From NCBI RefSeq assembly GCF_022201045.2, contig NC_068557.1, positions 744,001 through 808,000 of the forward strand: 64,000 bases of DNA. The letters are read 5' to 3'. Below, piece by piece: positions 1 through 64,000 of this stretch. Under the pieces are notes generated by a model, which was not told the DNA's origin, made no database searches, and was given only the letters and a program-made list of their open reading frames with translations. Source of the DNA: Citrus sinensis (taxonomy: Eukaryota; Streptophyta; Magnoliopsida; Sapindales; Rutaceae). Every line of letters begins with the position of its first letter. Within the stretch, counting starts at the first letter, position 1. Made by a program: the position numbers and the translations under genes.

Positions 1-1629
1 AGAGGCAATTCAAAACCGTGCGCAAAAGGCAAAATGACAATTAATATTTGAACGGGTGGGACTATTTGCACTTTAAGAATTACTCTGAATGCTCTTTTAT
101 TTTATAAATTTTATATTACAAAAATATTTATAGTTTAATTTACCATTAAGGATAATTTTGTGTGATTAAATAAAATATATTACTCTTTATCCTTTCACTA
201 CGTCAACATAAACTCTAATTTTTATTTTTCTAATTTCTTTGATATGCTTCTTGAAGACCACTTTATAATCAATTTAAAACTATTATACCACTTAAATTCA
301 TTTTAGAATGAGAAGTTTGGTTTTCGTCATGGGCTACCTTGCTGATGCTGCTCTTGAAACTATCGAACTTAATAATTTTTAATGACCAAAATGATATATG
401 TTGAATCAGCTTTTACATCGAATTCTACTACTATAAAAAATCATACTTGTAATATCTCAAGGTTCCAATTTATCAAAAGTTAATATTTCATATTTGTTAG
501 TTCCTAACAGTCACAAGAGTGTACAAGCCAATTTTTGTAGCTCCTTTTCTACAGTAGGTTCAAATATATTATTATCAATCATATTTGTTTTTTTCACCCT
601 TAATCCCTTATCATCGTCCCTTCATTCAGAGCAACTAAACAAAGGTCAAAGCCATTGTGTTAGAGTTACGAGGAAGAGTACTGTCGAAGAAGTTCTTTGT
701 ATGGGATTTAATTTTCTGGGTTTATAGTGATGAACAAATTGAGGGCTGTTTTGGCATTTTCAAGAGTGTATTGAGTAAAATTATTTTTAAAAAATTTAAC
801 GAGTTTTATGAGTAAAAGAGTGTTTAAAGTATTTTTTAGAGTGAAAATAGCTCCACCCTATTTATAATTAGAGATCTACTAAGATTAATCTAGATTGATT
901 CGATTATAGAATAACTCAAATTTCTGCTCTCATTAATTTAGAAGAATATACATCTATTCTACCCATAAATTTATAAGATAAATATCTACTACTCGCAAAT
1001 TCCTAAGAGGAAAAAGAGTCCGGCACAAGATTGGTACTTGAAGAACCCAACTGGCGAAACAATGCCTTTGTTTTCTTTAAACTGAAAAAGCGTGCACCTT
1101 GGTAAATGGTGAAATCCGGCTCCCTTGTTGCTCCAATTTTGGGGGTGAATTTCGACTATCATGCTCTGCAGTTTTATCGGCTTCGAGTTTAGCTTGGAAA
1201 TCCACTAGTGTGAGACCCATCGATGGTGTGTCTACCGTTGAGTGAAGATACGAGGCTCTTCTTCACGTCGATCTGGGCCCTCGCGGGCTCACGAAGAATA
1301 ATGAGTCTGGAATTGTCATCTCAAGTTGGGCCTAAAACAATCGAAAAAGAATTGAAAGATCGATCTTGACCCGCTGATTTTCTAAGAAATAAAATATTTT
1401 GATGTAGGTAGGAATGGTGATTTGTTCCAGAATTTTACATTGGTTAAAATCTAGGAAAATGATGCAATAGTGTAAATTTACTATTTACCAGAAGGTGTAA
1501 TAATTTTTCTATTGTTTAATAAAGTTTAGAATCTTGGATTGAATTATTTCTATGTATATTAAATGTGTTATTGATATTTTGTTCAATGGTACATCTAATA
1601 TTTATGAGCTTTAGGATAAAAAAACACCA
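1..1629. other. Intergenic DNA, no gene recognised
   Basis: I see no supportable gene here. The stretch at 1020-1380 is less AT-rich than its surroundings and could be a worn transposon or gene fragment, but no frame gives a recognisable protein. The open frame at 494-727 has no recognisable domain and is probably chance. Homology to the inverted copy at 55.6-57.1 kb begins only near 1630. Confidence 0.5.
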
Positions 1630-2549
1630 TTAGTATGTATGAGTGCGGTATTCAATGTCTATTTTCTCATAGATTGTGTTATCAGTGAAACGTGATGAGT
1701 GAATATGTGGTGGCAAATGGTCTTTTAAATGTGTATGTAGTTAGTCAGTGGGCTCCTAGCCCAACTGGCCCTGTCCGGAACCTGAGTTATAGTCTAGGAC
1801 TCTCATTCTCTTTAACAATCATATATCTATAGTTTGGTGAGAATTGATTTCTCTCTCGCTAGTTTGTAGATTGAGCTTAGGGTTGAATACTAGAATGTGT
1901 TTTAGTGATATTGATCCCCCAATTGAATTCTAATAGTAAATAAATCAATTGAATTGTACCATATTAAAACAAAAAGAGTCAAATGATTTGTACCATATTA
2001 AAAAAAGGGTCAAATTTTGGTATGTTATATTTTTTTTTTAAAAAAAACTAATATATAGTTATAATAAAACTCAGAGGCACAAGTGTTATTTTAGGTTTAT
2101 GTTAAACATGTTCTAAGCATAGGTGACACATAATGATATCATGGATTTAGAATAATAGTACACTTCTTAAACAATATCTCACTCATATATAACAAGGACC
2201 AAAGTAAAAATTACCCATTAATTAATTGATCAAATTACTTAATCTACGCTCTATTAAATATTATAATTTTGTGATTGTTTCTGTTATATAATTTTTTGTA
2301 TGTTGTTTTTGAAAATTTATATATATGTGTTCATGATTTCGCCATTGACTTTATCTTAAGGAGTAACTTGTGGACAATAAATGGATACTTTAAAATTCAA
2401 TTGAAAATGGAGAAGTTTCAGTACTTAATTTTGTGTATTCGCAAAATGAAATCTTTTGCTTCTACAGTTTTATTACGGTATCCATATAATAACAGAAGAC
2501 ATACAATTTGTGACATATAAGCATAATTGCAACATTAAATATTAACTAG
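1630..2549. repeat. Inverted-duplication arm: distal upstream region of the TMEM45-like gene
   Basis: This stretch, continued after the CACTA element at 5838-6008, reads in reverse complement as 55996-57090. Shared landmarks include the block around 1640-1700 that ends in the GTTTCAC/GTGAAAC region, and the oligo-A/T tract near 2030. It is the promoter and distal upstream region of the TMEM45-like gene. The mirrored copy precedes the fusion gene. No independent gene is visible. Confidence 0.85.
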
Positions 2550-5500
2550 CACTACAAGAAAATTGGGATAAGGCAACATCATTTTAACAACGTGCACAGA
2601 TGGAATGTTGTCAAATTTATAATTAACAACAGTCATGAACTGCATGTTGGTAAATAAAAAGTTTTAGCAACATGCAAAAAGTGATTGTGGTCTAAAACTT
2701 TACGACAACGAGCGACCGTTTGTTGCGGTATAGGAGTATATAATAACAACATCCATAATTTGCATGTTGCAATTAGTTATTTAAGGCAACAATGAATTGC
2801 CTGTTGCAAAAATTATTATTTAAATAAAAACGTTTATATCTTGCATGTTGTTGAAATTTTTTTTTTTGTAAAATTCTTTGTTAACTCAATTTAATATGAA
2901 ATTGGTGAAAATTAAAACATAAATAGCTGCTCATGGAATTTATGCATAAAAGTATTATAACAAATAAATTTTTTGAGGGTATCATTAACTACAATATTTT
3001 TTAAAAGTAAATTATATCAAATAAATTTTTTGAGGGTATCATTAACTATAATATATTTTAAAAGTAAAGTAATAGAAAATAATGTGTAATAAATAAAAAA
3101 TTTCATTTTGCGCGCACGGGTTAAAGCGCGGTAAAAAAAAAAGAGACAAATTGACTTAGTGAAACCCTCGGTTCTCTTTGCAGTACCACTTTACTCTTTC
3201 TCTGCCACTAAAGGAAAGCAAGCCTCTCAATCTTCATCGTAATGGCGGCTGCCCACCCAAGGAAATGAGTGTATCAGGTACTCTTCTTTTCAATTTCATT
3301 GATAAAGCTCACTTTCACTTCCCTAATTCCATTTAATTAATAATTTACTCTTTCCACCTATTTTGTTTTTAGAAGATTTGGGTCTTCGCCCTATACTTCT
3401 TCTCACTCAAAATCGCTCGACATCGTCCCATTGTAGATTCATTGTTTGGTAAGCGGCACAATTCTTTATTGCTTGTGGGGTTCATCTGTTATGCATGAAT
3501 AAAATAAATGTTACTTTTTTGTGGTGGGTGATTGAAACCAAAAGATTATTTTCTTTTGAAACGCCTGAAGCTAAATATTTTACATGGAAAAGATAATTTT
3601 GAAGATTATATTTTATTTTCAAGATAAACTTATTTCGGTAAAAATAATTTAAATGAGTAAATATTACTAGTGAGATGGATAATTATTTTTTTTTTAATTG
3701 AAAGGCACAATTTTAATCTCTTATTGGCGTTGTTGACTTTATGAAATAGATAAGTTACTTCTGTTAATGCCATTAATCTCTTGAATCAGCTGTGACATTT
3801 TAGGATCTGATTATAGAGCAAACTTGAGGTATTGTTTCCCCCTTGTATAATTAAAATTCAAAATGCATTTCTCTTTTGGAAAAGTTACTTACTATGGAGT
3901 TTTGAGAGATATATTAGTGCTTGATTACAATACTTTTAGCTCCCTATTTTCAAATGTGACTGAACTAATATAGTTAATGCTGTTAAAGTTGACAAAGGAT
4001 TCACTTTGGTTAACCTTCACGAGGGACAAAGCCAATTTGGATTTATTGTAAGGATAATGAAAAATCAAATTAGTATTTAGTATTGAAAAAACCACAAAGA
4101 GGGTTCCAAGATTTATTATTGGCTAGTAAGATTTTTTTTTTGTTCAACTTTAAATTATACTTTTTCATGTTCATATACTTTTTTCTAGTATGTTTATTCT
4201 TACATTAATTTTGCTATGTGTTACAAAGTCTTCTAGGCAAGTCGAGATAAATTTAGAGAAAATGCAACTATTCAAGAGGAGAATGGATCATTAGCAACTA
4301 GCAATAGGGAAAATGCACACAAACCTCAATCTGATGATAGATGCACCAAAAGACAAAAGAGGTCCAACCAAACTTGGAATGATTCAAGATTGTTCTCCAT
4401 CATTAAGCATTGAATTTAACTACTATGGCCAGCCAGTAGGTGTAAATTCTTACAAATATGCACTTTTATTAGAGTTATAACATGAGAGCATGTGCTTGTG
4501 TGCATTGAAATTAGCTTTTAGTTGACAGCGAACTATTGGCCATTGGTGCATGTTTATGGAATTACATAGTAATTATCTTTATTTAGAAATACATTATTTA
4601 TCTTGAATGCTTGGCATTAAGAACGATGGGTGACTGTTGGAGACTATACAAATCAAAGCTAACAACTAAGATAAAGTAAACCAAAAAAGTACATGACAAA
4701 GAAGGTTGCTCTTATTAGGCCAAAAAAGTATAATTTTCAAAGAAGATTGGGCTAATATTGTCAAGTAAAGATTGTCTCCAGAATTTAAAGTAAGCTAGTC
4801 CATTGCATTGCACTTATAGTAACCATGTTAAGTTTCTTGTTTATGAAAATTATACATTTTAATATTTGCTGGACAAGCAATAAGCAAGAAGTTTAGAGAA
4901 ATGAGAAATAATCAGGAAGTTGTATCAAATTGTTTTTAAAAAGGTATGTAGGCATAAAATATTCTTCTTGGGGGTGTGTGTGTGTATAATTATATTCCAA
5001 ATGCAACAAATGAATATTGATTCAGTTAATCTTTTTGTAGGAGTTTGTGCCTTGAAGATGTTTCTGTTGGAGTGTATATATGCTCTGAACAAGTTTTTGA
5101 TGGAATAGCTGAATTGAAGAAGCTTTCGTTGGAGATGGTTTTTTTTAAGTTGATATTTATGGAATTGCAACAGCCACTAATGTGTTTCTTTACTAATTTT
5201 TTGGGTGTTTGGCTAGATGAAATTTAAACTGATGTTGTAAATTTCTATGGATTAATTGTTATATGGTGTTTTTCATATTTGCTATGTAATAGGATTTGTA
5301 TGAATACAAAAATGTTGGTGTGAGCCTTAGCTGTGATGTGGGCTTATTACTAAGTTTATGAAAACTTATTATAACAAGCCAAATTGTAGAAATAGTTCGC
5401 ATGAATTTTACATATGGCGGCAGCAATAGTGTAATAAAAATGATAATATTAGTTGTCATAATAATGATAATAATAATTATTAATAATATATATATATATA

Positions 5501-5834
5501 TATTTTTTTTGACAACATGCAGGATATGTGGTTTATTGTAAATAAAAATTAGAATTAATGGCGACATTTAGTTGCTTGTTGCTATGTAATTTATAGCCAC
5601 ATTCATAGGCTTGTAGTGGAAAGTTTGGAAGCACATGATCTTTTTAACCACAATCATTATAAGTTGTCATATGATATTTAACAATGTTCATATCTTTTTC
5701 AACAACGTGAATTGCGCGTAGTCGAAAGTTACCTACTTTTCGCTACATCAAGAACCGCAACGCTTAGATGCTTGTTGTGATATCCCTTCTACAACACTCT
5801 TTGCCTGTTGTTATATACTATTTTTCTTGTAGTG
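2550..5834. mobile_element. CACTA (En/Spm-type) DNA transposon, non-autonomous, 3285 bp
   Basis: The element starts CACTACAAGAAAA and ends TTTTTCTTGTAGTG, an inverted terminal repeat typical of CACTA transposons. It is flanked by a 3-bp duplication TAG (2547-2549 and 5835-5837), the size this superfamily makes. The inverted copy near 56160-56175 carries the empty site with a single TAG. Subterminal regions hold many short GCATGTTG/CAACATGC-like motifs in both orientations. The interior has a ~52-bp tandem duplication (about 2950-3060) and a gene-like stretch near 3180-3290 with a short ATG frame, possibly captured host sequence. I see no transposase frame, so it is probably non-autonomous. 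Confidence 0.92.
5440..5507. repeat. AT-rich simple repeat (ATA/TA)n
   Basis: A run of ATA/AAT triplets passes into (TA)n and a T-run within the 3' half of the CACTA element. It also explains the open frame antisense to this stretch. Confidence 0.8.
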
Positions 5835-6008
5835 TAGTGAGGAAAGGCCACAAGATTGCAAAACAAGAAGCAAAATATTTGATATCTTACTTGATTCTCT
5901 TAATCACCATCATAATTATCTCATTTCAATATAAATATACGGTAGGATTTTCCCATCTTAAATCATTAAACAAGATAGTTTTGGTCTAGGGAAAACTTAA
6001 AGTAGATT

Positions 6009-6824
6009 ATGACTAAATTATTTGGGCATGTAGCCCTAGGCTTCACCTTCTCTTCACTTGGTTTATGGCGTCTTTTCAATAACATCAAGCTCCACTCTCT
6101 ACACCCAAATTCCTTCACATCTCCCCCATGGTTTCCTTCAAAAATAATAAGGCACATAGAGCTCTTCTCCTTAATGGCAGTGAGCTCAATCTTCATAGCC
6201 TCTGATCTTTATTGGGGCTTCCGAATACCCTTACATAACTCAGATCTAATTATACCGTTAAATCGTGTTCGCCATTTTGAGCATGCAACAATCTCACTAA
6301 ATTTCTTCACTTATGCAGCCTTTGCTATAATTCTCGACAAAATTGGCTCCAAAGCTCATTATGCTCTAACACTTTTCCTTGAAGCAATAGCCTTTGGGCA
6401 AGAGCTTCTTCTCATTCATTTTCACTCAGCTGACCACAAGGGTGTTGAAAGCCAATACCATTTGCTTTTACAAATTATCCTTCTTGTTTCTTTGATCACA
6501 ACCCTAATGACCATCGGCCACCCGCAAAACTTCTTGCTTAGCTTTGTTAGGTCAACTAGTATTACGTTCAATGGTGTTTGGCTCATAGTTACCGGCTTCA
6601 TGCTTTGGACTCCAGCGCTTATACCTAAGGGCTGCTTCATCAATCTTGAAGAGGAGCATCAAGTTGTTAGATGCCTTGGTGATGAGGATTTACTCCGAGC
6701 TAAGTCATTGGTGAACCTTCAATTCAGCTGGTTTTTGATTGCAATCACAGTGTTTTCAGTCTCTTCTTATTTGGTTTTGGACAAAATTTATGATGAAAAG
6801 CTTGATTATTCAACCTTGAGTTGA
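6009..6824 (+). CDS. TMEM45/DUF716 family multi-pass membrane protein, intact
   Basis: A single-exon frame encodes 271 residues and starts with the family-like [13 protein letters not shown]-terminus. Hydrophobic segments lie near residues 5-22, 50-68, 95-110, 115-135, 147-168, 175-200 and 235-258, matching the roughly seven-helix TMEM45 (DUF716) family. Plant members are membrane proteins of poorly known function, some annotated as virus-responsive. The length is normal for the family and there is no internal stop. The first ATG is used, and the same start is kept in the fusion copy at 55995. A CACTA element ends 174 bp upstream of the ATG, so most of the ancestral promoter is now 3.3 kb further away. 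The next gene, a P450, converges from the other strand. Family assignment is firm, function is not. Confidence 0.9.
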   Translation: MTKLFGHVALGFTFSSLGLWRLFNNIKLHSLHPNSFTSPPWFPSKIIRHIELFSLMAVSSIFIASDLYWGFRIPLHNSDLIIPLNRVRHFEHATISLNFFTYAAFAIILDKIGSKAHYALTLFLEAIAFGQELLLIHFHSADHKGVESQYHLLLQIILLVSLITTLMTIGHPQNFLLSFVRSTSITFNGVWLIVTGFMLWTPALIPKGCFINLEEEHQVVRCLGDEDLLRAKSLVNLQFSWFLIAITVFSVSSYLVLDKIYDEKLDYSTLS

Positions 6825-7799
6825 AAAGAAGATGGTTCTTTTTTAACATAGGCATATTGAACGAAGGCAAAATGTTTGATATAATGAATCAGCTGCTCGA
6901 CGATTTGCCTGTATGAGAGCAATTTGTAATATCACCAGCAGCCCACTGTCTACAGCTTGTATAGTCATGTGGCATTTAATATGATGTGCGAAGGTGACAA
7001 GGATGAGTGACTCAGCAGGAGCTCATCCAGAAATATTTAGAGCAAAGAAGACAAAACAGCCTTTAAAATCAACCATTAGATTATATCAGCCTTAAGCTGC
7101 TTACACCAGCTGTATGTTGTACTTGCTTATCTTGAACAAAAATAAATAATATATCTTGTATCTATTACCATTAATTGAGAAATGAATCAATTAGATATAT
7201 ACTGAGTTTATTATATTAATCCAATGTTTTATTGCTTTGAGTATCTAGCATTAGTTTCTTCATTTAATTAACTTGGTAGAGAATTCCAAATCATGGAACA
7301 TTCTTATGTATTTGAATCCTGGAAATCAGGAAGAGGTAACTATTAATTAACACCATTAACACTGCTTCGCACACCAGCCAAGTGATCCATGAACAATCTT
7401 CAAACTCCGCACCACAAACTCCGGCCAAAGCACTAATCTCTTTCATTTTCTTAGTTCCTATCGAACCTGATGACGGGACTGATTTTATCGTCTGACAGAT
7501 ACAGGTCTTGGCTGCCGTTCGTGGGTTATTGGCTTGTTCCTCTCCCTGACCCTATTTTTTCGTTGAATCTTTGAATCAAAATGAGAATGATTTCAATTGG
7601 GCTAAAATTTTATTAAATCACTAAAAGAAATTAACAAAGAGCAAAAGCAATCTAGAAAAGCATTATGAGCTTTGGTTTTAAAAGAAAGCTGAGTAGCACC
7701 CCTCACCGTTACATATTATGATCCTCGAACAAACAATAACCGTAAAGAAAAGTGCTTGCATGCAAACTTATTTGAATCACAACACTAGTGACTAAACCA
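6825..7799. other. Intergenic region between convergent TMEM45-like gene and P450
   Basis: No gene is seen. The stretch from about 7095 to 7799 is the 3' flank of the P450 at 7800-9506. It is repeated in reverse complement after the P450 at 61339-63045 (about 63046-63750), so it belongs to a duplicated block. Confidence 0.7.
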
Positions 7800-9506
7800 T
7801 CATATAGATTTGGTTGCCACGAGCTTGAGAGGCTTTTTCTTGTGCTGGGTAAGACCAGGCGTAGCCTCAAAATCCAAGTCATCAATCTTCATTCCATGAG
7901 GCATTTTCCAATCAAATTTGTAAAGAAGATTGGCAAGTGCGAGCTCCACACTGGGCAATGCTATAGTTATCCCTGGACAAATTCTTCTGCCGGAACCAAA
8001 TGGTATAAATTCAAAGTTTTGTCCTCCCATATCAATGTTAGACCCCACAAATCTCTCAGGAATAAATTTGTCTGGCTTATCCCAAACTTGAGGGTCCCTT
8101 CCTATTGCCCACACGTTAACTAAAACCATTGTCTCAGCTGGTATGTGATAACCATCGATAACGCACCTTTCTGTTGTTGCCTTTGGGATGAATTGAGCCG
8201 CTGGTTGAATCCTCATTGTCTCTTTGATTACAGCATTGATATACTCTAATCTTGGAATATCATCTTCATCTACAAACCCTTTATCTTTAGCCACACTTGT
8301 AACTTCTTCTTGAGCCTTCTTCATTGCTTCAGGATTCTTCATTAGGTGGGTCATAGCCATTTCAATAGTAACTTTACTTGTGTCCGTGGCACCTATAAAT
8401 ATTTCCTGCATATATGCAAATTAAAGCACATGTATTAAGCAAGTGCATTATACGAGAAATGGCAAACCAAAATTGATGATTCGAACTGGGGTGGCCAGGT
8501 ATACTTGAGAACCACTCGGCCAAGTACGTCAGTGGGGAACAGCTAGATGAGAAATAAATTAATTTTTGGTAAAAGGAATAGATTATGTATGTACCATGAT
8601 TGCTGCTTTGACATCATCCAATGTCAGATCACCAGCTTTAGTGAGATTAAGTAAGTCGTCGATTAAGTCCCCTTGCTGACGAGCAGCTTGTGGTCGCTTT
8701 GGATCCAAATGGTCATCGATGAGTTGTTGATAATATCGATCACAATCTTTGAAATGATTTTGGAGACGGCGATGCATTCCTGTGATTCTATCGAGGCAAT
8801 TACCGATGAAAGAAAAAGAGCAGTCTGAGAAAAAAATGGTCCCAGACAGGAGCTGAGTTTCCGCAAGAAGATAATCCAATCTATTTACAGCTGCTGGGCC
8901 ATCATCTTCAAAGCGCTTCCTAAAAGTGACTCTAAAAATAATATTACGTACGCAAGTCATCGCTATCTCGCTTAAGTTGATTGGCACTTTGGATGAACCA
9001 TCTTCATCAGCGGCATCGCCTAGCTTTGATATTTTTTCAACCATACGGAAAATCTCATCCTTTCGAACTCGACGAAATTGCTCAATTCTATTAGAGTTAA
9101 GCAAATAGGTGACAAATCTTTTCCTCATGTCTCTCCATTCATTGTAATGTGGGGTAAAAGTGACGCCCAAGTAATTGTAAGATAGCGTTTGCAGGCCAAG
9201 CAAAACTGGCCTGCCAGCAAATTGAAGATCGTGAGTTTTGAAGGCCTCTTTAACCAATTTTACTGAAGAAATTACTATGGCTGGTCTAAAAGCAAGACGC
9301 AGAGAAAAGATGGGACCATATTGTTTAGAAAGTTTCCATAAATAAAATGCAAGGTTTGTGGCATCGAACTGGTGGAGGTTACCGATTATGGGGAGACCAG
9401 GAGGGCCAGGTGGAAATTTAGCGCTTGTGTTTTTTCTGTGTTTTTGGAGAAGAAACAATAGAAAGATGGGAAGACCAAAAAGGATCCCAAGAACAAGTAG
9501 AGCCAT
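7800..9506 (-). CDS. Cytochrome P450, CYP71 clan (copy A), intact, two exons
   Basis: Exon 1 is 9506-8595 (912 nt) and exon 2 is 8405-7800 (606 nt), with a phase-0 GT-AG intron, giving 505 residues, normal for CYP71-type enzymes. An N-terminal membrane anchor (about 2-21) is followed by the proline hinge PPGPPGLP (32-39). Other motifs are the I-helix GATDTS (309-314), ExxR as ETMR (366-369), PERF, and the heme loop PFGSGRRICPG with Cys447 as the thiolate ligand. Such enzymes are ER-bound monooxygenases of specialised metabolism that use O2 and a P450 reductase. I chose the ATG of MALL; the upstream in-frame codon is only TTG. The protein is nearly identical to copy D (61339-63045), its inverted partner. 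The substrate cannot be read from sequence. Confidence 0.93.
8470..8535 (-). repeat. tRNA-like segment inside the P450-A intron
   Basis: On the minus strand the intron carries TGGCCGAGTGG, an A-box-like D-arm sequence. About 30 bp on is AGTTCGAATC, a B-box-like sequence. It looks like the head of a tRNA-derived SINE rather than a working tRNA, because no acceptor stem is evident. The same segment lies in the copy-D intron (62318-62375), and a worn one in the P450 remnant near 38045-38100. Confidence 0.5.
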
Positions 9507-9571
9507 TCCTTTTTTTCTTGGCAACTAGCTAGGTATTCTTGTGCAGTACAACAACAACAGACCTTTGCCAA

Positions 9572-9586
9572 TTTATATATAATGAA
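9572..9586 (-). promoter_or_regulatory. Putative TATA box of P450 copy A
   Basis: Reading the minus strand, TTATATATAAATTGG lies about 70 bp before the ATG of the P450. It is kept upstream of the copy at 63926 (near 63851), and related TATA elements precede copies C (about 48193) and D (about 61267). Confidence 0.6.
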
Positions 9587-9853
9587 ACATAGGCGGATTG
9601 AAGCCTATATTTTTTGGTAATTAATTGAGTTACGGATCTAATGAATTAATGTGATGATTTTATACAATGAGGGCACTTAAGATTTTTATAAGGATAAAAC
9701 AAGAAGCCCGATTAGACTCATCAATGGTGATAGCTGTTGAAATATTGACTTGAATAAGGGAAATTATTAAAGCGTGAAGGTCAAAATTGAAGGTGGCGGC
9801 AAATTGCACGTGCAAGTTGTTTGCAAAGTGTGCATGGCTTAAATGCATGCAAA

Positions 9854-10749
9854 CAGTGGCGGCGCCACTTGAGAGCTAGCAGGGGCTTCAGCCCCTACTT
9901 GATTTTGAAAAATAATTAAATCCATTTTATTTTTTAATAGATTTACAAGAACGTTCCTGATAAATTTTTAAAATAACTAAGATACCAATGCTCTGATACA
10001 ACGTTTTGAGAAAAAAAACAAAAACAAAATCAAATCCCCAACCCGTCATCAATACTTTGCCAAAAAAAATCTCTGGTATCAATTTCGTACCTTTGCAGCT
10101 TTTTATATTAATGATTGGGATTGATTAACTTATTCGAATTGTTAAGCACCTTTGCTACTTGATGATTTAATATTCTGAGTTTTTAATTGGTTTATGTTTT
10201 TTTGAATTGAATAATATTCTTAGCTTTTAACTTATTGTATTTGTGGCAATGCTTCGTGGGTTGATAAAGTGGCAAAGGAGCTAAAATGGTTGTTGGCAAT
10301 GCTAGCTCCTTAATTTTAACTTTACTAATTATTATAAATAATAAAATAACAATGCTATGGGTGAGATTAAGAAGGATAAATTATTTTATTTATTTATTTA
10401 TTAGTGACATTAACATTGATTTTACCAGTTACCACAACTACAGTAGAAAAGACATTTTCAATTATAAATTTTGTGAAAAATCATCTGCGAAATTAGATGG
10501 AAGATCACTAGTTGAATGATAGACTTCTTATATACATAGAAAAAGAATAAATTCTTATAGTCTTGATAATGAGGTTATTCTTCAATGTTTTTAACATATG
10601 AAACCACGTTGAAAACAGTTATAAGTGTATTGTATTAAATATTTTAATAAATTTTTATTTTAATATAAGTTATTTGTTAATCATTTTCTTAAATTAAGTT
10701 ACTATTTAAATTTAGCTCCTGCTAAAAATAATTTCTGGCACCGCCATTG
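9854..10749 (+). mobile_element. hAT-type DNA transposon remnant, 896 bp, with 8-bp target duplication
   Basis: The ends CAGTGGCGGCGCCA and TGGCACCGCCATTG are an imperfect inverted repeat of the CAGNGGCGGAGCCA type used by plant hAT elements. The 8-bp duplication CATGCAAA flanks both sides (9846-9853 and 10750-10757). Near 10425-10519 the plus strand encodes a worn hAT dimerisation-domain C-terminus (TTTVEKTFSIINFVKN-like), related to the one in the hAT element at 45335-46885. Most of the transposase is missing, so it cannot move itself. Confidence 0.9.
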
Positions 10750-10757
10750 CATGCAAA

Positions 10758-12177
10758 TGAAATTTAGTTGCAAATTCTCACGTGGTCTTTGTCCATTATG
10801 AATGATCGGCGGTTCATGCTTTATTTGTCAATATTTGCATATGGAAAGGGAGGCTTTTTCATCGGATTTTGGACTGCAAGTGTTGAAGCTCAAGGTCACT
10901 CATACATATAGAGCTTCATTTCGAGAGAGAAAAGCATTCCAAATTTTGAGAGTTAATAGCATTAGTAAGTATACTCTTCAAGAGTGTAAAAAGAGCACTT
11001 CCCTGGGTGCAAAAGGGATCATTTAGGTGTGTTGAATAATTGGGATTTAAGAGTAGTTTCTAATTTTGTAACTCCTATTTGTAAGTAAAAATTATCTTTA
11101 AAATCTTTGTCTGTAGACGTACATTTTAAGCTGAACCACAAAAATTATTGTGTCCTCTTTTTTTTTTTGTATTTGTTTTTCATCACATTTATATTTCTTA
11201 AGAAGTTACAATCATCATAATATTGATAATTGCTCAACCCGCGCTTCGGCAACAATAGCATCGTGTGCTACTTTTTGGCCAAGTACGTACGCACATCTCC
11301 GTCTCTTGCATAAACTCTGACTACGTATGTTGTCCTAAAATACCTTTACTGAGAAAAAAATATGAGAAAGAAGGAAAGAATGTTGAATTTTCTTAGCAAA
11401 CATTTGATACTGACTGCATTTCCGCGCGCACATGTAATTCATGGTGACAGCTGACTAGAACATTCACTGCATTTGAATGTTATAGAAAGAAAATTTTGCT
11501 ATTCTCACAGAGATGATGAGAAATTTCAATGTTCAAAAGAATAAATAGGAGAATTACTCAATCTTGGTGGCTTTATACGGTTTCATTTTCACTCATCACA
11601 CCATTTAATTTTATGATGTAATTCAATGACAGTACGTAATTTCATCAGCTCATGCTTAACAAGTAGTACTGAAATACTTTCACTGAGAATGAATAGGAGA
11701 AAAGGGAAAGATTATTGAATTTTCTTACCAAATATTTGATACATGTTGCCTTTCCTATGGCAGGTAATGGTGACAACTGACTGGAAAATTCACTACATTC
11801 ATGGTTATAGAAAGAAAGTTATTCTATTCTCACAAAGATGATGATGAGAAAATTCCATTTTGAAAAGAGTAAATAGGAGACTTATTCAAGCTTGGTGACT
11901 TTAATTGGTTTCATGTTCACTCGTCACGCAACGTCATAGATTCTAAAAGAGGAAATGCTAGCCAGTTACCCTCAAATTTGACATCATGAGAATTTAGCCA
12001 GTGGATTCAGCTAAATTAAAGGGAACTTTAAAAAAAAAAAAGAAAAAAAGAAAATTACACGTGAGATTTTGACAAAGAGTCGGACCTGAGGGCTTCTAAA
12101 TAAGGGTCCTTGCTCTTTCCTGGAAAATATGTAGGAAAGGAGCATATTTAGCCATCCAACAATGTTTTACACAAAAT
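10758..12177. other. Intergenic DNA, no gene recognised
   Basis: From about 11260 on this is the duplicated intergenic block shared with 30.77-32.1 kb. Short internal repeats occur: the segment around 11400-11640 resembles the one around 11700-11900. No coding frame is supportable. Confidence 0.55.
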
Positions 12178-12194
12178 AACTTATTTGGACTTCT

Positions 12195-12504
12195 AGCCAC
12201 TCGGCCTTTGGCTGAGTGGTCAAGGCTGCTGCCCTCCAAGTTGGAGGGTAGCAGTTCGAACCCCCACAAAAGTATTGTGGGGGTATTTCATTTCTCAATT
12301 AAAAATTGAGTGAAGGCAATCTTTTTCTTTACCCATGAATGAGGAGTGGACATCCCTCGAATATTTATGAGGATTAAAATCTGGACAGAGCTCCATTAGC
12401 ATTGATGTAAGTTGGTCCCAGTAATAATCTGATTTGTAAATATCAGTTATATTCTCATGTAATATGAGTTGTAATCTGAGCAATAGTCTCATGTAATCAA
12501 AAAA
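12195..12504 (+). mobile_element. Full-length tRNA-derived SINE, 310 bp, with 17-bp target duplication
   Basis: A tRNA-like head has an A-box TGGCTGAGTGGTCAAGG (about 12209-12225) and a B-box-like GCAGTTCGAACCC (about 12251-12263). It is followed by an unrelated body and a short A-tail. The 17-bp duplication AACTTATTTGGACTTCT flanks it exactly (12178-12194 and 12505-12521). The paralogous intergenic copy near 32090-32100 lacks the insert. This is not a functional tRNA gene: the head does not fold into a full cloverleaf and is part of a retroposed unit. Confidence 0.9.
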
Positions 12505-12521
12505 AACTTATTTGGACTTCT

Positions 12522-14833
12522 CTCAATAGTAGGCAATTCGTACTTCACTTGTATGATCAATATTAGGCAACTTGTACTTGACTTGTATGATCAACGTTAC
12601 AGGCAATCAATTTCCTTGGAAATAATTAGTTCCAAATTTGTAGGGATGTCAATCTACTTGTCGGTAAACGTGTCATATTTATCCCGTATGTTGTTTTCTT
12701 TTCTTTTTCTTTTTTTAATGTTTCATTCAATATAATAAATAAAATATGGTATTCAAAAGTTATAGTGGATCAAAGTGGTAAATATAGTTTCTGAGAGTGA
12801 CGAAAATGTCCTTCATATATTCACAGCCTATAAGATGGCGATATTCGTCACAGTTTTGCCAAATTCCATCATTAGGATATTTAAGTTTCATTTTCAAATT
12901 TCTTTTAGAAATTTTAGATATTTCATCATTTTGTAAAAAAGCTCGAATGCAGTCGTGTCTCTCGTGAAGCAAATCTCAAAGTGTCAAAGTGGGAGAGCCA
13001 TCTCATTGTTTTAAATTAATATGGAAAAAGTAGCCGACATGCTCTTCAGTAATATGATTTAATAAAGTTAGTGTGCAATTTGCTATTAAACTTTGTGAAA
13101 TAATAAAGTTAGTGTTCGATTAACTATAAAGTTATGTGATTTAATAACATTTCCGTATGAAAAAAATGGGGACGCCTATAACACCACAAGTTTAACACAT
13201 GCGAAGCATGAGGTAAAGAGGGTTATTTATAAATCATAATCCTTACAAACAAAACCTCAAACTAAAATATCTCAAATTTTATTAATTCGATCCATAAATC
13301 CACAAGTCGAATGCTAAATATTTTCTCCTAAAGACATAAATTTAACAAAAGTCTCAAAACTCCCTAATTACAAGTTCAAAAGATAAATAAACTTAAAGGA
13401 AACAAAAGTTCGTCATTCTCTTATTCAACAAGCAAAAGTAAATGAATCTTTAGCTCCATAAATAAGCACATCTCTCAACTCTCAACAAGTTACTCAATCT
13501 GCAAAAAGTAATGAGAATGGGTGAGCCGTCAACTTAATAAGTAAAATCATTCTCAACATACTAGGGTTATCAAGTACCAAAAGTATTGCAAGCCCTTTTT
13601 TATTAAAACATACATTAGAAGTAATAAATTTTATAAAATGACATGTTATAATGAAAGGAGAAAAATTCATAAGAAGTTCATAATATCAAAAGCATAATTA
13701 ATCATTAAAATAAATAGTATAACACTTATTTGGGTTGGGTTCGGATCAACCCGATCAGGTTTCGGGTTGGTCGGGTTGGATGAATTCCGAACTCCACCCG
13801 AACGTATATTCGGATCGGGTTAAAAAATCAAGTGGAGATCGGATCGGATTGGATTCAGATTAGATGGGGTTCAGATTAGATTAAGGTTGATTCAGGTCGG
13901 GTGAAATCAGATCAAATAGGATTCAGGTCAATTCGGGTTTATGCAATTTTGAGCTATTTTTTCTTTTCTCGACATTTTTAGATTGTTTTTTTAAACTGCT
14001 TTTCTTAATTATAATCATTTTTTAACCAATTTTCAACCAACAAAAAAGGAAACTACTATAGAATCAAATTCAAATGAATGAAAATTAAAAATTAACACAA
14101 AGTATAAACTTAATAAAAATAAAAATTAGCACAAAGTTTAAACTTAATAGTCTCCATCCAAAGCACAATGTCCAAACATTAATCTTTAGAACACAAAGTC
14201 ACAAATTTAAATATAATTAAATAGTTTGTTGTAACGCCAAAATTTCCATGATTTTAAATTATGGAAAATTTTGCTTTATTAGAATTTATAAATGGCATTA
14301 TTGCCCTTATAAATAGGGTTATTCATGAGGTAATTTTGGAAAAGGCTTATTTTTTTTTAAATTTAATAGGATTTCTTAAGACTCTCTATAAATTTATACT
14401 TTTCCCTCTTTCATAACCCTAAGTGCACAACATTTTTCTTTTTTTTTTCTCTCTGTTGCTTATTACGCTCTTACTCATACCCTACGATTCAAATATTTGT
14501 TTATGAGATAATCATAACGGTTGCTAAGTTTACTCTCTTTATTCTCTACAAGTTTTCCTGTCATTCTATTTAGGGTTTTATTTGTATAATTACATGTAGG
14601 GATTATTGAATAAATTTTGTTTCATCAGATTTGACTTCGTTTTCAATTTTATATGTATTTTCGAAATAGACACTGCTGCACTGTAAAACTGCAACTTCAT
14701 TAGAATGATAAAATTCACAAAATTATTTGTAGTACCAAAAGAATTCAAAAAATTCTGAAATTTTTTAAAAAAAATGGAAATATGTGTCTAATATTCACAG
14801 TTTTAATTTTATAATTTTTTGATTAATTTCTAG
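12522..14833. other. Intergenic DNA with GGGTCGG-type degenerate repeats
   Basis: The part up to about 13170 is duplicated intergenic sequence. At 13730-13940 there is a run of degenerate GGGTTGG/TCGGGT/CGGATC motifs, similar in style to 28780-28885 and 29390-29540. From about 14228 a stretch starting TGTAACGCC might be part of an LTR, but I find no partner. No gene is supportable. Confidence 0.45.
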
Positions 14834-16116
14834 GCGCAGTGCTTCCGATGACCATGAAAACTGCCATTCAGCTTGGTGTGCTAGAGATTATGGTAAAAGC
14901 TAGCCCAAATCAACTCCCTTGCCTCTCAGCTGCCCAAGAATAACAAAGAAACCCCAATAATACTTGACAGAATGCTGCGCCTCCTAGCCAGTTACTCTTT
15001 CCTCACATGTAATCTTGCCACAAATATTAAAGATGGGAGTGCACAAAGATTATATGGTTTAGCATCAGTTTCCAGATATTTTTTTCCAAATGAAGATGGA
15101 GTTTCTCTTGCTCCCACTCTGCTCATAATTCAGGACAAAGTTAATATGGATTCTTGGTAATTCCTTTTTCTAATTTCCTTATACTAATTGTATGTCTAGG
15201 GCTTGTAAATACACTCAGCACTCATATCTGTGCATGAAAGATGCTTTATTGGAAGGGTTTATAAATACACTCAACAGGTACTACTTGAAAAATGCTTTAT
15301 TGGAGGGGTCGGTACCACATACAAAGGCGCAAAGTGGAATGGATGCATTTGCAGCTGCTGCCAAAGATGCTAGAATGAATAACCTCTTCAATCAATCAAT
15401 GCACAATCACACAGGTATAATCATGAAGGAAATTCTTGAAATCTACAAGGGATTTGAAGGCCCAAACCAATTGGTGGATGTTGCCGGTGGCTAGATACCC
15501 ACAAATAAGGGTATTAACTTTGACTTACCTCATGTTGTCGAACACCCTCTTGTCCAGGTATTTAACTATAAATATATATGTCACTTGTTTCCAGCTAACC
15601 TAGTTTTATGGATTCTTCTCTTTAATTTGAGTAATTTATTTTACCATTAAAAAAGAAGAAGATAATTTCCTTTTCATTTCTGTCTTAATTCTCCTGTAGT
15701 TGTGGAGCATGTTAGTGGACATATGTTTATTGAAGTTCCTAACGGACAAGCTCTTTTCATGAAGGTTGGTTCTTTATTTTATTAATATTTAATTCTTGAA
15801 ATTGAAAAAAGAACTATTAAATAGTGTAGGTTAATTCTGAAAAATTTGTGTCTTTAAAAACTAATTATAAGAAATGTTCATATAAGTCTAACTTTCAGTG
15901 GATACTCTCTGACTGGGATGATGAAGAGTGCTTGAAGATACTAAAGAACTGCTGCGTACAATGCAATACCGGAATCTGAAAAGGTCAAGGCCTTGGCCAC
16001 AAGGAGAGAACATTGTAGGAGTTCAAGGCCTTGGCAACAAGAGTTGGATTTGTAGATATTAAAGTTATTTGCCTAGCTTACTGCTATTAGGTTACTGAAT
16101 TTTACAAAAAGATCTA
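14834..16116 (+). pseudogene. O-methyltransferase pseudogene (COMT-like), all four exons decayed
   Basis: The sequence follows the exon order of the intact OMT at 33650-35125, but the first ~25 codons and the start are missing. Exon 1 (14834-15158) has lost bases in the region before the codons for LDRMLRLL, which shifts the frame. Exon 2 (about 15235-15555) contains extra, partly duplicated sequence at its start and a stop (TAG) in the SAM-binding loop after VDVAGG. Exon 3 lies near 15700-15763. Exon 4 (15900-16116) has an extra base run and an internal deletion joining the GKV region to the C-terminal VGFVDIKV region. The paralogous promoter block also lies upstream. It cannot make a methyltransferase. 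Confidence 0.9.
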
Positions 16117-16814
16117 AGCATTATGAGCACCAGTCATTGAATTTAAAAATAAAATGAGATTAGCCTGTCCTTACTTTGTTTGTATTCACTTCATATCTTC
16201 TCTTGCAAGCACATGTACTCATTTTGTTCCTCGGACAAGCTAGGTTCTTCTCCTCATTTTTTTCCCCTTTATACCATCCCTTATTAAATAAATGGTTAAG
16301 ATTAAGTTTTATATTTATTTTTGACTTTTATTTATAATTTAACCAACTTTTTAAAATAAATTATAAAGATAAGAAGAGAAACAAAATAAGGAGAGAAGCC
16401 TAATCCTTATTCCTCCATATCTGTTGTAATTTGATTTCTTTTACCAATATTAAGAATATTATAATTTTTTAATAAAAACAAAAAGTTTATGGTTTTCTAT
16501 TGGTGAATTGAGAATTGTGCCGCCATCAAATTATAAAATCGTACCCGTATGTATTCGATGAACAGACTATTCTATGCGGACCACCAAGTCACCATCAAGT
16601 TAAGGTTGCAAAGCTAATGTGAAATACACAAAAATGGATTCAGAGTTTTATCGGAATTAGATAAGCTTGACTTAGGATATGATGTCTCTTCATGCTGTTT
16701 CACGTGATAAGCAATAACCTGCTGTTTTGGTTGGAGAGAAAATGATCTACTTGCATAGAAAATTTTGCAGAACTAAGTTTTTGAGAGTACTTTTACTTTA
16801 TTTTGATGGCTCTT
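16117..16814. other. Intergenic DNA, no gene recognised
   Basis: AT-rich 3' flank of the OMT pseudogene, ending at the CACTA terminus at 16815. Nothing else is recognised. Confidence 0.5.
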
Positions 16815-16959
16815 CACTACTACAAAATTAGTCAACACTGTTCGAACGACATAAGAACAATTTTAAAACCGTCACCTTATGCAGAGACATTAAAATGAAT
16901 ATATTTTTTATGACGGTTCAATAACCGTCATTAAAAATATAAATTGTTTTCTTTCCTTC

Positions 16960-16972
16960 TGGTATCAGAGCC
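16960..16972 (+). promoter_or_regulatory. tRNA-Met primer-binding site, left copy
   Basis: TGGTATCAGAGCC is complementary to the 3' end of plant initiator Met-tRNA, the primer of caulimovirid reverse transcription. It lies 206 bp before the first ATG of the viral polyprotein, at the left edge of the insertion. Confidence 0.9.
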
Positions 16973-17165
16973 AACGGGAGAAAAGTGTTTTATTGTTTAG
17001 AGTTTTCGTGTTTTAAAATCTTGTGTTTTATTTTGAAGTTTTGTTTTTGTGGTGAATTTTTACTGGTTGTAAGTCCCGTTTTAGGATAAGGATTCTGCTG
17101 AGGGCTGTAAATCCATACCTGTAGCTATTCTGACCAAACCAAAAATAGACCATAAGGTCTTGACC

Positions 17166-20105
17166 ATGGACCCTCTACTCGGTAGAACATCGTCCTTTTC
17201 TAGCTCTTCTTCCGGGAAGACTAGTGATTCAAAGCATGTTGTGAGTTCTGAAGAATTCATTATTGAGAACTTTGACAAAACAATTGATTGTTGGGAACTT
17301 CCAAAAATTTTCAAAGAAAAGATTTACAAAACAAAAATGCTTGATATTTTAAAACATGATTATATTATAAAAACTGAAGAACGTGACATAACTCTTTCAG
17401 AGCCTTTTGAAACAATTTATTTGTTTTCAGAAAAATCATTAAAGAAATTAAAAGAAAAGAATTTCAAATATATTCACATTGGTCTTATCCAAGTCGGAAT
17501 AAAGCCTTTAACAAAAGAAGGTCTAGACACTTCTATTTTAGATGTCTTAAGAGATGGGCGATTCATCTCTTTTGATGATTCATTGCTAAGTAGCATCGAA
17601 TCTAGTCTCTGTAAAGGTCCAATTTCTTTTGATTGTTATCCTAATATAACAATTTCTCTTAAAGACAAAAATATTTTAAAAAGCATGATTTTACAAATCA
17701 AAACCCATAATTATAATATGGTCAAAGGGTCTATCCCAGTTGCTTTAATTTTTAAAATTTCATACAAAGCTATGGTCTCTGCGTTTAGTACGCAACACAA
17801 ATTCCAGTCAAAAAGAGATGAAACTCTCCTCTTGCAGACTGACTTGTCTAAAGCAAACACTGTCATTCCGAAGCCAATCCAATGGAAAGATGTCAATCTT
17901 CCAGAGGAATGGATTCTTAAAGGAGCCGCCCCACCGACGATTCCGAAACAACTTGAGCCCAATACAGAGTTACAAAATGTGACTCAGTATTCCGATGGTA
18001 AAGTCAAACTATCATTCAGAAGGTCTACCTCATCCAGATTTTCTGATAAAGAGTCGTGCTCAAGCATTCCTTCACTAAAAAGGAAATTTATAAAAATACC
18101 CTCTGTTATAAATCTCCCTTTTCAAAATATAAAGAGTCAACCTAGGTTTTCTACTTCAGATATACCTAGTACCTCCATTCGATCAGTTGATTACACCACT
18201 AGTGTTCCTCATCCGATCTACACTAGTAATCAACATGTACAAAGTCAGGAAGAGAAGGAATCTGCTCCTCCGACATCACCTACGTGTTCTGCTGTTACAG
18301 AAAATGTCATTAATGTCATTGAAAAGGAATTTGAATTGGATAAAACTTTTTTGCATAACGGTTTTTATTCTGATTTAAACAAAGAGAAAAAACTTTGGTT
18401 TTTCAAACACTTTTTAAATCAAAGAAAAGAAATCCAACAAATCTATTATGAATTTGTGAATTTTCATAAAGTTCATATATTATTTTTTGATTGGTTCGAA
18501 ATATATTCTTCTGAGAACAACATTGAATATCCTTTTAAAGAGTCAAACCCTATTACTATTAGGAAGAAAATTCCAGAATGGAAACTTTTTGATAGCGATA
18601 GAATCATAGAGTCTGAACACCCACCTCTTCGGAGTGTAACCATTGATCATGGAGAACCTCATGTCCAAATCAGAGCTTCACCTTACAAAATTTCAAAGCC
18701 AAATGATTCTGAAGCCAATTTAAGTAGTATTATCCAACAGAATAATTTCTGTAATACCAACTTAAATACAATCGGAAAGCAGTTGACTAGGATAGAAAAC
18801 CAATTCCAAAAGTCAACCATTACTGTTTCTTCGATTTCTCCTATTCCACAAAAATCGAATTCTGACAAAAAGCTTAAGGAATCTATTTTCAAACCTTTTC
18901 AGGTTTCGAAAACTAGCCAAAAGCTTGTTCAAGAGTCAAAATCAGATTTTGCTAAAGCCATTAGAGAACAACTAGATAGGATAGAAGCTGCTTCTTCCTC
19001 ATCTAGCAAAGTTCAGATAGCCCCTGATACTCCTCAATCTAGCAAGATTGAAGTAATAGAACAAGACCAAATGTCTATAGCCTCTTATGATATAGAAGCC
19101 TTCAAAGAAAAACCTTCTATTCCTAAAGCCAACAAAATTCATTGGGAATTAGCCATTCCCACTGTCAAGACTCCACCGAATCTAGCAATAGATAATAGAC
19201 CAAGTGCATTAAATCAATCCCGATACAATGCGTCTTCAGTCTATGAGTGGAATATTGACGGTATGTCCGAATACAATATCCTAGGATTGTTGCAACAAAT
19301 GACAATGGCAGCCAATGCCTATAAAACTCAAGCAGGAACTTCTGATCGTGCCATATCAGAAATTCTTATTGCCGGTTTTACTGGTCAACTAAAAGGTTGG
19401 TGGGATCATCTTCTCACTAATCAGCAACACTTAGACATTCTAAATTCCATTCAAGTCGATGATAATGGAGCCCCTATTCTTGATGAGTTCAATAATCCAA
19501 TCCAGGATGCTGTTGCTACTCTAATCTTAACCATTTCCCTCCACTTCATTGGTGACCCTTCACACCTTCGTGATAAAAACGCTGAGTTACTACATAATTT
19601 AAGATGTAGGAAACTTAGTGAATTTCAAAGTTACAAAACCTCATTTTTTACCAGACTATTTCTAAGGGATGATGCAAATCATATAACTTGGAAAGAAAAT
19701 TTTTTTGCTGGATTACCTACCATTTTAGGTGAAAAGGTAAGAAATTCCATCAAAACCCTTTATGATAACCGTATTCCTTATGATGAGCTCACCTATGGTA
19801 AACTTGTCAGTTTTGTCAATAAAGAAGGTTTAAAGATTTATCAAGATTTGAAATTACAGAAACGACTTAAGTGGGAGCTTAAGAAGTCTAAACAAGAATT
19901 AGGCGGTTTTTGTAAACAATTCAATTATGACCCCTTTAAAACTTCTATCTCCAAAGATTGTAATGGTGAGTGTTCTAATAAACATCACAGGAAACATTAC
20001 AAATCTAAAAATTTTAGAAAACCCTTTCGTAATTTTAGAGAACTTCCTTATAAGAAACCTTCGAGGCCTTATAAGAAACCCAAATTCTCTAAAAAAAGAG
20101 TTTAA
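17166..20105 (+). pseudogene. Pararetroviral ORF1, 5' part: movement protein and coat-protein region
   Basis: The frame begins with ATG at 17166 (MDPLLGRTS) and runs 979 codons. Residues about 28-205 resemble the 30K-type movement protein of caulimovirids, with the IQVGIKPLT block at about 108-116 and a conserved LCKGPI block near 149-154. Movement proteins widen plasmodesmata. Residues 210-700 are Ser/Pro/Lys-rich linker. Residues about 705-900 resemble the coat protein core, with GQLKGWWDHLL near 740-750, followed by a basic K/R-rich tail. The frame ends at 20105 in that basic tail, whereas the zinc knuckle continues in another frame. I infer a small indel near the A-run at 20090-20100. The start is the first ATG; the TTG six bases upstream is unlikely. 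Confidence 0.85.
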
Positions 20106-21294
20106 AGCCAAACCAAAGACTCCTTTCAATTACAGAGAAGCTATATGTCACAAGTGTGGCATAAAAGGTCATACTGCAAAATATTGCAGAATGAACAAAA
20201 AACCTCATGAGCTTGACCTTGATGATGAGATCCTTTCTAAATTAGCCCATCTTCTTATCGAGTCTTCTGATTCCGAGTCTTCTATGTCAGGAGACAGTGA
20301 TCCATATCAAGTTGATGAGCTATTTGACTCAGATGACTCTGCATCTAGCAGTAGTGAATCTAAATCTGATTCATTTTAAAAGAAAATCAATGTTTTAACT
20401 AAAGACCAAGAAACTTTTCTTGAACTTGTAAAACATATTTCTGATCCGAATATTCAAAAAGAATATCTTGATAAACTTTTGAAAACTTTGGATTTTAATA
20501 AAGCCGAGACTTCTAAAGTCTCAATTGTTAAAAAGAATTCTTATGATCTTACTCAGATTTTGGATAAAAAGAAAACAAAGAAGTCAACACCAACAATTCA
20601 AGATATTCAAAAAGAAATTAAAGACATTAAACTTGAAATAAAGGATTTGAAAGAAAAACAAAAAAGTGATTCTGAAACTATCCAACTCCTTTTACAAAAG
20701 CAATTACAGGATAGCTCAGATAATGAGTCAAATCCTAATGATGGTGATAATATTGCCCAAAATTTAGAAAACATTGAGTCTGTACCAAATGATTTTCTAT
20801 TTGTTTTAAAACAAATCACCACAAGAAAGTATTTGATTAAAATCACTTTAATTTTCTCCACTGATTTTGCAATCGACGCCATTGCCCTGTTTGACACTGG
20901 TGCTGATTTAAATTGCATAAGAGAAGATATTGTCCTCAAACGATTTCATGAGAAAACAAAAGAAAGATTTTCTGCCGCCAATAATTCAAAGTTCAATGTT
21001 ACCTCTAAAGTTGAGGCTTCTGTACATAATAATGGATTCAAATTCAGAACTTCTTTTGTTCTTACAAATGATATTCATCATGCTATCATTTTGGGAACTC
21101 CTTTTATAAATCTTGTAACCCCATATACTGTCGACTATGATAGTATATCTTTCAAAGCAAAAAACGAAAAATTTGTTTTTCCGTTTATTGAAAAGCCAAA
21201 AACAAGGAACTTGAATATTGTTAAAGCCTGTTCTATTTATCAAAACCATGTTAATGTCATGCTTAATTCAAAAGAAGAAATTTATTTTGTTTAA
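20100..21294 (+). pseudogene. Pararetroviral ORF1, middle part: zinc knuckle and aspartic protease
   Basis: This continues ORF1 in a second frame. A CCHC knuckle, CHKCGIKGHTAKYC (20146-20187), marks the RNA-binding end of the coat protein, followed by an acidic Ser/Asp-rich stretch. A single TAA at 20377-20379 interrupts the frame, which is otherwise open on both sides. A coiled-coil-like, Lys/Glu-rich segment (about 20600-20690) precedes the retroviral-type aspartic protease with active site DTGAD at 20893-20907. The frame closes with TAA at 21292-21294, before the reverse transcriptase, which is in a different frame. So there are two lesions: one stop and one frameshift. Confidence 0.85.
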
Positions 21295-22766
21295 AAAAGG
21301 ATTTAATTCTTCAAAGAATTGAAAATCAATTACAAAATGATTTTATACAAAGAAAAATCTCCGATTTCAAAAATCTTATTGAAAATAAAATCTATGCTGA
21401 TTTACCATCTGCTTTTTGGAACCGAAAACAGCATTTAGTGGATTTGCCTTATGAAAGTTCTTTTGATGAAAAGCAGATACCTACTAAAGCCCGTCCAATC
21501 CAGATGAATATGGAATTGGAACAACATTGTAAAAATGAAATAAAGGATTTAGAGTCAAAGGGACTCATTGTAAAGTCCAGATCCCTGTGGTCTTGTGCTG
21601 CTTTTTACGTGAATAAAAATTCTGAAATTGAAAGAGGCATACCAAGACTTGTAATAAATTATAAAACTTTGAATAAAGCTTTAAAATGGATTAGGTATCC
21701 CATACCTAATAAAAAGGATTTGCTTCAAAAATTATGTTCTGCTCTTATCTTTTCAAAATTTGACATGAAGTCTGGTTTTTGGCAAATTCAAATTCATCCA
21801 AAAGACCGTTACAAAACTGTTTTTACTGTTCCATTTGGACAGTATGAATGGACTGTCATGCCCTTTGGTTTAAAGAATGCACCCTCAGAATTTCAAAGAA
21901 TTATGAATGATATTTATAATCCTTATTTTGATTTTTGCATTGTTTATATTGATGACGTGCTGATTTTTTCGAACTCAATTGATCAACATTTCAAACATTT
22001 AAAGACTTTCTACCTTGTCACCAGAAAGGCTGGATTGGCAATTTCTAGTTCTAAAGTTTCTTTATTCCAAATAAAAGTCAGATTCCTTAGTCATCATATT
22101 TCTAAAGGAACTATCACTCCAATTGAGCGGTCTCTTTTGTTTGTAGATAAATTTCCTGATAAAATTCTTTACAAAACCCAATTACAAAGATTTCTTGGAA
22201 GTCTAAATTATGTTCTTGATTTCTGTCCTGACATTAATAGGATGTCTAAGCCTTTGCATAATAGGTTAAAAAAGAATCCTTCTCCTTGGACAGATGAACA
22301 TACAAAAGTTGTTAGATTAATAAAGCATTCTTTCTAAAACGTTCCATGTTTATTTCTCGCAAACCCTGCATTACCTAAGATAGTTGAAACTGATGCATCA
22401 GATCTAGGTTATAGAGGCATACTAAAGTAAAAAGATAATGATAAAGAGCAAATAGTTCAATATGTTTCTGCACATTGGAATGAATGTCAAAAGAATTATT
22501 CAACCATTAAAAAAGAAATTCTTTCCATTGTCTTGTGCATATCCAAATTTCAAAGTGACTTATTAAATCAAAAATTTTTACTTAGAATAGATTACAAAGC
22601 TGCAAAACATGTTTTAGAAAAAGATGTTCAAAACATTGCATCAAAATAAATTTTTGCACGATGGCAAGCCATTTTAAGTGTTTTTGATTTTGATATTGAA
22701 TATATTAAAGGAGATACAAATTATATTCCTGATTTTCTAACTCGGGAATTTCTTCAAAACAGATAA
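21295..22766 (+). pseudogene. Pararetroviral ORF1, 3' part: reverse transcriptase and RNase H
   Basis: From about 21300 the open frame shifts. The reverse transcriptase is open at 21438-22337, with the catalytic YIDD at 21945-21956 and typical blocks (FDMKSGFWQI, FGLKNAPSEFQ). RNase H follows in the same frame with an ETDAS active-site block near 22386. Stops interrupt it at 22335, 22428 and 22647, before the natural-looking end TAA at 22764-22766. No integrase follows, as expected for a pararetrovirus. The final stop overlaps the ATG of the second ORF as TAATG. The accumulated stops show the enzyme is dead in this copy. Confidence 0.88.
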
Positions 22767-24184
22767 TGCCGCCAAAAAGAAGAGACAAAGGAAAAGGCAT
22801 TGCCAAAGATTCCGAACCTAAAGCCACTCCTAAAGACTCCCACTCTTCTCCTCCTAAAGACAAATTACTATCATCTGTCATGCCAATCAAATCTTGGATT
22901 GACATGATCGAAGATGAAGAAGCAAGATTTAAAGCCCTCTCTAACCAAGAACAAGTAAATCAATGGATGAAATCCATTTCCAAATCTCTCGAGCTTATGC
23001 TCGCCCTACAAAGCAGCTTCTCCCAAAGCCAAATGTCCTCAAAAGACATTTCTGAAAAAGAAAGCCCAAAAGAAATTTCAAAATCTTTTTCCCAGAATGT
23101 TGTTGTTTCTAGTGAAAGTTCGTCATCTCAAATTGTTCTTTCACAACCAACACAAAAAACTTCGGTTTGGTTTGATAAAGCCCATTCCCAAAACATTTTA
23201 ACTATTGAAGAAGGGTTTTACCATTCTGATCCATTTCAAACCCTTACAAAGTTTTTCCCCAAAGGCTGGTTTTTTAAACCATGGGATTTAACAAAACCCC
23301 AGCCTTACTACCAAAGTATTTTGGAAGCCACTAAATCCGTTAAATTCAAACATTTTTTCCTCAGTGACTCCCATTCTGAGCCGGCCTATTCGACGACTAC
23401 AATTTTAAAAGTTTTGAGCCCAAAACAATGGGGTGATCTACTCCATAATCAAAAAAGATTTCCCTCCAATTTTCAAATGCGTTTACCACATTGTTTGACT
23501 TTCTCCTACTGGGATTATCAACAAGCCTGGTACAACACATTATTCTTACAAAACCCTAAAAAATCTCATTCATGGTTATTTTTCTTTAATTCCAAAATAA
23601 CCGTACAAAGCCTTCATAACTGGTTTAAACAATGGTGGAACCATTTTGCCCCAACTCCTGATATCCTTACACCAAATGCCACCTACTGTTTAAATTTGTT
23701 CAAACCCCATTATAATCCCTCTGAATCAGAAAAAAAGTTTTCGCCTTTCTTCTGTTTTTGTACAAACTTCTTTCTTCCTTGGGTTTGGATGTGGAACCTC
23801 AATTACCACACTCAAGATGCCCAAATTATCCTTCAAAGAACCTTTAAAGTAAAATGGTGGTCAAAATTTGACGAACAGTCAAAATTGACTGACAATTTGG
23901 TCCGAAATTGGCTCTCTGCTAAAGGATTTCTTCAACCGACCATTAAACAATCCAAAGCCCACCAAACTTTCTTGAGCCAAAAAACAAAAGCCCAGTCTCT
24001 CCTTGCCAACGCCAAGACTAAAGATGAATACTTCAATGTTATGCACCAACTTCTCGCCACAAGGTCAGAGACATCTGTTGCAACTTCCTCTTCAAACACT
24101 TCAGGAGATGAAGAACCTTTTATTTCTCTTGGTGATGAAAATGAAGATGACTGCTTCGGTATTTTCTCTCCAATAAAGCATTAA
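22766..24184 (+). CDS. Pararetroviral ORF2, protein of unknown function, open over 472 codons
   Basis: The ATG overlaps the polyprotein stop (TAATG), an arrangement compatible with termination-reinitiation. The protein starts with a basic, Lys/Pro/Ser-rich segment (residues 1-35). A short helical region (about 43-75) and a Ser-rich linker (75-130) follow. Then comes an aromatic-rich domain (about 133-375) with many Trp and Phe, including KGWFFKPWDL and FFLPWVWMWNLNY. The C-terminus is acidic and Ser-rich. I recognise no enzyme motif. Florendoviruses are known to carry a second ORF of unknown role. It has no internal stop, while the neighbouring polyprotein has at least four stops and two frameshifts. 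Whether that reflects chance, late decay or selection cannot be decided here. Confidence 0.75.
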   Translation: MPPKRRDKGKGIAKDSEPKATPKDSHSSPPKDKLLSSVMPIKSWIDMIEDEEARFKALSNQEQVNQWMKSISKSLELMLALQSSFSQSQMSSKDISEKESPKEISKSFSQNVVVSSESSSSQIVLSQPTQKTSVWFDKAHSQNILTIEEGFYHSDPFQTLTKFFPKGWFFKPWDLTKPQPYYQSILEATKSVKFKHFFLSDSHSEPAYSTTTILKVLSPKQWGDLLHNQKRFPSNFQMRLPHCLTFSYWDYQQAWYNTLFLQNPKKSHSWLFFFNSKITVQSLHNWFKQWWNHFAPTPDILTPNATYCLNLFKPHYNPSESEKKFSPFFCFCTNFFLPWVWMWNLNYHTQDAQIILQRTFKVKWWSKFDEQSKLTDNLVRNWLSAKGFLQPTIKQSKAHQTFLSQKTKAQSLLANAKTKDEYFNVMHQLLATRSETSVATSSSNTSGDEEPFISLGDENEDDCFGIFSPIKH

Positions 24185-24382
24185 AGCTGTATTAAAGCCA
24201 ATTTAAAACTTTACTTATTTGTATCTATGTACAAGTTTTGTACTTAAAAAAAAAAGAGTTTTTATTTCCCTTATTCTTCTTCGGGTGGTCCTCTGGACAC
24301 AAGTGAGAGCGCACATGTCTTTTCACCCGGGGTGTATTCTGTATTCTGTATTTTGTATAAAACTACAGCTCTGCTACAGTAC

Positions 24383-24478
24383 AGAGTTCCAAAGATTACT
24401 GTGCACTCAAAACTCCGCTACAGTAAACAGTGCAGAGTTCCAAAGATTACTGTGCACTCAAAACTCCGCTACAGTGAA
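24383..24478 (+). repeat. Tandem ~47-bp duplication upstream of the viral promoter
   Basis: Two almost identical units contain CAGAGTTCCAAAGATTACTG and CAAAACTCCGCTACAGT, directly upstream of the TATA-like box. The position suggests a duplicated enhancer-type element, but activity is inferred only from position. Confidence 0.75.
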
Positions 24479-24495
24479 CAGTTTAAAAATTTTTG

Positions 24496-24507
24496 TATTT
24501 AAACCGA
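24496..24507 (+). promoter_or_regulatory. Putative pararetroviral TATA box
   Basis: TATTTAAACC follows the tandem duplication. About 30 bp on, a likely start region leads into a strongly pyrimidine-rich leader (24550-24610). This matches the layout of the main transcript promoter in caulimovirids, between the last ORF and the primer site. Confidence 0.55.
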
Positions 24508-24708
24508 GAGGAAGACTTAGACTCCTCAGGTTTTTCATTTCTAAAGATTAGAACTTCTCTCTCTTCTTCTCTCCCCTCTCTCTAGAATTCTCTCTCTTCT
24601 CTCTCTCAGGATTAAAGAAAATCTTCTGTATTCAAGGAATTTTTCCTAAGTTCCTTGTTTTCAGACTATTTTCTGATTTTCCATTTTAAAAGCTGTCAGA
24701 TCAAAAGA

Positions 24709-24714
24709 AATAAA
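24709..24714 (+). terminator. Putative pararetroviral polyadenylation signal
   Basis: AATAAA lies about 180 bp after the presumed start of the viral transcript, in AT-rich sequence. Caulimovirid pregenomic RNA passes this signal once and ends at the second pass, giving terminal redundancy. The assignment rests on spacing and the hexamer only. Confidence 0.45.
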
Positions 24715-25359
24715 TGTAAAGCATTTAAATTTAAAGCAATTTTAATTCCATGTACATTTAAATTTCCGTACTTTAAATTTCTGCAATTTACTTTTCTGCA
24801 ATTTAATTTTATGTACATTTAAATTTCAGCAATTTATTCATTTTTAAAGCATGCTCTGCAGACTGATCTCTATCAGATCTGCCATATAAATTGTACATTC
24901 CTCTTAGGCAAAGAGACCAGATCTCGATCCTCAGTTGTAAATCTTCTCTTCTCCCTCCATTCTTTCAGAGCACCATTTCTGGGAACCAGATCTGGTACTG
25001 TGTATGCACCCAAGCCTTTAGATGTATGATTGTTGCTAGGCTTGCTAAAGAATCTAATAAATATATGGTAAAGTGATTATAAAAATTGACTAACCGCGTT
25101 TAAAGAATTTAATTATTATTTGGTAAAACAAAATTGATTTGGTATATCTGCTGGAATACTCGAGGATGCGGACTACTGGTCCAAAGTGCTATTAAAGATC
25201 TGCTCTAAAAATAACTGAGCAGGAGCGATTCCTCAGATAACAACGCTAAGTACCATATCAAGTTTAAAACTTGCCAACCGCGATCCAATTTGTTTTATAC
25301 AAAGCAATCAATAAAGAATTATTTCGAAAACACATCTATCCTTCGATCCTATTTCCTTC

Positions 25360-25372
25360 TGGTATCAGAGCC
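25360..25372 (+). promoter_or_regulatory. tRNA-Met primer-binding site, right copy
   Basis: A second TGGTATCAGAGCC lies 8400 bp after the left one, inside an identical 21-bp block, and marks the right edge of the integrated viral genome. Confidence 0.9.
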
Positions 25373-26934
25373 TTTTATAAAACAGTCATTATTTATAATA
25401 ACTATGTATGTTTTCATTATTTTTTAAATAAATTATAAAAACAAGAGAAACAAAATAACCGTCACTAAATATACTATTTATTTATAGTAACTATGTATTT
25501 ATATAAAATAACAGTCATTAAATATACTTTTTCATTAATTTTTTATAACGATTCTTTTAAAAAAAAGGGTCATTAAATCCACCATTTTAATGATAATTTA
25601 TTGTAAAAACCGTCATTAAATATTAAAATAATATTTAATGACGGTTTTCAAAAAGAACCGTCATCTTTGTTGTTGAACACTACATTTAATGACGGTTCTT
25701 TTCAAATAACCATCATCATTGTTGTTGATTATTAAAAAAATAAATATGACAATTTCAAAACCACTTGAAGCTCCTATTTTAATTCAAATTTCCTGTTAAA
25801 TTCATTACAATTTTTTTCCACAAATGTTTCATATACAAAAATATAGCTCTACAAAAATCTCTAATAGTCATTGAACTTCAACAAAATTTCAATTAGCTTT
25901 AACATCAAAATTCGCACAACTCTTTAATACCTACTAATTAATCTACTCACAACCAACAAAATTGGCATGTGTGCGTACATCTAATTTCTCATCAAGCCTT
26001 CAATTGCAAATGAATCTCACCACCGTTAGCAATCTACATCATTCTTACAAAGAATAAATAAAAATTAAGATAAATTCATAGATTATAAGTCATAATAATA
26101 AAATCATTTTTAGTGACTTAAGTTGTAAACAAAACTTTAAAGTACCAAATCATTCTTAATTAATAGACTTACATCAAATTTATCAACCATGTGTTTATGT
26201 AGTAACAAGTTGCTATGTTATCCATGTAGGTCACTCGCATTTAACTTTATCAATCTCTCCTTGAGTGTAAATTTCAGTTCTGTAAAAATAAAAAATAAGA
26301 AGTATATTACTCTAGTTCCAGACTACAAAAATAAGTATTTGATAATAAACGACAATACATTTTCCAAAATAGAGACAATCACAAAGCTTTTAAGCTTCTA
26401 AATCACAAATTATAGGTAGAGCAATTCAGAATTAAAATATACTATAGCAATGATGACTTACATCTGCTATTTGCATAGACTATCACTCAAATCTAGTGAT
26501 TCAATATTCTCAATTGATGAAAATATGCAACATGTTTAAAATAAATCTTGTATGCTAACACAATAATAAATATTGAGCAAAGAATTTGTATTGATGAAAA
26601 CATGTTTAAAATAAATCTTGCATGCTAACACAATAATAAATATTGAGTAAAGAATTTGTACCTTTGCCCCTGGTCAATTTGATAATGATCTCGAAAATTT
26701 TGATGGCCATGAGAAAATCAACTAACGACCAACGCTTTATTATTGATGTTGTCGGAGGATTACCAAATTGAGAAGGAAGTGCGAAAGTCTTGAATGGCGT
26801 TGAGAACTTAAAAAACCTGAAAGGGAACATTTAAAATAGAAAGAAAATATAATTATCAATACTCAAAGATAGTCCACGCTTTGTGGCTTAAACACTTGAG
26901 TGGAAAACCCAGTAAAAAAGAAAAACAAAACAGT
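25373..26934. other. CACTA-type subterminal repeats, then AT-rich DNA without a gene
   Basis: 25450-25740 holds repeated AACCGTCATTAAA and TTAATGACGGTT motifs in both orientations. 26515-26660 contains a ~60-bp near-perfect tandem duplication (AACATGTTTAAAATAAATCT unit, about 26530 and 26600). No coding frame is recognised. Confidence 0.6.
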
Positions 26935-27425
26935 GTAATTTCACTGGTATTTTTGCTGCTGTCATGCAGTAAAAACATAGTAGTCTTACTGCAAAGTTTT
27001 TGCAGCTGTTTTGACTGTATAACAGTGGCAAAAACAGCAAAAGAAACTATAATTTGGCTGCTGTTTTACTGTTGTCATGTGGTAAAATAGAGCAGTCTTG
27101 CTGCAAAGATTTTGCAGCTGTTTTGACTGTATAACAACAGCAAAAACAACAAAAAAAACTATGATTTGGCTGCTGTTTTTACTGGTGTCATGCGGTAAAA
27201 CAGAGCAGTCTTGCTGCAAAGTTTTTGCTGCTGTTTTGACTGTACAACAGCAGGAAAAACAGAAAAAAAAAAAAAAAAAACTGTAATTTGGCTGCAGCAA
27301 AAACAACAGAAAAACTATAATTTGGCTGCTGTTTATACTGTTATCATGCAGCGGAAATACAGCAGTCTCACTGCAAAAATTTTGCTGCTGTTCTTACTGT
27401 ATAACAATAGCAATACATCACCTTA
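26935..27425. repeat. Tandem repeat of ~115-120 bp units, about four copies
   Basis: Each unit has TTTGGCTGCTGTTTTACTG, a TGTCATG core, CAGTCTTGCTGCAAAG and GCTGTTTTGACTGTA, then an A-rich end with CAGCAAAAAC. Units start near 26938, 27053, 27166 and 27288. Several open frames on both strands arise only from this repeat. Confidence 0.85.
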
Positions 27426-28560
27426 AATAAGAGAAAAAAATTCTTTCAGCTGCTTCACATTCAATTTAATTTAACTTAAATCCTTCATATTGTAGAGAGT
27501 GAGAGATTGATTCTATAGAATAAAGAGAAATTAAGATAATTCATAAATTATAAGCCAGTATCTTCACCATGACTGGCAACTTCCGCAAGCAATTCATTTG
27601 CAAACAACACCATTATAAAAGAATGAATATATGTCTGATATGAAATGGGCAAAACCTAGGTTATGAGCAGCACAGAAGTGCAAAAAGAAAAAGGGAATGT
27701 CTTTCTCTGTGAATACATGTAGATAGATGTTTGCAGATGCATGCAAGGGGAAGAAGAATGTCTTTCTACATTCTCAAGGCTCCAATTGAAGCACTAACAG
27801 GTACATTTATGCAAAAATATAAGAAGAAAAATAATGTATGATACCTGTAGTCCTGGAGGAGTAAGCAAATGTATTTTGATACGTGTACATTTCCTGAAAG
27901 AAGATTGAACTATAAATAGACTGCCAATGGATCAAAATGCACTTTCAACACAAAATCCAATTAAATTTGAAGATGGCGCAAAACAATTAGTTGAAAATTG
28001 TACTCGTGACACCAGAATGAATCGCATAACAATTCTTTCACAGAGCTTTCAGCAACTATATAGCTCAAAAATCAGATTTAGCACAGTCAACGCCAAAGCA
28101 AAGCAGTATACACTAAATGGGAACAAATTTTTTTCTCAATTACATTAGTATAAGTCCAATGCAGGGGAAAAAATGCACTTTCAAAATGAATTACAACTTA
28201 ATAACAACAACAACAACAATCAACGAAAAAGTAATCAAGAATCATAAACAAACAATTTATAAACCAAATGAGATGAAAATTTCTTTATTAAAATAATAGA
28301 AGGTCAGTTGACAGGAAATAAAGAGAACAAACAATAATTGGATGAATCAAAACCCCAGAGCAAGAAAATACAATAAGAAGGAAGCATCTGAAACAAGAAA
28401 ATGAAATAAACAGCTCACTGTCTCCCGCAGCCCGCGCGATGGCTACGGTTGAACGAGGCTACAATGACAACTGCTGTCGATGAGGTGCCTGAATCACGAT
28501 CATTGCCGCGAACTAGCTACGACTCTGAATCACGACCACGATCGGCACTACGAGCTAATC
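27426..28560. other. No gene recognised
   Basis: AT-rich sequence. A short frame at 27927-28148 has no recognisable domain. The stretch 28420-28560 is richer in GC and might be a gene fragment, but I cannot identify it. Confidence 0.45.
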
Positions 28561-28670
28561 AAAAAAATTGAATCGATTGGCAGCGGTGGATGGTGCGTGA
28601 GTGATGGGCTGACGATAGTGAAATTGACAGAGTGAGACGATGAGACTGGAGAGGGAGATGGTGAGACCGT

Positions 28671-28743
28671 GAGAGAGAGAGAGAGAGAGACCAACGATGG
28701 AGAGAGTGGAAGTGAGCATGAAAGAGAGAGAGAGAGAGAGAGA
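28671..28743. repeat. GA microsatellite block
   Basis: Two (GA)n runs (about 28671-28690 and 28724-28743) in a purine-rich stretch. The Ser/Leu-rich open frames on the opposite strand are products of this repeat. Confidence 0.9.
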
Positions 28744-29017
28744 CAGGAGATGGAGAGAATGAGAGTAGGAAATGGCAAAATGTCGGGTCGGGTAGGGCTT
28801 GCCTACCCGACCCGATCAAAAGAAATTTGAAATCCGACTTTAAAAAAGTCCGAATACTATTTAGTCGACCCGACCCGAATCGGGCCAACAATTCAATTTC
28901 CATTTATCACCACCATTTCAACCAATTCGGCAATTACTCAACCATTTCAAACACAATTCAATTCCACTTTTCGCAACTATTTCAACCAATTCCACAACTA
29001 TTTTAACCTCACACAAA

Positions 29018-29320
29018 TCAATTCCAAAATCCAATATGAAAAACACACAATGTAATTAAATAAAAAACACACAATGTAATTCCATAACCATTTTATCCAT
29101 ACACAATTCAATTCAACAACCCAACATAAAAAATAAAAAATAAAAAACTCATGTCTTATATAAATAAAAACACAATGCAATTAAATTAAAAACACACAAT
29201 GTAATTCCACAACCATTTTAATCATACACAATTCAATTCAACAACTCAACATAAAAAATAAAAAAACTCATGTCTTACACAAATAAAAACACAATGCAAT
29301 TAAATTAAAAACACACAATG
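29018..29320. repeat. Tandem repeat of ~120 bp, about two and a half copies
   Basis: Units carrying ACACACAATGTAATTCC, ATACACAATTCAATTCAAC and AACTCATGTCTTA recur with a period near 120 bp. No gene is present. Confidence 0.8.
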
Positions 29321-30615
29321 TGTGATGTTGTGAGGATGTATTGTGTGCGTGTGTTAACTTGTGTTAGTTTTTTTTTTATTTAAATAGGGTCTGGTCGGGT
29401 CAGCATTAAGCCCAACCCTGATCCTCAATTTGTTAGGGCCTTAAAATTTTGGCTATAACCGAACTCTAAACTTGAAAATTCGAGTCAAAATCTTAAAAAT
29501 TAGGGTCGGATCAATCGGGCCAAAAATAAGATCGGGCTAAATTACCAAACCTAAATGAGAGTGAGCATGTGAGAGAGAGGGGGGCCATGGCTGCTGCTGT
29601 GCTTGTAGAATTAGAAATGAGGTCATGATTTTTTTGTATTATATTTTAGCCGATTAGGATTTTTTTTTTATAAATATTTTACACGGTTACATCTAAAACC
29701 GTCAATGTTATTTTTTACTTAAATGATAGTTGTTACTTGAATAAGACATATGATGACGGTTTTTATATATAACTGTCATTAAAAGTAAAGTTATATTTTA
29801 TTTTGATATTTAATGATTGTTATATAATAAAATGATTATTAAAAAATTATGCTTTTAACGATCTTTTTTATACAAAAACATCATTAAAAGTAATTAAAAA
29901 TAAAATTATATTTTAACTTGACATTTAGTAACTGTTATATAATATAACCGACATTGTAAATATTATACATTAATAATCATTTTTATACACAATTGTCATT
30001 AAAAGTAAGACTATATTTTACTTGACATTTAATAAATGTTATATAATACAATCGTCATTGTAAATATTAGATATTATGACGGCTCATCTAATAACGATCA
30101 TCACATATTACCTTATTGTTAAATTTTTATTCACACGAAAACATATATTAATTTCTTATCTCTAGTACTCCATTTTTTAATTTTAATTGTAATTTATATG
30201 ATTAATTTAATTTATAATGAATATGAATAAAATTGTATTTGAAAATAAAGGTAATAATATAAAATTATGCTTCTAGGGAAGTTATAGGTTATTATAAAAA
30301 CAATAAGGGGTAAGTAGTGTATATTTATTTCTATTAGGAGAAAACTGACAATCTTCTTAAAATAAATGATTCTTATATACCAAATTTTTTTTTATCTCCT
30401 TTTATGTTTTTTATACAAAGAATGATTAAAACTCCCATCTCATTTGTTAAAATTAATCATTTCTCTCTCATATTTCAAAACTCATCAAAATACCAATTAT
30501 ATTAAAAAAATTATTTTACAATTTTACCCCTACGTCTATCAGAGGCTCAATGTGATCATATCTATAAGACTCAAAGATATTTTATTACACACCTCGTCTT
30601 ATACATCTATTTTTT

Positions 30616-32870
30616 TCGTAATTAATTGAGAGATATGTATGACACGAATCTAATGAGTTAATGTGATGATGTCATGATGATGTTATACCTGAGAGCACTA
30701 AAGATTTTTATGAATGAGGATAAAACAAGAAGCCCATCAGACTCATTACTGTTGATAGCGACGTGTGTTACTTTTTGGCCCATACATCTCCGTCTCATGC
30801 ATGAACTCTGGCTGTGTGCGTTGTCCTGAAATGCCTTTACTGAGACAATGAGAATATATATGAGAAGGAGGGAAACAATATTGAATTTTCTTAGCAAATA
30901 TTTGATACTGACTGCATTTCCTAATGCGACAACTGACTAGAACATTCACTGCATGTGAATGTTTTAGAAATAAAATTGTGCTATTTTTGTAGAGATGATG
31001 AGAAATCTCAACATTCAAAAGAATAAATAGGAGACTTATTCAATCTCGGCGGCGTCTCACCATTTAATTTTATGATGCAATACAATGAAGTACGTAATTA
31101 AGATTTTTTTTCACCGTTTTTTTATATACTAATTTATTATAATTAGAGGACTACTGATATTTTACAACCAAAAATTAATTGAAATTTTCATTGATAATTT
31201 TATTATATCATAGCTCAAAGATCGACTCTCATTTAATACCAGAGGAAGATCTATTCTATCTCTCATTACTTAACACTGAAAGGAGATCTACTTTACCCTT
31301 AATGTGGAGAGCTAAATAAATTCCTATCAGAACTCATAAGGGGAGTCAATCCCAACTATTTTTAAGACTCGAACTCATGCGCCAACATTATTGAACGCAT
31401 GAGTTGTAGCCCATTGGCCTGGACTTACCACTGCTGATAAGTGATGTGTTTTACATTTAGGCCGAATTTCTATGCGCATGTTTTCATTAACCTTCGTCAA
31501 TTTCATCGGCTCATGCTTGACAAGTTGTACTGAAATACTTTCGCTGACAATGAGTAGAGAAAATGGAAGATTATTGAATTTTCTTACCAAATATTTGCTG
31601 CATGTTGCCTTTCCTACGGACAAGTAATGGTGACAACTGACTAGAAAATCCTACATTCATTGTTATAGAAAGACAATTAATTCTATTCTCATAAAAATGA
31701 TGATGAAATTCCATTTTGAAAAGAGTAAATAGGAGACTTATTCAATCTTGGTGACTTTAATTGGTTTCATTTTCACCCATCAAGCAATGTAATAGATTCT
31801 AAAAGAGGAAATGCTAGCCAGTTATGATGTCTAATTTGACATCATGAGAATTTAGTCCTTCAGTAGTTAATGACTGAGAATAAAAGTTTGAGGCAACCCT
31901 CAATATATAAACTAGCTTTTGAGTATATATAAGCTAGCAAGTGGATTCAGCTAAATTAAAGGGAACATAAGAAAAAAAAATAAACGTGAGATTTTGACAC
32001 AGAGTCCGACTTGAGGGCTTCTAAATAAGAGCCCTTGCTGTTTCCTGGAAATGTAGGAAAGGGGGATATTTCGCCACCCAACAGTGCTTTACACAAGTCA
32101 GTAGTAGGCAATTCGCACTTGTACGATCAAATATTACTATATTAGGCAATTTGTACTTGACTTGTATGATGAATACGACAGGCAATTAATTTGCACTTGA
32201 CTTCTATCATGATTTTGCTGGAAATAATTAGTTCGAATTTGTAGAGATGTCAATCTATTTGTCGGTAAAAATATCATATTTTTCTTGTAAGTTGTTTTAC
32301 TTTTTTTAATGTTTCATTCAACACAATAAATAATATATGGTATTAAAAGGTTATGGTGGATCAAAGTGGTAAATATAGCTTCTAAGAGTGACAAAAGTGT
32401 CCTTCACATATTCACAGCCTACACGATGGTGATATTCGTCGTAGTTTTGCCAAATTCCATCATTAGGATATTTAAGTTTCATTTTCAAATTACTTTTAGA
32501 AATATTAGATATTTCATCATTTTGTTAAAAAAACTCGAATGCCATCTCATGAAGATGCGATTACAACATATGGTACAAGGAATTAATAATCAATCAGCTC
32601 CTACCTGTACGTATCATCGATCAAGGAATTTAAGCAGCACCATTCCACATGTATTTAAGTACTTAAGATTATTAAAAGACTATATATACAGTCCTTTTAT
32701 CTCATAGGTTGGCCCCATTTTTTTCTTATACAGACATGCTCTTAAGGTGCATGATTTAATAAAGTAAGTATTTAATATACTATTAAAACGTGTGGTTTAA
32801 TAAAGTTACTATTTAATTAACTATAAAGTCATATGACTTTATAATGTTTACACGTGAAAAAAAGGGGAGC
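30616..32870. repeat. Direct-duplication copy 2 of the P450-OMT intergenic region
   Basis: Matches 9610-9740 and 11260-13170 in the same orientation and leads into the promoter of the intact OMT. It lacks the hAT element and the SINE found in copy 1, but has its own insertion at about 31100-31497. No gene is present. Confidence 0.8.
31100..31497 (-). mobile_element. SINE-like insertion, minus strand, ~395 bp
   Basis: Copy 1 of this intergenic block reads straight from ACGTAATT to TCATC (near 11635-11645), while here ~395 bp intervene. The insert starts with a T-run (31105-31112), the expected reversed A-tail. Near 31375-31430 the minus strand has tRNA-like box sequences (GGCCAATGGGCTAC and GAGTTCGAGTC). 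The flanking duplication is imperfect (ACGTAATT and CGTCAATT), so the exact ends are uncertain. Confidence 0.55.
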
Positions 32871-33549
32871 GTTGTGGGTGCCCTCATATTTTTTTATACA
32901 GACACATTTTCAAGCCATGCAATTTAATAGAATTAGATTTTAATACTATTAAGCTGCACGACTTTATAGTGCTTCAAAAATAAATCAATTTAGCTGCACA
33001 ACTTAACAGTGTATTCGTATTGAAAAATAAAAAATAAGAGCACCCACACCTTATATATATGACTCATTTTCTAGTACGGGTGCCTTTATTATTATTTTTT
33101 TTCATACGAACATATTTTTTAACCATAAGATTTGAGAGAGTTATTTTTTAACTCTCTTAAACTGTAAAGTTTTATGTTCATTCAAAAACTAAGTTTCTTA
33201 AATCTCACAGTTTAAAAGCATTTCTGCTAAAAAGAACATGGATCCCGCACCTGAGAATGATTATATATATATTAGTCATGGGACATTTTCACATTTATGA
33301 TTATGTGTTTAAGCCCATGGAGCGATAACCTATTTAATTGGAACATTATTAGCACCGATGCCTTTCAAACATGTAACTTACTCAATTTGAACACGTGATG
33401 ATTTCTGTTTATGGTTGGGGCTGCTCGATCAAAATTTCTTTATTAGCTGAGATAGCCCTCCCACCTTGACCCTTTGAGACATGCTTGGACGTATGTTAAT
33501 AACAGAATATTAATTAATGTTAGCAATTTCCACACGCACACACACACAC

Positions 33550-33561
33550 TATATATAAAGG
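33550..33561 (+). promoter_or_regulatory. Putative TATA box of the intact OMT
   Basis: TATATATAAAGG lies about 95 bp before the ATG and directly follows a (CA)n microsatellite (33532-33548). The same arrangement is kept in inverted form upstream of the OMT stub at 59482. Confidence 0.7.
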
Positions 33562-33649
33562 TTTAGCGTTCCATAAACCAAGCACTGCTCTTCAGCATCC
33601 ATACAGCACCTTGTTTGTTTCTCCATTATATCCTAATTTGACTAAGAAG

Positions 33650-35125
33650 ATGGGTTCACTCCAAGATGATCACCAAGTCATGTTGAAACCAGCAAGGGAT
33701 GAGCAAGACTTCTTGTTGGCCATGGAACTCGCTTCCGGCGCAGTACTTCCAATGACCATTAAATCTGCCACTGAGCTTGGTTTGTTGGAGATAATGGCGA
33801 AAGCTAGCCCAACTCAACTCTCTTCTTCAGAGATTGCCTCTCAGCTGCCCACAAATAACAAAAAAGCCCCAATAATATTGGACAGAATGCTACGCCTCCT
33901 AGCCAGTTACTCTTTTCTCACATGTAATCTTGTCTCGAACAAAGATGGAAGTGTACAAAGATTATATGGCTTGACACCAGTTTCCAAATATTTTGTTCCA
34001 AATAAAGATGGAGTTTCTCTTGCTCCCACTCTGCTCATAATTCAGGACCAAGTAAATATGGATTCTTGGTAATTTGTTTTCTAATTTCCTTGTACTCACA
34101 TTAATTGTATCTGTAGATGTTATAATATAATATATGCACTCAATTAATTAATACTCATATTTGTGCATGATATCTTCCGACAGGTCCTGCGCTAAGGATG
34201 CTTTATTGGAAGGGTCGGTTCCATTTATGAAGGCACATAATGGAATGGATGGATTTGCGGCTGCTGCCAAAGATGAAAGAATAAATAACCTCTTCAATCA
34301 ATCAATGCACAATCACACAACTATAGTCATGAAGGAAATTCTTGAGATCTACAAGGGATTTGAAGGGCTGAACCAATTGGTGGATGTTGCCGGTGGCTTA
34401 GGTGCAAATCTTAAATCAATTGTTTCTAAATATCCACAATTAAGGGGTATTAATTTTGATTTACCTCATGTTCTCAAACATGCACCCTCTTGTCCAGGTA
34501 TATAATTATTCACGTATACGTCACTCGTTGCCAGCTTATTTAATTTTGTAGATCCTTCTCTTACGTAAAATATTTTCAATTAATTATCATTTTAAAAACA
34601 ACGATAATTTCCTTTTTCCCTTGTGTTTTAATTCTCTTGCAGGTGTGGAGCATGTTGGAGGAGATATGTTTGTTGAAGTTCCTAAAGGACAAGCTATTTT
34701 CATGAAGGTTAGTTCTCTACTTAATATTTAATTATTGAAATTGAAAATAAAATATTGATTATGTATGTCAATTCCAAAAATTTTGAAATTTCATGAAATG
34801 TTCATATAAATTAATCTCTCAGTGGATACTTCATGACTGGAGCGATGAAGAATGTTCGAAGATATTAAAGAACTGCTACGAAGCAATACCGGAATCCGGA
34901 AAGGTCATTTTGGTGGAATCAATAGTGCCAGAATTCCCCGAGACTGATATTGTAAGCAAGAATATAGCAAGTCTTGACGTACACCTCTCCAATCTATTTC
35001 CCGGAGCAAAGGAGAGGACATTGGCGGAGTTCAAGGCCTTGGCAACAGGAGTTGGATTTGCAGATATGAAAGTTATATGTCGTGTTTACTGCTATTGGGT
35101 TATTGAATTCTACAAAACGATCTAA
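33650..35125 (+). CDS. Caffeate-type O-methyltransferase (COMT-like), intact, four exons
   Basis: Exons 33650-34068, 34184-34497, 34643-34707 and 34823-35125 have GT-AG borders and join to 366 residues, the usual length for plant COMT-like enzymes. Such cytosolic homodimers move a methyl group from S-adenosylmethionine to phenolic hydroxyls (phenylpropanoids, flavonoids, coumarins, alkaloids). The N-terminal dimerisation domain covers about 20-130. The SAM loop is VDVAGGLG (206-213), where most family members have VDVGGGTG. The catalytic base is His270 in HDWSD. Glu298 and Glu330 (in GAKERT) match the two conserved glutamates. The ATG at 33650 gives the family-like MGSLQDD start; an upstream in-frame TTG is not used. 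Neighbouring P450s suggest a shared pathway, but the substrate is unknown. Confidence 0.93.
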
Positions 35126-36889
35126 GCATTACGATTTACGAGTGCTGGTCATTTTATGGTTCGCATGCATTTTCTTTTCCTTTTTTTTAAATTAAATGAC
35201 AGAATCCTGTCCTTATTCTGTCTGATCAACAGTTCTATCTCTTCCCACGTTCCAATAATTTCTAGGCATTGTTCATTTTGTTCCTCCATGACTTTTATAA
35301 TTTCATTTCTTATAGTAATAATAAACCCGCCTCTTATTGAGATTTATTAAAAATAATTTGCTTCATTTCTCATAATTGTGCTTTACAAAATATCCAGCTA
35401 TAGGTGCTCATAGTCCAAACCAGTGCACCCAGTTCTGGAAATTCCAATTCATATTTTTTTTTTCAATCTGGTGGATTGGTTGATAGGATAAGATTTAAAA
35501 TTTTTCCCAATTGGTGGATTGAATACAATTTGCAGTATTGTAAGTGACAATAAGGTTTGCAAATTGATTAATAAAACAAATTATTTGAAAAAAATAAAAT
35601 CACAAGTACGACTATAGGCATAAAATATTGAAAAAAAAATTAGAGAAAGATAGTAGAATTGTTTACTGACAGAGGGATTTGAGGTTGTTTAAAAATGATC
35701 ATTTGGAAAATGATTAATTTACTGGAACAGCATAAATTTTGATTATTTCCCCTTTTTGTTTAATTTTTTTGGTTGTCACTCACGTGCTTGTTGCTTGCTT
35801 TTCCACATGCGTGCAAAATTCATTTTATTTCTCCAAAAATAAATAAATTCTCAACTATCATAGAAATAAATCGAATTAAGAGAAAAGATTTTCTTAAAGA
35901 CATCCGACGAGGCTATGAAAACCCAACTAGCCTAGTTCCTTCCCTAGAGCAAAACCAAGGCGAAAGGAATCCCAAAATATTCTATTCATTATTTACTTTT
36001 ATGACGTTTTATCTTATGTATAAATAAGTATTTGATCCACATAAAATGAATAAAAGTGAAGTTTATTTGTTTCTTAAAATCTTTCCGCACAAAGCATATT
36101 GAATGGTAAGTACAGCACATTTGTTCGTGAAGAAGTTACACGCCACATCCCCCCTCCACTTTGTTGAGAAATTTGGCGGGTGAAGCAGAAATGCAATTAA
36201 AGTGAAATTGAAAAATAATGATTACACAGTGACACCAGAATTTACGTGATTCTTTTGGCCTACGTTCACGGGCGAACACAGAAAAAAAAATATTTTACTG
36301 GTGAAAATGAATTACAAGTATTATAGTGTTTTGTCTTACAACCCAAAACTCCAATACACCCGAACTCTCAAAAACATTAGAACTAGAGCTCAAAACTTTC
36401 AACACTCTCCACTTACACCTCTTGGTACTCTCACTTAAATTAGAGAAAATAGGATGATTGAAGAGGGCAAATGAAGCCTCTATTTATAGGTCAAGCAATG
36501 CCCAAAAAATCAACAATAGTGGGCATTAAAATAATATAAAATTTCACTCAACTTTCCACTTTGGTGCCAAAGTTAAAAGTTGTGTGCTTCCCACTTACTC
36601 AACAAATTTATGTCAAGAGTTAAAAAAAGTTGCATGCTAACCACATTTAATTATTTGCCACATGCATGCACATGTTCAACAATTCTCCCACTTGAAGACT
36701 TGATTGATTGGTTGATTGAGAACCAATCATGTCTCCACACCATCCATTCTTTTTCACTATTGTCATGTTGCTTACGTCTTTGTTAGGTCACCAGAGGATC
36801 GACTCCATACAAATTTTTCAGCATTGATTGACTTGTTAAAACATCTGTTAGGTTCTCCTTGGTAGGGATTTTCTTTAAATCCACACTTC
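35126..36889. other. 3' flank of the OMT and unannotated DNA
   Basis: 35126-35712 is repeated in reverse complement at 53592-54182, downstream of the fusion gene. The short open frame there appears in both copies but looks like non-coding 3' flank. 35713-36889 holds no recognisable gene. The part around 36180-36760 might belong to the neighbouring Copia remnant. Confidence 0.55.
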
Positions 36890-37922
36890 CCTCCATCATT
36901 ACTTTTTGAACGAAGTGCTATTGTACCCATATTTGCTTTGTCCTAGAATGAAAGGTTAGGTTCCTTGTAATGTGCAAGGCACTCTGACTGTCACAAAATA
37001 CAGAAAATTTTCCTTATTTGTGCCCGAGCTCCTCCAATGACCTCTGTATTCAAATAGTTTTCCTGCAAACTTATGTAGTTGCCATGTATATTACTTTTGT
37101 TGTAGATAAAGCCACAACAGCCTACGGGTTTGAAACCTAACTTATAGCTCCTCCTATAAGTGTTAACACATTCAGTAGTGGATTTCATTTTATCAAGATC
37201 TCTTCTAAAATCTGAGTTCACATAGACCTTAACGACAACTTCTGATCCTTCGTAATATAATGCAACATATGAGGTTCCTCTAATGTATCTCAAGATCATC
37301 TTCACAGTTTTTCAATGCTCTCTACCAGGATTCAACATATATCTGATAATTGTTCCCACTGCTTGTGCAATATCTGGTCTAGTGCATATCATATCGAACA
37401 TCAAACTTTCCATTGATGATGCATATGGTACTCGAGACATCTCTCTCCTTTTTTCTTCATTGCTAGGACACATACGTGAGGATAACTTGAAATTAATAAG
37501 AAATGTGGTAGAAATTTGCTTACAATCTTGCATGTTGAAGCATCACAAGATTTTTTTCAAATAATTCTTTTAAGAAAACCAAATCTTCCTATTATTTATG
37601 TCTGGTGAATTTGCATCCCTAAAATTTTATTTGTTGGTCCCAAGTCCTTCATTTCAAACTCTCTAGCCAATTATGCCTTTAATTCTTAGACTCGATTTTT
37701 ATTGAGGCCTGCTACCAACATGTCATACACATACAACAACCAAATGATAAAATCATTGTCCTCAAATCTCTTGTAGTATGCACAATAGTCTGAAATGAGT
37801 TTGTTGTATCAAAGGCTCATGATGAAGGAATCAAATTTCTTATACCAATACCTCGGTGTCTGTTTAAGACCGTATAGAGATTTGTTTAACCTACAAACCA
37901 AGCTCTCCTTTCATGTTTCACG
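36890..37922 (-). pseudogene. Ty1/Copia polyprotein remnant: reverse transcriptase and RNase H region
   Basis: On the minus strand, in order from 37922 downward, pieces resemble Copia reverse transcriptase: LNKSLYGLKQTPRYWY-like, then a catalytic block reading YVYD where YVDD is expected. A GTRPDI-like block (CTRPDIAQAVG) and then RNase H with LRYIRGTSYVALYY and DKMKSTT follow (37312-37533 and 36991-37305). Several stops and frameshifts separate them. The catalytic Asp change and the breaks mean it is dead. The fragment abuts P450 remnant sequence at about 37923. Confidence 0.8.
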
Positions 37923-37924
37923 AA

Positions 37925-39860
37925 AACCTTCTGGTTGGAATAGTAACTTTACTCTTGTCCGTGTTACTTATAAATATTTCCTACATATATACTAATTAAA
38001 TTGTATGTGTTATATGAGAGAGATGGCAACCCAAAATTGATTATTCAAACTGCGCTGGCTAGGTATACTCGAAAACAAGTCGGCCAAGCATGTTAATGAG
38101 GAACAAGTAGTTGAGAAATACAATTAATTTTTGGTAAAAAGGAATAGATTATTTACATACCATAATCACTACTTTGACATCATCCAATGTCAAAGCACTA
38201 GCTTTACTGAGACTAAGTAGGTCATCGATTAAGTCCCCTTGTTGACCAACAATTTTTGGGCGCTTCGAATCCAAATGGTCATTGATGAGTTATTGATAAT
38301 ATCGAAATCTTTGAAATGCTTTTGGAGACGACAACGCATTCGTGTGAGTTTATCGAGCCAATTATTAATGAAAGAAAAAGAGCAATCTGAAAACAAAAAG
38401 GCCTAAAAAAAGAGGTGAGTTTCTACAAAAAGATAATCCAATCTATTTACAACTGCTGAGCCATCATCTTCAAACCTCTTACTAAAAGCGAATCTGAAAA
38501 TAATATTACGTACCGAAGTCTGTTGAAAAGTCAAGAGACAATGCATGGTAAAATTTGTGGTGACTGACAATAGCATGCCAAAAGTGAAGAAAGTGGGTTG
38601 TTGAGCATGGGCAAAGCATGTTCACATATACGGTACTACTCACAGAAACAGTGAAGATGACCATTTGTGCTTGTGAGACAATCTATTTTAAAAAGGGTGT
38701 ATTTATACATGTCTAGGAAAGTTTTGTAAACAAGGTAATATATCTAAAGAGTTTAGATTTTAAGTGGGACCGTTGGGACCCCTACATTCTCATAAGAACT
38801 TTCCTAATCTATTTATTCACGCAAAATTAACATCATAGAGACTGTTCTTTCAAGTGGGAATAGTTTGTTGAGAAAATGGTAGAAGACGAAACTTCTAGAA
38901 ATGGGGAGAGATCTACCCAAATGATTTCAAGAGACACTTCAGGTGGGGGGCAAGAGTTGTCACTTCACTATTCAGCACCTGTTATAGGGTGCCAAAAGAT
39001 CGATGTTGAAAAGTTTGATGGAAAAATCAACTTCGTAATGTGGAGGTTCGAAGTTATTGATGCCCTTATTTAAATCAATCTCGATGTTGTTTTGAAAAAT
39101 AAAAGACACTTATAAAACAAAGAAGCTTGGGATAGCATGAACGAGAAAACCTATGGTCAAATCATATCTTATTTGACCAAGGAGGTGAAATATCTAGTGA
39201 AAGATGATGAGTGTACGATGACTTTGTGGCATACATTGGAGTAAAAGTACTTGCTGAAACGTCCTGAAAAATCACATTCATGCAATAAGCTAGGTATATG
39301 GTTTTTTAATGAAATCTGAGGTGTCAATGCACAATTATGTCTCAAGATTTGAAAAATTACTTATAGATTTGAAGAACTTTAATGAAGATATTAAGGAAAA
39401 AGTCAAGGCTATAATCCTACTACACCCACTTCCAAAAGAATATAGTCATTTTGTTACTACCTCATTATATTGTAAAAGCGTGATCATCTTTAGAGATTTC
39501 TGCACAGTATTGACCAATTTAGAAATTCAAAATAATGATAAGCATTCCTAAAGAGTATCGTTTGGAGCTTTGTTAGCCAAAAAAATGATGATAGAGAAAA
39601 AAAAATGCGTGGTGGAAAGAATTCTAGATCCAAATTGAGAAGCAGAAATATAAATCAAGATGAGTATGCCTTTTGTCATGAAAGAGGCTATTGGAAGAAA
39701 GATTGTTCGAAGGCTCAGAAAAGATATGAAAAGAAACTAGTTACAGCAAACGTGGCACTGGTAAAGGCAAATAAGCACTAATTTTTCTATGTTTTTGGGG
39801 AAGAAGTAACAGAATCAGAAGAGAAAAAAGGATGGCAAGAATGATTGAAGCCGTTTTTTT
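37925..39860 (-). pseudogene. P450 remnant split by a Copia fragment
   Basis: Read on the minus strand, the N-terminal anchor lies at about 39860-39786 (worn MALL/LLPQKHRK-like). The middle of exon 1 is at 38520-38165, ending near the conserved region before the intron. The intron follows at about 38160-37985, and only the first ~20 codons of exon 2 (I-helix start) remain before Copia sequence takes over at 37923. The exon-1 section between is replaced by Copia gag sequence (38521-39785). Frameshifts occur throughout. Sequence is closest to copies A and D by eye, including a worn intron tRNA-like segment near 38045-38100. Confidence 0.8.
38521..39785 (+). mobile_element. Copia-type fragment: possible LTR plus broken gag
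   Basis: 38521 starts TGTTGAAAAGTC exactly where P450 homology stops, consistent with an LTR edge. From 38876 a gag frame begins (ATGGTAGAAGACG). Further gag pieces follow: KFDGKINFVMWRFEV, a YLVKDDECTMTLWHTLE-like stretch with a stop, 39309-39551, and a knuckle-like CHERGYWKKDC near 39676. At least three stops or shifts interrupt it. P450 N-terminal sequence resumes at 39786. No second LTR is visible, so it is truncated. Confidence 0.65.
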
Positions 39861-40712
39861 TTTTTTAGAGCAATTAGCTAGTTAGTCTTGTGCAATACAA
39901 ATTAACAACACACCTCTGCCTACCTATTTTTAACGTGTCGATTTGACCTTTTTGTTAACATTTAAAAAAATTGGTAATTATTCGATAAGAATATAAAACT
40001 AATTAGATTTTAATTATATGTTACTATATATTCACGTGTGTTAGAAAATTGTGGTAGAAAATTAAGAAGAATTAAGCACTAATCAGCCTAACATTGAATC
40101 TAATTCCATGTGTCGTATGATACGTGAGTAGATGGTGCTCCTGTTATAGTATGAGAAGGCCCTTAGACCCAAAGGCAGAGCTACCTGATCCCTAGGTAGA
40201 CTCAAGAAAATCACCATTTTTTTAGTAAATATTTAAAATATCATGTAAAACAATAAAAAATTAGAACCACATTAATGGTCAAACAACCTCTAACTACCAA
40301 AACTTTTACCTTCCACTTTATTGTTTTATTTTTAATTTACACAAAAATAAATTATTCAATTTGTTTCTCTCATAAAATATTTTAATTAGCTATGAGGAAA
40401 TCAAAGATCCAATGGCATCAATTGATGTTGAAGACACGGAAAAGAGCTTAGCAATATCAAAATGATTATTTTATTAAAACTTATAAAATATTTTTTAAAA
40501 TTTATTGGACATTAAAGAAATTTCCAAGGACTAATCTTTGTTGTTGTTGTTGTTAGTTTTTAAAGTGAATGATTATGTGTGGATTAGAATTTTATTTAAA
40601 TAAAAAAGGGAACAACAAAACGAGACAATTTAATGTTGAGATCGCTAACATTACTCACAGTTATTATGATCCTCAAACAAGAAATATATATAAACGTGAA
40701 CAATCCAAGTTT

Positions 40713-42822
40713 TCATATAAATTTGGTAGCTACAGGCCTGAGAGGATTCTTCTTGTGCAGGGTAAATCCGGGATTAGCATCATAATCCAAGTCCTCAATC
40801 TCCATTCCATGCGGCATTGTCCAATCAAATTTGTAAAGAAGATTGGCAAGTGCAAGCTCCACAATCGGCATTGCTACAGGTAATCCTGTACAAATTCTTC
40901 TACCGGCACCAAATGGGATAAATTCAAAGTTTTGGCCTCCCATATCAATATTAGAGCCCACAAATCTCTCAGGAATAAATTCGTCTGGTTTATCCCAAAC
41001 TTGGCCGTCCCTTCCTATTGCCCACACATTAACTAAAACCGTTGTCTTAGCTGGTATGTGATAACCATCGATAACGCACTTTTCTGTGGTCTCTCTTGGG
41101 ACGAATTCAGCCGCTGGTTGAAATCTCAATGTCTCTTTGACTACAGCCTTCAGATACTCTAATCTTGGAAGATCATCTTCATCTACAAAGCCTTTATCTT
41201 TTACCACACATCTTACTTCTTTTTGAACCTTCTTCATTGCTTCAGGATTCTTCATTAGGTTGGTCATAGACCATTCGAGAGTAACTTTAATTGTGTCCGT
41301 GGCAGCAATATTTTCCTGCTTGCAAAAAAAAAAATAATAATAATAAAACAAAAAATAAACAATCAAACATATATATCACGAAAAATTAATGTTTTTTGTC
41401 TAATTAGAAAAGAAAAAAAGCTGAGAGTTTATTTTTTTTTAAAAAATGATAGAGGAACAAAAAACCCAAATTAATTAGTTAGACCCCTACTTCTCCAGGA
41501 TTCGTATACAGATTGTCAGCTAATTAAAGTTCCTTGAAAACTCGGGCTAAGTGCTGGGGACAGCTAAGAATTTAAATTAATTTTGAGTGAAAAAAACATG
41601 GTACCATGATCGTTGCTTTGATATGATCTAACGTTTGATGATCATCAGCAGTTTTCATCTCAGCAAGTAAAACATCAATTAAGTCCTCTTTCTCAGCAAC
41701 TTTTGGTCGCTTTGGATCCAAATGGTCCTCGATGAGTTGCTGATAAACTTTATCACAATCACTGAAATTATTTCTGAGGCGACGATTCCATCCTGTGAGA
41801 CTATCGAGCCAACATCCCACGAAAGGCAAACAATCTCTTAAAAAGATTCTCCCCACCATGGCCTGAGTCTCCGCAAAAACAGAATGGAGTCTACTTACAG
41901 CTGCCGTGCTTTCATCTTCGAACCTCTTGCCAAAACCAACTCGAAAAATAATATTACGTATAAGAGTCATCGCCGTCTCGCACAGGTTGATAGGTGCTTC
42001 CGATGAGACATAATCATCATCAGCAGCAGCAGGTGCTGCGCCTAATTTTGATATTTTTTCAATCATACGGAAAATCTCATCTATTTGAACTTGACGAAAT
42101 TGCTCAGTTCTATTAGCGCTAAGCATATGGGTGACAAATTTTTTCTGCATCTCTCTCCAGCTCTCATAATGTGGAGTCAGAGTGAGACCCAAGAAATTGT
42201 AAGATAACTTTTGCGTGCCACTCAAAACTGGCCTGCTAGAAAATTGAAGATCGTGAGTTTTGAAGGCCTCTTTAGCCAATTTTGCTGAAGAAATTACTAT
42301 GGCTGATCTAAGACCAAGACGCAGAGAAAAGATGGGACCATATTGTTTGGAAAGTTTCCATAAACAAAATGCAAGGTTTGTGGCATCGAGCTGGTGTAGG
42401 TTACCGATTATGGTGGGTGGGGGGCCAAGAAACTAAGATAGTGGACGATTGAGATGAATGCAATGTGGGGGGAGGACATAAAATAATGTGGGAGGCTAAT
42501 GTGTATAGTAATGCTTGAAATTAGGAAAATAAAATACTATAGCCCTTTTAATATGATTGAAACCAGTAGTGAGTTCAGTGATAAAAAGCACTTGCTTTTG
42601 TTGGAAAGCTTGTTTTTATTTATTTATTATTTCGTGATGGCCACCAATTATTATTATTACTGTCCAAGACATAACTTTAATGCAGCATAATATCATATTC
42701 CTTTATACGTTGAAGGAGATAAACTTCTTTCTGGCCAACAATTATTATTTTCTGTGTTTTTGAAGAAGAAATAATAGAAAGATGGGAAGACAAAAAAGGA
42801 TCACAAGAACAAGTAGAGCCAT
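40713..42822 (-). pseudogene. Cytochrome P450 copy B, broken by a 334-bp insertion in exon 1
   Basis: The minus strand starts with an intact 25-residue anchor ending in LLQKHRK (42822-42748). It then runs into unrelated DNA (42747-42414) that replaces about 45 bp encoding the proline hinge. Exon 1 resumes at 42413 (GNLHQLD) and ends at 41605, and exon 2 is 41315-40713. Both remaining parts are open and carry AATDTIK (I-helix), ETLR (ExxR), FIPERF and the heme loop PFGAGRRICTG. The copy is otherwise the twin of copy C (48269-50077). Without the hinge and with stops in the insertion it should not give a full enzyme, unless the insert is spliced out, for which I see no good splice sites at its edges. 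Confidence 0.85.
42414..42747. mobile_element. 334-bp insertion of unknown origin in P450 copy B
   Basis: It replaces about 45 bp of exon 1 relative to copies A, C and D. No clear terminal inverted repeats or target duplication are seen; the edges are G-rich on one side and ATT-rich on the other. It could be filler DNA from double-strand break repair rather than a transposon. Confidence 0.6.
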
Positions 42823-43983
42823 TCCTTGTTTCCTTAGCAAGTGGCTGGGTAGTCTTGTGCACGCAACAACAACAGATCTATTCCTATTTATATATTATGA
42901 TGCATGGGCGGATTAAAGCCTTCGCTGGATGAGATCGGGCACATGCCTCTTTTTGCGTTTCGATAATTTTTTATTCTTCATAGTTGTTCAATTACGACTG
43001 GTCTTTTATTTATTTATTGAGCGAATCTGAACAGGCTAGCTGTTAGTTGGATTTGCAAGTGTAGCTGATACTATAACTCTTTTTTTTTTTTTTTTTTAGT
43101 TTTTTATTTTTCCTTTTCTAAGTTGTTCAAACTCAGAACTTAGTCCAATAGTGCTAAAAGAAAAGAATTGGGTGTCAACAATTGAATCTGCTTTCGAGGA
43201 CCACTAGCTGCTTACACTAGTGAACTCTAAATCAATAATCAATACATGTAAGATTTGATAATAAATTATTGAAACCAAGATTGTGACACGTGATTGTATT
43301 TATTATGGTAAAATTTATCAGTTAGTATTGTCCGAATATTACTAATAATAATATTTTATTTTTTCTCTTAATTTTTGACCAACAGTATTAGGTAGCTAGT
43401 TGTGTGCATTACAGCAACACACCTCTGCCTATTTTTATAATATGATACCTGAGCGAACTAAAGTCATTGTAGGATGAGATGGGGCACATGCCTTATTTTG
43501 AGTTTTAAAACTTTTTTATTCTTCATAATAGTTCATATCGGTCTTCTTTTTCTTTTTCTTTTATAAGCAAACCTCGTGCAATGAGGAAAATTATTGAAGC
43601 ATAAAAATTAAATAGAAGAGTGTAAATAAATTAAGTGGAGACATAGTGAATAGTAAGCCTACCCAATACCCGTTAGTAAGACAACTAAATCTAACAAAAA
43701 CAGGTGTATATACAAGCATTTATGAAAATAGCATGATAGTAATTAATATTCAATATAGTCATGTTTCTTGTATGTGTACCAATAAGGTATATCTGAAAGG
43801 ATCAAAATGGGAGAGCAATCTCATTATAATGCTATAGCAATAATCACCTACGTTTAATTGATTGATCCTGTAAAAGATGCGGTTACAAAGAAAGATAATA
43901 TGTGGCCCTAAATTCTGTTAAATCAATAATAACCAATTGTATTTATTGATCCTGTAAAAAAAAAAACTACTGAATCTTTTTTT

Positions 43984-44712
43984 TTAGTTAGACTATTGGC
44001 ACCCTCTTATTACATCACCGATATTCTCACAAAGCTTTGCACAAAACAGTTCATTTTGTGCAAAGTATAAAAGTCATTTACACTTGCAAGCAGCAACACC
44101 ACACACGCACAGAACAAAGAGTGCAGCAATGTTTCTCCCGTCTCTCTCTCTCTCTCTCTCTCTCTCATTCCCCCTCTTTTATCCCCCACCACACAGCAGT
44201 GTAGCAACCATATTAATGCTCATGATGTTATGAATGATACAAAGCTTCCCATTCAGAGGAACAATTACTGCAGTCCTTGGCAATCATAAGCAATTTTGAA
44301 GAACCCAATCAAACCAAACTGAGAAGGTCCCTCATGTAAGAACAAAATTCAAGCTACCATAAGCAAAGCAATCAACATTAATTACCAAATTAATATATGC
44401 TCTGTAAAATAATTTGAAGACCACGATATCCTTAACAAGAACAATAACCATTCAAAATCTATGAGGCCTCAAAAACATATTAATTCATCTTCAACAATTA
44501 AGCAGTCTGCATCTTAATTACAAATTAATCTTTAATCAATTAAGCCGATTGTGTTGGGGGTTAGAGAGCGGTGCAGCTGAGATCGAGAGAATGAAGACAA
44601 CAGAGTTGAGAGAGTGAGGAAGATCGGAGTAGAGAGAGTGAGGGGGACCGGAACTGAGAGAGTGAGGGAGATCGGTGCCGAGATAATGCAGGTGTGCCAA
44701 TAGCACCACTCA
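43984..44712. mobile_element. Mutator-like (MULE) non-autonomous element, left-arm copy
   Basis: The ends read GTTAGACTATTGGCAC and GTGCCAATAGCACCACTCA, an inverted repeat. Flanking DNA on both sides matches the element at 59853-60610, so it sits at the same ancestral locus. Only about 35 bp inside each end are shared; the interior (about 44015-44685) differs completely. It carries a (CT)n run and purine-rich DNA of unknown origin. No transposase is present. Its class is inferred from the ends and AT-rich flanks. Confidence 0.6.
44141..44166. repeat. (TC)n microsatellite
   Basis: Thirteen uninterrupted TC units inside the MULE-like element. It explains the Arg/Glu-repeat frame on the opposite strand. 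Confidence 0.95.
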
Positions 44713-45334
44713 TTTTTTTGTTTTTGTTGGCAATGGCTGGGAATGGCCCATCTCTTAATCTATGCGATGGGTCATCAACCAAACACAATTGATGGGCGAT
44801 GTGCTATCTCTCAATTTTTAATTGGATTCTATTAATTTCGGTGGTTTCGATAGATGAAATTTTAGGCCAAATATTTAAGTTACAAATGATGATTACAAAA
44901 ATTGAAGATTTGTCCTACATTAAAAATTAATGATAAAAATTAAATATAAATAACATTTCCTAGTCAGGAGTGGAAAACATCATAAAGACTTGTAATCTAG
45001 TGCTGATTGGATATTAATAATTCCCTGCCTTGTTTAACTCCAATACTTTTAAACAAATACGTGCTAACTTGTTTAATTTGAATATACAAGGATTTTAATT
45101 TAGGTGGACTTATTTACACTTAAAAGTTCTTGAGAAAACTTTATTATTCTGAATACGTATCTAATAATTTTAAAAAATTCATTTTTATTTCGCACAGACT
45201 TTCAAATGTTAAAAAAGTACTCAATTAATCCTTTTAAATTAACCATTGGTTATGCATTAATAGTCTATATAATTATGTTTCTATCAATATAATCAAGCAT
45301 CTATGGAATGGTCAAAACGGGAGTATGGGACAGC
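44713..45334. other. Spacer of the inverted repeat, no gene recognised
   Basis: AT-rich sequence between the MULE-like element and the hAT insertion. The first ~50 bp (GGCAATGGCTGGGAATGG) recur at 59810-59835. Confidence 0.5.
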
Positions 45335-46885
45335 CAGGGACGTAGCCATGAATTAAATTGATCTGGGGCACACTAAAAATGTAGTATAATTTTGAAAATT
45401 TATATTACAACACATAAAATCACAATATAATATAAATTGATAATAAATTTTGAAAATTTAGATAACAATACATAGAATTGCAACTATAATATAAATTAAT
45501 AATAAATTTACTTATTACAATTGTTCTAATCAAGAATTCCCCAACGAGATTTCATGCGTTGAAAATGCTGTAAAATAATTTCATTATCAATACAATCAAA
45601 TACATCTTTTTCAATGTACACAACCAGATTATCATTCAACCATTCATCTTCCATTCAACTTCGTAGTCGATTCTTCACATAATTCATAGCTGAAAAAACT
45701 CTTTCAACAGTGGTAGTGGCAACTGGTAAAACTAATGCTAATGTGACTAATAAATAGACCAATGAAAACACCTTGTGCTTATTAGTCTCAACCATTTTTT
45801 GTGTAAGATCACAAATCTTGTTTAATCCTGAAAACTCAACACTAGACTGCATATCCATTATGTAAACATCAAGTTAAGTATCTAGTGCCATGAGATCAAT
45901 TGGAGAAAAATCTTTTAGATAAAATTGAGCAAGGCGCAATAACGGTTCTTTATTGAAAGCTGCAAATAAATCTTTTGGACATAAACAAGCCAAGCACAGA
46001 AGTAATTTAGTGTTTACCTCATTAAAACGACTGTTTAACTCTTGAAGTTGCATATCCAAAATAGTACAAAATAGGTCAATGCGATAATGATGCATATTTG
46101 TGATCTCTTGTGCTCTATGCCTTGATCTTCCAGGGGTTAGAAACATATTTTCCATGATAGGAACAATAATAAAATGCTTCTCACAAAATGAAGAAACTTG
46201 ACTAAGCAAAGAATTCCATCCATGTTCCCTCATCCTTTGTAGACCTAGTTTGCAAATACTAACTAATTTCATGGAATTCACAATATCTTGATCTTTCCTT
46301 TGTAATGCTTGTGACAAATCATTTGCAAAACCAAGAATATTTTTCATCAAGTATAAAGTAAACACAAAATCAAATGTTTGCATGAACTTCAAATTTAAGC
46401 TATATAATAAAATTAGCAATTTTAAAATAGAAAAAATAATGAAATAAAAAATTAGAATTAAAAAACATCACGCGCATGGTGACGATCAGGGAGCACTGCA
46501 AATCGCCTAATCTGCTATGGAGTCCACCCACCACACTTTATTTCATGGAACTATGGAAGAGACGAGAGAAAGCGGAAAGCTAAGATTTTACTTATTTTAA
46601 TTAATTTTTTAATGAATTTCATTTGATAAAGGTTCTCTCATTTGTATTTATTGATTTTTATGATATTATAATAGTTAATCAAATTATTTAGAATTAGACA
46701 TTTAAGTTAGGGGCAACGTGAAATGTTTTTAAAATTATATGGGCACTTTCAAAGTTTTAAAATTTATGTGGGGCATTTTGATAAATAATAAATAAAATAT
46801 ATTTTTTTAAGAAAACCATCAAAAAAAATTTTGAAAGCCAGCTGGGGCATGTGCCCCACCTGGTCCTATGCTGGCTCCGCCACTG
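45335..46885 (-). mobile_element. hAT-type DNA transposon, 1551 bp, with 8-bp target duplication
   Basis: The ends CAGGGACGTAGCCA and TGGCTCCGCCACTG form an imperfect inverted repeat of the plant hAT type. The 8-bp duplication GGGACAGC flanks it exactly (45327-45334 and 46886-46893). Minus-strand frames encode the C-terminal half of a TTF-type zinc finger/ZMYM1-like hAT transposase. The N-terminal zinc finger and catalytic core start are missing, so it is an internally deleted copy. It lies in the loop of the 4.1-kb inverted repeat. Confidence 0.92.
45655..46419 (-). pseudogene. hAT transposase C-terminal remnant (ZMYM1/TTF-type family)
   Basis: Two minus-strand frames (46419-45874 and 45858-45655) together resemble the middle and end of this family. 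A helical region contains GRSRHRAQEI and HHYRIDLFCTILDMQLQELN. The dimerisation block TTTVERVFSAMNYVKNRLRS lies near the end. A stop near 45870 separates the two parts. The catalytic DDE region is not complete. The family is recognised from the conserved blocks. No function is expected. Confidence 0.8.
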
Positions 46886-46893
46886 GGGACAGC

Positions 46894-48268
46894 TATCTCA
46901 TTATTATACTGCTGCATTAATTAACGTTTTTTGTCTTATAGGACGACATTGTAGGTTGACATGCAGCACATGACACATTTTGGGTTTTGAAAACAATTAA
47001 ATATTGTGAGAACCGTCCACGAGATTAATCATCGAAGTGTGGAAAGGCATATACTATACATTTGAGAGAATATCATGATTTAAGGTATTAAAGTAACTTT
47101 CTGCCCGGCTGTGATTGTCTATAAGTAATTAATCATCGAAGTGTTGAAAGGCATATATTATACAACAATCAATATGAATCTAGGGCCACATATTATATTT
47201 CTTAGTAACCGCATCTTAATTTTACAGGATCAATCAATTAAACGTAGGTGATTATTGCTATAGCAATATAGCATTATAATGAGATTGCTCTCCCATTTTG
47301 ATCCTTTCAGATATACATTATTGGTACACATACAAGAAACATGACTATATTGAATATTAATTAATATCATGCTATTTTCATAAATGCTTGTATAAACACA
47401 TGTTTTTGTTAGATTTAGTTGTCTTACTAACGGGTATTGGGTAGGCTTACTATTCACTATGTCCCCTCTTAATTTATTTACACCCTTCTATTTAATTTTT
47501 ATGCTTCAATAAGTTTCCTCATTGCACGAGGCTTGCTTATAAAAGAAAAAGAAAAAGAAAAAGAAGACTCATATGAAGAATAAAAAATTTTAAAACTCAA
47601 AGTGAGGCATGCGCCCCATCTCATCCTACAATGACTTTAGTTCGCCCAGGTATCATATTATAAAAATAGGCAGACGGGTGCTGTTGTAATGCACACAACT
47701 AGCTACCTAATACTGTTGGTCAAACACTAAGAGAAAAAATTAAATACTATTATTAGTAATATTTCAACTTGCGGAATGCGGACAATACTAACTGATTAAT
47801 TTTACCATAATAAATAACAATCAAATGCCACAATCTTCTTTTTAATATTTTATCATCAAATCTTATATGTATTGATTATTGATTTATGGTTCATTAGTGG
47901 GTCCCCGAAAGCAGATTCAATTGTTGACACCCAATTCTTTTCTTTTAGCACTATTGGACTAAGTTCTGAGTTTGAACAACTAAGAAAAGGAAAAATAAAA
48001 TAAAATTAAGAGTGATAGTATCAGCTACACTTGCAAATCCAACTAACAGCTAGCCTGTTCAGATTCTTTCAATAAATAAATAAAAGACCAGTCGTAATTG
48101 AACAACTATGAAGAATAAAAAATTATCGAAACCCAAAAAGAGGCATGTGCCCGATCTCATCCAGCAAAGGCTTTAATCCGCCCATGCATCATAATATATA
48201 AATAGGATTAGGTCTGTTGTTGTTGTATGCACAAGACTCCCCCCAGCTACTTGCTAAGGAAACAAGGA
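46894..48268. other. Upstream region of P450 copy C with a vestigial second P450 promoter
   Basis: From 47170 this pairs inverted with 42823-43925. At about 47645-47715 a TATA-like stretch plus 5'-leader-like sequence (AATGCACACAACTAGCTACC) resembles the 5' end of the P450 genes but is not followed by coding sequence. It is also present inverted near 43385-43450. The working TATA (ATATATAAATAGG) is near 48193-48206. Confidence 0.6.
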
Positions 48269-50077
48269 ATGGCTTTACTTGTTCTTGTGATCCTTTTTTG
48301 TCTTCCCATCTTTCTATTGTTTTTTCTCCAAAAACACAGAAAAAACACAAGCGCTAAACTTCCACCTGGCCCTCCTGGTCTCCCCCTAATCGGTAACCTA
48401 CACCAGCTCGATGCCACAAACCTTGCATTTTGTTTTTGGAAACTTTCTAAACAATATGGTCCCATCTTTTCTCTGCGTCTTGGTTTTAGACCAACCATAG
48501 TAATTTCTTCAGCAAAATTGGCTAAAGAGGCCTTCAAAACTCACGATCTTCAATTTTCTAGCAGGCCAGTTTTGAGTGGCACGCAAAAGTTATCTTACAA
48601 TTTCTTGGGTCTCACTCTGACTCCACATTATGAGAGCTGGAGAGAGATGAAGAAAAAATTTGTCACCCATATGCTTAGCGCTAATAGAACTGAGCAATTT
48701 CGTCAAGTTCAAACAGATGAGATTTTCCGTATGATTGAAAAAATATCAAAATTAAGCGCAGCACCTGCTGCTGCTGATAATGATTATGTCTCATCGGAAG
48801 CACCTATCAACCTGAGCGAGATGGCGATGACTCTTATACGTAATATTATTTTTCGAGTTGGTTTTGGCAAGAGGTTCGAAGATGAAGGCACGGCAACTGT
48901 AAGTAGACTCCATTCTGTTTTTGCGGAGACTCAGGCCATGGTGGGGAGAGTCTTTTTCAGAGATTGTTTGCCTTTCGTGGGATGTTGGCTCGATAGTCTC
49001 ACAGGATGGAATCGTCGCCTCAGAAATAATTTCAGTGATTGTGATAAAGTTTATCAGCAACTCATCGAGGACCATTTGGATCCAAAGCGACCAAAAGTTG
49101 CTGAGCAAGAGGACTTAATTGATGTTTTACTTGGTGAGATGAAAACTGCTGACGATCATCAAACGTTTGATAGTATCAAATCGACGATCATGGTACTATG
49201 TTTTTTTAACTCAAAATTAATTTAAATTCTTAGCTGTCCCCAGCACTTAGCCAGAGTTTTCAAGGAACTTTAATTAGCTGACAATCTGTATACGAATCAT
49301 GAAGTAGGGGTCTAACAAATTAATTTGGGTTCTTCGCTCCTCTTATCTTTTTTTTTTTTAAATTAAACTCTCAGCGTTTTTTCTTTTTCTAATTAGATAA
49401 AAAAATTAATCTTTCCTGATGTATATGTTTAATTATTTATTTTTGTTTTTATTTATTTATTTTTTTGCAAGCAGGAAAATATAGCTGCCACTGACACAAT
49501 TAAAGTTACACTCGAATGGGCTATGACCAACCTAATGAAGAATGCTGAAGCAATGAAGAAGGTTCAAAAAGAAGTAAGATATGTGGTAAAAGATAAAGGC
49601 TTTGTAGATGAAGACGATCTTACAAGATTAGAGTATCTTAAGGCTGTAGTCAAAGAGACAATGAGATTTCAACCAGCGGCTCAATTCCTCCCAAGAGAAA
49701 CCACAGAAAGGTGCGTTATCGATGGTTATCACATACCAGCTAAGACAACGGTTTTCGTTAATGTGCTGGCAATAGGAAGGGACGGCCAAGTTTGGGATAA
49801 ACCAGACGAATTTATTCCTGAGAGATTTGTGGGCTCTAATATTGATATGGGAGGTCAAAACTTTGAATTTATCCCATTTGGTGCCGGTAGAAGAATTTGT
49901 GCAGGATTACCCATAGCAATGCCGATTGTGGAGCTTGCACTTGCCAATCTTCTTTACAAATTTGATTGGACAATGCCGCGTGGAATGGAGATTGATGACT
50001 TGGATTATGATGTTAGGCCCGGATTTACCCAGCACAAGAAGAATCCTCTCTTGCTTGCAGCTACCAAGTTTATATGA
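48269..50077 (+). CDS. Cytochrome P450, CYP71 clan (copy C), intact, two exons
   Basis: Exon 1 is 48269-49192 and exon 2 is 49475-50077, with a phase-0 GT-AG intron, giving 508 residues. It has a membrane anchor, PPGPPGLP hinge, I-helix AATDT (312-316), ExxR as ETMR, FIPERF, and heme loop PFGAGRRICAG with Cys450. Compared with copies A and D it has an extra Ala-rich loop (KLSAAPAAADNDY). It also has Leu406 where all other copies have Trp (NVLAIGRD against NVWAIGRD), a position usually conserved. I prefer the ATG at 48269 (MALL) because it is shared by all copies; an in-frame ATG at 48227 would add 14 residues before the anchor. It should be an ER-bound monooxygenase with unknown substrate. 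Confidence 0.92.
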
Positions 50078-51171
50078 AGACTTGGATTGTTCGCGTTTAT
50101 ATGTATTTCTTGTTTGAGGATCATAATAATAACTGCAAGGGTGATTTTCTGCTTTCATTTAAAAGTGAGTAATGTTAGGGATCTCAGCTTTTTAGTCCTA
50201 ACGTGAGTCTTAATTTACATGTTATTTATTTATTTATTAGATAATAAAATAAATAATGAATAATTACATTCATCGTCTAATAAATGAATGATTCATAATA
50301 TTAAGATTCAAGTTATGAATCAAATATTGAGATTTCAAACATTATTGATTAAGAGTATGGTTCATTATGTTTCTCTAAAATGTTGTCTCATTTTGTTGTT
50401 CCTTTTTATATTTAAATAAAATTCTATCCCAAACGGAATCATTCACGTTAAAAACTAATAATAATAATACTAACAAGAAAGATTTTTCCTTGGAATTTCT
50501 TTAATGTCCAATAAAATTTAAAAAAAATTGTATAAGTTTTCATAAAATAATCAATTTTGATATTGCTAAGCTCTTTTCCATGTCCTGAACATCAGTTGAT
50601 GCCATTGGATCTTGGATTTCTTAACAGCTAATTAAAATATTTTATGAAAGAGAAACAAATTGAATAATTTATTTTTGTGTAAATTAAAGATAAAACAATA
50701 AAGTGGAAGGCAAAAGTTTTCGTAGTTGGAGGTTGCTTGATCATTAATGTGGTTCTAAATTTTTATTGTTTTCTATGATATTTTAAATATTTACCAAAAA
50801 AAAAGGGTGATTTGCTTGAGCCTACATAGGAATTAGGTAGCTCCGCCTTTGGGCCTAAGGGCCTTCTCATACTATAACGGGAACGTCATCCGCCCACATA
50901 TCATACAACTCATGGATTTAGGTTCAATACTGGGCTAATCAGTGTTTAATTCTTCATAATTTTCCACCATAATTTTCTAACATGCGTGAATATATAGTAG
51001 TATATAGTTAAAATCTAATTAGTTTTATATTCTTAAGCAATAATCACCAATTGTATTTAAAAAAAAGTCAATAAAAAGGTCGGATCAACACATTATAAAT
51101 AGGTAGGCAGAGGTGTGTTGTTAATTTGTATTGCACATAACTAACTAGCTAATTGCTCCAAATGAAAAAAA

Positions 51172-51240
51172 ATGGCTTTAACCATTCTTGTCGTCCTTTT
51201 TTTCTCTTCTGATTCTATTACTTATTCCCCCAAAAGAGTC
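51172..51240 (+). pseudogene. P450 N-terminal fragment
   Basis: ATG at 51172 starts a MALTILVVLFF anchor like the other copies, preceded by the same TATA and leader type. Homology ends after about 23 codons. It mirrors the fragment at 39786-39860. There is no hinge or rest of the enzyme. Confidence 0.7.
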
Positions 51241-51360
51241 TTGTTATTTGTTATAAAAACCGAAAAACTAACAACTTTTAAATTTTCACACATTAGTCCT
51301 GCACCTAAAAATTTTCAATTGCATTACTGCTTCTAGATGCCACAATTTGTTTAGAATTCA

Positions 51361-52036
51361 TTTTTTTTTTTGAAAGGGAAATAAACTTTCAATAATTGAA
51401 AGAAGCAAACAAGGACATAAGTTCTTAAGGGTATGAACCCATCCAAACAACATTTTCACATTTCTCTATTGCTAACTTAGCTAGAAAGTGAGCAATTGCA
51501 TTATAAGATCTAGGTATGTATTGAACTTTAATCTGAGTAAAATTCTTCATTAAGCTTTGAATTGCTGCCACTACCCAGAAAATCTCTTTCATGTTGTTCT
51601 GTCTGTTGTTCACAAAACCTACTACCTCTTGAGAATTTGTCTCTACAATTAAGGAGGGTAGCTTTGCATTCCCAGCAACCTGTAGACTGAATTCCATAGC
51701 TTCTGCCTCTACATAGGCCACATCTCCACAAAATTTTGAACAATTAATTGCTGCAACCACTACAATTCCCTTGGCATTGCTAAAAACTAGTCCCAAGTCT
51801 GATATTTGCTTGTCTCGGTTTGTGGCTGCATCCACATTTAGCTTAAAATAACCAGCTAGAGGAGGGGACCAATTTTGTTGTGCCTTACATGTCTGCTGAT
51901 CCATGTGAATTAGTGCTGGCACATGGGTTTGTTTATAGGCCTTTAGGATAGCTTTAGCTTTTGCCAGCACGATCTGGGGTTCTTCCTTCTTCAGCTTAAA
52001 AATAAACTGGTTCCTTGCACTCCAAATCCCCCAACG
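51361..52036 (-). mobile_element. 5'-truncated LINE, 676 bp, with 16-bp target duplication
   Basis: The minus strand ends in an A-tail (T-run at 51361-51371), and the 16-bp duplication ATTTGTTTAGAATTCA flanks it exactly (51345-51360 and 52037-52052). The frame at about 52035-51425 encodes the end of the reverse-transcriptase C-terminal region (WGIWSARNQFIF) and an RNase H domain (RVT_3 type). RNase H landmarks are LNVDAA, YVEAEAMEFSL and IVETNSQ. The third catalytic site reads Asn where Asp is usual (ETDS). As a 5'-truncated copy it is immobile. Confidence 0.9.
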
Positions 52037-52052
52037 ATTTGTTTAGAATTCA

Positions 52053-53591
52053 AGCACCTATAAATTCAAGCACTTATTCTCTTTATACACACAAACAACA
52101 ACAAATTGAAAGAAAAGTTTTTTGGATTGTGTGATTGAATTTGAGGCACAATAGCTTTAATAGGAAATAAAGACAATTGCCTGCTTTGTAAAACTCTTAA
52201 TTTGAAAACCTGTTTATAACACGATTAATTATTCAATTAATTATACTAATTTACTTATATTTTAATTGATAGATATGTGCTGAATTGCCATCTCTATTGT
52301 TGTGCACGTGCGATGTTAGCAAGAGAGAATAAATAGAAAATAGTTATTTTTTAGTTTATTTTTACTAAGGAAATATTTAAATTATTTCAAATAAAGTAAT
52401 TGTTCAGAATTTAACCTTCTCTCAGTTAAGTTAATGAAAGATCTCAACCATATGGGTGTGTGCTGATGACTATTTGAACTGTTGGGGTGGAGTAACAAAC
52501 ATCAATTTATTTAAGTGTGTAATTAAATTTATTCTTTTTATTTAAGGATAAAAACTCAACCAAAAATACAAACTCATTGTTCAAACAAATAAAAATTATT
52601 TTACAAATTCATAAACTAACACTTTATTACATAATTAAATAATTGATAGCATGTTAAATAAATCTTATGTTACAAAAGAAAATTAACTACATAGAATATC
52701 AAATTAAATTTATTTCTGTATTTTGTACATTACATTTACTTGAGATAGTAAAATCTCTTGTGTTGGAATAAAAAAAGTTATGGGGTTTGAACCTTGGTCA
52801 CATGGTTGAGAGGAAATTGGTTGCTGTTATGTTAAAATTAAAAAAAAAATCATATTTATATTTATCATTAATTATGGTTCATAAATAATATACGTAGTTT
52901 AACTATATAATAAATTAGTTAATTTTTTAATGAATAATTAATTTATTAATTGAAATATATATTAATAAATGTAAGAATAAGTTATTTAATTGGAAATCTA
53001 GTTCAATAGTGTAAAAAAAATTCGAATATTATGGACTTATATGTCATAATTTTAAAAATTTTGATTTTTCTTATTTTGTATGAACAAGAAGGGCTTTTAA
53101 TGTTAATAACCTAAAATCACATCTAAGCCATTATACAACTTTTGGGTTACACGCAACGGTGAATTTGAAAAAGACAAAAAGTGGGGCACCAAACCTCAAG
53201 GGTAACGTAGTTGGACCATTTCAAGAATGATAATCGAAAGAATGTGAGCATTTTGTTGCCTCATTTCGATTAAAATTTTTTTGAGAAAGATGAAACTTTT
53301 GAACTTTCTCTTAAAAAAAAAAGAAAAAAAATCTAAGATATAAGTTGAAATTGGAAAACTCTACTATACAGTATACACGGTCGCCCAATTACATGATGCG
53401 CTTTTCAAGGCCTGGTCTCCGAAAAATAAAGTTTGGCTTGGGCTTTTCAAGGCCTGGGCTTCCCCGAAAACAGTGTTTGGGCCCAACCCATTTTCCTCCC
53501 CAAAATGCGACCGTGAAATTTTGAAATATGACCAAGCTTATTTCAGCCTGCCCAGTCATCAAGCTTACGATGCTCCACACTCTATTAATTA
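52053..53591. other. Intergenic AT-rich DNA, no gene recognised
   Basis: Nothing supportable. The stretch 53390-53575 is richer in GC and may be a transposon piece. From 53592 the inverted 3' flank of the OMT begins. Confidence 0.5.
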
Positions 53592-54182
53592 ATCATTTTC
53601 CAAATGATCATTTTTAAACAACCTCAAATCCCTCTGTCAGTAAACAATTCTACTATCTTTCTCTAATTTTTTTTTTCAATATTTTATGCCTATAGTCGTA
53701 CTTGTGATTTTATTTTTTTTCAAATAATTTGTTTTATTAATCAATTTGCAAACCTTATTGTCACTTACAATACAGCAAATTGTATTCAATCCACCAATTG
53801 GGAAAAATTTTAAATCTTATCCTATCAACCAATCCACCAGATTGAAAAAAAAAATATGAATTGGAATTTCCAGAACTGGGTGCACTGGTTTGGACTATGA
53901 GCACCTATAGCTGGATATTTTGTAAAGCACAATTATGAGAAATGAAGCAAATTATTTTTAATAAATCTCAATAAGAGGCGGGTTTATTATTACTATAAGA
54001 AATGAAATTATAAAAGTCATGGAGGAACAAAATGAACAATGCCTAGAAATTATTGGAACGTGGGAAGAGATAGAACTGTTGATCAGACAGAATAAGGACA
54101 GGATTCTGTCATTTAATTTAAAAAAAAGGAAAAGAAAATGCATGCGAACCATAAAATGACCAGCACTCGTAAATCGTAATGC

Positions 54183-55995
54183 TTAGATCGTTTTGTAGAA
54201 TTCAATAACCCAATAGAAGTAAACACGACATATAACTTTCATATCTGCAAATCCAACTCCTGTTGCCAAGGCCTTGAACTCCGCCAATGTCCTCTCCTTT
54301 GCTCCGGGAAATAGATTGGAGAGGTGTACGTCAAGACTTGCTATATTCTTGCTTACAATATCAGTCTCGGGGAATTCTGGCACTATTGATTCCACCAAAA
54401 TGACCTTTCCGGATTCCGGTATTGCTTCGTAGCAGTTCTTCAGTATCTTCGAACAGTCTTCATCGCTCCAGTCATGTAGTATCCACTGAGAGATTAATTT
54501 ATATGAAAATTTCGTGAAATTTCAAAATTTTCGGAATTGACATACGTAATCAATATTTTATTTTCTATTTCAATAATTAAATATTAAGTAGAGAATTAAC
54601 CTTCATGAAAATAGCTTGTCCTTTAGGAACTTCAACAAACATATCACCTCCAACATGCTCCACACCTTCACGAGAATTAAAACACAAGGGAAAAATGAAA
54701 TTATCGTTGTTTTTAAAATGATAATTAATTGAAAAAAATTTTACGTAAGAGAAGGATCTACAAAATTAAATAAGCTGGCAACGAGTGACGTATACGTGAA
54801 TAATTATATACCTGGACAAGAGGGTGCATGTTTGAGGACATGAGGTAAATCAAAGTTAATCCCCCTTAATTGTGGATATTTAGAAACAACTGATTTAAGA
54901 TTTGCACCTAAGCCACCGGCAACATCCACCAATTGGTTCAGCCCTTCAAATCCCTTGTAGATCTCAAGAATTTCCTTCATGACTATAGTTGTGTGATTGT
55001 GCATTGATTGATTGAAGAGGTTATTTATTCTTTCATCTTTGGCAGCAGCCGCGAATCCATCCATTCCATTATGTGCCTTCATAAATGGTACCGACCCTTC
55101 CAATAAAGCATCCTTCGCGCAGGACCTGTCGGAAGATATCATGCACACATATGAGTATTAATTAATTGAGTGCATATATTATATTATAACGTCTACAGAT
55201 ACAATTAATGTGAGTACAAGGAAATTAGAATACAAATTACCAAGAATCCATACTAATTTTGTCCTGAATTATGAGCAGAGTGGGAGCAAGAGAAACTCCA
55301 TCTTTATTTGGAACAAAATATTTGGAAACTGGTGTCAAGCCATATAATCTCTGAACACTTCCGTCTTTGTTCGAGACAAGATTACATGTGAGAAAAGAGT
55401 AACTGGCTAGGAGGCGTAGCATTCTGTCCAGTATTATTGGGGTTTTTTTGTTATTTGTGGGCAGCTGAGAGGCAATCTCTGAAGACGAGAGTTGAGTTGG
55501 GCTAACTTTCGCCATTATCTCCAACAAACCAAGCTCAGTGGCAGATTTCATGGTCATCGGAAGTACTGCGCCGGAAGCGAGTTCCATGGCCAACAAGAAG
55601 TCTTGCCCAAAGGCTATTGGTTCAAGGAAAAGTGTTAGAGCATAATGAGCTTTGGAGCCAATTTTGTCGAGAATTATAGCAAAGGCTGCATGAGTGAAGA
55701 AATTTAGTGAGATTGTTGCATGCTCAAAATGGCGAAAACGATTTAACGGTATAATTAGATCTGAGTTATGTAAGGGTATTCGGAAGCCCCAATAAAGCTC
55801 AGAGGCTATAAAGATTGAGCTCACTGCCATTAAGGAGAAGAGCTCTATGTGCCTTATTATTTTTGAAGGAAACCATGGGGGAGATGTGAAGGAATTTGGG
55901 TGTAGAGAATGGAGCTTGATGTTATTAAAAAGACGCCATAAACCAAGTGAAGAGAAGGTGAAGCCTAGGGCTACATGCCCAAATAATTTAGTCAT
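54183..55995 (-). CDS. Chimeric gene: TMEM45-like N-terminus fused in frame to a complete O-methyltransferase
   Basis: Exons 55995-55241, 55125-54812, 54665-54601 and 54485-54183 join without stop to 478 residues. Residues 1-131 match the TMEM45-like protein at 6009 (a few substitutions) and include about three hydrophobic segments. Residues from 131 on match the OMT at 33650 from its Gln19 on, so only 18 OMT residues are lost. The SAM loop VDVAGGLG (about 318-325), catalytic His382 in HDWSD, and both conserved glutamates remain. Exon lengths 2-4 equal those of the intact OMT. The junction lies in GCAAGA (55601-55606), present in both parents. The intron-2 acceptor is weaker (GTGAAG instead of TTGCAG) but keeps AG. 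The TMEM45 promoter drives it, without the CACTA insertion. It could be a membrane-tethered methyltransferase, or a non-functional product or misassembly. Confidence 0.82.
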
Positions 55996-57090
55996 AATCT
56001 ACTTTAAGTTTTCCCTAGACCAAAACTATATTGTTTAATGATTTAAGATGGGAAAATCCTACCGTATATTTATATTGAAATGAAATAATTACGATGGTGA
56101 TTAAAAGAATCAAGTAAGATATTAAATCTTTTGCTTCTTGTTTTGCAATCTTGTGGCCTTTCCTCACTAGTTAATATTTAATGCTGCAATTATGCTTATG
56201 TGTTACAAATTGTATATCTTTTGTTATTATATGGATACCGTAATCAAAACTATAGAAGCAAAAGATTTCATTTTGCGAATACGCCAAATTAAGTACTGAC
56301 ACTTCTCTATTTTCAATTGAATTTTAAAGTATCCATTTATTGTCCACAAGTTACTCCTCAAGATAAAGTCAATGGCAAAATCATGAACATATATATATAA
56401 ATTTTCAAGAAAACAACATACAAAAAGTTATATAACAGAAACAATCACAAAACTATAATATTTAATAGAGCGTAGATTAAGTAATCGGATCAATTAATTA
56501 ATGGGTAATTCTTACTTTGGTCCTTGTTATATATGAGTGAGATATTGTTTAAGAAGTGTACTATTATTCTAAATCCGAGATATCATTTTGTGTCACCTAT
56601 GCTTAGAACATGTTTAACATAAACCTAAAATAACACTTGTGCCTCTGAGTTTTATTATAACTATAGATTAGTTTTTTTTTTAAAAAAAGAATTATAACAT
56701 ACCAAAATTTGACCCTTTTTTTAATATGGTACAAATCATTTGACTCTTTTTGTTTTAATATGGTACGATTCAATTGATATATTTACTATCAGAATTCAAT
56801 TGGGGGATCAATATCACTAAAACACATTCTAGTATTCAACCCTAAACTCAATCTACAAACTAGCGAGAGAGAAATCAATTCTCACCAAACTATAGATATA
56901 TGATTGTTAAAGAGAATGAGAGTCCCAGACTAGAAATCAGGTTCCGAATAGGACCAGTTGGGCTAGGAGCCCACTAACTAACTACATATACATTTAAAAG
57001 ACCATTTGCCACCACATATTCACTCATCACGTTTCACTGATAACACAATCTATGAGAAAATAGACATTGAATACCACACTCATACATACT
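55996..57090. repeat. Inverted-duplication arm with the uninterrupted TMEM45 upstream region
   Basis: Reverse complement of 6008-5838 plus 2549-1630. The CACTA target near 56165-56172 is empty. It serves as the upstream region of the fusion gene. Confidence 0.88.
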
Positions 57091-57580
57091 AGGACAAAAC
57101 TATGGTGCAACTGTGGTACCATACCACAGCTGCACCTAGCCATTAGATTTAGCTGCACACATGTACTGTAGGAAAAATATTTTCGACACCCGTCCTGTTT
57201 CAATTGGAAAAATCTAGCATTTATGTGGTCCACATCTGTCAATTATAGTGGGACTTAAAAGCGCTGCCAACCACAATTAATAGAGATTGAGAATTTCTCT
57301 ACACATCATCTTCTTATTTTTTGGTTTATAACTTTTAATTTATACATATAATAACTCAATTCAGATCGGCACAATTATCATATGACTTTTGTTATCTTAT
57401 ATGATCATATAAGATATATGATTCTTTCACAATTCTTAAATTTTAAGTAATGATTGTGGAAATAACATAATTTTATTATCTTATATTTTTATAATTGTTG
57501 GATTTTCATCAAACAGCTATAAAAGAATCATATATCTTACATAATTATGTAAGATAATAATCTCTTTATCATGTACTTTG
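57091..57580. other. No gene recognised
   Basis: AT-rich unique sequence between the duplicated arm and the Copia LTR. Imperfect inverted repeats around ATATGATTCTTTC (57415) and GAATCATATATC (57525) might fold, but no element is identified. Confidence 0.45.
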
Positions 57581-58845
57581 TGTTAAGATTAAATGATGAG
57601 TTGGATTATCGTTGCTTAGGTGGAGTGCTTAGTCAAGTGCTGAACTGGAATTCTGTTGTGTTAAGTTGTTGAATTCCCGCTAAGAGTTTGTTACGTTTTA
57701 GATTTGTTTCTAGCTCATGCTTTGCATGCTTTAGAAGATTCTAGGCTTCACTATAAATATCATTGTATCAATTCAGATTAATAAGATTTACAGAGCATCT
57801 TTTCAGTTTTCCAGAATTCCCTCTCGTTTATACTTTCCTTTATTTTCCTGCCAACCAAACAGATCTTATACATTTAACATGGTATCAGAGCTTATTTTCA
57901 GATCAATCTAATGGCCTTAACAAGTTCAAGTTCACAGCTAAATACTTCATTTACCTTCACCACTCCAATTAAGCTAGATCGCACTAATTACACGATCTGG
58001 AAGCAACAAGTGCTTTCGTCAATTCGTGGAAATGGATTGGAGAGCTATATTGATGGATCTAAAATCTGTCCTACTCAATATCTGTTTTCTGAGTCTAGAA
58101 TAGCTAGTTCTTCGAATACTGAAGCTCAAGCACAAGAAAATCCAGAATATGGAGCATGGAAGCGTCAAGATCAACTACTGCTGAACTGGATCATGTCCTC
58201 CATAAGTGTCGATATACTAAGCCTTGTGGTAAACTCTCAAACCTCTTTTGAACTTTGGAAAAGTCTAGAAAAGCAATTTGGATCTGAATCCATGGCAAAA
58301 AAGGTTCATCTGAAAATGCTTCTTAATAATTTGAGAAAAGGCTCTCTGTCAATGACTGAGTATTTTACTAAACTCAAAACAGTTACTGATGGTCTTGCAT
58401 TAGCTGGTAGTCCTGTTAGTGATATTGACTTCATAACTCATCTTATTACTGGATTAGATCATTCTTATTATCTGGTTGTTGTTTATGTCGAGGCCAATAT
58501 ATTGAACATGGATATGAGTGAAGCATATTCTATGTTGCTAACACATGAAGCTAGACTTGAGAATAATAAACTTAGTGAGAATAAGGAAATGAAAAGCAAT
58601 TATGCAGCAAATATAGCTCAATCTTGAAATTTTCAGAAGAAAGGGGGTAGTTCTAATAACTCTCAAGGGAACTGGCATTCTAATAACTCTCAAGGGAACT
58701 GGAATCAAGGCAGGGGTAATAACTGGAATTTTAATGGTGGAAGGAGTGGTTTTACTGAAAATGGAAGAGGAAATAACCAAGGACAAGGCAGGGGTAATAA
58801 CTGGAATGGTAACTTCAGGGGTAATTCTGGTGGTTTTAACAATGG
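57581..58845 (+). mobile_element. Copia-type LTR retrotransposon, truncated after gag
   Basis: A 299-bp LTR (57581-57879) begins TGTTAA and ends TTAACA. It is followed directly by the Met-tRNA primer site TGGTATCAGAGC (57880-57891) and the gag start at 57911. The element ends at about 58845, where the sequence switches to OMT exon 2. Protease, integrase, reverse transcriptase and the 3' LTR are all absent. A TATA-like CTATAAATATC lies inside the LTR near 57751. Confidence 0.9.
57911..58627 (+). pseudogene. Copia gag, truncated
   Basis: The 238-codon frame has the plant Copia gag layout: FTTPIKLDRTNYTIWKQQVL near the start, then LLLNWIMSSISVDILSLV and a SMTEYFTKLKTVTDGLALAG block. A TGA at 58625-58627 ends it, but the same frame continues with a Gly/Asn-rich tail to 58843, so the TGA looks premature. 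No zinc knuckle remains before the junction. Gag would form the retrotransposon particle. Confidence 0.85.
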
Positions 58846-59482
58846 ATTTATTCTTTCATCTTTGGCAGAAGCCGCGAATCCATCCATTCCATTATGTGCC
58901 TTCATAAATGGTACCGACCCTTCCAATAAAGCATCCTTCGCGCAGGACCTGTCGGAAGATATCATGCACACATATGAGTATTAATTAATTGAGTGCATAT
59001 ATTATATTATAACGTCTACAGATACAATTAATGTGAGTACAAGGAAATTAGAATACAAATTACCAAGAATCCATACTAATTTTGTCCTGAATTATGAGCA
59101 GAGTGGGAGCAAGAGAAACTCCATCTTTATTTGGAACAAAATATTTGGAAACTGGTGTCAAGCCATATAATCTCTGAACACTTCCGTCTTTGTTCGAGAC
59201 AAGATTACATGTGAGAAAAGAGTAACTGGCTAGCAGGCGTAGCATTCTGTCCAGTATTATTGGGGCTTTTTTGTTATTTGTGGGCAGCTGAGAGGCAATC
59301 TCTGAAGACGAGAGTTGAGTTGGGCTAACTTTCGCCATTATCTCCAACAAACCAAGCTCAGTGGCAGATTTCATGGTCATCGGAAGTACTGCGCCGGAAG
59401 CGAGTTCCATGGCCAACAAGAAGTCTTGCTCATCCCTTGCTGGTTTCAACACGACTTGGTGATCATCTTGGAGTGAACCCAT
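58846..59482 (-). pseudogene. O-methyltransferase stub: exon 1 and part of exon 2
   Basis: Exon 1 (59482-59064, 419 nt) is open and starts [20 protein letters not shown]. Intron 1 is intact. Exon 2 (from 58948) stops after about 34 codons, where Copia gag sequence begins. 58846-59430 is almost identical, about three differences by eye, to 55022-55606 inside the fusion gene. The stub keeps the OMT promoter and the 18 N-terminal codons that the fusion lacks. It cannot encode an active enzyme because the SAM and catalytic regions are missing. Confidence 0.9.
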
Positions 59483-59806
59483 CTTCTTAGGCTAATTAGG
59501 ATATAATGGAGAAACTAACAAGGTGCTGTATGGATGCTGAAGAGTAGTGCTTAGTTTATGGAACGCTAAACCTTTATATAGTGTGTGTGTGTGGAAATTG
59601 CTAACATTAATTAATATTCTGTTATTAACATACGTCCAAGCATGTCTCAAAGGGTCAAGGTGGGAGGGCTATCTCAGCTAATAATGAAATTTTGATCGAG
59701 CAGCCCCAACCATAAACAGAAATCATCACGTGTTCAAATTGAGTAAGTTACATGTTTGAAAGGCATCGGTGCTAATAATGTTCCAATTAAATAGGTTATC
59801 GCTCCA
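59483..59806 (-). repeat. OMT promoter copy (inverted relative to 33315-33649)
   Basis: Includes the TATA-like element (RC near 59571-59582) and the (GT)n/(CA)n microsatellite. It ends at the GGAGCGATAACC block, where the sequence switches to DNA shared with 44715-44745. Confidence 0.8.
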
Positions 59807-59852
59807 GAGATGGGCCATTCCCAGCCATTGCCAACAAAAAAAAAAAAAAAAA

Positions 59853-60610
59853 TTGAGTGGTGCTATTGGCACACCTGCATTATCCTCTTAAAACTCCCTT
59901 ATTTTCTTTTACAAATTTACCCCTAACTGAAAACGCCCCACATACCCACAGCCAATGCAAAGTCACAAATAAAATTTAAGGACCACACACACAGCTGCAG
60001 ATTTATTCTTTCCCTTTTTAAGAGTTTGATGAATACCATTTACCTGTGGTAAAACTAATTTACATTAATTAAAATAAATTCATTAATTTATATTGTACTA
60101 TTCTTTATTCTTAATTATCTCAAAAAATATCAATGATATCTTGTTTCATGCGTAAAAAAAGAGTCAAATCCCGGAAAAATGTTATGAATAAAAATAGATA
60201 GAGATGAAAGCATCCCACGACTTGTTGTGAACCTTTAGATGTACTCAGGACATTCAAATTTTAATTTTTTTCTTATTTTGAATTTTAAGTCTATGAAAAG
60301 TTAGACAAAAGACAAACTACCATAAAAATAATCAATCCCAAAAAGATATTAACCGTTTTCTTTTATATAAGATGCACGATTAACATTATCAACAAGAGAA
60401 ACATAGAAAGTTTTGTTTACGTACCTAAAGAAATTAAGAAAAGAGACATCATGAATAGGGTTTCTTTAGAGAAAAGAGCGAAGTAGGGATATTTCTGGAA
60501 TAAAAAAGGGTGTCAATAAAAATTATCTGATGTTTCAAATTATTTAATAGGGTATATTTAGAAAATGAATTTTAAGAGGGTAACAAGAGGGTGCCAATAG
60601 TCTAACTCAA
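59853..60610. mobile_element. Mutator-like (MULE) non-autonomous element, right-arm copy
   Basis: The ends TTGAGTGGTGCTATTGGCAC and GTGCCAATAGTCTAACTCAA are an inverted repeat. Inside them CCTCTTAAAA is also mirrored, extending the match to about 37 bp. Flanks are A-rich, which hides any 9-bp duplication. There is no transposase. It occupies the same ancestral site as 43984-44712 but with an unrelated interior. Confidence 0.65.
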
Positions 60611-60921
60611 AAAACAAATTCAGTAGTTTTTTTTTTCAACAGGATCAATAAATGCAATTGGTTATTATTGATTTAACAGAATTTAGGGCCACATATTATC
60701 TTTCTTTGTAACCGCATCTTAATTTTACAGGATCAATAAATTAAACGTAGGTGATTATTGCTATAGCATTATAATGAGATTGCTCTCCCATTTTGATCCT
60801 TTCAGATATACATTATTGGTACACATACAAGAAACATGACTATTTTGATCCTTTGAGTTTTAAAACGTTTTTATTCTTCGTAATAGTTCATATCAGTCTT
60901 CTTTTTCTTTTTATTTTATAA

Positions 60922-61068
60922 GCAAACCTCGTGCTTATATGTGTTTATAAGTCATAAGCAAACCTCGTGCTTATAAGCAAACCTCGTGCTCATAAGCAAT
61001 TATAAAATAAAAAGAAAACCTCGTGCTTATATGTGTTTATAAGTCATAAGCAAACCTCGTGCTTATAC
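60922..61068 (+). repeat. Local repeat array AAGCAAACCTCGTGCTTAT, five units
   Basis: Units begin near 60922, 60957, 60976, 61013 (truncated start) and 61048, two of them followed by ATGTGTTTATAAGTCAT. The inverted arms upstream of copies B and C have this motif only once, so it expanded here, about 270-420 bp before the P450 copy D start codon. Confidence 0.85.
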
Positions 61069-61259
61069 AATAAAAAGAAAAAGAAGACTGCTATGAATTA
61101 TTATGAAGAATAAAAAAGTTTTAAAACTCAAAATAAGGCATGTGCCCCATCTCATCCACCAGTCGTAATTGAACATCCATGAAGAATAAAAAATTATCGA
61201 AACGCAAAAAGAGGGATGTGCCCGATCTCATCCAGCGAAAGGCTTTAATCCGCCCATGC

Positions 61260-61275
61260 ATCATAATATATAAGT
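61260..61275 (+). promoter_or_regulatory. Putative TATA box of P450 copy D
   Basis: CATAATATATAAGTAGG lies about 70 bp before the ATG, at the same place as in the other copies. Confidence 0.55.
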
Positions 61276-61338
61276 AGGAATAGGTCTGTTGTTGTTGTAT
61301 GCACAAGACTCCCCAGCTACTTGCTAAGGAAACAAGGA

Positions 61339-63045
61339 ATGGCTCTACTTGTTGTTGTGTTCCTTTTTTGTCTTCCCATCTTTCTATTGTTTCTTCTTCA
61401 AAAACACAGAAAAAACACAAGCGCTAAATTTCCACCTGGCCCTCCTGGTCTCCCCATAATCGGTAACCTCCACCAGTTCGATACCACAAACCTTGCATTT
61501 TATTTATGGAAACTTTCCAAACAATATGGTTCAATCTTTTCTCTGCGTCTTGGTCTTAGACCAGCCATAGTAATTTCTTCAGCAAAATTGGCTAAAGAGG
61601 CCTTCAAAACTCACGATCTTCAATTTGCTGGCAGGCCAGTTTTGCTTGGCCTGCAAACGCTATCTTACAATTACTTGGGCGTCACTTTTGCCCCACATTA
61701 CAATGAATGGAGAGACATGAGGAAAAGATTTGTCACCTCTTTGCTTAACTCTAATAGAATTGAGCAATTTCGTCGAGTTCGAAAGGATGAGATTTTCCGT
61801 ATGGTTGAAAAAATATCAAAGCTAGGCGATGCCGCTGATGAAGATGGTTCATCCAAAGTGCCAATCAACTTAAGCGAGATAGCGATGACTTGCGTACGTA
61901 ATATTATTTTTAGAGTCACTTTTAGCAAGCGCTTTGAAGATGATGGCCCAGCAGCTGTAAATAGATTGGATTATCTTCTTGCGGAAACTCAGCTCCTGTC
62001 TGGGACCATTTTTTTCTCAGACTGCTCTTTTTCTTTCATCGGTAATTGCCTCGATAGAATCACAGGAATGCATCGCCGTCTCCAAAAGCATTTCAAAGAT
62101 TGTGATCGATATTATCAACAACTCATCGATGACCATTTGGATCCAAAGCGACCACAAGCTGCTGGTCAGCAAGGGGACTTAATCGACGACTTACTTAATC
62201 TCACTAAAGCTGGTGATCTGACATTGGACGATGTCAAAGCAGCAATCATGGTACATGCATAATCTATTCCTTTTACCAAAAATTAATTTATTTCTCATCT
62301 AGTTGTTCCCCACTGACGTACTTGGCCGAGTGGTTCTCAAGTATACCTGGCCACCCCAGTTCGAATCATCAATTTTGGTTTGCCATTTCTCGTATAATGC
62401 ACTTGCTTAATACATGTGCTTTAATTTGCATATATGCAGGAAATATTTATAGGTACCACGGACACGAGTAAAGTTACTATTGAAATGGCTATGACCCACC
62501 TAATGAAGAATCCTGAAGCAATGAAGAAGGCTCAAGAAGAAGTTAGAAGTGTGGTTAAAGATAAAGGGTTTGTAGATGAAGATGATATTCCAAGATTAGA
62601 GTATATCAATGCTGTAATCAAAGAGACAATGAGGATTCAACCAGCGGCTCAATTCATCCCAAAGGCAACTTCAGAAAGGTGCGTTATCGATGGTTATCAC
62701 ATACCAGCTGAGACAATGGTTTTAGTTAATGTGTGGGCAATAGGAAGGGACCCTCAAGTTTGGGATAAGCCAGACAAATTTATTCCTGAGAGATTTGTGG
62801 GGTCTAACATTGATATGGGAGGACAAAACTTTGAATTTATACCATTTGGTTCCGGCAGAAGAATTTGTCCAGGGATACCTATAGCATTGCCCAGTGTGGA
62901 GCTCGCACTTGCCAATCTTCTTTACAAATTTGATTGGAAAATGCCTCATGGAATGAAGATTGATGACTTGGATTTTGAGGCTACGCCTGGCCTTACCCAG
63001 CACAAGAAAAAGCCTCTCAAGCTCGTGGCAACCAAATCTATATGA
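61339..63045 (+). CDS. Cytochrome P450, CYP71 clan (copy D), intact, two exons
   Basis: Exon 1 is 61339-62250 and exon 2 is 62440-63045, with a phase-0 GT-AG intron, giving 505 residues. It has an N-terminal anchor, PPGPPGLP hinge (32-39), and I-helix GTTDTS (309-314), with Thr where copy A has Ala. ExxR is ETMR (366-369), PERF is present, and the heme loop PFGSGRRICPG has Cys447. It is the inverted twin of copy A (7800-9506), with the same intron length class and tRNA-like intron segment. Its upstream region differs: it is shared with copies B and C plus the local repeat array, so the coding block and promoter have different histories. The MALL ATG is used; the upstream in-frame codon is TTG. 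The substrate is unknown. Confidence 0.93.
62318..62375 (+). repeat. tRNA-like segment inside the P450-D intron
   Basis: TGGCCGAGTGG (A-box-like) and AGTTCGAATC (B-box-like) about 30 bp apart, the same as in the copy-A intron. It is absent from the introns of copies B and C. Confidence 0.5.
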
Positions 63046-63925
63046 TGGTTTAGTCATTAGTGTTGTGATTCAAATAAGTTTGCATGCAAGCACTTTTCTT
63101 TACGGTTATTGTTTGTTCGAGGATCATAATATGTAACGGTGAGGGGTGCTACTCAGCTCTCTTTTAAAGCCAAAGCTCATAATGCTTTTCTAGATTGCTT
63201 TTGCTCTTTGTTAATTTCTTTTAGTGGTTTAATAAAATTTTAGCCCAATTGAAATCATTGTCATTTTCATTCAAAGATTCAACGAAAAAATAGGGTCAGG
63301 GAGAGGAACAAGCCAATAACCCACGAACGGCAGCCAAGACCTGTATCTGTCAGACGATAAAATCAGTCCCGTCATCAGGTTCGATTGGAACTAAGAAAGT
63401 GAAAGAGATTAGTGCTTTGGCCGGAGTTTGTGGTGCGGAGTTTGAAGATTGTGCATCGATCACTTGGCTGGTGTGCGAAGCAGTGTTAATAGTGTTAATT
63501 ATTCGTCACCTCTTCCTGATTTCCAGGATTCAAATAAATAAGAATGTTCCATGATTTGGAATTCTCTACCAAGTTAATTAAATGAAGAAACTAATGCTAG
63601 ATACTCAAAGCAATAAAACATCGGATTAATATAATAAACTCAGTATGTATCTAATTGATTCATTTCTCAATTAATGGTAATATATACAAGATATACTTTT
63701 ATTTTTGTTCAAGATAAGCGAGTACAATATGCAGCTGGTGTAAGCAAACCTTGCATTTTGCCCGATCTCATCCAGCTGGTGTAAGCAAACCCAAAAGGAG
63801 GCATGTTCCCGATCTCATCCAGCGAAGGCTTCAATCCGCCTATGTTTCATTATATATAAATTGGCAAAGGTCTGTTGTTGTTGTACTGCACAAGAATACC
63901 TAGCTAATTGCCAAGAAAAAAAGGA
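63046..63925. other. Intergenic region between P450 copies D and E
   Basis: 63046-63750 mirrors 7095-7799. At 63733 and 63776 the block CAGCTGGTGTAAGCAAACC is repeated 43 bp apart, exactly where homology switches from the copy-A 3' flank to a copy-A-type promoter (63780-63925). This marks a duplication joint. A TATA box (ATTATATATAAATTGG) is near 63849. Confidence 0.75.
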
Positions 63926-64000
63926 ATGGCTCTACTTGTTCTTGTGATCCTTTTTTGTCTTCCCATCTTTCTATTGTTTCTTCTCCAAAAACACAGAAAA
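63926..64000 (+). CDS. Cytochrome P450, CYP71 clan (copy E), 5' end only, runs off the window
   Basis: The ATG at 63926 is followed by 25 codons of the membrane anchor (MALLVLVILFCLPIF, then LLQKHRK). The upstream 140 bp match the copy-A promoter in reverse complement. The rest lies beyond the window, so intactness is unknown. Confidence 0.85.
   Translation, partial: MALLVLVILFCLPIFLLFLLQKHRK

Follow-up and report, generated by a model that had tools for sequence, protein, structure and literature searches.

COMT-like O-methyltransferases (OMTs) of plants are soluble cytosolic homodimers, and those of the COMT type carry a methyltransferase domain together with a dimerisation domain (PF00891 and PF08100). 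The TMEM45/DUF716 family consists of membrane proteins, among them P0122 in Citrus and human TMEM45A (structure 7oqz). TMEM45 proteins are located in the ER and Golgi (PMC13056615). Human TMEM45A is reported as predicted type 3a and TMEM45B as predicted type 3b (PMC5015219), which does not settle the orientation. A third point of comparison is provided by the repair-mediated duplications of vertebrates, in which foreign DNA is inserted at the break point and local sequence is duplicated (PMC2671141).

Here, we describe a gene that joins the 5' part of a TMEM45-like gene to an OMT, found in a stretch of 64,000 nucleotides of the Citrus sinensis genome (assembly GCF_022201045.2, contig NC_068557.1, positions 744,001 to 808,000; hereafter the window, to which all positions refer). 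We consider it probable that this gene is a recent, lineage-restricted chimera derived from local rearrangement in a Citrus OMT/P450/TMEM45 cluster, under little or no constraint and with no useful enzymatic role. Like COMT-type OMTs, the fusion has a whole methyltransferase domain and a nearly whole dimerisation domain, and it has the same four OMT exons as OMT-A, the intact paralogue in the window. Unlike them, it begins with 131 residues from a membrane protein in place of the first 18-19 OMT residues, and its OMT part differs by two replacements of its own and by a changed splice acceptor. The nearest Citrus OMTs among the matches listed are P0004 and P0010, and the nearest solved sequences are 6i70 and 1kyw. 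With the TMEM45/DUF716 family the fusion shares the first 131 residues and the upstream region, but it stops inside the fourth of seven transmembrane helices (TM4), and nearly all of DUF716 and the invariant cysteine pair of the family are gone. The breakpoint insertion and local duplication resemble those of PMC2671141, and the junction has short homology here; in contrast to those cases, the duplication flanks a 3.2-kb composite insert, the frame was kept open and the organism is a plant. The OMT-OMT fusion models P0002 and P0013 likewise join an OMT to a coding part, but have no TMEM45 part (other long matches were judged by length and Pfam only), and the 587-bp flanking duplication of the fusion is not of the kind seen in Pack-type TIR transposon capture.

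Table 1. Features of the chimeric gene, its relatives and its surroundings, in window positions
Feature	Position	Strand	Remarks
CACTA-type DNA transposon	2550..5834	.	termini CACTACAAGAAAA; 3-bp target duplication TAG
TMEM45/DUF716-like paralogue (6009 copy)	6009..6824	+	271 aa; ends 9 residues before the 280-aa P0122
OMT-C, pseudogene	14833..16126	+	match from OMT-A residue 30; stops, frame changes
OMT-A, intact paralogue	33650..35125	+	366 aa, four exons
Fusion 3' flank	53587..54182	-	against the OMT-A flank, 1 mismatch in 594 and 2 gap columns
Chimeric gene	55995-54183	-	1437 nt, 478 aa + TAA, four exons
Exon 4, OMT	54183..54485	-	stop TAA; F at OMT-A position 356
Exon 3, OMT	54601..54665	-	65 nt, no multiple of 3; acceptor AAG, against CAG in OMT-A
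Exon 2, OMT	54812..55125	-	
Exon 1, TMEM45-OMT	55241..55995	-	TMEM45-like codons 1-131, then OMT from D20
Junction	55601..55606	-	6-bp microhomology GCAAGA, common to the TMEM45 and OMT genes
Captured TMEM45 upstream region	55996..57091	-	matches 1631-2549 and 5835-6008
Rest of insert	57092..58845	+	~0.4 kb, then copia 5' end cut off at 58845
OMT copy B1, truncated	58846..59482	-	exon 1 and start of exon 2; start codon 59482

The gene structure described in the sequence-only reading of this DNA, with its coordinates, frame, four open exons and product of 478 residues, was recovered as claimed, and all three introns have GT...AG borders. So were the 131 TMEM45 codons and the loss of 18 OMT residues: D132 of the fusion aligns with D20 of OMT-A, while Q131 is encoded by the shared GCAAGA (55606-55601), the OMT part lacking its first 18 (or 19) residues. 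When the window was compared with itself, the TMEM45 half (55595-56169) matched the TMEM45 paralogue (6410-5835) at 97.6% identity, and the OMT half (53587-55609) matched OMT-A (35719-33700) at 97.8%. Judged by sequence, both matches are far above chance, which concerns the frame alone: two coding exons joined at random would be in frame in one case out of three.

In the fusion, Pfam detected Methyltransf_2 over residues 252-457 (194.7 bits) and Dimerisation over positions 5-92 of the 93 in the profile (65.3 bits); the Dimerisation match of OMT-A covers profile positions 2-92, starting at its residue 17 (68.6 bits). The motifs ILHDW, LVESI and AKERT of OMT-A align to the sequence of 1kyw, and we take the catalytic His and two Glu to be those known as H269, E297 and E329 in alfalfa COMT. 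No replacement separates the fusion from OMT-A at these motifs, which confirms that the catalytic residues were kept. Given the open exons, the dimerisation score and the catalytic residues, an active enzyme is possible. The three OMT introns are all present in the fusion, whereas a processed retrocopy would have lost them. The acceptor of intron 2 reads GAAG/G in the fusion, GCAG/G in OMT-A and GTAG/T in OMT-C (the slash marks the splice point), so that CAG has become AAG and T has become G at position -6, changes that were assigned to the fusion by comparison with OMT-A and OMT-C only. AAG acceptors are weaker, yet usable in plants. The OMT-A protein is the same as C. clementina P0010, save for a 32-residue gap of that isoform.

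The TMEM45 part is identical to P0122, its nearest Citrus relative, at 130 of 131 residues. Four residues and three silent sites separate it from the 6009 copy, and at E66, F87 and H102 it sides with P0122 against that copy, which is therefore unlikely as the direct donor; over the whole TMEM45 piece, 49 of 1491 positions differ between the two loci (3.3% distance). The 6009 copy ends in STLS* where P0122 reads STLSRKEDDSFLT, and the C. sinensis protein P0129, like P0128, ends there as well. DUF716 (PF04819) gave no Pfam match in the fusion, against 165.9 bits in the 6009 copy, where the match begins at residue 120. Upstream, a TATA-like box is found at 56074, 79 bp ahead of the fusion ATG. 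The CACTA element lies 174 bp upstream of the start of the 6009 copy, and the fusion has the corresponding empty site; hence, the TMEM45 fragment was in one piece when it was captured, and it is the 6009 copy that changed, through the CACTA insertion.

Where the OMT domain would lie depends on the orientation of the TMEM45 part. Plain hydropathy at a threshold of 1.3 missed TM1, and also TM3 in the fusion, so we used the helices of P0122 predicted by AlphaFold (2-31, 50-71, 84-112, 117-140, 146-170, 175-200, and 225-261; pLDDT 82), by which the fusion holds TM1-3 and 15 of the 24 residues of TM4. The only solved structure matched by this model at E values up to 0.001 is human TMEM45A (7oqz, E 7e-6). 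Loops 1-2, 3-4 and 5-6 share with the C-terminus a side that has more lysine and arginine than the other in all 30 sequences compared (mean, 8.2 versus 3.8). Two cysteines, Cys209 and Cys222, are invariant in the same 30 and are the only widely conserved ones; they bracket a predicted hairpin on the side opposite the loops rich in lysine and arginine. The positive-inside rule, together with the oxidising surroundings in which a disulfide is expected to form, predicts a lumenal N-terminus and a lumenal segment after TM4; the signal for a lumenal chain after TM4 is clear in the family, but in P0122 alone the margin in lysine and arginine is slim (7 versus 6).

In the fusion, the chain leaves TM4 after those 15 residues and continues as one helix into OMT helix 1. 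A model of exon 1 gave a helix at 115-141, although with low confidence (pLDDT 68, pTM 0.47) and from a mixed alignment in which TMEM45 and OMT rows were partly misaligned. The joined TM4 region is still hydrophobic, and, given also the slim charge margin of P0122, both orientations are conceivable, or a mixed placement. From these models, the OMT domain is expected in the ER lumen; it could be cytosolic if TM4 were not inserted or if the orientation were reversed. The catalytic domains of P450s, with their active sites, are on the cytosolic face. It had been proposed that the membrane anchor could bring methylation to the ER, next to the P450s of the same cluster, and the predicted lumenal position of the chain after TM4 speaks against this. 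The fusion claim thus stands for the in-frame join and the kept catalytic residues, but not for ER tethering beside the P450s.

Read against its copies in the window, the layout of the locus shows a local rearrangement as the source of the fusion. On the minus strand, the OMT counterpart of 33318-35719 consists of two separate pieces. The upstream one, B1 (59806-58846), carries the native upstream region, which matches that of OMT-A as far as 59806, together with exon 1 and the first part of exon 2, and gives way to copia-type sequence; the downstream one (55609-53587) runs from OMT codon 19-20 to past the 3' end. B1 is a second, truncated copy of the OMT part, located 3.2 kb upstream of it; like the intron-2 acceptor and the doubt about the 6009 copy as direct donor, it goes beyond what the sequence-only reading had described. 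A duplication of 587 bp (59432-58846 and 55609-55023, 99.3% identical) flanks the 3.2-kb insert, made up of a truncated copia 5' end, a stretch of ~0.4 kb, and the TMEM45 piece, with ~1.1 kb of upstream sequence and 393 bp of coding sequence. A putative copia LTR (~57496-57879) and a primer-binding-like TGGTATCAGAGC at 57880 were both read by eye, and the copia gag open frame extends, stop to stop, over 57878-58627. The stretch between the putative LTR and the TMEM45 upstream piece (57092-57495) had no strong match within the window.

This layout would be most simply explained by one break, template switching and duplication. A double-strand break would have occurred within an OMT copy and the insert would have been copied in during its repair, by template switching or by filler capture with tandem duplication; this would account for the in-frame join of the TMEM45 5' part with the downstream OMT copy, which is seen at the 6-bp microhomology. 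An alternative for the origin only, compatible with the best explanation of function, is that a tandem OMT pair existed first and suffered two separate truncations with no repair duplication, one copy being fused to TMEM45 by a 5' deletion and the other cut by copia-bearing sequence. The same final layout would result, and B1 and the fusion may owe their ends to separate events; however, more independent breaks are required, and the 587 bp, being 99.3% identical, fit one recent duplication, although gene conversion could also have made them so similar. We find this alternative doubtful, if worth keeping in mind.

The age of the rearrangement bears on what an open frame can mean. Past the junction, 3 of 584 positions distinguish the fusion from B1; when these are polarised by OMT-A, one change is private to the fusion (A73T) and two are private to B1. 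Divergence between the fusion and OMT-A is uneven, with 38 differences in 1162 positions (3.3%) in the 5' part and 2 in 852 (0.2%) in the 3' part, counts from which three gaps of one base and a mismatch at 33702, to the left of the junction, were omitted. The low-divergence tract starts within exon 4 and includes the flank. The contrast has a Fisher P of 1e-7 with the boundary chosen from the data, and a scan that allows for that choice reached it in 1 of 20,000 permutations. The near-identity of the 3' sequences suggests a recent conversion or exchange with OMT-A, and such an exchange could have kept the fusion exons intact. C. unshiu P0004 differs from both OMT-A and the fusion at six residues in the 3' tract (282-348).

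We estimated the probability that the frame would be open under neutrality at 0.42-0.83 for a divergence of 0.17-0.34% per lineage and at 0.08-0.32 for 1% (Poisson process, transition weight of 4, indel/substitution ratios of 0.05-0.15). With values of 0.42-0.83, the openness of the frame is no evidence of function, and we rejected it as such. The Ka/Ks comparison with the OMT copy at 33650, which had been suggested as a check, is equally uninformative. Between OMT-A and the fusion, 24 codons are changed, 9 by replacement and 15 silently, and the ratio is low (dN 0.011, dS 0.078), but it mostly reflects history before the fusion; hence, it gives no evidence of selection on the fusion and we did not accept it as a selection test. 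Five of the nine replacements (37, 52, and 134-136) are common to B1, and D276 is common to C. unshiu P0004, so these are older than the fusion or old polymorphisms. I219V could be placed on no branch; the same holds for the silent changes in the TMEM45 part, so that the ratio given is not one for the fusion branch.

Three replacements are assignable to the fusion: A73T, C356F and, in the TMEM45 part, A126P. Among the 119 OMTs in the matches listed, two have T at position 73, and position 356 is variable, with C in P0004, P0010, P0017, and P0019; A73T and C356F may be harmless. A126P falls inside TM4, at a position where the 120 TMEM45 homologues listed have A (99), S (16), G (4), or T (1), and none has P.

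Searches of a database of 5.8 billion clustered proteins retrieved 240 proteins, none of which is a fusion of the two halves; 118 of them correspond to the TMEM45 half and 119 to the OMT half, and the other three (P0012, P0135, and P0211) align loosely across the join and are, by their Pfam labels, one OMT model and two DUF716 proteins. With the full-length fusion as query, 2439 proteins were found at E values up to 0.001 among 7997 scored, and the best 120 of the 2439, which were listed, align over no more than 82% of the query, although a copy of the fusion would be expected to have ranked first. The first 131 residues matched 6 proteins, all DUF716, of 280-317 residues, and the 6009 protein gave 502 matches, of which the best 120 were listed. 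Proteins of C. clementina, C. unshiu, C. sinensis, and C. x aurantiifolia are among the matches listed. Literature searches on TMEM45-OMT, on Citrus OMT, P450 and DUF716, and on OMTs with transmembrane segments found no publication on a fused TMEM45-OMT gene among the matches listed.

If the chimera were transcribed, the TMEM45 promoter would drive it, and its product would be a membrane protein of three to four spans with the OMT domain predicted in the ER lumen; alternatively, it would fold poorly, owing to the merging of TM4 into OMT helix 1 and the new proline. Damage is also seen in the neighbouring OMT copies: B1 is truncated and OMT-C is a pseudogene.

Among the other explanations, an assembly or haplotype artefact, in which a short homology caused reads from different copies or haplotypes to be misjoined, would be favoured by the near-identical copies of a duplicated cluster and by the 6 bp shared at the join. 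However, both halves diverge by 2-3% from the window's other full copies and have changes of their own, the window contains no N, and a misjoin would hardly yield the truncated B1, the insert and a junction located away from long identity. We consider an artefact unlikely, and the fusion is likely natural.

That the gene codes for a functional ER-anchored OMT, which would methylate the products of the same-cluster P450s on the cytosolic face, seems very improbable to us. The open frame, the retained catalytic residues and dimerisation domain, the retained TMEM45 upstream region of ~1.1 kb, TATA-like box included, the P450 genes within the window, and the residence of TMEM45 proteins in the ER and Golgi (PMC13056615) are all consistent with such a role, but the predicted lumenal position after TM4, the proline in TM4, the lack of any fusion among the 240 proteins retrieved, and a fusion that itself bears no sign of constraint argue against it. 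The chances are similarly slight for a transcribed and stable tethered OMT of one-step origin acting at the ER, perhaps with TM4 uninserted and the OMT domain in the cytosol beside the P450s. A promoter swap, in which the TMEM45 promoter would drive a shorter soluble OMT from an internal methionine, is hardly credible: the in-frame ATG at OMT codon 24 exists and the TMEM45 upstream region was kept, but a transcript beginning near the TATA-like box, as we assumed, would present the TMEM45 ATG before it, and the loss of 23 residues would cut into the dimerisation domain, which in OMT-A is matched from residue 17.

The window also contains two inverted pairs of P450 genes, 97.2% (7098-9606 and 61240-63746) and 94.6% (40661-42413 and 48384-50129) identical; the copy at 42.4 kb apparently lacks its N-terminal part, and a P450-like fragment is found at 37939-38520. 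Long open frames at 17085-24184 resemble an endogenous plant pararetrovirus, with coat-like and protease/reverse-transcriptase-like motifs.

If no more than the evidence presented here is true, the chimera offers a clean and recent case of a duplicated metabolic cluster that, in breaking up, gives rise to an in-frame chimera with a borrowed promoter, and is thus useful for the study of how chimeric genes are born. If it were true that the protein is made and is active at the ER face, the gene would provide a natural test of the effect of methyltransferase-P450 tethering on pathway flux, and the tethered OMT would be a natural example of enzyme anchoring by gene fusion.
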